DNA of 64,000 nucleotides from Tomocerus qinae. Taxonomy: Eukaryota; Arthropoda; Collembola; Entomobryomorpha; Tomoceridae. The first letter of the stretch is position 1; each line of letters begins with the position of its first letter. The notes beneath the pieces are model-generated. The model ran no database searches and was not told where the DNA came from. It saw only the letters and a program-made list of their open reading frames with translations. Both the position numbers and the translations under genes were made by a program. The stretch is from NCBI GenBank assembly GCA_020055645.1, contig CM034546.1, positions 79,980,001 to 80,044,000 on the forward strand. The letters are read 5' to 3'. This document shows positions 1 through 64,000 of this stretch, piece by piece.

Positions 1-3000
1 ATTTAATACTAATCTATTTAGATGTTCTGTTGATTTTAATACTCAAAATTAATCTATTTTGATGTTCTGTTGAATTTAAAACTCAATATTAATCTATTTT
101 GATATTCTGTTGATTTTAATACTCAATATTAATCTATTTTGATGTTCTGTTGATTTCAATACTCAATACTAATCTATTTTGATGTTCTGTTGATTTTAGT
201 ACTCAATATTAATCTATTTTGATGTTCTGTTGATTTCAATGCTCAATACTGATCTTTTTTGATGTTCTTTTGATTTCAATACTCAATACTGATCTATTTT
301 GATGTTCTGTTGATTTCAATACTCAATACTAATCTATTTTGATTTTCTACTGATTTTAATAGTCTATATTAATCTATTTTGATGTTCTGTTGAATTTAAA
401 ACTCAATATTAATCTATTTTGATGTTCTGTTGATTTTAATACTTAATATTAATCTATTTTGATGTTCTGTTGATTTCAATACTCAATACTAATCTATTTT
501 GATGTTCTGTTGATTTTAATACTCAATATTAATCTATTTTGATGTTCTGTTGATTTCAATACTCAATATTAATCTATTTTGATGTTCTGTTGATTTCAAT
601 ACTCAATACTAATCTATTTTGATGTTCTGTTGATTTTAGTACTCAATATTAATCTATTTTGATGTTCTGTTGATTTCAATACTCAATACTCATCTATTTT
701 GATATTCTGTTGATTTCAATACTCAATACTAATCTATTTTGATGTTCTGTTGATTTTAATACTCAATATTAATCTATTTTGATTTTCTATTGATTTTAGT
801 ACTCAATATTAATCTATTTTGATGTTCTGTTGATTTCAATACTCAATACTGATCTATTTTGATATTCTGTTGATTTCAATACTCAATACTAATCTATTTT
901 GATGTTCTGTTGATTTTAATACTCAATATTAATCTATTTTGATTTTCTATTGATTTTAATACTCAATATTAATCTATTTTGATTTTCTATTGATTTTAAT
1001 ACTCAATATTAATCTATTTTGATGTTCTGTTGATTTTAATACTCAATATTAATCTATTTTGATGTTCTGATGATTTCAATACTCAATACTGATCTATTTT
1101 GATGTTCTGTTGGTTTTAATACTCAATAATAATCTATTTTGATGTTCTGTTGAATTTAAAACTCAATATTAATCTATTTTGATATTCTGTTGATTTTAAT
1201 ACTCAATATTAATCTATTTTGATGTTCTATTGATTTTAATACTCAATATTAATCTATTTTGATGTTCTGTTGATTTTAATACTCAATATTAATCTATTTT
1301 GATGTTCTGTTGATTTTAATACTCAATATTAATCTATTTTGATGTTCTGTTGATTTTTATAGTCAATATTAATCTGTTTTGATATTCTGTTGATTTTAAT
1401 ACTCAATATTAATCTATTTTGATGTTCTGTTGATTTTAATACTCAATACTAATCTATTTTGATGTTCTGTTGATTTCAATACTCAATACTAATCTATTTT
1501 GATTTTCTATTGATTTTAATAGTCTATATTAATCTATATTGATTTTCTATTGATTTTAATAGTCAATATTAATCTATTTAGATTTTCTGTTGATTTAAAT
1601 AATTAATATTAATCAATTGTGATTTTCTGTTGATTTTTATAGTCAATATTAATCTATTTTGATATTCTGTTGATTTCTATAGTCAATATTAATCTGTTTT
1701 GATATTCTGTTGATTTTAATACTCAATATTAATCTATTTTGATGTTCTGTTGATTTTAATACTCAATACTAATCTATTTTGATGTTCTGTTGATTTCAAT
1801 ACTCAATACTAATCTATTTTGATTTTCTATTGATTTTAATAGTCTATATTAATCTATATTGATTTTCTATTGATTTTAATAGTCAATATTAATCTATTTA
1901 GATTTTCTGTTGCTTTAAATAATTAATATTAATCAATTGTGATTTTCTGTTGATTTTTATAGTCAATATTAATCTATTTTGATATTCTGTTGATTTTAAT
2001 ACTCAATATTAATCTATTTTGATGTTCTGTTGACTTTAATACTCAATATTAATCTATTTTGATTTTCTACTGATTTTAATAGTCTATATTAATCTATTTT
2101 GATGTTCTGTTGAATTTAAAACTCAATATTAATCTATTTTGATGTTCTGTTGATTTTAATACTTAATATTAATCTATTTTGATGTTCTGTTGATTTCAAT
2201 ACTCAATACTAATCTATTTTGATGTTCTGTTGATTTTAATACTCAATATTAATCTATTTTGATGTTCTGTTGATTTCAATACTCAATATTAATCTATTTT
2301 GATGTTCTGTTGATTTCAATACTCAATACTAATCTATTTTGATTTTCTACTGATTTTAATAGTCTATATTAATCTATTTTGATGTTCTGTTTAATTTAAA
2401 ACTCAATATTAATCTATTTTGATGTTCTGTTGATTTTTATACTTAATATTAATCTATTTTGATGTTCTGTTGATTTCAATACTCAATACTAATCTATTTT
2501 GATGTTCTGTTGATTTTAATACTCAATATTAATCTATTTTGATGTTCTGTTGATTTCAATACTCAATACTGATCTATTTTGATATTCTGTTGATTTCAAT
2601 ACTCAATACTAATCTATTTTGATGTTCTGTTGATTTTAATACTCAATATTAATCTATTTTGATTTTCTATTGATTTTAATACTCAATATTAATCTATTTT
2701 GATTTTCTATTGATTTTAATACTCAATATTAATCTATTTTGATGTTCTGTTGATTTTAATACTCAATATTAATCTATTTTGATGTTCTGATGATTTCAAT
2801 ACTCAATACTGATCTATTTTGATGTTCTGTTGATTTTAATACTCAATAATAATCTATTTTGATGTTCTGTTGAATTTAAAACTCAATATTAATCTATTTT
2901 GATATTCTGTTGATTTTAATACTCAATATTAATCTATTTTGATGTTCTATTGATTTTAATACTCAATATTAATCTATTTTGATGTTCTGTTGATTTTAAT

Positions 3001-6000
3001 ACTCAATATTAATCTATTTTGATGTTCTGTTGATTTTAATACTCAATATTAATCTATTTTGATGTTCTGTTGATTTTTATAGTCAATATTAATCTGTTTT
3101 GATATTCTGTTGATTTTAATACTCAATATTAATCTATTTTGATGTTCTGTTGATTTTAATACTCAATACTAATCTATTTTGATGTTCTGTTGATTTCAAT
3201 ACTCAATACTAATCTATTTTGATTTTCTATTGATTTTAATAGTCTATATTAATCTATATTGATTTTCTATTGATTTTAATAGTCAATATTAATCTATTTA
3301 GATTTTCTGTTGATTTAAATAATTAATATTAATCAATTGTGATTTTCTGTTGATTTTTATAGTCAATATTAATCTATTTTGATATTATGTTGATTTTAAT
3401 ACTCAATATTAATCTATTTTGATGTTCTGTTGATTTTAATACTCAATATTAATCTATTTTGATTTTCTACTGATTTTAATAGTCTATATTAATCTATTTT
3501 GATGTTCTGTTGAATTTAAAACTCAATATTAATCTATTTTGATGTTCTGTTGATTTTAATACTTAATATTAATCTATTTTGATGTTCTGTTGATTTCAAT
3601 ACTCAATACTAATCTATTTTGATGTTCTGTTGATTTTAATACTCAATATTAATCTATTTTGATGTTCTGTTGATTTCAATACTCAATATTAATCTATTTT
3701 GATGTTCTGTTGATTTCAATCCTCAATACTAATCTATTTTGATTTTCTACTGATTTTAATAGTCTATATTAATCTATTTTGATGTTCTGTTGAATTTAAA
3801 ACTCAATATTAATCTATTTTGATGTTCTGTTGATTTTTATACTTAATATTAATCTATTTTGATGTTCTGTTGATTTCAATACTCAATACTAATCTATTTT
3901 GATGTTCTGTTGACTTTAATACTCAATATTAATCTACTTAGATTTTCTGTTGATTTAAATAATTGATATTTATCTATTGTGATTTTCTGTTGATTTTTAT
4001 AGTCAATATTAATCTATTTTGATATTCTGTTGATTTTAATACTCAATATTTATCTATTTTGATGTTCTGTTGATTTTAATACTCAATATTAATCTATTTT
4101 GATGTTCTGTTGATTTTAATACTCAATATTAATCTATTTTGATGCTCTGTTGATTTTAATACTCAATATTAATCTATTTTGATGTTCTGTTGAATTTAAA
4201 ACTCAATACTAATCTATTTAGATGTTCTGTTGATTTTAATACTCAAAATTAATCTATTTTGATGTTCTGTTGAATTTAAAACTCAATATTAATCTATTTT
4301 GATATTCTGTTGATTTTAATACTCAATATTAATCTATTTTGATGTTCTGTTGATTTCAATACTCAATACTAATCTATTTTGATGTTCTGTTGATTTTAGT
4401 ACTCAATATTAATCTATTTTGATGTTCTGTTGATTTCAATGCTCAATACTGATCTTTTTTGATGTTCTTTTGATTTCAATACTCAATACTGATCTATTTT
4501 GATGTTCTGTTGAATTTAAAACTCAATATTAATCTATTTTAATATTCTGTTGATTTTAATACTCAATATTAATCTATTTTGATGTTCTGTTGATTTCAAT
4601 ACTCAATACTAATCTATTTTGATGTTCTGTTGATTTTAGTACTCAATATTAATCTATTTTGATGTTCTGTTGATTTCAATGCTCAATACTGATCTTTTTT
4701 GATGTTCTTTTGATTTCAATACTCAATACTGATCTATTTTGATATTCTGTTGATTTTAATACTCAATATTAATCTATTTTGATGTTCTGTTGATTTTAAT
4801 ACTCAATATTAATCTATTTTGATGTTCTGTTGATTTTAATACTCAATATTAATCTATTTTGATATTCTGTTGATTTTAATACTCAATATTAGTCTATTTT
4901 GATGTTCTGTTGATTTTAATACTCACTGTTAATCTATTTTGATATTCTGTTGATTTTAATACTCAATATTAATCTATTTTGATGTTCTGTTGATTTCAAT
5001 ACTCAATACTGATCTATTTTGATGTTCTGTTGATTTCAATACTCAATACTAATCTATTTTGATTTTCTATTGATTTTAATAGTCTATATTAATCTATATT
5101 GATTTTCTATTGATTTTAATAGTCAATATTAATCTATTTAGATTTTCTGTTGATTTAAATAATTAATATTAATCAATTGTGATTTTCTGTTGATTTTTAT
5201 AGTCAATATTAATCTATTTTGATATTCTGTTGATTTTAATACTCAATATTAATCTATTTTGATGTTCTGTTGATTTTAATACTCAATATTAATCTATTTT
5301 GATGTTCTGTTGATTTTAATACTCAATATTAATCTATTTTGATGTTCTGTTGATTTTAATACTCAATATTAATCTATTTTGATGTTCTGTTGAATTTAAA
5401 ACTCAATATTAATCTATTTTGATATTCTGTTGATTTTAATACTCAATATTAATCTATTTTGATGTTCTGTTGATTTTAATACTCAATATTAATCTATTTT
5501 GATGTTCTGTTGATTTCAATACTCAATACTGATCTATTTTGATATTCTGTTGATTTCAATAGTCAATACTAATCTATTTTGATGTTCTGTTGATTTTAAT
5601 ACTCAATATTAATCTATTTTGATTTTCTATTGATTTTAATACTCAATATTAATCTATTTTGATGTTCTGTTGATTTTAATACTCAATATTAATCTATTTT
5701 GATGTTCTGTTGATTTCAATACTCAATACTAATCTATTTAGATGTTCTGTTGATTTTAATACTCAAAATTAATCTATTTTGATGTTCTGTTGAATTTAAA
5801 ACTCAATATTAATCTATTTTGATATTCTGTTGATTTTAATACTCAATATTAATCTATTTTGATGTTCTGTTGATTTCAATACTCAATACTAATCTATTTT
5901 GATGTTCTGTTGATTTTAGTACTCAATATTAATCTATTTTGATGTTCTGTTGATTTCAATGCTCAATACTGATCTTTTTTGATGTTCTTTTGATTTCAAT

Positions 6001-9000
6001 ACTCAATACTGATCTATTTTGATGTTCTGTTGATTTCAATACTCAATACTAATCTATTTTGATTTTCTACTGATTTTAATAGTCTATATTAATCTATTTT
6101 GATGTTCTGTTGAATTTAAAACTCAATATTAATCTATTTTGATGTTCTGTTGATTTTAATACTTAATATTAATCTATTTTGATGTTCTGTTGATTTCAAT
6201 ACTCAATACTAATCTATTTTGATGTTCTGTTGATTTTAATACTCAATATTAATCTATTTTGATGTTCTGTTGATTTCAATACTCAATATTAATCTATTTT
6301 GATGTTCTGTTGATTTCAATACTCAATACTAATCTATTTTGATGTTCTGTTGATTTTAATACTCAATATTAATCTATTTTGATGTTCTGTTGATTTCAAT
6401 GCTCAATACTGATCTTTTTTGATGTTCTTTTGATTTCAATACTCAATACTGATCTATTTTGATGTTCTGTTGATTTCAATACTCAATACTAATCTATTTT
6501 GATTTTCTACTGATTTTAATAGTCTATATTAATCTATTTTGATGTTCTGTTGAATTTAAAACTCAATATTAATCTATTTTGATGTTCTGTTGATTTTAAT
6601 ACTTAATATTAATCTATTTTGATGTTCTGTTGATTTCAATACTCAATACTGATCTATTTTGATATTCTGTTGATTTCAATACTCAATACTAATCTATTTT
6701 GATGTTCTGTTGATTTTAATACTCAATATTAATCTATTTTGATTTTCTATTGATTTTAATACTCAATATTAATCTATTTTGATGTTCTGTTGATTTTAAT
6801 ACTCAATATTAATCTATTTTGATGTTCTGTTGATTTCAATACTCAATACTAATCTATTTAGATGTTCTGTTGATTTTAATACTCAAAATTAATCTATTTT
6901 GATGTTCTGTTGAATTTAAAACTCAATATTAATCTATTTTGATATTCTGTTGATTTTAATACTCAATATTAATCTATTTTGATGTTCTGTTGATTTCAAT
7001 ACTCAATACTAATCTATTTTGATGTTCTGTTGATTTTAGTACTCAATATTAATCTATTTTGATGTTCTGTTGATTTCAATGCTCAATACTGATCTTTTTT
7101 GATGTTCTTTTGATTTCAATACTCAATACTGATCTATTTTGATGTTCTGTTGATTTCAATACTCAATACTAATCTATTTTGATTTTCTACTGATTTTAAT
7201 AGTCTATATTAATCTATTTTGATGTTCTGTTGAATTTAAAACTCAATATTAATCTATTTTGATGTTCTGTTGATTTTAATACTTAATATTAATCTATTTT
7301 GATGTTCTGTTGATTTCAATACTCAATACTAATCTATTTTGATGTTCTGTTGATTTTAATACTCAATATTAATCTATTTTGATGTTCTGTTGATTTCAAT
7401 ACTCAATATTAATCTATTTTGATGTTCTGTTGATTTCAATACTCAATACTAATCTATTTTGATTTTCTACTGATTTTAATAGTCTATATTAATCTATTTT
7501 GATGTTCTGTTGAATTTAAAACTCAATATTAATCTATTTTGATGTTCTGTTGATTTTTATACTTAATATTAATCTATTTTGATGTTCTGTTGATTTCAAT
7601 ACTCAATACTAATCTATTTTGATGTTCTGTTGATTTTAATACTCAATATTAATCTATTTTGATGTTCTGTTGATTTCAATACTCAATACTGATCTATTTT
7701 GATATTCTGTTGATTTCAATACTCAATACTAATCTATTTTGATGTTCTGTTGATTTTAATACTCAATATTAATCTATTTTGATTTTCTATTGATTTTAAT
7801 ACTCAATATTAATCTATTTTGATGTTCTGTTGATTTTAATACTCAATATTAATCTATTTTGATGTTCTGTTGATTTCAATACTCAATACTAATCTATTTA
7901 GATGTTCTGTTGATTTTAATACTCAAAATTAATCTATTTTGATGTTCTGTTGAATTTAAAACTCAATATTAATCTATTTTGATATTCTGTTGATTTTAAT
8001 ACTCAATATTAATCTATTTTGATGTTCTGTTGATTTCAATACTCAATACTAATCTATTTTGATGTTCTGTTGATTTTAGTACTCAATATTAATCTATTTT
8101 GATGTTCTGTTGATTTCAATGCTCAATACTGATCTTTTTTGATGTTCTTTTGATTTCAATACTCAATACTGATCTATTTTGATGTTCTGTTGATTTCAAT
8201 ACTCAATACTAATCTATTTTGATTTTCTACTGATTTTAATAGTCTATATTAATCTATTTTGATGTTCTGTTGAATTTAAAACTCAATATTAATCTATTTT
8301 GATGTTCTGTTGATTTTAATACTTAATATTAATCTATTTTGATGTTCTGTTGATTTCAATACTCAATACTAATCTATTTTGATGTTCTGTTGATTTTAAT
8401 ACTCAATATTAATCTATTTTGATGTTCTGTTGATTTCAATACTCAATATTAATCTATTTTGATGTTCTGTTGATTTCAATACTCAATACTAATCTATTTT
8501 GATGTTCTGTTGATTTTAGTACTCAATATTAATCTATTTTGATGTTCTGTTGATTTCAATACTCAATACTGATCTATTTTGATATTCTGTTGATTTCAAT
8601 ACTCAATACTAATCTATTTTGATGTTCTGTTGAATTTAAAACTCAATACTAATCTATTTTGATGTTCTGTTGACTTTAATACTCAATATTAATCTATTTA
8701 GATTTTCTGTTGATTTAAATAATTGATATTTATCTATTGTGATTTTCTGTTGATTTTTATAGTCAATATTAATCTATTTTGATATTCTGTTGATTTTAAT
8801 ACTCAATATTAATCTATTTTGATGTTCTGTTGATTTTAATACTCAATATTAATCTATTTTGATGTTCTGTTGATTTTAATACTCAATATTAATCTATTTT
8901 GATGCTCTGTTGATTTTAATACTCAATATTAATCTATTTTGATGTTCTGTTGAATTTAAAACTCAATATTAATCTATTTTGATATTCTGTTGATTTTAAT

Positions 9001-12000
9001 ACTCAATATTAATCTATTTTGATGTTCTGTTGATTTCAATACTCAATACTAATCTATTTTGATGTTCTGTTGATTTTAGTACTCAATATTAATCTATTTT
9101 GATGTTCTGTTGATTTCAATGCTCAATACTGATCTTTTTTGATGTTCTTTTGATTTCAATACTCAATACTGATCTATTTTGATGTTCTGTTGATTTCAAT
9201 ACTCAATACTAATCTATTTTGATTTTCTACTGATTTTAATAGTCTATATTAATCTATTTTGATGTTCTGTTGAATTTAAAACTCAATATTAATCTATTTT
9301 GATGTTCTGTTGATTTTAATACTTAATATTAATCTATTTTGATGTTCTGTTGATTTCAATACTCAATACTGATCTATTTTGATATTCTGTTGATTTAAAT
9401 AATTAATATTAATCAATTGTGATTTTCTGTTGATTTTTATAGTCAATATTAATCTATTTTGATATTCTGTTGATTTTAATACTCAATATTAATCTATTTT
9501 GATGTTCTGTTGATTTTAATACTCAATATTAATCTATTTTGATGTTCTGTTGATTTTAATACTCAATATTAATCTATTTTGATGTTCTGTTGATTTTAAT
9601 ACTCAATATTAATCTATTTTGATGTTCTGTTGAATTTAAAACTCAATATTAATCTATTTTGATATTCTGTTGATTTTAATACTCAATATTAATCTATTTT
9701 GATGTTCTGTTGATTTTAATACTCAATATTAATCTATTTTGATGTTCTGTTGATTTTAATACTCAATATTAATCTATTTTGATGTTCTGTTGATTTCAAT
9801 GCTCAATACTGATCTTTTTTGATGTTCTTTTGATTTCAATACTCAATACTGATCTATTTTGATGTTCTGTTGATTTTAATACTCAATACTAATCTATTTT
9901 GATTTTCTACTGATTTTAATAGTCTATATTAATCTATTTTGATGTTCTGTTGAATTTAAAACTCAATATTAATCTATTTTGATGTTCTGTTGATTTTAAT
10001 ACTTAATATTAATCTATTTTGATGTTCTGTTGATTTCAATACTCAATACTAATCTATTTTGATGTTCTGTTGATTTTAATACTCAATATTAATCTATTTT
10101 GATGTTCTGTTGATTTCAATACTCAATACTGATCTATTTTGATATTCTGTTGATTTCAATACTCAATACTAATCTATTTTGATGTTCTGTTGATTTTAAT
10201 ACTCAATATTAATCTATTTTGATTTTCTATTGATTTTAATACTCAATATTAATCTATTTTGATGTTCTGTTGATTTTAATACTCAATATTAATCTATTTT
10301 GATGTTCTGTTGATTTCAATACTCAATACTAATCTATTTAGATGTTCTGTTGATTTTAATACTCAAAATTAATCTATTTTGATGTTCTGTTGAATTTAAA
10401 ACTCAATATTAATCTATTTTGATATTCTGTTGATTTTAATACTCAATATTAATCTATTTTGATGTTCTGTTGATTTCAATACTCAATACTAATCTATTTT
10501 GATGTTCTGTTGATTTTAGTACTCAATATTAATCTATTTTGATGTTCTGTTGATTTCAATGCTCAATACTGATCTTTTTTGATGTTCTTTTGATTTCAAT
10601 ACTCAATACTGATCTATTTTGATGTTCTGTTGATTTCAATACTCAATACTAATCTATTTTGATTTTCTACTGATTTTAATAGTCTATATTAATCTATTTT
10701 GATGTTCTGTTGAATTTAAAACTCAATATTAATCTATTTTGATGTTCTGTTGATTTTAATACTTAATATTAATCTATTTTGATGTTCTGTTGATTTCAAT
10801 ACTCAATACTGATCTATTTTGATATTCTGTTGATTTCAATACTCAATACTAATCTATTTTGATGTTCTGTTGATTTTAATACTCAATATTAATCTATTTT
10901 GATTTTCTATTGATTTTAATACTCAATATTAATCTATTTTGATGTTCTGTTGATTTTAATACTCAATATTAATCTATTTTGATGTTCTGTTGATTTCAAT
11001 ACTCAATACTAATCTATTTAGATGTTCTGTTGATTTTAATACTCAAAATTAATCTATTTTGATGTTCTGTTGAATTTAAAACTCAATATTAATCTATTTT
11101 GATATTCTGTTGATTTTAATACTCAATATTAATCTATTTTGATGTTCTGTTGATTTCAATACTCAATACTAATCTATTTTGATGTTCTGTTGATTTTAGT
11201 ACTCAATATTAATCTATTTTGATGTTCTGTTGATTTCAATGCTCAATACTGATCTTTTTTGATGTTCTTTTGATTTCAATACTCAATACTGATCTATTTT
11301 GATGTTCTGTTGATTTCAATACTCAATACTAATCTATTTTGATTTTCTACTGATTTTAATAGTCTATATTAATCTATTTTGATGTTCTGTTGAATTTAAA
11401 ACTCAATATTAATCTATTTTGATGTTCTGTTGATTTTAATACTTAATATTAATCTATTTTGATGTTCTGTTGATTTCAATACTCAATACTAATCTATTTT
11501 GATGTTCTGTTGATTTTAATACTCAATATTAATCTATTTTGATGTTCTGTTGATTTCAATACTCAATATTAATCTATTTTGATGTTCTGTTGATTTCAAT
11601 ACTCAATACTAATCTATTTTGATTTTCTACTGATTTTAATAGTCTATATTAATCTATTTTGATGTTCTGTTGAATTTAAAACTCAATATTAATCTATTTT
11701 GATGTTCTGTTGATTTTTATACTTAATATTAATCTATTTTGATGTTCTGTTGATTTCAATACTCAATACTAATCTATTTTGATGTTCTGTTGATTTTAAT
11801 ACTCAATATTAATCTATTTTGATGTTCTGTTGATTTCAATACTCAATACTGATCTATTTTGATATTCTGTTGATTTCAATACTCAATACTAATCTATTTT
11901 GATGTTCTGTTGATTTTAATACTCAATATTAATCTATTTTGATTTTCTATTGATTTTAATACTCAATATTAATCTATTTTGATGTTCTGTTGATTTTAAT

Positions 12001-15000
12001 ACTCAATATTAATCTATTTTGATGTTCTGTTGATTTCAATACTCAATACTAATCTATTTAGATGTTCTGTTGATTTTAATACTCAAAATTAATCTATTTT
12101 GATGTTCTGTTGAATTTAAAACTCAATATTAATCTATTTTGATATTCTGTTGATTTTAATACTCAATATTAATCTATTTTGATGTTCTGTTGATTTCAAT
12201 ACTCAATACTAATCTATTTTGATGTTCTGTTGATTTTAGTACTCAATATTAATCTATTTTGATGTTCTGTTGATTTCAATGCTCAATACTGATCTTTTTT
12301 GATGTTCTTTTGATTTCAATACTCAATACTGATCTATTTTGATGTTCTGTTGATTTCAATACTCAATACTAATCTATTTTGATTTTCTACTGATTTTAAT
12401 AGTCTATATTAATCTATTTTGATGTTCTGTTGAATTTAAAACTCAATATTAATCTATTTTGATGTTCTGTTGATTTTAATACTTAATATTAATCTATTTT
12501 GATGTTCTGTTGATTTCAATACTCAATACTAATCTATTTTGATGTTCTGTTGATTTTAATACTCAATATTAATCTATTTTGATGTTCTGTTGATTTCAAT
12601 ACTCAATATTAATCTATTTTGATGTTCTGTTGATTTCAATACTCAATACTAATCTATTTTGATGTTCTGTTGATTTTAGTACTCAATATTAATCTATTTT
12701 GATGTTCTGTTGATTTCAATACTCAATACTGATCTATTTTGATATTCTGTTGATTTCAATACTCAATACTAATCTATTTTGATGTTCTGTTGAATTTAAA
12801 ACTCAATACTAATCTATTTTGATGTTCTGTTGACTTTAATACTCAATATTAATCTATTTAGATTTTCTGTTGATTTAAATAATTGATATTTATCTATTGT
12901 GATTTTCTGTTGATTTTTATAGTCAATATTAATCTATTTTGATATTCTGTTGATTTTAATACTCAATATTAATCTATTTTGATGTTCTGTTGATTTTAAT
13001 ACTCAATATTAATCTATTTTGATGTTCTGTTGATTTTAATACTCAATATTAATCTATTTTGATGCTCTGTTGATTTTAATACTCAATATTAATCTATTTT
13101 GATGTTCTGTTGAATTTAAAACTCAATATTAATCTATTTTGATATTCTGTTGATTTTAATACTCAATATTAATCTATTTTGATGTTCTGTTGATTTTAAT
13201 ACTCAATATTAATCTATTTTGATGTTCTGTTGATTTTAATACTCAATATTAATCTATTTTGATATTCTGTTGATTTTAATACTCAATATTAGTCTATTTT
13301 GATGTTCTGTTGATTTTAATACTCAATGTTAATCTATTTTGATATTCTGTTGATTTTAATACTCAATATTAATCTATTTTGATGTTCTGTTGATTTCAAT
13401 ACTCAATACTGATCTATTTTGATGTTCTGTTGATTTCAATACTCAATACTAATCTATTTTGATTTTCTATTGATTTTAATAGTCTATATTAATCTATATT
13501 GATTTTCTATTGATTTTTATAGTCAATATTAATCTATTTAGATTTTCTGTTGATTTAAATAATTAATATTAATCAATTGTGATTTTCTGTTGATTTTTAT
13601 AGTCAATATTAATCTATTTTGATATTCTGTTGATTTTAATACTCAATATTAATCTATTTTGATGTTCTGTTGATTTTAATACTCAATATTAATCTATTTT
13701 GATGTTCTGTTGATTTTAATACTCAATATTAATCTATTTTGATGTTCTGTTGATTTTAATACTCAATATTAATCTATTTTGATGTTCTGTTGAATTTAAA
13801 ACTCAATATTAATCTATTTTGATATTCTGTTGATTTTAATACTCAATATTAATCTATTTTGATGTTCTGTTGATTTTAATACTCAATATTAATCTATTTT
13901 GATGTTCTGTTGATTTTAATACTCAATATTAATCTATTTTGATGTTCTGTTGATTTCAATGCTCAATACTGATCTTTTTTGATGTTCTTTTGATTTCAAT
14001 ACTCAATACTGATCTATTTTGATGTTCTGTTGATTTTAATACTCAATACTAATCTATTTTGATTTTCTACTGATTTTAATAGTCTATATTAATCTATTTT
14101 GATGTTCTGTTGAATTTAAAACTCAATATTAATCTATTTTGATGTTCTGTTGATTTTAATACTTAATATTAATCTATTTTGATGTTCTGTTGATTTCAAT
14201 ACTCAATACTAATCTATTTTGATGTTCTGTTGATTTTAATACTCAATATTAATCTATTTTGATGTTCTGTTGATTTCAATACTCAATACTGATCTATTTT
14301 GATATTCTGTTGATTTCAATACTCAATACTAATCTATTTTGATGTTCTGTTGATTTTAATACTCAATATTAATCTATTTTGATTTTCTATTGATTTTAAT
14401 ACTCAATATTAATCTATTTTGATGTTCTGTTGATTTTAATACTCAATATTAATCTATTTTGATGTTCTGTTGATTTCAATACTCAATACTAATCTATTTA
14501 GATGTTCTGTTGATTTTAATACTCAAAATTAATCTATTTTGATGTTCTGTTGAATTTAAAACTCAATATTAATCTATTTTGATATTCTGTTGATTTTAAT
14601 ACTCAATATTAATCTATTTTGATGTTCTGTTGATTTCAATACTCAATACTAATCTATTTTGATGTTCTGTTGATTTTAGTACTCAATATTAATCTATTTT
14701 GATGTTCTGTTGATTTCAATGCTCAATACTGATCTTTTTTGATGTTCTTTTTGATTTCAATACTCAATACTGATCTATTTTGATGTTCTGTTGATTTCAA
14801 TACTCAATACTAATCTATTTTGATTTTCTACTGATTTTAATAGTCTATATTAATCTATTTTGATGTTCTGTTGAATTTAAAACTCAATATTAATCTATTT
14901 TGATGTTCTGTTGATTTTAATACTTAATATTAATCTATTTTGATGTTCTGTTGATTTCAATACTCAATACTAATCTATTTTGATGTTCTGTTGATTTTAA

Positions 15001-18000
15001 TACTCAATATTAATCTATTTTGATGTTCTGTTGATTTCAATACTCAATATTAATCTATTTTGATGTTCTGTTGATTTCAATACTCAATACTAATCTATTT
15101 TGATGTTCTGTTGATTTTAATACTCAATATTAATCTATTTTGATGTTCTGTTGATTTCAATGCTCAATACTGATCTTTTTTGATGTTCTGTTGATTTTAA
15201 TACTCAATACTAATCTATTTTGATTTACTACTGATTTTAATAGTCTATATTAATCTATTTTGATGTTCTGTTGAATTTAAAACTCAATATTAATCTATTT
15301 TGATGTTCTGTTGATTTTAATACTTAATATTAATCTATTTTGATGTTCTGTTGATTTCAATACTCAATACTAATCTATTTTGATGTTCTGTTGATTTTAA
15401 TACTCAATATTAATCTATTTTGATGTTCTGTTGATTTCAATACTCAATACTGATCTATTTTGATATTCTGTTGATTTCAATACTCAATACTAATCTATTT
15501 TGATGTTCTGTTGATTTTAATACTCAATATTAATCTATTTTGATGTTCTGTTGATTTTAATACTCAATATTAATCTATTTTGATGTTCTGTTGATTTCAA
15601 TACTCAATACTAATCTATTTAGATGTTCTGTTGATTTTAATACTCAAAATTAATCTATTTTGATGTTCTGTTGAATTTAAAACTCAATATTAATCTATTT
15701 TGATATTCTGTTGATTTTAATACTCAATATTAATCTATTTTGATGTTCTGTTGATTTCAATACTCAATACTAATCTATTTTGATGTTCTGTTGATTTTAG
15801 TACTCAATATTAATCTATTTTGATGTTCTGTTGATTTCAATGCTCAATACTGATCTTTTTTGATGTTCTTTTGATTTCAATACTCAATACTGATCTATTT
15901 TGATGTTCTGTTGAATTTAAAACTCAATATTAATCTATTTTGATATTCTGTTGATTTTAATACCCAATATTAATCTATTTTGATGTTCTGTTGATTTTAA
16001 TACTCAATATTAATCTATTTTGATGTTCTGTTGATTTTAATACTCAATATTAATCTATTTTGATGTTCTGTTGATTTCAATGCTCAATACTGATCTTTTT
16101 TGATGTTCTTTTGATTTCAATACTCAATACTGATCTATTTTGATGTTCTGTTGATTTTAATACTCAATACTAATCTATTTTGATTTTCTACTGATTTTAA
16201 TAGTCTATATTAATCTATTTTGATGTTCTGTTGAATTTAAAACTCAATATTAATCTATTTTGATGTTCTGTTGATTTTAATACTTAATATTAATCTATTT
16301 TGATGTTCTGTTGATTTCAATACTCAATACTAATCTATTTTGATGTTCTGTTGATTTTAATACTCAATATTAATCTATTTTGATGTTCTGTTGATTTCAA
16401 TACTCAATACTGATCTATTTTGATATTCTGTTGATTTCAATACTCAATACTAATCTATTTTGATGTTCTGTTGATTTTAATACTCAATATTAATCTATTT
16501 TGATTTTCTATTGATTTTAATACTCAATATTAATCTATTTTGATGTTCTGTTGATTTTAATACTCAATATTAATCTATTTTGATGTTCTGTTGATTTCAA
16601 TACTCAATACTAATCTATTTAGATGTTCTGTTGATTTTAATACTCAAAATTAATCTATTTTGATGTTCTGTTGAATTTAAAACTCAATATTAATCTATTT
16701 TGATATTCTGTTGATTTTAATACTCAATATTAATCTATTTTGATGTTCTGTTGATTTCAATACTCAATACTAATCTATTTTGATGTTCTGTTGATTTTAG
16801 TACTCAATATTAATCTATTTTGATGTTCTGTTGATTTCAATGCTCAATACTGATCTTTTTTGATGTTCTTTTGATTTCAATACTCAATACTGATCTATTT
16901 TGATGTTCTGTTGATTTCAATACTCAATACTAATCTATTTTGATTTTCTACTGATTTTAATAGTCTATATTAATCTATTTTGATGTTCTGTTGAATTTAA
17001 AACTCAATATTAATCTATTTTGATGTTCTGTTGATTTTAATAGTTAATATTAATCTATTTTTATGTTCTGTTGATTTCAATACTCAATACTAATCTATTT
17101 TGATGTTCTGTTGATTTTAATACTCAATATTAATCTATTTTGATGTTCTGTTGATTTCAATACTCAATATTAATCTATTTTGATGTTCTGTTGATTTCAA
17201 TACTCAATACTAATCTATTTTGATGTTCTGTTGATTTTAATACTCAATATTAATCTATTTTGATGTTCTGTTGATTTCAATGCTCAATACTGATCTTTTT
17301 TGATGTTCTTTTGATTTCAATACTCAATACTGATCTATTTTGATGTTCTGTTGATTTCAATACTCAATACTAATCTATTTTGATTTTCTACTGATTTTAA
17401 TAGTCTATATTAATCTATTTTGATGTTCTGTTGAATTTAAAACTCAATATTAATCTATTTTGATGTTCTGTTGATTTTAATACTTAATATTAATCTATTT
17501 TGATGTTCTGTTGATTTCAATACTCAATACTGATCTATTTTGATATTCTGTTGATTTCAATACTCAATACTAATCTATTTTGATGTTCTGTTGATTTTAA
17601 TACTCAATATTAATCTATTTTGATTTTCTATTGATTTTAATACTCAATATTAATCTATTTTGATGTTCTGTTGATTTTAATACTCAATATTAATCTATTT
17701 TGATGTTCTGTTGATTTCAATACTCAATACTAATCTATTTAGATGTTCTGTTGATTTTAATACTCAAAATTAATCTATTTTGATGTTCTGTTGAATTTAA
17801 AACTCAATATTAATCTATTTTGATATTCTGTTGATTTTAATACTCAATATTAATCTATTTTGATGTTCTGTTGATTTCAATACTCAATACTAATCTATTT
17901 TGATGTTCTGTTGATTTTAGTACTCAATATTAATCTATTTTGATGTTCTGTTGATTTCAATGCTCAATACTGATCTTTTTTAATGTTCTTTTGATTTCAA

Positions 18001-21000
18001 TACTCAATACTGATCTATTTTGATGTTCTGTTGATTTCAATACTCAATACTAATCTATTTTGATTTTCTACTGATTTTAATAGTCTATATTAATCTATTT
18101 TGATGTTCTGTTGAATTTAAAACTCAATATTAATCTATTTTGATGTTCTGTTGATTTTAATACTTAATATTAATCTATTTTGATGTTCTGTTGATTTCAA
18201 TACTCAATACTAATCTATTTTGATGTTCTGTTGATTTTAATACTCAATATTAATCTATTTTGATGTTCTGTTGATTTCAATACTCAATATTAATCTATTT
18301 TGATGTTCTGTTGATTTCAATACTCAATACTAATCTATTTTGATGTTCTGTTGATTTTAGTACTCAATATTAATCTATTTTGATGTTCTGTTGATTTCAA
18401 TACTCAATACTGATCTATTTTGATATTCTGTTGATTTCAATACTCAATACTAATCTATTTTGATGTTCTGTTGATTTTAATACTCAATATTAATCTATTT
18501 TGATTTTCTATTGATTTTAGTACTCAATATTAATCTATTTTGATGTTCTGTTGATTTCAATACTCAATACTGATCTATTTTGATATTCTGTTGATTTCAA
18601 TACTCAATACTAATCTATTTTGATGTTCTGTTGATTTTAATACTCAATATTAATCTATTTTGATTTTCTATTGATTTTAATACTCAATATTAATCTATTT
18701 TGATGTTCTGTTGATTTTAATACTCAATATTAATCTATTTTGATGTTCTGTTGATTTCAATACTCAATACTAATCTATTTAGATGTTCTGTTGATTTTAA
18801 TACTCAAAATTAATCTATTTTGATGTTCTGTTGAATTTAAAACTCAATATTAATCTATTTTGATATTCTGTTGATTTTAATACTCAATATTAATCTAATT
18901 TGATGTTCTGTTGATTTCAATACTCAATACTAATCTATTTTGATGTTCTGTTGATTTTAGTACTCAATATTAATCTATTTTGATGTTCTGTTGATTTCAA
19001 TGCTCAATACTGATCTTTTTTGATGTTCTTTTGATTTCAATACTCAATACTGATCTATTTTGATGTTCTGTTGATTTCAATACTCAATACTAATCTATTT
19101 TGATTTTCTACTGATTTTAATAGTCTATATTAATCTATTTTGATGTTCTGTTGAATTTAAAACTCAATATTAATCTATTTTGATGTTCTGTTGATTTTAA
19201 TACTTAATATTAATCTATTTTGATGTTCTGTTGATTTCAATACTCAATACTAATCTATTTTGATGTTCTGTTGATTTTAATACTCAATATTAATCTATTT
19301 CGATGTTCTGTTGATTTCAATACTCAATATTAATCTATTTTGATGTTCTGTTGATTTCAATACTCAATACTAATCTATTTTGATGTTCTGTTGATTTTAG
19401 TACTCAATATTAATCTATTTTGATGTTCTGTTGATTTCAATACTCAATACTGATCTATTTTGATATTCTGTTGATTTCAATACTCAATACTAATCTATTT
19501 TGATGTTCTGTTGATTTTAATACTCAATATTAATCTATTTTTGATTTTCTATTGATTTTAGTACTCAATATTAATCTATTTTGATGTTCTGTTGATTTCA
19601 ATACTCAATACTGATCTATTTTGATATTCTGTTGATTTCAATACTCAATACTAATCTATTTTGATGTTCTGTTGATTTTAATACTCAATATTAATCTATT
19701 TTGATTTTCTATTGATTTTAATACTCAATATTAATCTATTTTGATTTTCTATTGATTTTAATACTCAATATTAATCTATTTTGATGTTCTGTTGATTTTA
19801 ATACTCAATATTAATCTATTTTGATGTTCTGATGATTTCAATACTCAATACTGATCTATTTTGATGTTCTGTTGATTTTAATACTCAATAATAATCTATT
19901 TTGATGTTCTGTTGATTTCAATACTCAATACTAATCTATTTAGATGTTCTGTTGATTTTAATACTCAAAATTAATCTATTTTGATGTTCTGTTGAATTTA
20001 AAACTCAATATTAATCTATTTTGATATTCTGTTGATTTTAATACTCAATATTAATCTATTTTGATGTTCTGTTGATTTCAATACTCAATACTAATCTATT
20101 TTGATGTTCTGTTGATTTTAGTACTCAATATTAATCTATTTTGATGTTCTGTTGATTTCAATGCTCAATACTGATCTTTTTTGATGTTCTTTTGATTTCA
20201 ATACTCAATACTGATCTATTTTGATGTTCTGTTGATTTCAATACTCAATACTAATCTATTTTGATTTTCTACTGATTTTAATAGTCTATATTAATCTATT
20301 TTGATGTTCTGTTGAATTTAAAACTCAATATTAATCTATTTTGATGTTCTGTTGATTTTAATACTTAATATTAATCTATTTTGATGTTCTGTTGATTTCA
20401 ATACTCAATACTAATCTATTTTGATGTTCTGTTGATTCTAATACTCAATATTAATCTATTTTGATGTTCTGTTGATTTCAATACTCAATATTAATCTATT
20501 TTGATGTTCTGTTGATTTCAATACTCAATACTAATCTATTTTGATTTTCTACTGATTTTAATAGTCTATATTAATCTATTTTGATGTTCTGTTGAATTTA
20601 AAACTCAATATTAATCTATTTTGATGTTCTGTTGATTTTTATACTTAATATTAATCTATTTTGATGTTCTGTTGATTTCAATACTCAATACTAATCTATT
20701 TTGATGTTCTGTTGATTTTAATACTCAATATTAATCTATTTTGATGTTCTGTTGATTTCAATACTCAATACTGATCTATTTTGATATTCTGTTGATTTCA
20801 ATACTCAATACTAATCTATTTTGATGTTCTGTTGATTTTAATACTCAATATTAATCTATTTTGATTTTCTATTGATTTTAATACTCAATATTAATCTATT
20901 TTGATGTTCTGTTGATTTTAATACTCAATATTAATCTATTTTGATGTTCTGTTGATTTCAATACTCAATACTAATCTATTTAGATGTTCTGTTGATTTTA

Positions 21001-24000
21001 ATACTCAAAATTAATCTATTTTGATGTTCTGTTGAATTTAAAACTCAATATTAATCTATTTTGATATTCTGTTGATTTTAATACTCAATATTAATCTATT
21101 TTGATGTTCTGTTGATTTCAATACTCAATACTAATCTATTTTGATGTTCTGTTGATTTTAGTACTCAATATTAATCTATTTTGATGTTCTGTTGATTTCA
21201 ATGCTCAATACTGATCTTTTTTGATGTTCTTTTGATTTCAATACTCAATACTGATCTATTTTGATGTTCTGTTGATTTCAATACTCAATACTAATCTATT
21301 TTGATTTTCTACTGATTTTAATAGTCTATATTAATCTATTTTGATGTTCTGTTGAATTTAAAACTCAATATTAATCTATTTTGATGTTCTGTTGATTTTA
21401 ATACTTAATATTAATCTATTTTGATGTTCTGTTGATTTCAATACTCAATACTAATCTATTTTGATGTTCTGTTGATTTTAATACTCAATATTAATCTATT
21501 TTGATGTTCTGTTGATTTCAATACTCAATATTAATCTATTTTGATGTTCTGTTGATTTCAATACTCAATACTAATCTATTTTGATGTTCTGTTGATTTTA
21601 GTACTCAATATTAATCTATTTTGATGTTCTGTTGATTTCAATACTCAATACTGATCCATTTTGATATTCTGTTGATTTCAATACTCAATACTAAACTATT
21701 TTGATGTTCTGTTGATTTTAATACTCAATATTAATCTATTTTGATTTTCTATTGATTTTAGTACTCAATATTAATCTATTTTGATGTTCTGTTGATTTCA
21801 ATACTCAATACTGATCTATTTTGATATTCTGTTGATTTCAATACTCAATACTAATCTATTTTGATGTTCTGTTGATTTTAATACTCAATATTAATCTATT
21901 TTGATTTTCTATTGATTTTAATACTCAATATTAATCTATTTTGATTTTCTATTGATTTTAATACTCAATATTAATCTATTTTGATGTTCTGTTGATTTTA
22001 ATACTCAATATTAATCTATTTTGATGTTCTGATGATTTCAATACTCAATACTGATCTATTTTGATGTTCTGTTGATTTTAATACTCAATAATAATCTATT
22101 TTGATGTTCTGTTGAGTTTAAAACTCAATATTAATCTATTTTGATATTCTGTTGATTTTAATACTCAATATTAATCTATTTTGATGTTCTATTGATTTTA
22201 ATACTCAATATTAATCTATTTTGATGTTCTGTTGATTTTAATACTCAATATTAATCTATTTTGATGTTCTGTTGATTTTAATACTCAGTAATAATCTATT
22301 TTGATGTTCTGTTGAGTTTAAAACTCAATATTAATCTATTTTGATATTCTGTTGATTTTAATACTCAATATTAATCTATTTTGATGTTCTATTGATTTTA
22401 ATACTCAATATTAATCTATTTTGATGTTCTGTTGATTTTAATACTCAATACTAATCTATTTTGATGTTCTGTTGATTTCAATACTCAATACTAATCTATT
22501 TATATTTTCTATTGATTTTAATAGTCTATATTAATCTATATTGATTTTCTATTGATTTTAATAGTCAATATTAATCTATTTAGATTTTCTGTTGATTTAA
22601 ATAATTAATATTAATCAATTGTGATTTTCTGTTGATTTTTATAGTCAATATTAATCTATTTTGATATTCTGTTGATTTTTATAGTCAATATTAATCTGTT
22701 TTGATATTCTGTTGATTTTAATACTCAATATTAATCTATTTTGATGTTCTGTTGATTTTAATACTCAATACTAATCTATTTTGATGTTCTGTTGATTTCA
22801 ATACTCAATACTAATCTATTTTGATTTTCTATTGATTTTAATAGTCTATATTAATCTATATTGATTTTCTATTGATTTTAATAGTCAATATTAATCTATT
22901 TAGATTTTCTGTTGATTTAAATAATTAATATTAATCAATTGTGATTTTCTGTTGATTTTTATAGTCAATATTAATCTATTTTGATATTCTGTTGATTTTA
23001 ATACTCAATATTAATCTATTTTGATGTTCTGTTGATTTTAATACTCAATATTAATCTATTTTGATTTTCTACTGATTTTAATAGTCTATATTAATCTATT
23101 TTGATGTTCTGTTGAATTTAAAACTCAATATTAATCTATTTTGATGTTCTGTTGATTTTAATACTTAATATTAATCTATTTTGATGTTCTGTTGATTTCA
23201 ATACTCAATACTAATCTATTTTGATGTTCTGTTGATTTTAATACTCAATATTAATCTATTTTGATGTTCTGTTGATTTCAATACTCAATATTAATCTATT
23301 TTGATGTTCTGTTGATTTCAATACTCAATACTAATCTATTTTGATTTTCTACTGATTTTAATAGTCTATATTAATCTATTTTGATGTTCTGTTGAATTTT
23401 AAACTCAATATTAATCTATTTTGATGTTCTGTTGATTTTTATACTTAATATTAATCTATTTTGATGTTCTGTTGATTTCAATACTCAATACTAATCTATT
23501 TTGATGTTCTGTTGATTTTAATACTCAATATTAATCTATTTTGATGTTCTGTTGATTTCAATACTCAATACTGATCTATTTTGATATTCTGTTGATTTCA
23601 ATACTCAATACTAATCTATTTTGATGTTCTGTTGATTTTAATACTCAATATTAATCTATTTTGATTTTCTATTGATTTTAATACTCAATATTAATCTATT
23701 TTGATTTTCTATTGATTTTAATACTCAATATTAATCTATTTTGATGTTCTGTTGATTTTAATACTCAATATTAATCTATTTTGATGTTCTGATGATTTCA
23801 ATACTCAATACTGATCTATTTTGATGTTCTGTTGATTTTAATACTCAATAATAATCTATTTTGATGTTCTGTTGAATTTAAAACTCAATATTAATCTATT
23901 TTGATATTCTGTTGATTTTAATACTCAATATTAATCTATTTTGATGTTCTATTGATTTTAATACTCAATATTAATCTATTTTGATGTTCTGTTGATTTTA

Positions 24001-27000
24001 ATACTCAATATTAATCTATTTTGATGTTCTGTTGATTTTAATACTCAATATTAATCTATTTTGATGTTCTGTTGATTTTTATAGTCAATATTAATCTGTT
24101 TTGATATTCTGTTGATTTTAATACTCAATATTAATCTATTTTGATGTTCTGTTGATTTTAATACTCAATACTAATATATTTTGATGTTCTGTTGATTTCA
24201 ATACTCAATACTAATCTATTTTGATTTTCTATTGATTTTAATAGTCTATATTAATCTATATTGATTTTCTATTGATTTTAATAGTCAATATTAATCTATT
24301 TAGATTTTCTGTTGATTTAAATAATTAATATTAATCAATTGTGATTTTCTGTTGATTTTTATAGTCAATATTAATCTATTTTGATATTCTGTTGATTTTA
24401 ATACTCAATATTAATCTATTTTGATGTTCTGTTGATTTTAATACTCAATATTAATCTATTTTGATTTTCTACTGATTTTAATAGTCTATATTAATCTATT
24501 TTGATGTTCTGTTGAATTTAAAACTCAATATTAATCTATTTTGATGTTCTGTTGATTTTAATACTTAATATTATTCTATTTTGATGTTCTGTTGATTTCA
24601 ATACTCAATACTAATCTATTTTGATGTTCTGTTGATTTTAATACTCAATATTAATCTATTTTGATGTTCTGTTGATTTCAATACTCAATATTAATCTATT
24701 TTGATGTTCTGTTGATTTCAATACTCAATACTAATCTATTTTGATTTTCTACTGATTTTAATAGTCTATATTAATCTATTTTGATGTTCTGTTGAATTTA
24801 AAACTCAATATTAATCTATTTTGATGTTCTGTTGATTTTTATACTTAATATTAATCTATTTTGATGTTCTGTTGATTTCAATACTCAATACTAATCTATT
24901 TTGATGTTCTGTTGATTTTAATACTCAATATTAATCTAATTTGATGTTCTGTTGATTTCAATACTCAATACTGATCTATTTTGATATTCTGTTGATTTCA
25001 ATACTCAATACTAATCTATTTTGATGTTCTGTTGATTTTAATACTCAATATTAATCTATTTTGATTTTCTATTGATTTTAATACTCAATATTAATCTATT
25101 TTGATGTTCTGTTGATTTTAATACTCAATATTAATCTATTTTGATGTTCTGTTGATTTCAATACTCAATACTAATCTATTTAGATGTTCTGTTGATTTTA
25201 ATACTCAAAATTAATCTATTTTGATGTTCTGTAGAATTTAAAACTCAATATTAATCTATTTTGATATTCTGTTGATTTTAATACTCAATATTAATCTATT
25301 TTGATGTTCTGTTGATTTCAATACTCAATACTAATCTATTTTGATGTTCTGTTGATTTTAGTACTCAATATTAATCTATTTTGATGTTCTGTTGATTTCA
25401 ATGCTCAATACTGATCTTTTTTGATGTTCTTTTGATTTCAATACTCAATACTGATCTATTTTGATGTTCTGTTGATTTTAATACTCAATATTAATCTATT
25501 TTGATATTCTGTTGATTTTAATACTCAATATTAGTCTATTTTGATGTTCTGTTGATTTTAATACTCAATGTTAATCTATTTTGATATTCTGTTGATTTTA
25601 ATACTCAATATTAATCTATTTTGATGTTCTGTTGATTTTAATACTCAATATTAATCTATTTTGATTTTCTATTGATTTTAATACTCAATATTAATCTATT
25701 TTGATGTTCTGTTGATTTTAATACTCAATATTAATCTATTTTGATGTTCTGTTGATTTCAATACTCAATACTAATCTATTTAGATGTTCTGTTGATTTTA
25801 ATACTCAAAATTAATCTATTTTGATGTTCTGTTGAATTTAAAACTCAATATTAATCTATTTTGATATTCTGTTGATTTTAATACTCAATATTAATCTATT
25901 TTGATGTTCTGTTGATTTCAATACTCAATACTAATCTATTTTGATGTTCTGTTGATTTTAGTACTCAATATTAATCTATTTTGATGTTCTGTTGAATTTA
26001 AAACTCAATATTAATCTATTTTGATGTTCTGTTGATTTTAATACTTAATATTAATCTATTTTGATGTTCTGTTGATTTCAATACTCAATACTAATCTATT
26101 TTGATGTTCTGTTGATTTTAATACTCAATATTAATCTATTTTGATGTTCTGTTGATTTCAATACTCAATATTAATCTATTTTGATGTTCTGTTGATTTCA
26201 ATACTCAATACTAATCTATTTTGATGTTCTGTTGATTTTAGTACTCAATATTAATCTATTTTGATGTTCTGTTGATTTCAATACTCAATACTGATCTATT
26301 TTGATATTCTGTTGATTTCAATACTCAATACTAATCTATTTTGATGTTCTGTTGATTTTAATACTCAATATTAATCTATTTTGATTTTCTATTGATTTTA
26401 ATACTCAATATTAATCTATTTTGATTTTCTATTGATTTTAATACTCAATATTAATCTATTTTGATGTTCTGTTGATTTTAATACTCAATATTAATCTATT
26501 TTGATGTTCTGATGATTTCAATACTCAATACTGATCTATTTTGATGTTCTGTTGATTTTAATACTCAATAATAATCTATTTTGATGTTCTGTTGAATTTA
26601 AAACTCAATATTAATCTATTTTGATATTCTGTTGATTTTAATACTCAATATTAATCTATTTTGATGTTCTATTGATTTTAATACTCAATATTAATCTATT
26701 TTGATGTTCTGTTGATTTTAATACTCAATATTAATCTATTTTGATGTTCTGTTGATTTTAATACTCAATATTAATCTATTTTGATGTTCTGTTGATTTTT
26801 ATAGTCAATATTAATCTGTTTTGATATTCTGTTGATTTTAATACTCAATATTAATCTATTTTGATGTTCTGTTGATTTTAATACTCAATACTAATCTATT
26901 TTGATGTTCTGTTGATTTCAATACTCAATACTAATCTATTTTGATTTTCTATTGATTTTAATAGTCTATATTAATCTATATTGATTTTCTATTGATTTTA

Positions 27001-28570
27001 ATAGTCAATATTAATCTATTTAGATTTTCTGTTGATTTAAATAATTAATATTAATCAATTGTGATTTTCTGTTGATTTTTATAGTCAATATTAATCTATT
27101 TTGATATTCTGTTGAATTTAATACTCAATATTAATCTATTTTGATGTTCTGTTGATTTTAATACTCAATATTAATCTATTTTGATGTTCTGTTGATTTTA
27201 ATACTCAATATTAATCTATTTTGATGTTCTGTTGATTTTAATACTCAATATTAATCTATTTTGATGTTCTGTTGAATTTAAAACTCAATATTAATCTATT
27301 TTGATATTCTGTTGATTTTAATACTCAATATTAATCTATTTTGATGTTCTGTTGATTTTAATACTCAATATTAATCTATTTTGATGTTCTGTTGATTTTA
27401 ATACTCAATATTAATCTATTTTGATGTTCTGTTGATTTCAATACTCAATACTGATCTATTTTGATATTCTGTTGATTTCAATACTCAATACTAATCTATT
27501 TTGATGTTCTGTTGACTTTAATACTCAATATTAATCTATTTTGATTTTCTATTGATTTTAATACTCAATATTAATCTATTTTGATGTTCTGTTGATATTA
27601 ATACTCAATATTAATCTATTTTGATTTTCTATTGATTTTAATACTCAATATTAATATATTTTGATGTTCTGTTGATTTAATACTCAATATTAATCTATTT
27701 TGATGTTCTGTTGAATTTAGAACTCAACATTAATCTTTTTTGATATTCTGTTGATTTTAATACTCAATATTAATCTATTTTGATGTTCTATTGATTTTAA
27801 TACTCAATATTAATCTATTTTGATGTTCTGTTGATTTTAATACTCAATATTAATCTATTTTGATGTTCTGTTGATTTCAATACTCAATACTAATCTATTT
27901 TGATGTTCTGTTGACTTTAATACTCAATATTAATCTATTTTGATTTTCTATTGATTTTAATACTCAATATTAATCTATTTTGATTTTCTATTGATTTTAA
28001 TACTCAATATTAATCTATTTTGATGTTCTGTTGATTTTAATACTCAATATTAATCTATTTTGATGTTCTGTTGATTTTTATAGTCAATATTAATCTATTT
28101 TGATGTTCTGTTGATTTCAATACTCAATACTAATCTATTTTGATGTTCTGTTGACTTTAATACTCAATATTAATCTATTTTGATTTTCTATTGATTTTAA
28201 TACTCAATATTTATCTATTTTGATGTTCTGTTGATTTTAATACTCAATATTAATCTATTTTGATGTTCTGTTGATTTTTATAGTCAATATTAATCTATTT
28301 TGATGTATTGTTGATTTTAATACTCAATACTAATCTATTTTGATTTTCTATTGATTTTAATAGTCTATATTAATCTATATTGGTTTTCTATTGATTTTAA
28401 TAGTCAATATTAATCTATTTAGATTTTCTGTTGATTTAAATAATTGATATTTATCTATTGTGATTTTCTGTTGATTTTTATAGTCAATATTAATCTATTT
28501 TGATATTCTGTTGATTTTAATACTCAATATTAATCTATTTTGATGTTCTGTTGATTTTAATACTCAATAT
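1..28570. repeat. 40-bp satellite array with higher-order repeats
   Basis: About 714 tandem copies of an AT-rich 40-bp unit whose first half is close to AATCTATTTTGATGTTCTGT. Variants include GATATTCTGT, GATTTTCTAT, TTGATTTCAAT and the ACTCAATACT ending. They recur in ordered blocks, so the array is built of higher-order repeats. One landmark variant, AATCTATTTAGATGTTC, starts at 11, 4211, 5731, 6851, 7891, 10331, 11011, 12051 and 14491, and every spacing is a multiple of 40. Spacings of 1040 then 2440 occur twice in succession (6851-7891-10331 and 11011-12051-14491), which points to duplication of segments of several kilobases. The 40-bp register shifts only at about 14750 (+1), 19541 (+1) and 27675 (-1). 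No long open frame is present. The array continues past the left edge of the window. Confidence 0.98.
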
Positions 28571-30093
28571 GAGCGTTTCGAACGAAAAAGGAGGAATATA
28601 AAATCAATTTACTATTTAGTTTAACCCATAGTTACTAATGTGTCAATTTTGATAATAATGAAAAGTAAGGGGTAGGATTTACCGATGATAAGTTAGCAAT
28701 TGCAATGAAAGTAAACCGTCTTTCCTGCAATGCAATTAAGGGAGCGTGTGTAAAAACAAGCAAAGAAACTTATATGGTGTCAGATCGGTTTAAGTATTGT
28801 GCACTTTTGTCCTTTATCAGTTCAATTCAGAGTCGCTTGAAATTAACTTAAACATTGGGAACTAAATTTTCTAAATAAAAAAGTAGTATTACAAATACTA
28901 GTGTAATGATTTTGTCTATTTTTCAAAAATCGCGAATTTCGGTTGACCTGCATTATAGTGTGTGTAGCACAGGTTACTGTTGTTTCAATGACATCCTTTC
29001 AATAATGACAATACTTTGCATTATTGAAAGAAACGATGTCAATTTTAAATTTTGGTAATATTTAAGCACCCCATTGAATTGGCGGTAGATAATCATATAA
29101 TATAATACTTTATAACTAACTAAGCCCCCAGTATTAATGCTGAATTTCAAAATGATTAGGCATATTAACAATGTTCAATTTTCGAAATAAGCTAACCATT
29201 CATATCGGACTTCCTTGTTTTATGAAATATGCATAGTGTACAGTTTTATTATACAGCGATGGAGTTAAAGATTTTCGCGCTAAAAGAGCGGTTCAGCTTG
29301 TTGGTAATAAATAATGAAAGCATAATATTCCCACAATAAAATTGATGTCAATTTTAGCCTAAAATGCAGGCAAAGCACGTTCAAAAGAGGGAATATAAAC
29401 TTTTCACTATGTTTATTTGCTTTGAAGTAATTGGTATTTGTGTTAACTACGATATAATTTTGTCCGTATTACATCAATAACTTGAAAACTAAATACCTAA
29501 GCCAAGATAATTTCTTACATGTTATTGGGACTGGGATCAGGTAAGCTGATAGTCCGAGTAAACAAATTAAAATTTCAATTTCTTTCTTATTTTATTTTCA
29601 TATGCAGCAGTAGGACTACTCTCCCTATCTCACCCTGCCCTTTGCTTACTACCATTCATTTTGGCACAAAATTGTCGAATTTAAAAAAATGAAAAAAAAA
29701 TCGATTTTAATTTTTTGCATTTGACTACCAACCTACCTGATCACAGTCCCAATAATAGTCACTTAGGTAATTATTACGACTTCGTCCTTGAGTAAAACCA
29801 ATCTTGTATTAATTTTTAAAAAACCCATTATATTAAGTGTTGTATTATGAACTGGAACCTCGTCTTAAGTGCTGAGGGCTTCTCAAGACGTCCAATCGTC
29901 GAACCGATACGTACAAATCGGCGTCTTGACGACTGTAAAAAAATTCATACCCCTAGTGCCCGTCCATCATTTGTCGCAATTCCATAGTTGAAAAATTTTA
30001 CCCCTGATATTTCATTTTTATCTTAATTGTAACTATGGATTAAATAATCATAAAATAAAACTTTATATTCCTCCTTTTTCGTCCGAAACGCTC
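28571..30093. mobile_element. Non-autonomous TIR element inserted in the satellite
   Basis: A 1523-bp block of unique sequence splits the satellite. Its ends are inverted repeats: GAGCGTTTCGAACGAAAAAG at the left matches the complement of the right end with one mismatch over the first 32 bp. Weaker pairing continues to about 65 bp (28571-28635 with 30029-30093). The satellite reads CAATAT before it and ATATTAATC after it, so a 4-bp ATAT appears to be duplicated. Inside, TATTGGGACTGGGATCAGGT at 29523 is repeated inverted at 29734-29754, giving a sub-hairpin. No transposase was recognised; the longest frame (28974-29171, minus) resembles nothing known. A 4-bp duplication occurs in Sola and Ginger-type elements, but the superfamily is not assigned. 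Confidence 0.88.
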
Positions 30094-31126
30094 ATATTAA
30101 TCTATTTTGATGTTCTGTTGATTTTAATACTCAATATTAATCTATTTTGATGCTCTGTTGATTTTAATACTCAATATTAATCTATTTTGATGTTCTGTTG
30201 AATTTAAAACTCAATATTAATCTATTTTGATATTCTGTTGATTTTAATACTCAATATTAATCTATTTTGATGTTCTGTTGATTTTAATACTCAATATTAA
30301 TCTAGTTTGATGTTCTGTTGATTTTAATACTCAATATTAATCTATTTCGATGTTCTGTTGATTTCAATACTCAATACTGATCTTTTTTGATATTCTGTTG
30401 ATTTCAATACTTAATACTAATCTATTTTGATGTTCTGTTGACTTTAATACTCAATATTAATCTATTTTGATTTTCTATTGATTTTAATACTCAATATTAA
30501 TCTATTTTGATGTTCTGTTGATTTTAATACTCAATATTAATCTATTTTGATTTTCTATTGATTTTAATACTCAATATTAATCTATTTTGATGTTCTGTTG
30601 ATTTTAATACTCAATATTAGTTTATTTTGATGTTCTGTTGATTTTAATACTCAATATTAATCTATTTTGATATTCTGTTGATTTTAATACTCAATATTAA
30701 TCTATTTTGATGTTCTGTTGATTTTAATACTCAATATTAATCTATTTTGATGTTCTGTTGATTTCAATACTCAATACTGATCTATTTTGATGTTCTGTGG
30801 ATTTCAATACTCAATACTAATCTATTTTGATTTTCTATTGATTTTAATAGTCTATATTAATCTATATTGATTTTCTATTGATTTTAATAGTCAATATTAA
30901 TCTATTTAGATTTTCTGTTGATTTAAATAATTAATATTAATCTATTGTGATTTTCTGTTGATTTTTATAGTCAATATTAATCTATTTTGATATTCTGTTG
31001 ATTTTAATACTCAATATTAATCTATTTTGATTTTCTGGTGATTTTCATAGTCAATATTAATTTATTATGATTTTCTGGTGATTTTCATATTCAATATTAA
31101 TCTATATTGATTGTCTTGTTGATGTT
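30094..31126. repeat. 40-bp satellite, right-hand part and decaying edge
   Basis: The array resumes directly after the inserted element and runs for about 25 more units. Units match the consensus up to about 31020. They then diverge (GATTTTCTGGTGATTTTCAT, then GATTGTCTTGTTGATG) and lose the pattern near 31126. Greater divergence at the edge than in the core is usual for satellites, because unequal exchange homogenises the middle best. The last units include the ATAGTCAATATTAATC form, which is nearest to the short repeat runs in the dispersed elements at 37420-37490 and 40180-40440. Confidence 0.95.
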
Positions 31127-31279
31127 GAAGATTTTTTCAATAATTGTAAATATTGATCAAATTTGAATTACATTTTACTAATCAAAATAAATCTGTTTCT
31201 ATAAGGATTCAACCAAAAAATGTGTACACCGTCCCCTTCACGCAGGCGAGCTTCTGTTACGGCTTGCCGTAGGTTTTTA
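31127..31279 (+). mobile_element. Helentron-like element, 3' end (copy A)
   Basis: After the last decayed satellite unit comes a terminal module: GTCCCCTTCACG, then CAGGCGAGCT at 31243-31252, then the hairpin TACGGCTTGCCGTA at 31258-31271 (6-bp stem, 2-base loop), then about eight more bases. The same module in the same order lies inverted at 40110-40165, where similarity also stops just past the hairpin. CAGGCGAGCT is the complement of AGCTCGCCTG, found at the 5' end of other copies. Subterminal inverted repeats, internal tandem repeats and a short hairpin near the 3' end are the described layout of Helentron-derived non-autonomous elements (the DINE-1/HINE type). Assignment to that class is inferred from structure; no replicase-helicase gene is present. 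Confidence 0.68.
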
Positions 31280-31690
31280 GCTTGCCTGAATAAGGCAGCT
31301 TATAGAACCGCACAGTCTGTCCGTACGTCCGTCCGTACGTCCGTCCCCACGATAACTTTCTAACACAAAGACCGAAGTTGACCAACCTTGGCAAAAACAA
31401 TACCTATGGACTACTGACGATCCCTATTGATTTTGGAGGAAATCGGTCCATTGGTTGTTGAGATACTGCGCGCTCACTTTGTCTTCATTTTGATAGTTAA
31501 AGTAGAAAATGGGCGTTAAAAAAGTTCAAATGCGTTTCCTATAAATTGTTGACTTAATAGTGCGCTATTAACTCTTTAAATTCATTTACATTTTGATTCT
31601 TTAAGATCACATTACATTTTGATTTTTTAAATTCCTTAACATTTTGGCTCCTTAAATTCACTTACATTTATACTCTTTTGAATTAACTGC
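31279..31690 (+). mobile_element. Helentron-like element, 5' end and body (copy B)
   Basis: Begins with AGCTTGCCTGAATAAGGCAG immediately after the 3' end of copy A, so the two sit head to tail. The body has CGTCCGTACGTCCGTCC repeats, a GATAACTTTCTAACAC stretch, TTGGCAAAAACAATACC, a GAGATACTGCGCGCTCACTT block and ATTTTGATAGTTAAAGTAG. The same blocks in the same order occur at 37048-37260, 46800-46930 and 52365-52460, and inverted at 52770-52860. Unlike copies with satellite-like repeats, this copy goes on into a separate repeat of about 35 bp at 31570-31680. No coding capacity was found. Confidence 0.7.
31570..31680. repeat. Short ~35-bp minisatellite in Helentron-like copy B
   Basis: About three to four imperfect units containing TTAAATTCACTTACATTTTG-like sequence (AATTCATTTACATTTTGATT, then AATTCCTTAACATTTTGGCT, then AATTCACTTACATTTATACT), with one unit reading AAGATCACATTACATTTTGA. 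It lies where other copies of the same element carry the 40-bp satellite-like units. Confidence 0.6.
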
Positions 31691-31705
31691 TTCATTAATA
31701 CAATG

Positions 31706-31780
31706 GGCGTACAGGTCTGTCTAGTGGTGTAAACAGCCGCTTCTCAGGCTGAGGTCTGGAGTTCGAATCTCTGGAGCGCC
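31706..31780 (+). mobile_element. tRNA-like head, probably of a SINE
   Basis: A 75-bp stretch resembles a tRNA gene. GGCGTAC at the start pairs with GAGCGCC at the end (five Watson-Crick pairs, one G-T pair, one mismatch). TCTAGTGGTGTAAAC looks like a decayed D-arm/A box. CAGCC and GGCTG can form an anticodon stem around an oversized loop. GAGTTCGAATCTC is a good B box, with a wobble-containing T stem. The eight-base anticodon loop and weak D stem argue against a working tRNA. A tRNA-derived SINE head or a tRNA pseudogene is more likely. The downstream limit is unclear. Confidence 0.5.
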
Positions 31781-32299
31781 TCAGGTTTATAAGGTAGTAG
31801 TCTAGAGCTGTGAGAAGCTGTCATTGCCGTATATTCGTTACTAGCATTGATTTACCTATCAAAGCCCTGTCTGTAGCGTATGGATTGTTCTGTTGCTCTG
31901 TATACGTGCTACGAGTACTTCCTAGCACAAGTCTGGACAATGGGATGCACATGAGGTGATAAGGTGGCTTGAAGTAGACTGCCATAAGTGATTTGAAGGT
32001 GGTCACTGGTGGTCGGCTTACATACCCAGGTCCCTCTCTGCCTGCTCACCAGGTTGAGTTGCATGACAGTGTTGATTGAGTCGTTCCGTCCCATGGTTCA
32101 GTACTCTTCACTAAGTCGCTTCGTGTAAGTCTGTTTCGGGAGTCACTCCAAGTAAGCCCTCGCGGCTTGAGCGGTGGCATAGGATTGTTGGGGAAGAAAC
32201 AATCACTAAAGATGCAATAGATAGATGCGAAAATCAACGACGAAGTTGAATGAATGCAAGTATGATTGATAATTAGAGGACCTCATAGTTTTAGTGCCG
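31781..32299. other. Unassigned spacer with one dispersed motif
   Basis: No gene is recognised. Short frames on the minus strand (61-63 codons) resemble nothing known. GGGAGTCACTCCAAGTAA at about 32139 and the following GCGGCTTGAGC recur at about 48675-48710, so about 45 bp here belongs to a dispersed repeat. This could be the body of the SINE that begins at 31706, or a scrap of another retroelement. Confidence 0.4.
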
Positions 32300-35200
32300 A
32301 TAATTTTCAAACTGTGAATAGACTCGCCATATAGTTCTTGGCAACATTTACCGAAAGTGCCGCTGCCTAAATTGGAGAACGTGCAGCCGAAGATTTGGAC
32401 TGAACAATGCTAAATTAATTGTTCTTTGGAAGTGTGGAAGACTTGGTTGGGCTCTTTACGGAAAATATCGTTATCGAAGACGTGGGGATGAAAGTTTTGT
32501 CTGTTTAATATTGAAAAACCCTGATGATCGAATTTATTAACTTATGAAGGATTCATTCCGAATCAAGAGTGAAAATCTCGGAAGATACTTTGCTGTCACG
32601 AGAAGACAAGAGAACAAAAGAATTGACTGTCTGACTAATAGACGTGTTGATGGTGGATGGGAGACTGTCCTTTTAGGAAAGATGATGACATCATTATTCC
32701 ATAGATAGACAATGGCTCTTAACCGTCTATATTCCATAAAGAGAAAAATGGACAGAAAGTCTGATTTTGCTTAACAGTACTGCGGGAAGATCAATGAATA
32801 TTAAGAAAAGGGATTTGTAAATAAGCTGACTGCAGAAGAATTAGGCAAGTCGAATCCATGAACCTGGTATCTACAATATTTTGCAGTTTATAATCCCAAT
32901 AAGCCTAAGAAACTTTGACTGGTTTTCGATGCTGCGAAGAAATCCAGAAGGGTGAGCCTTAATGACAAACTTTTGAAGGGATTGGATCTGTTGAAGCCTT
33001 TACTTGCCGTACTGTGCAAATTTTGACAAAGAAATTTGGACTTGGTGCCGACATCCGTGATATGTTTTCCCGTGTGAAAATACGAGAAGAGAAATTGCCG
33101 GCCGCTGCCCAACGTTTTCTTTGAAGAGGAATGGATAGAAAGAGCCTGCCTGACGATATGGATGTTATGATTTTCGGCGCAGTTTTGTCTCCCTATTCAG
33201 TCCAATAAGTTGAAAACCGAAATTTTTTAACTTTGGAACCACCTGCTCCAGAAAATGCTGTGAGTGCTATAGTGGCCAGACACTATATGGACGACTATCT
33301 GGACAGCTATAGCAGTGAGGCCGATGCCAAAAAATTAATTCTGGAAGTTGTCAATGTCCATAAGCAGGGTGATTTTGAGATATACAATTGGATACACAGT
33401 GACACGAAAATATTAGAAGTCCTTCCGGAAAATCTGCTGCTGCAAAAGAAGTTATTAGCATGGAGGGAAAAACTGCAACAGGAGAAGCCGCAACCGAGAC
33501 AGTGCTTGGACTTCACTGGGATCCCGTGAAAATATGTTCGTGTTTACGACTAAATTAAAGAAGGTAGATGAACTTCTTGTTAATGGAATGAAAAAGCCAA
33601 CGAAACGTCTTTGACCCTCTTGGATTCCTGACTCACCTGACGATTAAAGTAATTTTTAAAATATTTCACTCCCACATTCCTTGAAAAATGAAATATTTGA
33701 AATAAATGAATTAAAACCGCACAAAAATTATTGTTACTAAACAGAAATAATTTACTCATTCCTAAAGGTACTTTATCATTACAAACTTTGAATAAACATA
33801 ATGAGGAAATATTAAATAACTATAACATAAACGTAAATGACTCTGTAAGTAAAAATATCTGTTATCCAGCCTGTACTTATATTGTACTACCATTTTATAA
33901 ATGTATTTCAGACATGTGTAAGATAGTTACACAGTTGTTGAAAAACGAATTAAATGAATGTACAAGTGAAAGTTATGCTAGTGCAGCTTCAAACTTAATT
34001 ATGAGAGTTTGTAACAAGAAAGTGAATAAACTGACTAATTTCGAAAGTTAATTTGACGCTATGTATTATTTAAATCTAGTTTGTGTTACGTTGTACTATA
34101 CCCTGCTTTATGTATACTCATTCTCACACAGCCGACCTTGAATTAGCGCACTTTTCAAGATGCTGATTCATTCCGTTTTGGCTGACTACTAAAAGGAACA
34201 TTCGGCCTTTCAATTGGATTTTTTCAAAAATTGTTATTTTTCATTTAAACTAATTTTAAAGTTATTTGATTAATTGGCTATTTGTATTTGTGAACATAGA
34301 ACGTGTCGCCTTTTAAGGTACTTACTAGGTTTTATTAATTTTCTCACTAATGGCAACATAATAATACGTATTAATATAATTTCGATGTTATTTAATAACT
34401 CAATTCGCCTAAAAACCTAGTTTTACCCACTACTTTGTTGCATTATATTAAATCCATTTCTAATTGACTATTAAAAATTTAATTTGTGATTTTACATTTG
34501 ACCTTTAGCCTGATGAAGTTGTAACAAAACCTAGTTGCGAAATAAAGGCCATCTGTTGTAATTGGAAAAGTTCGAGTTCAAGTGGTTTATTCCTGAAAGG
34601 TAGTGCAGTGCCTTCACTACACTCTCCGGGTTATTCTATGGGAGAATCAAAAGAATGTTTCAAGAAGTCTTTTTTCTTAATGAGTACATGGCATTTATTT
34701 CAATAAATTTTGCGCGAAATGAATGAATTGTGCATGCGTGTACAAATGCGCATTGTGTTTATTTCAAAAACTTCATTTATTCCACTAATTTCATTAATTT
34801 CAAATATTTCATTTTTGAAGAAAAATTTCTTGAAATAAGAAATTAGGAACGACGGCTGAGAGCACTTCAAGATTGCCATCTGATGGACGACGATCCAAGC
34901 CTCTCTTGCAATTGTAGGGAACCGCATTGGTCCGCACCGCACAAAATTCTAGAAAACACCGACTTGAAAAACTGTCACTAGGTCCCAACGAAGGAGAATC
35001 AACCGGCAGACCTGCAGATATTAGCCCAGGAAGCAGATGGCTCAGAAGTGAATATGAATGAGTTGCTTTTGGCAGTCCTGAAAGGAGATGTCGATGAAAA
35101 GGATCTGTCAAAGAAAAAAAGCTTTGTGGCGAGCATCACATTTGCTCAGGACGGACTACCAGACATCTTCCGATTTTCCTAATTCCTGCGACTCACCAGA

Positions 35201-36028
35201 AGTAAGGCATGGATGTTACGATTTATTTCGAGGAGTCATATGGAACTACGAGCCGGTAGACTGAAAAGTTTGGTTAGATGGTGCTGAAGGGAAGAATTAG
35301 CCACGCCGCCCAGTTTGGGGCCCCAACATATTGTCCAATAACTCTCTATCCCAAGAACGAATAAGTTAGTGTTGCAGCAGGCTCATTCTGCAGCAGGACA
35401 CAATTTTTAACGAAGTGGGCCAGAAATATTGGGTTTTGGATGTTCGGGCGGCTTTGAAAAGAACATTGAAAAATTGACAAATGTCCAAAGTTAAGAAATT
35501 GGTGCCGATGGAAATTGAGATGGGACAGCTGCCAGCTTTCCATGTGAATCGTCACGTCAGCCATGACCTTTCAGGTTTACTGGTTTAGATTACTTTGACA
35601 TTTGGTCTGACAACTTCCACGGAGTCAACAATGAACTGAAGAAGGCTCTGGATGAACTGAATCAAAATCAGATTGTAAGTGAAATGGTAGTGGAAAGAGT
35701 GGACTGGAAATTCATTCCGCATTCAGGACCACAAAAAGGGGGTATCTAGGAACATCATGTTAGATCGGTGAAAACTGCACTCAGCGCAGTCCTCAACACA
35801 CGATCACAGAAAGAAGATGTTTTGCAGAACCTAATGGCCGAAGCGGAATATTCTGCGAACAGCCGGCCTTTGACTCATGTATTCAACGACCCAGACGGTG
35901 GGGAAAGTTTAACTGCGAATCACTTTCTCTTAGGGGGACCTCGTAGAGTACAGAATGTGGGAAATTTCTCGGACTGGGACTTATTTACCCGCAAAGAATG
36001 TAGACTGGCACAGAAGTTGGCTGACATC
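32300..36028 (+). mobile_element. BEL/Pao LTR retrotransposon fossil, plus strand
   Basis: Decayed pol sequence of a BEL/Pao element, related to but clearly different from the copy at 40455-46774. Recognisable parts in order are the pre-RT region (about 32400-32850), reverse transcriptase (about 32850-33650, including the YMDDYLDS active-site motif near 33285), and integrase to its C-terminal part (about 34850-36020). No LTRs were found. It is broken in many places and interrupted by another repeat (33681-34819), so it is an old, inactive copy. The 21-bp minisatellite begins inside its integrase C-terminal part. Confidence 0.85.
33681..34819. mobile_element. Unclassified repeat with inverted ends inside the BEL fossil
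   Basis: About 1.1 kb separates the RT and integrase parts of the BEL fossil. TTGAAAAATGAAATATTTGA at 33681 is repeated inverted at about 34790-34819, so the block may be bounded by roughly 30-bp inverted repeats. It contains a 106-codon plus-strand frame (33731-34051) with no recognised domain. Near its right side (34505-34545) is GCCTGATGAAGTTGTAAC followed by AAACCTAGTTGCGAAA, which resembles a motif at 55245-55280. No target duplication was established and the family is unknown. Confidence 0.5.
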
Positions 36029-36935
36029 TCAACATGCTCTATTAGGGATTCAACATGCTCTATTAGGGATTCAACATGCTCTATTAGGGATTCAACATGC
36101 TCTATTAGGGATTCAACATGCTATTAGGGATTCAACATGCTCTATTAGGGATTCAACATGCTCTATTAGGGATTCAACATGCTCTATTAGGGATTCAACA
36201 TGCTCTATTAGGGATTCAACATGCTATTAGGGATTCAACATGCTCTATTAGGGATTCAACATGCTCTATTAGGGATTCAACATGCTCTATTAGGGATTCA
36301 ACATGCTCTATTAGGGATTCAACATGCTCTATTAGGGATTCAACATGCTCTATTAGGGATTCAACATGCTCTATTAGGGATTCAACATGCTCTATTAGGG
36401 ATTCAACATGCTCTATTAGGGATTCAACATGCTCTATTAGGATTCAACATGCTCTATTAGGGATTCAACATGCTCTATTAGGGATTCAACATGCTCTATT
36501 AGGGATTCAACATGCTCTATTAGGGATTCAACATGCTCTATTAGGGATTCAACATGCTCTATTAGGGATTCAACATGCTCTATTAGGGATTCAACATGCT
36601 CTATTAGGGATTCAACATGCTCTATTAGGGATTCAACATGCTCTATTAGGGATTCAACATGCTCTATTAGGGATTCAACATGCTCTATTAGGGATTCAAC
36701 ATGCTCTATTAGGGATTCAACATGCTCTATTAGGGATTCAACATGCTCTATTAGGGATTCAACATACTCTATTAGGGATTCAACATGCTCTATTAGGGAT
36801 TCAACATGCTCTATTAGGGATTCAACATGCTCTATTAGGGATTCAACATGCTCTATTAGGGATTCAACATGCTCTATTAGGGATTCAACATGCTCTATTA
36901 GGGATTCAACATGCTCTATTAGGGATTCAACATGC
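36029..36935. repeat. 21-bp minisatellite, about 43 copies
   Basis: Almost perfect tandem copies of CTCTATTAGGGATTCAACAT plus G. Only three units are short (near 36121, 36225 and 36437) and one has a substitution (CATACTC near 36769), so the array is young or well homogenised. A 21-bp unit is a multiple of three, so long frames appear in several phases of both strands. They read as heptad repeats such as LLGIQHA, SIRDSTC or HVESLIE and are probably by-products, not genes. A 1.5-unit relative, inverted with two mismatches in 30 bases, lies at 63291-63320. Confidence 0.97.
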
Positions 36936-37047
36936 TGTAAGTAAATTACAATATAGTATAGATTGTCCAAGTTTCGAGAATCCCCCCACCCTCTACTAAA
37001 TAAACATTGAAGCTAACGGGGTAGTAGTTTTTTTCTAAGCTCCTTTT

Positions 37048-37490
37048 AGCTCGCCTGAATAAGGCAACTTATGGAACTGCACAGTTTGTGAATCCGTCCG
37101 TTCACCAACTTTTGAACGCAATCACGGAAATTGACCAAACTTGGCCATTGCTAATGGCCCTGTGACGAAGCCTATTCATTTTGGTTCAAATTGGTCAATA
37201 AGTTCTGAGATACCGCACGCTCGCTTCATTTTGATAGTCAAAGCAATACAAAATGAATTGTGTTTCCTATAAACTGTTACTCGATAGCCAAAAAATCCAT
37301 ACTGCTTCTAACGAACTTTATTTTTATAGTAAAGCAACTAAAATACAACCGGAAAGTACGAGTTCAGGAACGAATTTCTTTTGGCTTTGGCAGTCAGTAT
37401 TAACTGAATTTAATTTGCCCTATTTGGATTTTCTTTTAATTTTGATAGTCAGCATCAATCTAATTTAATCTTTTGTTGATTTTGATAGTA
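37048..37490 (+). mobile_element. Helentron-like element with satellite-like units (copy C)
   Basis: Opens with AGCTCGCCTGAATAAGGCAA (37048). It continues with the shared body blocks: GGAACTGCACAGT, CGTCCGTTC, TTGACCAAACTTGGCC, a GATACCGCACGCTCGCTTCA block and ATTTTGATAGTCAAAGC. It ends in two or three degenerate 40-bp units (ATTTTGATAGTCAGCATCAA, then TTTTGTTGATTTTGATAGTA) in the same orientation as in the large satellite. The 3' module with the hairpin is not seen, so the copy is truncated or decayed at its end. It lies just upstream of the first visible GMC exon, in what may be an intron. Confidence 0.68.
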
Positions 37491-37633
37491 AGTAAAAATT
37501 AGTAAAAGCAAAATTGCTCACTTTCACGTGCGATGTTGTTACAAATTACATTTCGCGGATGGATGATGATGGATATGGATGATGAATATGCGCTTGTATA
37601 CGAAAGTAAGAATTAGTAATTATGTTTTTGTAG

Positions 37634-39244
37634 ATTCCATTGGTCTTCAATAACACCAGCGTGGGTAAAAATCTACAGGACCATGTAGCTACCTACATTT
37701 CATTTACATTTAATGAGACAGACACGTCATTTATTGTGGAAAGAGATTTTACATCCGATTCTATGAAACTATATGACAGCGATAGATCTGGTAAAATTTA
37801 TTTTGCAATTTACGAATAAATTTTTTCATAGATTACCAGTCTAAAGTTACAAAGATCCTTTATTATAATATAAAGCTAAAATGTATACTACTATATATAT
37901 GAAGGCGTATATATATATTATATTTTTAATAATTGCATCGGAAATATGAAAGCTAAAACTTGATTTTTTTGTGCTTTTTTTAAAAGGGCCTGCTGCTGGT
38001 AACGGATTGTTTGCCACAGGTTATACTTCCAGCAAATTAAATGGCAATTCTCATTGGCCTGACGTCCAAATATTTGAAATTTACTCTGGTTTGAGTAAAC
38101 TTTTTGTTGACACATTTTATAATCTGTACAACTTTAAGGAAGGAACCTTTGACAGGTATTTGCAACCATACAGCGATAATTGGACTGATGGTAATGTGGC
38201 TTTGGTTAGTCAAGTTCGACCAAAAAGTGTTGGAACTGTAAAGTTGGCCAGTAAGAATCATAATACTGCTCCATTGATCGACCCCAACTATTTTAGTGAT
38301 CCTGAGGGATTTGATATGCAGGGAATGATTCATGGTAAGATCTGAATTAAAAATACGAAGGACTATTTTTAAATAGGCATATCGGAGTTTGACTATTTCT
38401 GCAAATACAATCAGCTCACCAACACAAAAAATTTGTATATTTGAAAATTTCTTTATTTTTTTCGATCCCGGTGCTCGCCCCTGCTGCAGGGTTGCGGTGT
38501 CCGGATAGGAAGGTGTGGACGAAAGTGGATAAAAGTGGTTTTATTCAGGGCAGAACTAGTTTTTTCCTGGAAGAAATTAGTTTTGTCCACTTTTGTCCTG
38601 GATAGAAAGTGGAGAAAACTAATTTCATCCTGGACAGTAATAGTTTTGTCCGGACAAAACGCAACCCTGCTCTGCCGCCTTGCGTGAAAATAATTTTTTG
38701 AGCTAAATTCGTTTTTATTTATTTAGGAGTGAAATATATGGTGAATATATTTGAGAATACAGACGCATACAAAAGATACAATGCTACATTTATACCTAAA
38801 CCTTTCCCAGGCTGTGAACATCATGTTTTCAAAAGCGATGCTTATTATGAATGCCAAGTAAGGCAATTCACAGGGACAATTTGGCATTACAGTGGAACTT
38901 GCCGCATGGGTAAAGAAGACGACCCAAAAGCCGTTGTTAATCCTGAACTAAAGTTGGTTTTTCATTTACGCAGTTAAAAACTGTTTTCAGCCCTCACATT
39001 GCTAATTGCATGTTCTTTGATGTTTCACAGAGTAATCGGTATTAATGGCTTACGAGTTGTCGACGCCTCAATAATGCCAGTAATAACAAATGGAAACACA
39101 AACGCTCCTACCATAATGATTGGTGACAAAGCTTCTGACATGATTTTAAAAACGTGGGAAAATTGCCAACCATCAAGTGGTCAAGATGAAAATGGTCCAC
39201 CACTATCGTCAGCTATTAATACTGTACATGACATATTACTGTGA
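37634..39244 (+). CDS. GMC oxidoreductase (glucose-dehydrogenase type), last four exons
   Basis: Four exons join in frame: 37634-37790, 37987-38334, 38727-38952 and 39031-39244, with GT-AG borders and phases that fit. They encode 314 residues and a TGA stop. This is the C-terminal half of the insect flavin-dependent GMC family, usually about 600 residues. It begins with the VGKNLQDHV motif, runs through the substrate-binding domain ([20 protein letters not shown]), and ends with [11 protein letters not shown] and [11 protein letters not shown], then [17 protein letters not shown]. The family's catalytic histidine (WHYSGTC) and the second conserved polar position (NTNAP) are present. Members oxidise glucose, ecdysone or other alcohols using FAD. 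The FAD-binding N-terminal exons are not in the window; they may lie upstream beyond the repeats, or this may be a detached piece. The third donor (GTTGGT at 38953) was chosen because it yields the family pattern [14 protein letters not shown]; it is a weak site. The coding sequence has no stops. Confidence 0.9.
38487..38669. mobile_element. hAT-like MITE in a GMC intron
   Basis: 183 bp bounded by imperfect inverted repeats: CAGGGTTGCGGTGTCCGGA at the left and TCCGGACAAAACGCAACCCTG-type sequence at the right. It lies in the intron between 38335 and 38726. The flanking 8-mers CCCTGCTG and CTCTGCCG match at six of eight positions, as expected for an aged 8-bp target duplication. CAGGG ends and 8-bp duplications are typical of hAT transposons. 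There is no coding sequence. Confidence 0.75.
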
Positions 39245-40109
39245 AATGTCATGTATATTATTATTTTAAATCAAAAACTTTAGGTCGAGTAAAATTACAA
39301 CTTTGTACATAGGTATGTAATTCAATTTTGTGTCAATTGTCGTAAACTGGAATTATAGAAATAACATAAGTAAACTGGTCTTGTGGCAAAACTATTGAGA
39401 AATGAAGATCAGTATACACAGTATGTACACTACAAAGAGCCAAGTACATTGATAGTAGTGTAATTGTAGGTATTGATATATTGAGTGTACGGATGTAAGT
39501 ATTGTAACTATGGATCTACATATTATGTACTGTGTAGTAAGATGCGCCCAATTTATTATACTATATTGTGTATCCCTACTCTGACCCTTTGTACGACAAA
39601 GCGAGCGAGAGTAAGCCGAGTATGGAGATCGGAAACGAGAGAACGTTACAAAAGCCAGAACCGGAAACCACTTTCGCTGGAGTCTATTGAATATCTCTTC
39701 TCGCTCACTACCTAAACTCTTTGCCCCCTGTCTATTATATTATTACCGAAAAATCCTAACCAACATCATCTCATTCCATTCAACAACCACCTACTCTGTA
39801 ACTTGCATTGCTTATAATAAAAGAACACTACACTTTGTCCGTAAATCCCAAATCCAAACCTTTATTCAGGAGATTATTTAACAAATTCATAGTATAGACC
39901 GTTAGAGGTAGAACCCGTTAAATTTCTATTGTTTGTCCCAATTTAATTTATTTTTTTATTTAATTATGACCAAAACACCATTGGATGACATTAAGAATGG
40001 CCATTTCACATCAGAGATCTTTCACATTACTTGCTTGAGCTAAATAACTACTACTACTTAAATTTTCCCAACTGACTTTAAAGTTGACGTAAGACAGTTT
40101 TTGCACATT
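39245..40109. other. 3' flank of the GMC gene, no further gene seen
   Basis: The stretch probably holds the 3' untranslated region. A candidate poly(A) signal AATAAA is at 39816-39821, about 570 bases after the stop codon. Short open frames here (64-76 codons) have no recognisable domains and are probably chance. Confidence 0.35.
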
Positions 40110-40450
40110 ATTGGAAACTTACGGCAAGCCGTAACAGAAGCTCGCCTGAGTAAAAGGGGACTTTTGGAAGAAGAATGATGAAAATGAAAATCAACAAAAA
40201 GTCTAGGTAGATTAATGTTTACTATCAAAATCTTAACATATTAATATTGATTATAAAAATGAAAAGCAAATCATAATGTTGACTATCAAAACCAAAAAAT
40301 GTTGAATATCAAAATCAAAAGACATTAAAAATAAAGAATAAAAATAAACACTATCAACGTCAACACCAAACCAAAATAGATTAATGGTAGCTATCAAAAT
40401 CAACAGAAAATCAAAATTGAAAAACGTTGATTATTAAATTAAATACAAAT
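40110..40450 (-). mobile_element. Helentron-like element, 3' half with satellite-like units (copy D)
   Basis: Read on the minus strand, this holds several degenerate 40-bp units (GTTGATTTTGATAGCTACCA, TTTGATAGTAAACATTAATC and similar, 40180-40440). Then follow CCCCTTTTACT, the subterminal repeat CAGGCGAGCT (complement at 40139-40148) and the hairpin TACGGCTTGCCGTA (complement at 40120-40133). Order and orientation are exactly those of copy A at the end of the big satellite. The left boundary lies a few bases beyond the hairpin. The BEL element inserted at 40455, just outside or within its upstream part. Confidence 0.75.
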
Positions 40451-40454
40451 GCAC

Positions 40455-40818
40455 TGAAAGCTGCAGATCCGGCAAGCTCTCTTTGAATAACTATCTCAAA
40501 AAATCTGTACTTAAATGTCGGGGGTGGCTATCGTCTATCTCTGCCTAACTTGTCAAATAAACAGAAATTAGCCAGAATTAATGCTAAGTGTGACTTTTAT
40601 TATCTATAAAAGTCACGATCAATAATTGACAATTAATTCAATCAATCAAATCTAAATCAATTATGCCAAAAAATCAATCAAATATCGGAGCACAATCAAT
40701 CTCGTCCTCTCTCCAAAGCAAGTCTGTCCGTTGGTTCTTTTTTCTTCTCTCTCCTACGCGTCCAATCTCTCGCTCCTGATTCGTTTCCTATCACGGAAGT
40801 CTTAAGTCCGCGCGAACA
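40455..40818 (-). repeat. LTR (3' LTR) of the BEL/Pao element
   Basis: 364 bp, starting TGAAAGCTGCAG and ending GCGCGAACA on the plus strand. It matches 46397-46774 closely. The length difference is due mainly to two short indels. TGCAC lies immediately outside. Confidence 0.93.
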
Positions 40819-40849
40819 TCCTTCCCTTCCGGATGGTGGCAAAGGCACA

Positions 40850-43800
40850 TCCGCTTCCCCTCGTTTGGATTCGTCATCTGCATCCACATCCATAACGCAC
40901 AACTTTACAACGGGGCGCTTGAAAATTCCTGTCTTCGTCTTCACGTCTACAACTCTAGTTATTCCATCTTGTCCAGGATAGAGTTTCACGATTTTCCCTC
41001 TAGGCCAATAGTTCCGTTCCAAATTGTGGTCGACTATGACCACAAGATCTCCTTGCTTCACTGGCTTTACATTTCGATGCCACTTAGTTCTTCGAATTAA
41101 AGTCGGAAGGTACTCCTGCATCCATCTTCTCCAGAAATTGTCTGAGAGTTGCTGGGCTGTTCTCCACTGCTTTTTCAAGCACATGTCAGCATTCGTAAAT
41201 ACTCCAGGTGTTCGGACCCCACTAGAACTGCCAATCAGAAAGTGATTGGGAGTTAAGCATTCATCGTCATTCGGGTCAACCGATAAATAAGTCAGTGGAC
41301 GGCAGTTTACTGAATGTTCTGCTTCAGTTAAAACGGTCCGTAGCACTTCCTCCTTCGGAGCTTGTTCCTTCAATGTTATTTTCAGGGCAGTCTTCACAGA
41401 ACGCACCAATCTTTTCCAGCTTCCCCCCATATGGGGAGCTGCGGGGGGTATGAAATGCCAATCGATACCCCTAGTAGTCATTTCTCTCTTGAGTTTTTCT
41501 TGGTCAAAGTCTTGAAGAGCTTTCTTCAATTCCGCATCAGCTCCTCGGAAGTTGGTGCCATTATCCGAATAAATTGCTGTCGGATTTCCACGTCTTGAAA
41601 TGAAACGGCGAATCGCCATAATGGCAGAGTCGGTAGTCAGCGACGAAGCCAATTCAAGGTGCACGGCTCTCGTGGACAAACAAGTGAAGAGCGCACCATA
41701 TCGCTTTTCACGTCTTCTTCCCACCCTAATTTCCATGGGCCCAAAATAATCAAAGCCCGTCACTGAAAATGGTCTGTCAAATTTCTGTAATCGGCAGTGA
41801 GGTAACTGTCCCATATGTGGTTGGCATGTAGTAGCTCTTCCCAGTTTACATTTCTGGCATCTGCTCCAAACTCCTCTCACGGCTGCACGAATATCAATTA
41901 TCCAAAAACGTCGTCGTAATTCATTTGCTACAGTTTCTTGTCCAATATGTCCAGCACGGACATGGTAGTGATGAATTAAAAGGCGAGTAAAAGGATGTTT
42001 GGAGTCAAGAATAATAGGATTCTTCATCTCCGCTGTCATCTCAATCGAATTTTGAGTTCGGCCTTTCAGTCGCAATAATCCTTGGCCATCTAGAAATGGT
42101 AAAAGCGTGAAAAGTCTGCTAGATTTCTCCACCTGATTTCTTTTCTTCAAGGCTTCAATGTCTCCAGAAAAACTTTCACTTTGAACTTGCTTGAACCATT
42201 TTATTTCAGCTTCTAAAAATTCAGCACGATTCAATTCTGATTTGAGCCGCAGATTATTTTCCAGTCGAATATTTTTCACGAATCTGCTAACCCAAGCTGT
42301 CGTTCTTATTAATTGCAAATAAGAAGCGAACTTTTCAATATCTGGAAGAGTGGCCCGGCTGCTGGCTTCAATTGTCACGCAGACCTGTTCTCGTTTCAGC
42401 TCCAACTCTTCCATGTTGTCAAAATCTTGAATTTTAATCTTCTCCTTTTCTTTCGGCCATTCATCCTTAGGGAGTTTCAGAAAGGATGGTCCGGTAAGCC
42501 ACCGACATTTTTTCTTCGAAGTCACACTGAGAGGAATCTCGTGTGGCCTCGTCCGCCACATTTTACAAAGTCGGTACCCACTTCCAATCTGAAATATCCG
42601 AAGTCTCCAGAATTTCTCCAATTCTGTGGGCCACAAATGGCTTGTAGTTGCGAGAATCCGAACGCAACCAACACAGAACTGTCTTGGAGTCACTCCAGTA
42701 AGTACAGTAGTTCAAGAGTGACACCCTCGTCCTGACAGTAATCAGGGTAGTCACAATAGTTGTATTATTTTCAACACGAATGTACGCAGCAGCGGCAAAG
42801 GCCTTCTCGCTGGCGTCACAGAAGATGTGCAGCTGGATATTCGTACTTTCAGGAACAACAGAGTAACTTCTAGGGATATTCATCATGCGTATTTTCAATT
42901 CCTCCAGCCATCGCATCCACTTATCATTTAGCATGTCCGTGAGGTTGTCGTCCCATCCAATCGCAGATCTCCAGATATCTTGTAGCAAGATTTTCGCTTT
43001 AACTGAGAGATAAATCCCAGCGGGTCGAAAATAGACATCACAAGTTTAAAAACTTCTCTTTTCGTCGGATGTCTGGTTCCATTCACAACATTAGGATCTA
43101 CTTTATGGAAACTGCAATTAAATGTAAACTTATCAGTGTCAGGATTCCACCGTAGACCCAAAACTCGTTCTATTTGCACTACTTTGTCGCTATCCATATC
43201 TTTCACTTCTGATTCCAACTTGGAGAATAACTCAGGATAGTTTTCACATAATTTCAGCAGTACTTTTCGGGAACTGCAAGTCCAATTCATTATTTGAAAT
43301 CCTCCTTGCTGGTGCACACGAATTACTTCGAAAATTCTCTTTACAGCTTCTGATTCATTGTCGATGCTGTCCAGGTAGTCGTCGACGTAGTGCCGCTTGA
43401 CTATCGCTTCCACTGCTTCAGGAAAAGTATCTTGAAATTCCCTGGCGTTCCTATTCTTGATTTCTTTAGCCAAACATTGACTGCAGGTGGGTCCAAACGT
43501 CATGACACACATTTCATATGTGTCTGGAGGCTTATCTCTGTCCTTTCCCCTCTAGAGAAATCTCTGGGCACATCTATTTTCCTGTCGAACTAGGACGCGG
43601 TGAAACATATCAGCTATATCACCGCTGAAGGCTATTTTACGTTGCCTGAATTTCATGAGTACTCCCACTAGATTCGATAGCTGATCAGGGCCTGCGAATA
43701 AATTTTCATTAAGACTTATACCTCGGCTCCGAGCAGCGGCATCAAATACGAGGCGGATCTTCCCAGGCTTATTCGGATTAGTCACGGCGAAATGAGGTAA

Positions 43801-44740
43801 ATACCAAGTTTTGTCAGTGTGAATGGCAGCCTCCTCTCGTGGTAATTTCTTTACGTATCCTTTCGAAATGTAATCTTCAATCTTCAAACAGTACTGTCTG
43901 GAATATTCGGGATCACGATCCATCTTTTTATCTATGATCTTGAGTCTTGACAAAGCGTTGCACTTACTTTCAGGTAGACAGATATTGTCCGATTTCCACA
44001 ATAAACCTGTCTCCCAACGATTGTCACATCGACTAATGATCTTGTCCATAATTTCTCTGCAACGAATTTCTTCTTTGGATGTGGGGAGATTCATCACAGC
44101 TCTAACTCCAAAGGTTTCAGTCTTAAAGGACTCCTTGGCAAGGTGATGCAATGAATCCTCTTCCTCATCTTTAAAAACGTGCATAGTGAATTGCTTATCA
44201 ACACGGCCTTTGAAATTATGCACATTGCCGTAAGCTGACCATCCAAGTTTGGTTCTACTGAGACATGGTCCGTCGTCTGCTCCAGTAACAATTTCTCTTG
44301 CAATTATTAAAGCACCATGATCTTGTCCAATGAGAATTGTCGGCTTGGCACAATCCATAGAAGGGGCAAGTCCAGGGTTCATGTAATTCCACTTCTTGGC
44401 CAAGTCTCTCATCTTTACTGTCTGCAGCGGTAAATCCAAACTTTTCACTGTTTTCACATTCTGCAGCAAATATTCGGTGTTGGTATCTTTTCCAGAAACA
44501 TACATTTCAATATTCTGTGAAGGTTCATTCACGATCACAGAATTTGTCCATTGTCGTCTGAACTGCACTGTAGGTCCACTGGCTCCTATTTTTTCAGCTA
44601 TGTGCGATTCAACCATAGTACAGGTCGATGCATCATCCAGCATAGCATATGTCGAAATAGTTCCAGTAGGTCCCCTTAACTTCACAGGCAGAACTCGCAG
44701 TAGCACTGACTTTTCAAGAACAGTAGTATGATGTGACACA
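40850..44740 (-). pseudogene. BEL/Pao pol region (protease, RT, RNase H, integrase)
   Basis: Domain order on the minus strand is typical of BEL/Pao. A retropepsin-like segment (AMLDDAS) lies near 44640. Reverse transcriptase spans about 43000-43850, with FSGDIADMFHRV and YVDDYLDS. RNase H is around 42600-42850, with IFCDASEKAFAAAAY and YWSDSKTVLCWL. The integrase zinc-binding segment (HYHVRAGHIGQ with a later CQKC) is near 41850-41980. The integrase core is near 41400-41770, with GFDYFGP and YSDNGTNFRGA. A basic C-terminal part precedes the LTR. The region is fragmented by several breaks and is reported as a fossil. Confidence 0.9.
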
Positions 44741-46240
44741 TGTGATGTGTCAGTAGTTTCAGTTTCCTTTGGATTCTCTGTTTGCTGTGGTGTCGATCTT
44801 GTCTCCTCTGGGTGGGATATTTCTTATGTAACGAACCATGATGTCTTCCTCGGCATCTGTTTGTTCCACAACCTTCCTCCTTACAGTTACGTGAATGATG
44901 TCCAAACTTAAGGCATAAAAAACAGACCTTATTATCTGTCACCAGCTTCCACCGAGAGTCGATATCTTCTTTCCAGTAGCCACGACAATTTCTTACGTCA
45001 TGGTTTTTCTGACAAAACAAGCAGCACTGTTTTCCTGAATGGGAGGCGTCTGATTTCGTATTGTCAGTCACAGTCAGCACACGTTCTCCACGATCGGTAT
45101 TTCTTTTACCTTTCTTGTCAGTTTTCGGTTCGGAGTAAATTGTCGGTGTGGAGATGAGGCTGATTGCTTTTGCTTCAACTTTCAACCAATTTGAAAAGTC
45201 TTTAAGATTTATATTTTCAAAAATAACTGCTTGTCTTGCCCATTCTTTTCTGGAGGTAGGCGGCAGCTTATTCACTAAATCTTCCATCAGTTAAGGGTTA
45301 TCCAGGTGACCCGTCGTTTTCAACGTCTCCATCGTACTGATCAAATTTCGTACGGCGTTAGAAAATTCGATGATCATTTCAGGCTTGTCTTCTTTCGGGG
45401 AAGGTGTATGCTTCGCTTTTTTAATCAAACTTTTGATAATGTGGGCAGGCCTACCAAATCCTGTCTCCAGAGTTTCCAAAACTTCATCTAGGTTGTCCGG
45501 GATGACCATCATGGCGAGAACTGAGTCTTTCCTTTCAGGTACTTGCGAAGTCGAGCCATATTTTCTTGTTTTGTGAATCCGCATGTCTCTGTCGATCCTC
45601 GAAACTCGGCAATAAAATTTGGCCACTCTGAAGGGTTTCCATCAAATGTCAGTAGATCCTTACTTCCAGATGTCGAGCCATCATTTTCTTCAGATTGTCT
45701 TCTTGAGGTTTCGTCGCACCTGAACATGACTTAACAGCTTGCAGAATAGCTTGAGCCAACTGATTCGTACTACTATCTGGAATTGGGTCGACCAAGGGGT
45801 TTCCATCGGCATCAGCTTTGACAGGCCAATCGCGAACTACCCGCTGCCCTCTCGTAACGCTATCTACACTTACGTCATCGTCGTTGTCACTCAATTTTTG
45901 GTCGCTGTTTTCTTCATCATAGATTTCAGCTTGTTGCAGTTTCAGTCGTTTCTGTGAGATCAGCTTCTCACGTTCTAATTTGTTCTTCAAATTTTTCAGT
46001 TCAAGGGCTTCAACATTATTTTCTAATTCGGCTAATGCTTCAGCTTCTTCCAGGTCGGTTTTTAGCTTACGGGCAGCTGAACTTTTCGATGTCTTTCTAC
46101 TTACTCGATCAGCGGAAGTCCCAGTCTTCCCTCTTGACGGTTGACTTTTCAATTCTGACACATCGTCGTCGGAGTCATCGATACTTATCGCCAGATCTGG
46201 GTTGTCTTGTATCATCGACTTCTTCAACCGTCGCATCAGT
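44740..46240 (-). pseudogene. BEL/Pao gag region
   Basis: The N-terminal part is rich in charged residues, with a predicted coiled-coil stretch (LEEAEALAELENNVEALELK). A middle capsid-like part with the FDGNPSEWPNF motif, common in BEL gag proteins, follows. It ends with two CCHC-type knuckles (CLFCQKNHDVRNC and CFLCLKFGHHSRNC) near 44870-45030, which would bind element RNA in the particle. The reading frame is not continuous. Confidence 0.85.
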
Positions 46241-46396
46241 GCGTTAATGTCTTCAGACGGTTCTCAGGCGTTTTCTCCTCTTAATCTTTGACTTTGTCTT
46301 GGGCCGTCCGCCATAGTCTGGATTTTCAAATGTCACATATATCACTTTAGGACTGTAAACACAGGACTGTCCAATTTGGCACTCGAAGGACCGCAA

Positions 46397-46774
46397 TGAA
46401 AGCTGCAGATCCGGCAAGCTCTCTTTGAATAACTATCTCAAAAAATCTGTACTTAAATGTCGGGGGTGGCTATCGTCTATCTCTGCCTAACTTGTCAAAT
46501 AAACAGAAATTAGCCAGAATTAATGCTAAGTGTGACTTTTATTATCTATAAAAGTCACGATCAATAATTAACAATTATTTCAATCAATCAAATCTACTAA
46601 AAATCAATTATGCCAAAAAATCAATCAAATATCGGAGCACAATCAATCTCGTCCTCTCTGGTCTCTCTCCAAAGCAAGTCTGTCCGTTGGTTCTTTTTTC
46701 TTCTCTCTCCTACGCGTCCAATCTCTCGCTCCTGATTCGTTCCCTATCAAGGAAAGCTCAAGTCAGCGCGAACA
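46397..46774 (-). repeat. LTR (5' LTR) of the BEL/Pao element
   Basis: 378-bp partner of 40455-40818. It would carry the promoter for minus-strand transcription. The primer-binding site should lie just inside it, around 46378-46396; the tRNA primer was not identified. Confidence 0.93.
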
Positions 46775-46799
46775 TGCACGATAAATTTTTTTAGATTTT

Positions 46800-46930
46800 T
46801 TAGACATGATAACTAACGCAAAAACATTGCCTGTGAACCTGTGACAAAGCCTATTAAAAATGGAGATTTGTCCATTGCACATACATGACGTGCTCACTTT
46901 GTCTTCATTTTGATAGTAGCAGGTAGTAGT
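46800..46930 (+). mobile_element. Helentron-like element, body fragment (copy E)
   Basis: ATGATAACTAACGC, AAAACATTGCCTGTG, GTGACAAAGCCTATT and GTGCTCACTTTGTCTTCATT followed by TTGATAGTA match the body of copies B and C in order. No ends were found. It lies just beyond the right target duplication of the BEL element. Confidence 0.6.
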
Positions 46931-47079
46931 ACTTTTTCATCATTTATCAGTAATTTACTATCAAGTTGGGCTTGTGGTATTCTTTTAGGGATTAATATCT
47001 TAAAAATTCCTTTGAAAAGTTTTTGTCTTAATACAGTGTATAAGCAGTCGCTTTAGTTTTATCTATATCATTACTAAGT

Positions 47080-47940
47080 GTAGTTATGAAATTACATCTA
47101 TCAATGTTGTATTTTCTTAAGTATTTGTTTCTTGGTTGTGAGTAATGTGGACATTTACACATTACAGTCTTCAACTTTGCTAAAATTACAAATTTTACAC
47201 TTGTCATAATTCCCTATCCTTGAGCCGTTCAACCATACATTTTTACCATACATTATTTAAGTTAAATCTAAATTGTGCAATTAAACGAGTAATGCTCCAG
47301 TTCAAGTACAACTCGTACCCTACCTTTGGCTTAATACTGTAGGATTGGCATTTTTTGTGGTTTTGCATTGATTAAATGTTTTGTGTGGTTAATTTACTTT
47401 ATAGCTAAAAAAATTAATATTCGCAATGAAGAGGTTTTTATTTTCATGGACGTATTCTATTTCATATTTAGAGAATTGCTTTGATCTGCAGAAACCAACA
47501 ATATTTTTGCTCCATTTCCGTGTGTTTTTACATTTGGTATTAGTAGCACCTCTTAACGAGGCCATCCGGTTTATTTCTCAGTTTGACTATAAATCTAAAC
47601 AGGAGATTGAGGAAAGCTATTTCGATTGGCTGTACAGAGATTTCGAGATTTTCAGCCTTGGTACTTCTGAAGGAATATGCAGTGTTCGTCTTAAGAATTT
47701 GGCTTGGACAGAGGCGTATTTCAACGTAAATTGCATCCTACACGGAGGCTTCATAAAAGAGAACTGAACGAACCAATGCATTAAATAGGTTCCCTTGTCT
47801 TCCCAAAGAATCCAATTTACCTTATCTAAACAGTGATCTGAGGGCATCCAAAGCCATGTTAGCTTTTGTTCTTTTGGTGATTCCATTTGAATAAAGCGTC
47901 ACCCCAAGGTAAGTGTAGTTTAAAAACTTCACTGTGCTTG
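47080..47940 (-). mobile_element. LINE fragment: post-RT connector and C-terminal knuckle
   Basis: Translation on the minus strand from about 47935 gives VKFLNYTYLGVTLYSNGITK, an ALDALRSLF stretch and LVRSVL with ASV. This is the usual sequence just after the RT palm in non-LTR retrotransposons (YLG, then SVLLYGA). A segment with FLRRTLHIPSEVPRLKI follows in a shifted frame. Further along (about 47280-47080) DKCKICNFSKVEDC looks like the cysteine knuckle at the C-terminus of many LINE proteins. Several stops and frameshifts are present, so it is an old truncated copy. The clade is not assigned. Confidence 0.7.
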
Positions 47941-48600
47941 ATACAGATAAACCTGAGATCCTTCAACGTTCAAATCAAAGACTGGTCTGTTATACGGACG
48001 GGTCTAAAATATATAGTCTAACGGAATCTGCTTCATTCATTACTAGCACTGATTGTCATATCGTCAATCAACAACCTCTAGGAAAATATTCCACCGTGTT
48101 CCAAGCGAAAGTGGTGGCTATCCTCATTGTCATACTTAGAATAATCGATTTTGACTGGAGAGATGAAGTAGTTATTTACAGCGACTCTCGAAGCTGAATA
48201 AAAGCCCTCGAGGCTAATTACGCGGATTCGGAATTGATGCTTGAAAGCTTCAGTGCTCTGCATAAACTTTCTGATAAAGCAACTGTTACACTGCAATGGG
48301 AGCCTAGCCACACTGGTATAACAGGAAACGAAGAGGCTGACATTATGGCCAAAGAACCTACAAAGTTGGCTGTTTTTGTTCCTGAGCCAATATTTCCTTA
48401 CTCCTCACAATGTGCTTAAACCGCTATCAGCAAATATTTTAACAAACTCAACATACATAACTAGACAAAGCGTACAGATTGTAAAAATACAAAATTATTC
48501 CTGCCGCCACCTTCACATATCAAAAGCAAATACTTCACTTACTACCATATTAAAAGCTTGGGTAGACGAACGCTCAGGGTCTTCACTCAGTTAGTTACTG
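47941..48600 (+). mobile_element. LINE fragment with RNase H domain
   Basis: The plus strand encodes an RNase H domain of the type found in I/R1/Jockey-group LINEs: CYTDGSK (first Asp), VFQAKVVAI (the family Glu is a Lys here), VIYSDSRS (second Asp), then LQWEPSHTGITGNEEADIMA (His and last Asp). An in-frame TGA follows SDSRS at about 48196 and another stop follows at about 48417. The rest, to about 48600, is A-rich sequence with short frames. The RNase H would have degraded RNA during reverse transcription. The fragment abuts the oppositely oriented LINE piece at 47080-47940. Confidence 0.82.
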
Positions 48601-48849
48601 GCTTCACCTTCTTGGCTAAGCAACAGAATCAATTGGGGAATCATTCATCATCATTCGTCAAATAGTAAAGCAGTTCTGGGAGTCACTCCAAGTAAATCCT
48701 ACGCGGCTTGAGCTCTGGTATATGTTGTACTCTCCCACTAACACACACACTGAGCGTGATACGTGGATTAGTTCCGAGGTGTTATTTTGAGCGTCTGTTT
48801 AAATTCTGACTGAAGCCTTTGCGATCTCATATAACTGATTACGTTGATG
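48601..48849. other. Unassigned spacer with a dispersed motif
   Basis: GGGAGTCACTCCAAGTAA at about 48675, followed by ACGCGGCTTGAGC, matches 32139-32175 closely. Nothing else is recognised. Confidence 0.4.
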
Positions 48850-49530
48850 AATTTGGTACTAAGACCTGCTGTCAAAAGTTTGGGAACAGTCAGCAAAAAG
48901 GTGGAAGTACTTTCCGTGTTTCATTTTTAGTTTATTCTGTATTACAGTTTGCGGTCGAATATATTCTCTTCTCATCCTGACAGTTTCTTAGAGCCTGCCT
49001 GGTTTTCAGATATTTTGTTATTTTTTGTGCACTACCTATTCAGTTTGTTGGTTAGAATTGAAGTAAATAGTTTGGTGACAGTATTAATGAGTGCGATGGT
49101 TACTCGGATCATATCTTCATTTTTAAAATAGGTATAATTAGGACTTTCCCCATAATCTCTGGCATGGATATTGGTTTAATAAGTATCTGATTGAAAATGG
49201 TTAGTAATTCTCCTTTTGCATTAGTTGGTAATTTTTTCCAAACTTCGTTTTTGATTTCGTCACATCCTGGTAATTTGTTGTCTGCATATTACTTTAGAGC
49301 TAGATTCAACTCGACATGTTAATTTCTACATCCAGTTGCTCATCCGTGGTTGTTAAATTTTTTTTAGTTTTTCTTATGCTAAATTGCTTATTTGAGTTAT
49401 TTGATATAAAAACTCTTTGAAAGTGGTTTTGCCATTTATCCATTTCTAGGTCTAATTTTCTGTTTCTCACCACTACGGTAGATCCCAATTGCTTCCCAGA
49501 ATTCTTTCGAGTCTCTGGCCGTTAAGAGTT
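48850..49530 (-). mobile_element. LINE fragment: RT fingers to palm motif A
   Basis: Read on the minus strand: WQNHFQRVF (about 49430), then NKLPGCDEIKNEVWKKLP (about 49270), a LLTIFNQIL stretch, PEIMGKVLIIPILK (about 49150) and finally FADCSQTFDSRS (about 48880), which corresponds to the palm motif usually written FVDFSKAFDSV. Order and spacing fit the N-terminal half of a LINE reverse transcriptase. Stops and frame changes mark it as inactive. Confidence 0.72.
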
Positions 49531-49729
49531 GATTGTGAATACTCGCGAAGTAGTCGGTTTTTTTTCTTGTGGGTAAGACTGACATAGATGTGTAGTTGGT
49601 GTGTAGTAGCTGCTTTGATATCCAGATATTGCAGATAGTTTAATTACAATTAATATGTATAATTTATTAATTATACATACTGTACTAAGTGTCAATTTCA
49701 TTAAACATAATTTTTTAAGTAGTTTTCAT

Positions 49730-50865
49730 CGTTAAATAGGCCGTCACGTTGTCACAAATACAATGCTTATTTCTATAGTTAAAGTTGTCACATTCGTATA
49801 TTACATGATACATATTTATATTCTGCTTGTTGCAATGCTTGCAATTTTCCAGCTCTATGTTTTTACCCTTTATGTATAAATTGTTTGTGGCTAACCGTAA
49901 TTGTGCTATGACAGATACTATTGCAATTGGTAAGTTGCATTCTAGGAATTTCTCCCTTTTTGCGTCACATTTTATAGTCCTATAAAGTAAATGAAAAGTT
50001 GAGTCACGGGCTCAACATCCAGATTTACATAGTTTTTTCTAAATACCATTTGTATTTTTCAACCAAGGATTTATATTCCGCTTTGATTCTAACAGAATCG
50101 TTTACCCCCCACATATACTAGATACTGTGGTGAGGTACCGCGAAGGCATAGTATATATGTCATTTCCATGAAGAATACCCCATATTGCTGATCCGTATAG
50201 AGCTGTAGATGCTACAATTGAGTCGAAAAACGTTTTCCGGGATTCGGGTTCTTTACTCTACCTAGGGCACACCGCGTGAATAGCTTTAATACCTTTTGCT
50301 ATGTCGTTGGTGCTTGCCTCGTTTAACAGGCAATTTGATGTGAACGTGATTCCTAGTTACATATATTGTTTTACTGTTTTGATCCTATCTTGTCCCCAAA
50401 ATAGTTGATCTTTTGGGTCTATTCTTCCTCCGTTCTTGAAAACTACCACTTTTGTTTTATCAACGTTAATTCGAAGCTTATTTACCTTCTAGTGGACATA
50501 GAGTGAATTTAATTTTTGCTGCAAATGGAATTTTGATTTTGCCATGATTGTCATGTCATCCGCCCAAAGTAGGACCTTTTAATACAATTTAAAAGTCGTG
50601 TCCAGAATTTAGTTCGCAAAATTCTATCCAGTCTTTCAACGTTGATATTATGTCATTTAAGAATATATTAAATAACTTTGGCGACATTGTTTTGCTTTTA
50701 GTTTCTACACTGCATTCCAGAAATCTGGACGTCTTTTGTGATTTACCACTTTCTTTTCGAGCGTTATGTGATATTCTTCACACTTTTTAAAACAGATCCA
50801 GTTGTAGGCTGTTTTGGCGTCAATATATGCAGTTACTTAGTGAGGTCTGAAACATGGTGGATAAA
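49730..50865 (-). mobile_element. LINE fragment: RT palm to C-terminal knuckle
   Basis: On the minus strand, AYIDAKTAYNWI (about 50830) is palm motif A. KTMSPKLFNIFLNDIIS (about 50680) is motif B. WADDMTIMAKSKFHLQQKLN (about 50570) holds the catalytic ADD. LRINVDKTKVVVFKNGGR (about 50470) is the usual KTK segment, and LGITF comes after it. SIVASTALYGSAIWGILHG (about 50220) is the connector. NCKHCNKQ with HVIYECDNF (about 49830) is the C-terminal CCHC knuckle. Several stops are present. It is a different copy from 48850-49530: on the minus strand the two are in the wrong order for one uninterrupted element. Confidence 0.8.
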
Positions 50866-51111
50866 TTAAAACATAATTTCTTAGAGTTTATACACAAATA
50901 TAATCAAAAAAGTTTTGACTTTCCAGATGTCACCATTCGTTAGTAGAAAACAATAACATTTCAACAAAGCTTTATAAAAACCTATGTGCAAACAACAATA
51001 TCTCCAACAACAACTCCAATCCTACCAGTCATTTAAAAAATTCGTTATCATATTCCCAATCGCTGAGAATTTTCAAAATAGAATCGGATGTAGATAACAG
51101 AATCATTTAAT

Positions 51112-51295
51112 TTTGAAACAAGGTGTTATCCAAATGAAGTCCTAGAATTAGCTATGCAAAAAATTGAAAGTATTGATAGAAATAATTTGCTGAAACCAAA
51201 AAAGAATTTAATTCTTACAATTTTAAGGCTCAACAATCCTGAAATTTTGACAAAATTTGATTTGATATTGACATTTGTACTGTAACCGCTAATAA
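51112..51295 (+). mobile_element. Possible Penelope-like element fragment
   Basis: An open stretch reads ETRCYPNEVLELAMQKIESI, then DRNNLLKPKKN and a hydrophobic LILTILRLNNPEI. The pattern of an aromatic-Pro turn, a helix, D-R-x-x-L-L and a basic cluster resembles the segment after the RT in Penelope-like and related GIY-YIG retroelements. No RT or endonuclease motif is visible nearby, so the call is tentative. Confidence 0.35.
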
Positions 51296-52364
51296 TTTTC
51301 ACACTTTAATTCCAACATTTTTATAAATAGAACATATTTTATAACAGAACCCTTTTATAAATGAATACATGGCTTAGGTAATATATTTAAAAGGACAATT
51401 TATAATGAAATTGCAAAATGCAATAATTGTAACTAGACATATAGCATTTCAAAACTTTAAATTATGGTATCATAGAAAAGAACAGTAAATACTTTAGAAT
51501 TTTTTGCATGGTAATTTAGTATTATTAATAAATGATAATGTTTCTACTCTTTTGTGAAAGTTATTTAATTTACAATATTGAATACTAATTTAAGACTTTT
51601 GGTTTAAATATTACGCAATATAATATAATCGTAATACTATTATGCATTTAATTGTGACTTCTATGCTGTTTGGTTATAATTGCTTTGTCTCATCTCAACA
51701 TTCTCAAAGTATACCACATATCATGTAGAACTAAATCTCATGATCAGTTGTATAATAATTGAGAATATGATAGAAATAAGCGGTAATTTAAAAAACGAGC
51801 CCATCAATTAACCCTGGCGGTAACAACAATGTGAATAAATTCACACAAAGGAATCTAGCTTATTTCTAATGGCGATTAGATGATAAAATTAGATAATTGA
51901 AAAATATATTTTTTGTTAATAATACCAGCCTCATTTCGATTTGACCATCAAGATTTGGTCTAGACTTCAGTAACTTCTGCACACCGAGCATTAGTCATTT
52001 TGCAATTTTTCTTTACGTTCAACTATGTATTTACCCCTGTCTTTGGGGAAAACCTTTCGTTTTGTATTACAATGTGATATTTCCAATGTCATATATATGT
52101 GACACAGACATTGTTTAAATCTCCTTTTCTATTGCTAAACAACGCAAGATCGCACACCTCTTTCGTGTCTCACGTTCTCCAAATTCAATATTTGTACCTA
52201 TTTCACTTCGAATATTTCGTTGAAAAGGCAGTGAAAAGTGTACGTATAAGGTAGCAGAATGAAGAAAGTCGAAAAGTGCTAATACATTGAAAAAGTGGAT
52301 TATTATATTCGCTATAGTTATTTTTATTGATCATTATTTGGCAATAATTTTTGTTGATTCTGGA
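51296..52364. other. AT-rich spacer, nothing recognised
   Basis: No open frame, repeat or RNA gene could be supported on either strand. Confidence 0.5.
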
Positions 52365-52460
52365 ATTAGAATACACCCGTCAATTTCATTGCTTTTGAGA
52401 TACAGCTCTCTCACTTTGACTAGATTTTGATAGTCCAATTAGAAAATAGGCATTAAAAAT
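52365..52460 (+). mobile_element. Helentron-like element, body fragment (copy F)
   Basis: TTGAGATACAGCTCTCTCAC, then TTGATAGTCCAATTAG and AAAATAGGCATTAAAAA, match 31477-31530 in copy B in order (GAGATACTGCGCGCTCACTT, TTGATAGTTAAAGTAG and AAAATGGGCGTTAAAAA). Confidence 0.6.
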
Positions 52461-52769
52461 TTATATTGTTGGCAGATAGTATTAAATATGTCGCATTGGT
52501 TCTAACAAACTTAATATTTTATAATAAACCATTGAAAAACGGAAATATACTTACTTCCGAGTCATACACAGAGATTTGCGGACGGACAGACAGAAATAGT
52601 ATTATTATACAAAGCATAATATATACTAATTTGAATAAAGCAAATAAAACTAGGAAGTGGTGGGATAGGAACGAAATTTATCTATTTCGGATTTATATTC
52701 GATTTTACAGTCAAATGTTATTAATCGAATTCCTATTCGTTTTGATAGACACCCTACTTTGATTTCATT

Positions 52770-52860
52770 AAGATTTTTATAGGCATTGTTTTTGCCAAAC
52801 TTGGTCAATCCATTTGAAAATTATCGTGGGTACGGAGACTGACTGAGCGGGACTATAACC
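52770..52860 (-). mobile_element. Helentron-like element, body fragment (copy G)
   Basis: ATAGGCATTGTTTTTGCCAA, then TTGGTCAATCC and AAATTATCGTGGGTACGGA, are the complement of the 31320-31410 block in copy B (CCCCACGATAACTTTC to TTGGCAAAAACAATACC). Confidence 0.65.
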
Positions 52861-52904
52861 TCGTTACGAAGATTAAAATAACATTGATATATATATTTTA
52901 GAAC

Positions 52905-52985
52905 TCGACTTTATTCGGAGGACCTCAAAATTTTTTCGGAGGTGCTCGAATTTATTCGAAGGTGCTCGAATTTAATTCATTTGTT
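52905..52985. repeat. Short tandem repeat, about 21-bp unit
   Basis: Three to four imperfect units built on TTCGGAGGTGCTCGAATTTA (TTATTCGGAGGACCTCAAAA, TTTTCGGAGGTGCTCGAATT, ATTCGAAGGTGCTCGAATTT). It lies beside the 41-bp tandem repeat and may belong to the same element. Confidence 0.6.
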
Positions 52986-53019
52986 CGAATGACGTTTAAT
53001 GGGCAAAATAAGATAGAAT

Positions 53020-53185
53020 GTAAAAACAAAATATCGAATACCGAATACCAAATAATAGAATGCAAATCAAAATATCGAATACCGTATACCAAATGATAAA
53101 ATGCAAAAACAAAGTATCGAATATCGAATACACAAAGATAGAATGCAAAAACAAATGTTCGAATATCGAATACAAATTAGTAGAA
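53020..53185. repeat. 41-bp tandem repeat, four units
   Basis: Four diverged units contain ATATCGAATACCGAATACCA and a following TAGAATGC. A single matching unit lies inverted at 53630-53690 (TTGGTATTCGGTATTCGATC, then TTTTGTTTTTGAATTCTACC). The two blocks may be the arms of a foldback-type element of about 0.7 kb whose spacer (53190-53620) carries only a 64-codon frame without recognisable domains. Confidence 0.7.
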
Positions 53186-53629
53186 TTAATACGATCTAGG
53201 CTATGGCTATGTGGACTGGGAATGGTATAGATGTTTATGGATACAAAGATTAATCTGTCCACTGCGGTGTTGCTGTGAATGTTCTTATAATTTAGATCCT
53301 CTTAAAATGGACGTTTGTAATATTATATTACTCATAAAGTTTGTAAAATCGCAAAAAGGTAAAGATAAATTTCAAAGTGCATCTCACTTTTTGGAAGTTC
53401 GTTGAAAAATTAAGACGCGAAAAATTACGATGGCACAACGCTTTATAAATTTATATAGTTATATACTTTACTTTATAGATATTGCTCAGTAATATCTTAC
53501 TTGTTAAAAAAGAAAAGACTAAGAGCGACTTACATAATGTTGCCTCAGAGCTTCTGTATACTTTTTTAAATTCAGACCACACTCAAAAACGATTCTGATT
53601 AGTGGAAATGTTTTCCGATTAGCCAATGA

Positions 53630-53690
53630 AATTGGTATTCGGTATTCGATCTTTTGTTTTTGAATTCTACCAATCATTCTACCAAATGAC
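53630..53690. repeat. Inverted single unit of the 41-bp repeat
   Basis: Complementary to the 53020-53185 units: GGTATTCGGTATTCGATC, then TTGTTTTTGAATTCTACCA. Confidence 0.6.
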
Positions 53691-53699
53691 TTTCAATAT

Positions 53700-54179
53700 T
53701 TTGGTTCCAGACCGCTCCGGCAATAGTTAGGAGTTGGCTGTATTCATGTTCGACTATAAGATTGGGTCCTCGGTAGTGCAACAGCACTTAGCACTATAGC
53801 ATAGAGGTCTCATAGCACTCTTGGCTCCGCCGAACCTTTGGCGTTTTTATAGTTTCAGCTTAAGCTCCGCCGAACTTTTGGCTTCGGCTGAGTGAGCGGA
53901 GTGGAAGGAAAGCAAAGCAAGCGATTAGATGAGTCTTCGGGCTACACATACGTGGACATGCGACTTTCAAATAGTATAATAGAGAGATAGATAGATATAT
54001 TCGGACTGATTGTATAACATAAAATTTGATAAATATTGGAAATAATTTGACTATAATCAATGTTGTAACCACAGGTAGATTTTACAGCAATTATATTTTA
54101 GTTACATTACAGGTAATCTCCAATGGCATGCCTTATGTTCTAATTTTTTACCATTTTAGACATAATTATATAATTGACG
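53700..54179. other. Spacer with a short GC-rich hairpin
   Basis: GGCTCCGCCGAAC occurs at about 53823 and, as AGCTCCGCCGAAC, at about 53863. The second is followed by TTCGGC and GCGGAG, so CTCCGC...GCGGAG can form a stem. No gene is recognised. Confidence 0.35.
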
Positions 54180-55118
54180 TTTTCACGGTTTCCGTTTGGT
54201 GGGCAGGAGGTAGGAGTTATACATTGATTTAGCAGGGAATCTTGCGGAAAGTGTTAATAACTTTTTAACCAGAGGAGGTAATTACCATGTGTCCGCGAGA
54301 AAGATGTCACAAATTTAATGCAGATTTCAGCGGTATAAGTCTTATTCTTCTACGATAAGTAAAACGAGCGTTATTGCGATTTTTCTGAGACAACCTCTTT
54401 GTATGAGGGGAGATCGCGAGTTTTGATTGAATGCCTGTGTACTTGTTGTGTGTAAAACAGTAGAAACGGAAACCGTAGATTACTAATAGATTTAGGAAAA
54501 GGGTAGATTGGAAATGCTGTATCTGCCTGTGTTATTCCAATTTTCATGCAGTTGTCTCATTTCTAGCTGACATATCCTTACCACCACTTTTCACTTATTG
54601 GTTGTAAAAAAGAGTGGAGGGAACGAATGAATAATGCATTGCAGAAGCCTGCTGCAATGACAACAAACCTGCTGGGAGTGAATTGCACCCCGTATACCAA
54701 CCAATGCATTGTTCATCCTTCCCTCTCCGCGACTTCCAAAGGCAGCTCTTAACCAATAGACGAAAACTGCTTGTTAGGATAAATCAAGGATCAAGACAAA
54801 TGAAACGTGACGTCACAATTTCAATTTCCTATCTCTCTTTAATATATCTATGAGATTACTATACAAAGAGCTATTATTAGCGATCTCCCCTCATACAAAG
54901 AGGTTGTCTCAGAAAAATCGCAATAACGCTCGTTTTACTTATCGTAGAAGAATAAGACTTATACCGCTGAAATCTGTATTAAAGTTTTGACATCTTTCTC
55001 GCTGACACATGGTAATTACCTCCTCTGGTTAAAAAGTTATTAACACTTTCCGCAAGATTCCCTACTAAATCAATGTATAACTCCTACCTCCTGCCCACCA
55101 AACGGGAAACCGTGAAAA
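54180..55118. mobile_element. Foldback element with 239-bp inverted arms
   Basis: Left arm 54180-54418 and right arm 54880-55118 are near-perfect inverted copies. The left begins TTTTCACGGTTTCCGTTTGG, and the right ends with its complement carrying one extra base. The arms share GGGCAGGAGGTAGGAGTTAT, AACTTTTTAACCAGAGGAGG and CTCTTTGTATGAGGGGAGAT. The spacer also pairs imperfectly with itself: GAATAATGCATTG near 54630 against CAATGCATTGTTC near 54705, and CTTATTGGTTGTAAAAAAGA against TCTTAACCAATAGACG. The whole 939 bp can therefore fold into one long hairpin. Weaker similarity (TATAATT) extends about 10 bp outside each arm. No coding sequence or certain target duplication was found. It is a MITE or foldback element of unknown superfamily. 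Confidence 0.9.
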
Positions 55119-55239
55119 GGTTAATTATAATAATAATTAAATCTACACATAAGATAAACATGACAATGTGGCAATATAATCTAGATTTGTGGAAAAAATA
55201 TGTTTTGTTTTAATATTAATTAAAATTTGATTGTATAAT

Positions 55240-55330
55240 TTATAGCCTGACGAAGAATTCCGAAACCGGTTGCTGAAAATTATTAACATAATTTCAAATT
55301 ACTATATTGAATTTGAAAATTAGGATTTCG
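55240..55330 (+). other. Retroelement-tail-like motif
   Basis: GCCTGACGAAGAATTCCGAA then ACCGGTTGC resembles GCCTGATGAAGTTGTAAC...AACCTAGTTGCGAAA at 34507-34545. CTGANGA followed by GAAA is the core pattern of hammerhead ribozymes, and Penelope-like elements are known to carry such ribozymes near their ends. Stem II would be very short, so this is only a suggestion. Confidence 0.3.
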
Positions 55331-55894
55331 TGTTTTATTTAAATCTCCGAATAATTAATTAATACTGAACGGGATTTTTTCGGTACAACGAACATTACAT
55401 TACATGCTTACAATACATAGAAAATAATAACAGCACAATAGACCATGTTCTTAAGTACCCCAATTTTTAAAAATTGGAGTACTTACCCAAAGTCATCCGA
55501 AAGTATTTCTTGGCAAGTCAAGAGGTCAAAATTCTCTAGGATTTTGGAAAAACGTACAAAAACCCTGAGTACAACTTACAATAAATATTTTTTAAGAAAA
55601 AATTAGTGGTTCCCAGTACTGTTATTTAATTCTACAAAAAGATATCCCAACTGGCACAAAGGAATTAAGAGGGTAGTAAAAAGTAAACCCAGCTCTATTA
55701 AAAAATGTTGAATAAGTTTTTCGATATTATAGCAGAACCAGCTGCTTTTAAGCAGGCTGTATATATTACGTGTGCAGTTGATGGGAGGAGGATATACCCA
55801 AAAGTATTGCAGTCACCACTTGCGTTACACATATGGGAGGTTATCAAGTCTACGATTATATATAGAGATATAACAAATCAGACAAACCAATTTT

Positions 55895-56105
55895 GAAAAC
55901 ATTTTGGGGTACTGACTGAGTACAGTGTATAAAACTTTTGGGGAACTGACTACAGTGTATACACATTTTGGGGTAGGTACTAAATACTGTATATACTTTT
56001 GGGCTACTTTAAATTTTGGGCTACTTATAATTTTTGTGGGACTTATAGATTTTGTGGGACTTATAGATTTTGGGTTTGCGCATAAATTTTGGGGTACATA
56101 TCAAT
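55895..56105. repeat. Degenerate tandem repeat around TTTTGGGGTAC
   Basis: About eight imperfect units share TTTTGGGGTACTGACT, ACAGTGTATACACATTTTGG, TTTTGGGCTACTT and TTTTGTGGGACTTATAGA. The TTTTGGGGTACTT core is the same as in the TIRs of the surrounding element, so these could be diverged terminal-motif copies. Confidence 0.6.
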
Positions 56106-56535
56106 TATGACGTAGTACGTAGAATGTTGATTCTAGTTTAATCCTTGACCTAGGATCATCATTGAACTATCCATCAGTGTAATTACAAATATGGTTTAAA
56201 ACTATGTTTATTTCTGGAAAGCTCATCCTCAGACCAATGCCTTGTTAATTTTGGGTTTGAAATACGGAATTTCTTCCTTCAAATTGAAAATAAACAACAT
56301 TGTACAGTAAAGTTTATGAAGAATGCATTGTGCGTCGCCGGGTGTGTATGTAAATTTTGTGTACTTCAGAACATTGTCAGAGGGGGTCGGGCGGGGCATA
56401 TTAGTTGTCGAGTGAGCGTAGCGGTTGTCGGGTGGGCGTGTCAGGAGTTGGGTGGTTGTGTTCCTGGCCTTGGGAACAGTCTTGTCGGGCATTAACGGGC
56501 GTCAGGTGGGATGAGCCGGATAAGGGATTCATCCC

Positions 56536-56645
56536 CTTTTTGTCAACACTAAAATGTCAACAGAGCCAAAAAAATCAAAAAACGTTTTTGTCAACACCGC
56601 TTTCTTTTTTGTCAACAGCAATTTCCCTTTTTGTCAACACCACTT
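56536..56645. repeat. Cluster of CCCTTTTTGTCAACAC motifs
   Basis: Four copies of TTTTTGTCAACA-type sequence lie within 110 bp. The complement GTTGACAAAAAGGG occurs twice near 57150-57195, and CCGGATAAGG lies beside both clusters (56517 and 57190). Repeated subterminal motifs are transposase-binding sites in several DNA transposon groups; that role is inferred here. Confidence 0.6.
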
Positions 56646-57382
56646 CTATAGAGGTTTATTACTGGCACATGAAATAAGGAGTCAAATAAGTATGAGGTAA
56701 TAAATCAGGTAAGCACTTGGAATGTTCTAAATAAATAGTTGAATAAGCAATGAGATAATAACAAGACTGTAAGAACGTACTGTCTTGTACGTACCCTAAC
56801 ATTGGCTAAATGTAAGGTGGATGGCAGTGTATTTTTTATTTTTTCAAGTCGCGTATAGATCCATACAGAGAAATACATTTTAGATCAGTTTTAAATAATC
56901 TTTTTTAACATTTTTGAAAAATACTGTGGAGTTTCACGATTATTTTTGTTGGGAAAAGTGTTTCGCAGATGCGGATTAATGTATTCTCGGTACGGTGCTG
57001 CTCTTTTTAAACCAGGAACTTGACTCCATAAACTTGCATCTGCTGGGCAGAGTGGCAAGGGTAGTGAGTAGCTTAGTTAAAACTATCTTGTCTCACAATG
57101 TACAACTTAAATTGGAAGTTGGGCTACATTATATATACATAGACATTTTGTTGACAAAAAGGGATCTCAAAAATAATTTGTTGACAAAAAGGGGTCTTTC
57201 CGGATAAGGCCATGTGCGCCGTCGGGTTTGTCTGTAAAATTGGGGTACTTAAGAACATGGCCTATTTAAATTGATAGTCACAATACAATGAAAAAGTGTA
57301 TTCACGTTAATAACTCTATATAAATGAGATGATTGAATAAAATAATACTAATACTAACTAACATTGTTGTGCAATAATAATT

Positions 57383-57586
57383 TTTAAAACAGTGTTTACC
57401 AAGTATGGTGGCATCTTCTCAGGCCAATCTGGGATAGCCAATTTTAAAACTTGTACTTGAGTGGGAACTAAACTGTCAGCATTAAATAAAAAGCTTGATG
57501 GCGTAATGATGTTGATATAGTTTCGTCAAACTCCGCCTCAAATCATGTTTTTCGACTATCTTCCATATCACTATAAAAATGTAGTT
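57383..57586. repeat. Dispersed repeat, copy 1, left part (split by the LINE)
   Basis: Similar over about 200 bp to 62334-62530. It stops at TGTAGTT, where the LINE begins, and appears to resume at 61856 (TAGTTATTCATTTAAAAA). On the minus strand both copies can encode a related peptide (PTQVQVLKLAIPDWPEKM with VNTVL here, HTQVFKLVIQNWPEKM with VNTVL in copy 2), so it may derive from a coding sequence. The family is not recognised. Confidence 0.75.
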
Positions 57587-57743
57587 TATTTATTTATTTA
57601 CACGGTCAAATTCCTCCCTCAGAGGTAGTTACAGAGCCGGGATTCTGTTTCATCCCGACTTGACTATATTATTATTACATATGATTTTAATTAAGGATGC
57701 AGAATCATTATTAATTTAGAAAACAACATTTAAAGAATTAATA

Positions 57744-60671
57744 TTATGAAAAAAAAGAATACTCAGTGTCGGTTATTTTCTTACAAACATCGTCTATACA
57801 GGAAAGATCACATTTTACAATGTCACTAGCCGGTTCAGTTTCTATTAATTGCTGACTTAAGAAGTAACTTTTTAATTTAAGCTTAAACTGAGAGAAAGTA
57901 CAACATGTTTTAATTTCATCTGGTAAGGTAGACCAGTACAAAATACCTTGATACGAAAAACTTCTAGTGCCATAAGAGTTTTTAGTGACTAGGTTAGGTT
58001 TAACATAGGTATTATTTCTCGTACATACGCTACTAGTATTTTCCAATGATACATAATTCTTAAAATATGGGGGACAGTGATCGTTGTGAATAATACAGTA
58101 CATTAGTTTTAGTAACTCAAATTTATACAAAAAACTAGGGAATAGCCATTTCAGATGGTTAGTAATCTGTTCCTTTACACAATCATATTTTAAGATACCT
58201 AATGCAAATCTTCCTGCTAATCGAATCACACGTTCTATTGATTTTACAGTTTCTTTACAGGCTGTGCCCCATACTATTGCCATATATCTAACAACAGACA
58301 TTATATAGGCATTAACTATTTGTATCTTATAGCATTCATTTAGTAAGTGACTATATGGAAATAACGATATAATAATACTATTACATTTAGTGACTATCGT
58401 GTTTACATGGTTACTCATTTTTAGTTCAGAGTCTAGTACTAAACCAAGAACTTTCATGGTTTTGGAGGGTTCAATTTTGTGTGATCCTACTTCTAAACAT
58501 ACATTACCAATACTATTTAGATTATGAGGCGTACCTACTATCATCATTACGGTTTTATTTACATTGATATCCATACAATTTTGTTCCATCCACATGAGTA
58601 TATTATTAAGGTCTTCTTCTAGCTTAGACAATAGTGTTTTTATATTACTAGGTTTTCCATATATAATTACAGTGTTGTCATCAGCAAACATATACATCGT
58701 AGAGTTTTTAGTACACAGAGGAAGATCATTTATCAACAAAGAGAAGAGGAGGGGTGAAAGAATTCCCCCCTGGGGAACTGAAAGATTGATATCTTTAATT
58801 TCAGAGACATCGTTATCATTAATATATGTATAATGAGCTCTGTCCTTTAAATACGAGGAAAACCAGTGAGGATCAATACCGTACCACGATAATTTTTCTA
58901 AAAGGATATCTGGCATAGCGCGATCGAAGGCCTTGGCCATATCGAGCGCTAATACAATACACACATTACCATCATTTATTTGCTTATGTAATAGGTCCGT
59001 AATAGCAACCTGAGCATGCATTGTTGAGTGGTTTTTTCTAAAACCAAATTGGTTTTCATGTAAAATATTATTTTCATTAACATGCTTGATTAACTGATTG
59101 TAGACACATTTTTCCTTAATTTTAGATAAACAGTTTTGTATTGAAATTGGGCGAAAATTACATGGTTCAATTGGAATTGGAACTTTAGGTATTGGTATAA
59201 TTTTTGATACTTTTAAGGACTTACATACATAACCACTAACTAAACTATTGTTTATAATTGCAAATAAAGCTTCGCAAGCTGAAGATGTATTTATCAGGTA
59301 GTCAAAGAATATAGGACTAAGTTGTAAATAATCAATTGTTTGAGAAGTTTTCTTTTTTAACTGAGATAAGGCCAGCATCATTTCTGAATACTGTATCTCA
59401 TGTACTTTAAATTTAATATCTATTCTTATGACTTCCAAAGGTTTTGAAGGCAGGGTAGAAGGTTTATAACATGAATTACTAATTGAGTTGAAGTACTCGT
59501 TAATATCATTTGCTTTAATATCCTGGGTAATGTTATTTTGAGGTCGAAGATTGATTAGAGAATTTACCACTTTGAAAATTCCACATTTTTGGGCCTCTAA
59601 GTTTAATTCGTTGCGACTATCATACGCTAGGCTTCCTTTTACTTCCTTGTTGAGATACTTTAACATAGACAAGATTTCAGCATTATTTTCTCTTTTATAA
59701 AGCATGTAGTAGTGATCTCTCTCACGAATTAATTCTTTAGACCTGTCTGACACAATTTTTTTTCCTATTTTTTCTTTAATTTTTAGAGTTTTTAACGGAG
59801 CGTGCTTATTAAATACGTATAATAAATTGTTAACAAATTGGTTAACCATAATGTCTAGCGAGATTGACAAGTCACTATAAAATGAAAGATTATTAATTGT
59901 ATTATTTGCGTCACAGCTGTCAAAATTTTTATAATCCCTATATACAATATTTTTGAATACAGCAGCTGGTTTTTTGATATTCAGTCGTACCTCAACTGCT
60001 TGGTGATCTGATAAGTGGGGTTCACTTACAAATACATCTAGTATTATTTCTTTGTTATTAGTTACTACTAGGTCTAAAATAGATTTGCCTCTGGTTGGTT
60101 GGTTTACAAGTTGCTCAAACCCGTAGCAGTTAACTAAGTTTGTAAAATCTGCGAGTAGTATGTCTGTTCTTAGGTTAAAGTCGCCAAGAATAAATACAGA
60201 TTTTCCACAGCTAGCAAGTTCCGACAGAATATCATTAAAGGTATTAAAATCATTTTTTATACAGGCTTTATAGTAGTCAGGTACTCTATAGATTCCTATA
60301 ATTATAAATGATTTTAGAAAGTTGTATTGCACATTAAGTGCAAGCATTTCTATATTTGTATTATCAAGAATATTTTTTTGGTTTTTAAATTCATAAATAT
60401 TATATTTAAGACAGCTTTTTAGCAAAATACCAACTCCCCCACCAATCTTTTGAGATCTATCATTACGTATAAAATTATAACCCTCAAATTTTGGGGATAT
60501 TAAATTATCATTTAACCATGTTTCATTGATACATAATATGTCATAACTATTTTCGTATACAATATTTTTAAACTGCATTATCTTGTTTTTCAATGAGCGG
60601 ACGTTAAGAGAATATAGTGTGATTGACTTACAGTTTATCGTCGTTAGTGGTACAATTGACTTATCTATGTT
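57744..60671 (-). CDS. LINE ORF2: endonuclease and reverse transcriptase
   Basis: An open frame of about 970 codons. The APE-like endonuclease comes first: SLNVRSLKNK at the N-terminus, CINETWL (catalytic Glu), a GGGVGILLK stretch, ILGDFNL (Asp/Asn) and SDHQAVEV (Asp/His). Reverse transcriptase follows: IIPIPKVPIPIEPCNFRPIS, NQFGFRKNHSTMHA, VLALDMAKAFD (palm A), SVPQGGILSPLLFSLLINDL (palm B), MFADDNTVI (catalytic FADD), then KVLGLVLDSEL and a C-terminal region. There is no RNase H. The protein would nick target DNA and copy the element RNA in place. The first in-frame ATG is downstream of the true domain start. The frame is open upstream to at least 60671 and overlaps the end of ORF1, so the start codon is uncertain. 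Confidence 0.92.
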   Translation of the reverse strand, partial: NIDKSIVPLTTINCKSITLYSLNVRSLKNKIMQFKNIVYENSYDILCINETWLNDNLISPKFEGYNFIRNDRSQKIGGGVGILLKSCLKYNIYEFKNQKNILDNTNIEMLALNVQYNFLKSFIIIGIYRVPDYYKACIKNDFNTFNDILSELASCGKSVFILGDFNLRTDILLADFTNLVNCYGFEQLVNQPTRGKSILDLVVTNNKEIILDVFVSEPHLSDHQAVEVRLNIKKPAAVFKNIVYRDYKNFDSCDANNTINNLSFYSDLSISLDIMVNQFVNNLLYVFNKHAPLKTLKIKEKIGKKIVSDRSKELIRERDHYYMLYKRENNAEILSMLKYLNKEVKGSLAYDSRNELNLEAQKCGIFKVVNSLINLRPQNNITQDIKANDINEYFNSISNSCYKPSTLPSKPLEVIRIDIKFKVHEIQYSEMMLALSQLKKKTSQTIDYLQLSPIFFDYLINTSSACEALFAIINNSLVSGYVCKSLKVSKIIPIPKVPIPIEPCNFRPISIQNCLSKIKEKCVYNQLIKHVNENNILHENQFGFRKNHSTMHAQVAITDLLHKQINDGNVCIVLALDMAKAFDRAMPDILLEKLSWYGIDPHWFSSYLKDRAHYTYINDNDVSEIKDINLSVPQGGILSPLLFSLLINDLPLCTKNSTMYMFADDNTVIIYGKPSNIKTLLSKLEEDLNNILMWMEQNCMDINVNKTVMMIVGTPHNLNSIGNVCLEVGSHKIEPSKTMKVLGLVLDSELKMSNHVNTIVTKCNSIIISLFPYSHLLNECYKIQIVNAYIMSVVRYMAIVWGTACKETVKSIERVIRLAGRFALGILKYDCVKEQITNHLKWLFPSFLYKFELLKLMYCIIHNDHCPPYFKNYVSLENTSSVCTRNNTYVKPNLVTKNSYGTRSFSYQGILYWSTLPDEIKTCCTFSQFKLKLKSYFLSQQLIETEPASDIVKCDLSCIDDVCKKITDTEYSFFS

Positions 60672-61495
60672 CCTAAAAAAGGCTGAGAGGGTGATGGATG
60701 TTGAGTATCCATTTGGTCGTCACGTTGATTCATTTGTGTCATCGGTGATCCTTTCTTTGGACGAGGGATTGCGATGGGTCGTTGTCTGGAGGTATCCATG
60801 TGAATCAATTTCCTGTTGATAACTTTGTATGTAGCACCATCAATGTATATCTCGTTGGCGGAGTAGTTAACATTCACGGTTTGCTTGTTGGCCATTGCTT
60901 CATTGTAGGTTTGACGGAGAATTTTTCGGGCAATCCTGGTATTTACGGGGAGATCTTTCACTATATATGGAGAGCGGACGTCGGGATCATCACTTCTCAA
61001 TTTCGAAGAATTGGCTAGAATGCGGTTACAGTCATTTTGTTTTACTAATCGAATTTTTATTGGTCTCGTTTTCCCTTCGGTAAATTTTGAGAGTCGCTGC
61101 ACAGTGTCGATGCTTATATCAGTCAGCTGGAGTGTATTTTCAATAATATCTTTTATCTTTATAGCACAGTCTTCCGCAGATTCATCTTCTTGGTCGTTAA
61201 TCCCCATGAACAAAAGGTTTCTCTTACGCATTTCAGTCTCCAGTTTTTCGTTGTGTTCTTCAAGTTTGGTCACTTTATTTTGAAGTTCTAAAACATGATT
61301 GTCAACTTTAGTTCGCCAGGTGGTTAGGTCTCTCTAATTTTTGTCAATACGCTTAAGCATCGCCATCCAGTCATCGTCGTCATTCTCATTGGTATCCTGT
61401 GTTGTCAGAGGAGGGGGAGGAAACATCCTGTTCCTTTTGGGTAGACTAGCTTCTCTGCCTGTTGCCGATCCAATTGTTCTTTTTCCTCTGGTCAT
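60665..61495 (-). pseudogene. LINE ORF1, RNA-binding protein, one nonsense codon
   Basis: The likely ATG is at 61493-61495 and the stop at 60665-60667, about 276 codons. The N-terminal part is basic, then acidic (NENDDDDW). A TAG at 61334-61336 interrupts it after KRIDKN. A coiled coil follows (VLELQNKVTKLEEHNEKLET), then RKRNLLFMGI and a domain resembling the RRM and C-terminal part of type II LINE ORF1 proteins (VQRLSKFTEGKTRPIKIRLV, VKDLPVNTRIARKILRQTYN). Such proteins coat element RNA. An internal ATG at 61273 would give a 202-residue product without the coiled-coil start. Apart from the one stop the frame is clean. Confidence 0.85.
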
Positions 61496-61855
61496 TCTAG
61501 ATATAGACCCAGAATTTGTGCCAGTATCTTTTGATTTTTGACTTTAAAGAATGGGAGAAAGCCCTTTGACGTACATATAAATGTAAAAAATCACTTATCT
61601 TATTTAGAGAGAAATTCGCCTTTGTAGTAACTTGTTTTCCAGGTGGTTCTAGGAAGTCTTTCAAGTAGTTAAAAGGTAAGTTTTAATTGTATAAGAATTT
61701 AACTTTTGTATAGTTTAGAGGATGTTTAAATGTGTTTGATGCTATTTAAGCTCAATTTCTAACTAATTAAATGTCTTATTTAAATGTTAAATTTTTTACA
61801 AAATTGGGAGCGAAATTAAGTCCCGGCTAACGCTCGAATCTCCCGCCCAACTTTT

Positions 61856-62085
61856 TAGTTATTCATTTAAAAACAACAAATCTTTCGACACTGGACAAAA
61901 TAAAACGAAGAATTAATGAAATTAGTTTATTGGTTAGAAATTGATTTGACACAATACATTTATAAGTAGATGTTATAAATGTTAAATTGGCCAAAATGGT
62001 GGACAGTTAATTCCGGTTGGACAGGCATCGATTTGAGAGGATTAATGAAAAAAGGACGTGTCAGTTAAGTTGTAAACCCCAGATA
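61856..62085. other. Right part of dispersed repeat copy 1, then spacer
   Basis: TAGTTATTCATTTAAAAA resumes the repeat interrupted by the LINE (compare 62523-62540). The rest holds no recognised gene. Confidence 0.45.
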
Positions 62086-62234
62086 AAGTGTCACTTCGTT
62101 TTCACTTCCTCTGCAAAGAATCATGCATAAATAAAACAAGTGTGTTGCCCCAGGTGAGGAGATTTTGCATTTTAGGCAAAATTAGTAACTGAATAATCCT
62201 CTTTTCAGGAGAAAGTGAAAATGAAGTGACACTT
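62086..62234. mobile_element. Mariner-type MITE
   Basis: 149 bp with inverted ends of about 22 bp (AAGTGTCACTTCGTTTTCAC at the left, complement AAGTGTCACTTCATTTTCAC at the right) and TA on both sides. TA duplication and short TIRs suggest the Tc1/mariner group. Non-coding. Confidence 0.82.
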
Positions 62235-62333
62235 TAACTAGGGATGTACAGTAGACCGCAGTAATGGAAAAGAAATGTCACGGCGATGGATTATTGTAAA
62301 TTTAAAAACATTATTTGGTTTAATTGTAGTAAT

Positions 62334-62560
62334 TGTTAAAACAGTATTTACCAACAATGGTGACATCTTTTCAGGCCAGTTTTGGATAACCAGCTTAAAA
62401 ACTTGTGTATGATTGGGAGGTTTCGTCATTAGTTAAATAGTTGATGGCGATATTGATATAATTTCTTCAAACCCAGCCTCAAATCCTGTTGTTCGGTGAT
62501 CCTCCATATTACTATAAAATGTAGTTATTCATTTAAAAAGATCAAATATTTCCAAACTAA
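62334..62560. repeat. Dispersed repeat, copy 2 (uninterrupted)
   Basis: Parallel to 57383-57586: AAAACAGTATTTACCAACAA, GGTGACATCTTTTCAGGCC, TTGATATAATTTCTTCAAAC, CTCAAATCCTGTTGTTCGG and TACTATAAAATGTAGTTATT all have counterparts in order. It contains the unoccupied version of the LINE insertion site. Confidence 0.8.
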
Positions 62561-62664
62561 CAATAATGATATTCGGGAATAGCTAGGTTTAAACAAATAC
62601 ATGATAGGAAACCATCCACATTAATTTGTTGAATTGATTTCGTGCATGGCAGAAAAGATAATTG

Positions 62665-62740
62665 TGAAACGAGCTTAAAATCCTGTTTTTCAACGATCTC
62701 CCATGACATTACCATTTAATTGGTATTCATTCAATTCAAA
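62665..62740. repeat. Dispersed repeat, diverged copy 3
   Basis: GAGCTTAAAATCCTGTTTTT, CAACGATCTCCCATGACATT and GGTATTCATTCAATTC align in order with the end of copy 2. Only this end is recognisable. Confidence 0.5.
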
Positions 62741-63009
62741 ACACTACAAATACCATTCAAATATTATCTCGAGCTGTAAAAATTAAAAAGAGGCATCAGT
62801 AATCATTATAGCACTTCAGTTCATAATATTATATCAAATAATTTTTCACAAAACACCTAGTAGTAGATATTATTGGTTCTAATTTTGATAGACGACCACA
62901 ATTGCTTGTTGTTTCGATTATTTGTGGTATTATATATTTTATCGTTTTAACGAGTAAAGTAGTAATTACGTTATTACTTTTTGCCGATATTATTTTAGTA
63001 GATGTAGGT
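62741..63009. other. AT-rich spacer, nothing recognised
   Basis: No gene, repeat or RNA structure could be supported. Confidence 0.4.
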
Positions 63010-63260
63010 CTCTAGCGGGGAAATCCAGGTAGCCGAATCCGAAAATCCAGCTAACCGAAGCCGAAGGTCCAGCTAGCCGAAGCCGAAGGTTGACACCCGA
63101 TGCCGAAGGTCCAGGTAGCCGAAGCCGAAGTTCTAGCTACCCGAAGCCGGAGGTCCAGCTACCCGAACCCGAAGGTCCAGGTAGCCGAGGCCGAAGTTAC
63201 CAGCTAGCCGAAATCAGAAGGTCAAGCTAGCTGAAATCAGAAGTTCAAGCTAGTCAATCT
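63010..63260. repeat. 22-bp tandem repeat, left inverted arm
   Basis: About eleven imperfect units of CCGAAGCCGAAGGTCCAGCT plus AG, with AGCTACCCGAAGC and AGGTAGCCGAAGC variants. Its inverted counterpart starts at 63845. It is much richer in GC than its surroundings. Confidence 0.9.
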
Positions 63261-63290
63261 GTTTGTATCTTTGTCCATTCATTTTTAGAA

Positions 63291-63320
63291 TATGTTGAAT
63301 CCCTATTAGAGCATATTGAA
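63291..63320. repeat. Isolated 1.5-unit relative of the 21-bp minisatellite
   Basis: ATGTTGAATCCCTATTAGAG followed by CATATTGAAT is the complement of the 36029-36935 unit with two mismatches over 30 bases. It lies in the spacer between the two inverted 22-bp repeat arms. Confidence 0.75.
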
Positions 63321-63844
63321 TAAAATGCAACCATGGGTAATAATAGATTTAAAAAGTTTTTTTTTGGAAATGTTTAAATCACTATTGCTACTCAACCCAG
63401 AGTAGTAATAGTGATGACAAAAACTTTAAACTATATAGTTGTAGGCAATAATCTCAGATAACTGAAACTTGTAGCCCTTGAAATCTGCATTGATTTTAAG
63501 AAAACTGATTTTTAAAATTTCCACCTTTTAAAAATTCGAAATTCAATAATCTGGAACAGTCAATAATTACGCTGTACAAATTCCAATCTAGTTTTGGGGA
63601 TTTAGTGACAGCAAAAATGGTAACTTTAAACCCCTAATTAAATGGTGTTATCTAATTTTCAAATATAAATAATGTACAGATTTTCGGTATAAAGGTGGAA
63701 ATTATGTTAATGCAGTTTATGTTATGACTATTGAAGGGGGGAATCAAATAAAGCCTAGTCGCCTTACTCAGCCGAGCTAAAAATGAATACATAGTAGTTT
63801 GGTACGTAATAGATTAAGTACTTGATGCAGTTTAGTTTTATGCA

Positions 63845-64000
63845 TCCTTTGGGTAGCTCGTACTTCGGCTTCGGCTAGCTGGACCTTGGGCTTTGGGTAG
63901 CTGTTACTTCGGCTATCTGGTACTTCGGCTTCGGGTAGCTGATACTTCGGCTTCGGCTATCTAGTACTTCGGCTTCGGGTATCTAAACCTTCGGCTTCGG
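63845..64000. repeat. 22-bp tandem repeat, right inverted arm (cut by the window edge)
   Basis: Units such as TACTTCGGCTTCGGCTAGCT are the complement of the 63010-63260 units. With that arm they form a large inverted repeat around a 0.6-kb spacer. The outer end lies beyond the window. Confidence 0.9.

Follow-up and report, generated by a model that had tools for sequence, protein, structure and literature searches.

Organization of the locus

The window (the whole 64-kb stretch of DNA that was analysed) holds a 40-bp satellite of 714 + 26 units, with 29.6 kb in view and its left end lying beyond the window edge (Table 1). Of the 740 units, 735 are exactly 40 bp long, the five of other length being left out of the column counts. 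By eye, the degenerate last odd-length unit (31097-31134) seems to have GTTGAAG in place of the array's TTTAATA. Block duplications are present throughout a range of sizes and at irregular lags, with the best 20 pairs listed measuring 0.98-4.3 kb at 98.5-99.9% identity. No subterminal inverted repeat, hairpin sequence or 5' (head) motif was found within the 29.6 kb of array at up to two mismatches, and on this ground an array made of whole elements in tandem was rejected. The part of the array at 5-28570 is taken as the central repeats of one element copy, copy A.

Table 1. Repeats and element parts in the 64-kb window (positions counted from its first base)
Feature	Position	Strand	Content or evidence
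Satellite array, left part, 714 units	5-28570	+	TRF, period 40; cutting into units
1.52-kb insertion with inverted ends (GAGCGTTTCG...), interrupting the array	28571-30093	.	Target duplication ATAT or TA
Satellite array, right part, ~26 units	30094-31123	+	TRF, period 40; cutting into units
Copy A, 3' module (tail)	31124-31273	+	Weak unit-like stretch ~31172, CCCCTT, subterminal inverted repeat, hairpin sequence, GG, T-run
Copy A2, 5' module abutting tail A	31274-31560	+	12-bp GTCCGTCCGTAC run; ATTTTGATAGT at 31487
Tandem repeat of another kind following module A2 (25 bp x 4.3)	31571-31678	+	TRF
Copy C, 5' module then degenerate 40-bp units	37044-37490	+	AGCTCGCCTG at 37048; best unit match ~37420-37487
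Copy B	40118-40449	-	Degenerate 40-bp-like units, CCCCTT, subterminal inverted repeat, hairpin sequence, end GTAAG|TTT
LTR element beside copy B	40455-46774	-	LTRs 94% identical; target duplication TGCAC
5' module fragment D	46818-46922	+	ATTTTGATAGT at 46907; E 8e-13 (nhmmer)
5' module fragment E	52372-52514	+	ATTTTGATAGT at 52424; E 2e-10 (nhmmer)
5' module fragment F	52779-52860	-	E 2e-7 (nhmmer)
Doubtful 5' terminus fragment G (TTTTTAGCTCGGCTGAGTAAGGC)	63757-63783	-	E 0.13 (nhmmer); 0.001 (blastn with head C)

The original prediction had the right end of the array running into a module with CAGGCGAGCT and TACGGCTTGCCGTA, and this was borne out, with the subterminal inverted repeat at 31243-31252 and the hairpin sequence at 31258-31271; the sequence past the hairpin, however, is not unrelated DNA, being from 31274 the 5' module of another copy (A2), joined tail to head through one T-run. 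About 110 bp of poor match lie between the last clean array unit and the CCCCTT of tail A. This stretch includes a weak unit-like part ending near 31198, which scored 29 against the array consensus (0/100 shuffles as high) and 24 against the dispersed-unit consensus (4/100). The 25-bp tandem repeat behind the A2 module was also tried as 40-bp units, which was unsupported (scores of 26 and 20 against shuffle maxima of 28 and 26).

Two further copies combine element ends with 40-bp units. Copy B, on the minus strand, had been described as repeating the order seen at the array edge and does so, with degenerate units, CCCCTT, the subterminal repeat and the hairpin in succession; its limit is amended to 40449, where an LTR element, which we take to be of the BEL/Pao type, has inserted with a target duplication of 5 bp. 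No 5' module was found for copy B, which the LTR element adjoins. Copy C likewise has the matching 5' module and units that had been described for it, with its start moved to ~37044, and no tail was found. The fragments D, E and F are older pieces of 5' module, with G a doubtful fourth. Joining B and D as one element parted by the LTR element was rejected, D being oppositely oriented. No copy with both ends lies in the 64-kb window, A running past its left edge and the others being partial, and no tRNA genes were found in 31124-64000.

The dispersed units are homologues of the array units. Against the cyclic array consensus the units of copy B scored 99 (shuffle maxima 25, n=25, and 31, n=100) and those of copy C 66 (maxima 24, n=25, and 27, n=100), with none of 100 shuffles reaching either score. 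Units and tail align in one piece, 30912-31276 matching 40449-40115 at 65% over 377 bp. The two tails, the sole two in the window, share 91% identity over 47 bp (E 4e-13), while over their last 60 bp 46 of 61 columns are identical, below the published 80% of one subfamily.

Element ends and class

The 5' module of the family begins TTTTAGCTCGCCTGAATAAGGC; its 3' module carries the inverted partner, CAGGCGAGCT, and the hairpin sequence TACGGCTTGCCGTA, and ends at a T-run. Besides 31243, exact sites of CAGGCGAGCT in the window are at 40139 (minus) and 37048 (minus, that is AGCTCGCCTG on the plus strand), and TACGGCTTGCCGTA, the 3' palindrome, is exact in both tails, at 31258 and 40120 (minus), and nowhere else in the whole window. 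Subterminal inverted repeats identical over at least 11 bp are described as a criterion for one Helentron family (PMC4067079). Here the inverted repeat of tail B is identical over 11 bp to AGCTCGCCTGA in head C, these ends coming from different copies; tail A shares 10 bp, and head A2 differs at one position in 10. When the tails are folded as single strands, the subterminal repeat is predicted to pair with the 3' arm of the hairpin rather than the hairpin folding alone, and these folds were no better than shuffles, being equalled by 14 and 22 of 200. The tails end GTAGG|TTTTT and GTAAG|TTT and the heads A2, C and G start at TTTT, a small sample of two tails and three heads (G doubtful) in which tail A and head A2 have one T-run in common. 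Judged from its subterminal inverted repeats, 3' hairpin sequence, internal 40-bp units and T-run boundaries, the anatomy of the family is that of a non-autonomous Helentron (HINE/DINE-1-like), in support of the earlier proposal. Exact-match scans for tail, head and array-unit patterns in viral contigs and for the tail pattern in prokaryote contigs returned zero, which was expected and carries little weight.

Direction of change between element and satellite

Column 34 of the unit is A in 702 of the 735 full-length array units, T in 32, C in one and G in none, whereas G is found in six of nine dispersed units (4/7 in B and 2/2 in C). It is also found in the ATTTTGATAGT of A2, C, D and E, the four 5' modules long enough to include the corresponding site. 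The G is read as the older state. When these four modules were scored against the dispersed-unit consensus, 0/300 shuffles were as high in each, against 17 to 197 of 300 for the array consensus, the dispersed consensus being hand-made from the dispersed units and the motif having been picked after it was seen. Mean identity is 0.66 within the B units and 0.62 between B and C, compared with 0.87 among 82 distinct array variants, and since the dispersed units differ more among themselves than the array variants do, the element's minisatellite looks older.

The unit tree, in which array units were predicted to nest within dispersed diversity, gave no decision from its 40 columns. It was built from 730 array units kept after rotation of fixed-phase units (the 82 distinct variants) and eight dispersed units, leaving out B4, which is short, and the incomplete units of copy C. 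The array as one clade had a p-AU of 0.41, which neither confirms nor rejects it, and the dispersed units B1 and B6 were placed among array variants. That the array grades smoothly towards an ancestral state at its right edge was rejected, since its last two units stand at the 63rd and 46th percentile when ranked by their identity to the dispersed units, although five of the last eight full-length units have a dispersed-type base at one of three diagnostic columns, against 119 of 735 overall. The predicted origin of the satellite from the element is favoured by the state of the four 5' modules and by dispersed-unit diversity, but on this comparison of units the direction from element to satellite is not proven.

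Proposed origin of the array

The array is probably the hugely expanded central repeat of one non-autonomous Helentron-like (HINE/DINE-1-like) copy. As pieced together from several partial copies, the family has a 5' module, a 3' module and an internal minisatellite of ~40 bp that looks old, and it would have spread by rolling-circle transposition with Rep-helicase supplied in trans; the 5' module of copy A would lie past the left edge of the window. The central units of copy A may then have been amplified where they lay, either through rounds of unequal exchange or through replication-based copying of blocks of several units, and the base changes from GATAGTC to AATACTC would have spread during this growth. 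More tentatively, the 40-bp unit could itself have been seeded by a short ATTTTGATAGTCAA-like motif in the conserved 5' module, a motif present in A2, D and E without recognisable 40-bp units.

Comparison with known systems

The origin of satellites from Helentron central repeats is already published in flies and oysters, and the array here is probably a further case. The central repeats of DINE-TR1 are described as having given long arrays, including dmgsat-7 of Drosophila serrata and D. mayri, with D. serrata arrays reported up to about 82.6 kb (PMC9957191, which cites Dias et al. 2015); compared by description, the units there are of ~150 bp as against 40 bp here. In Cg_HINE of the Pacific oyster the account gives the same two modules, subterminal inverted repeats, 3' palindrome, central satellite-like repeats and T-rich targets, with flanking modules joined to differing central repeats, as in A2 (25 bp) and C (40 bp) here, although the central arrays described are short compared with at least 29.6 kb here (PMC7492417). 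HINE-Mo of a mite and DINE-1 of Drosophila are also described with subterminal inverted repeats, one close to the 5' end and its partner inward of the 3' end, a 3' palindrome, T-rich or TT insertion sites, and, in some copies, microsatellite and central repeats (PMC4067079). The distances differ, in that the shared subterminal repeat is 10-11 bp here versus 12-15 in the mite and 13 in DINE-1, with ~21 bases from this repeat to the apparent 3' end versus 38-60 in the mite and ~2 bases from the hairpin sequence to that end versus 8-35 in the mite (PMC4067079).

Alternative explanations

It is improbable that the satellite came first and that a Helentron-like element captured its units and then dispersed them. 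Helitrons are described as capturing host fragments, often with tandem repeats (PMC12628747), and the unit tree is compatible with such a history; however, divergence is greater among the dispersed units than within the array, and the column-34 G that they share with four 5' modules is absent from every full-length array unit. Moreover, the units of B and C lie in one orientation relative to the modules and identity between the 5' modules of A2 and C is only 71%, so that the association looks old. Still less credible is an independent satellite at whose right edge a separate copy inserted, leaving its tail there. This would accommodate the ~110 bp of poor match before CCCCTT, and the right edge alone lies in the window, but copy B has the same units-then-tail order and orientation and the gap itself has a weak unit-like stretch.

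A variant of the preferred expansion of copy A, in which the array arose by aberrant rolling-circle replication during transposition and not by later exchange, is rather unlikely. The tail-to-head junction of two copies at 31274 adjoins the array, and rolling-circle arrays with several 5' ends and a single 3' end are described for plant Helitrons (PMC12628747). Against this, there are no 5' modules in the array, the irregular block duplications of many sizes are as long-term exchange in place predicts, and the T-run junction equally fits plain insertion at a T-rich end. That the family is another kind of transposon, of MITE or foldback type with convergent ends, is also improbable: DINE-1-like elements were once annotated as MITEs (PMC4067079) and no Pfam match to a Rep or helicase domain was obtained at E 0.001 in the 10 ORFs scanned of 23 (at least 110 aa), yet the asymmetric inverted repeat, the hairpin sequence beyond its 3' copy and the T-run ends are the Helentron pattern.

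Significance

Often, the sequence that gave rise to a satellite DNA has since decayed or moved elsewhere. Here one window contains both a large product array and the family that is its likely source, and in it base changes suggest a direction and block duplications record growth. If the 5' module did seed the unit, each copy of the family would be a latent seed of new minisatellites and satellites, and the steps from module motif to internal minisatellite to long array would all be visible in one 64-kb window. The locus is useful as a compact worked example, and for testing whether the 5' module of an element can seed that element's repeats.

Organization of the element copies and the satellite array

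The 40-bp satellite very probably lies inside a copy of a Helentron-like element, its right end leading into a 3′ module (tail) and a 5′ module (head) following immediately behind. Cutting the array (714 + 26 units) gave 735 units of exactly 40 bp, and since the array reaches the left edge of the window its extent on that side is a lower bound. The insertion that splits it has inverted ends of which the first 32 bp are nearly identical, with approximately 110 bp alignable at 75%. To the right, some 110 bp separate the last unit from CCCCTT, which is followed by CAGGCGAGCT and TACGGCTTGCCGTA, and behind this hairpin sequence, after two bases and a T-run, begins the 5′ module A2, newly recognised here, like the module fragments D to G, beyond the three copies of the original prediction. 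At up to two mismatches, none of the 10-bp repeat, the hairpin sequence and the head motif was found within the array.

Two further copies had been proposed, and both were borne out. The minus-strand copy B repeats the order seen at the array's right end, with which it is colinear through the units, and its tail is 91% identical to the array-side tail over 47 bp. The third copy, C, at 37044, starts with the inverted partner AGCTCGCCTGA and carries degenerate units farther inside. Against the array consensus copy B scored 99, with a maximum of 31 among 100 shuffles, and copy C scored 66, with a maximum of 27 among 100; as both exceed every shuffle, the likeness of their units to the satellite is more than chance. 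The tail model found no third tail in the window, its next match having an E value of only 1. Judged by structure alone, the family would belong to the Helentrons/HINEs.

Single-strand folding of 31243-31271 and 40120-40148 predicted pairing of the subterminal repeat GGCGAGC with GCTTGCC of the hairpin sequence. In this predicted fold the hairpin does not fold alone, and 14/200 and 22/200 shuffles, respectively, folded equally well.

Features of the window with their coordinates
Feature	Position	Strand	Remarks
40-bp satellite array	5-28570		714 units
Insertion splitting the array	28571-30093		1.52 kb; inverted ends; target duplication ATAT or TA
40-bp satellite array, right part	30094-31123		26 units
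Copy A2, 5′ module	from 31274		directly behind the array's hairpin sequence
Copy B	40118-40449	minus	units-to-tail order as at array right end
LTR element	40455-46774	minus	LTRs 94% identical; adjoins copy B
5′ module fragment D	46818-46922
5′ module fragment E	52372-52514
5′ module fragment F	52779-52860	minus
LINE-type reading frame	57744-60719	minus	endonuclease and reverse transcriptase
5′ module fragment G	63757-63783	minus	doubtful

Neighbouring features

The LTR element adjoining copy B is flanked on both sides by the 5-bp duplication TGCAC and has Pfam matches to DUF5641 and integrase zinc-binding domains; we take it to be of the BEL/Pao type. Fragment D was considered as the lost 5′ part of copy B across this element and was ruled out, since it is opposite in orientation and belongs to a different copy, so that the absent 5′ part is not regained beyond the LTR element.

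The coding content of the window, comprising the LINE-type endonuclease and reverse transcriptase, an LTR-element integrase region and a GMC-oxidoreductase-like stretch barely below the Pfam cutoff, looks animal. A second, very homogeneous minisatellite (36029-36936; 21 bp × 43.5, 98%) starts inside a reading frame resembling the integrase region of the LTR element, with one related stretch at 63286-63321 (minus strand). The 22-bp repeats TCCAGCTAGCCGAAGCCGAAGG form two arrays in opposite orientation (63024-63253 and 63847-64000). Behind copy A2, positions 31700-31790 resemble a tRNA promoter box and are possibly a SINE; ARAGORN called no tRNA there.

Growth of the array

Units of the 714-unit part recur in irregular multi-unit blocks, the best lags being 104, 26, 43 and 168 units, and the top three block pairs, 4314, 3184 and 2524 bp long, are 98.9%, 99.2% and 99.6% identical, respectively. 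Repeated unequal exchange would leave such a pattern, as would replication-based repair copying whole blocks; rolling-circle amplification is a less likely origin of the growth.

Direction between element and satellite

The original prediction derived the satellite from the element's internal repeats, the reverse being capture of the satellite by the element. The degenerate units dispersed in copies B and C are more diverse than the array variants, mean identity being 0.66 within B and 0.62 from B to C vs 0.87 among the variants. At column 34, a diagnostic position of the unit, G occurs in 6/9 dispersed units and in none of the 735 full-length array units. The 5′ modules serve as an outside reference for the direction of change at the unit motif, and all four that reach the site carry ATTTTGATAGT (31487, 37228, 46907 and 52424). 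Compared with the dispersed-unit consensus, 0/300 shuffles scored as high as the site in each of the four, whereas against the array consensus 45, 17, 125 and 197 of 300 did so, the modules being homologous and thus not four independent tests. The 14-mer ATTTTGATAGTCAA, picked only after being seen, occurs 13 times at up to two mismatches in 31124-64000, counting units and modules together, while 200 letter-shuffled 14-mers averaged 0.93 occurrences there with a maximum of 5.

The diversity of the dispersed units, the G at column 34 and the state of the 5′ modules thus favour the step from element to satellite, but the unit tree and the last array units weigh against it. The maximum-likelihood tree (92 units, 40 columns) has little resolution, placing dispersed units B1 and B6 among array variants, and with the array and edge units constrained to group it scores 3.3 log units worse (p-AU 0.41). 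The last two array units, at the 63rd and 46th percentile, are not unusually close to the dispersed units. Taken together, it is likely that the satellite arose from the element.

Relatives of such an element are on record. HINEs have been described as carrying subterminal inverted repeats and a palindrome at the 3′ end and as inserting at T-rich targets, some copies having microsatellites or tandem repeats (PMC4067079), and satellite-like central repeats are described in oyster HINEs (PMC7492417). The central repeats of DINE-TR1 gave rise to satellites, with arrays of up to ~82.6 kb, according to PMC9957191, and this route is reviewed in PMC12628747 and mentioned in PMC6947457. In the light of these published HINE and DINE-TR1 cases, a satellite derived from Helentron central repeats, as would be the case in T. 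qinae, is of a known kind.
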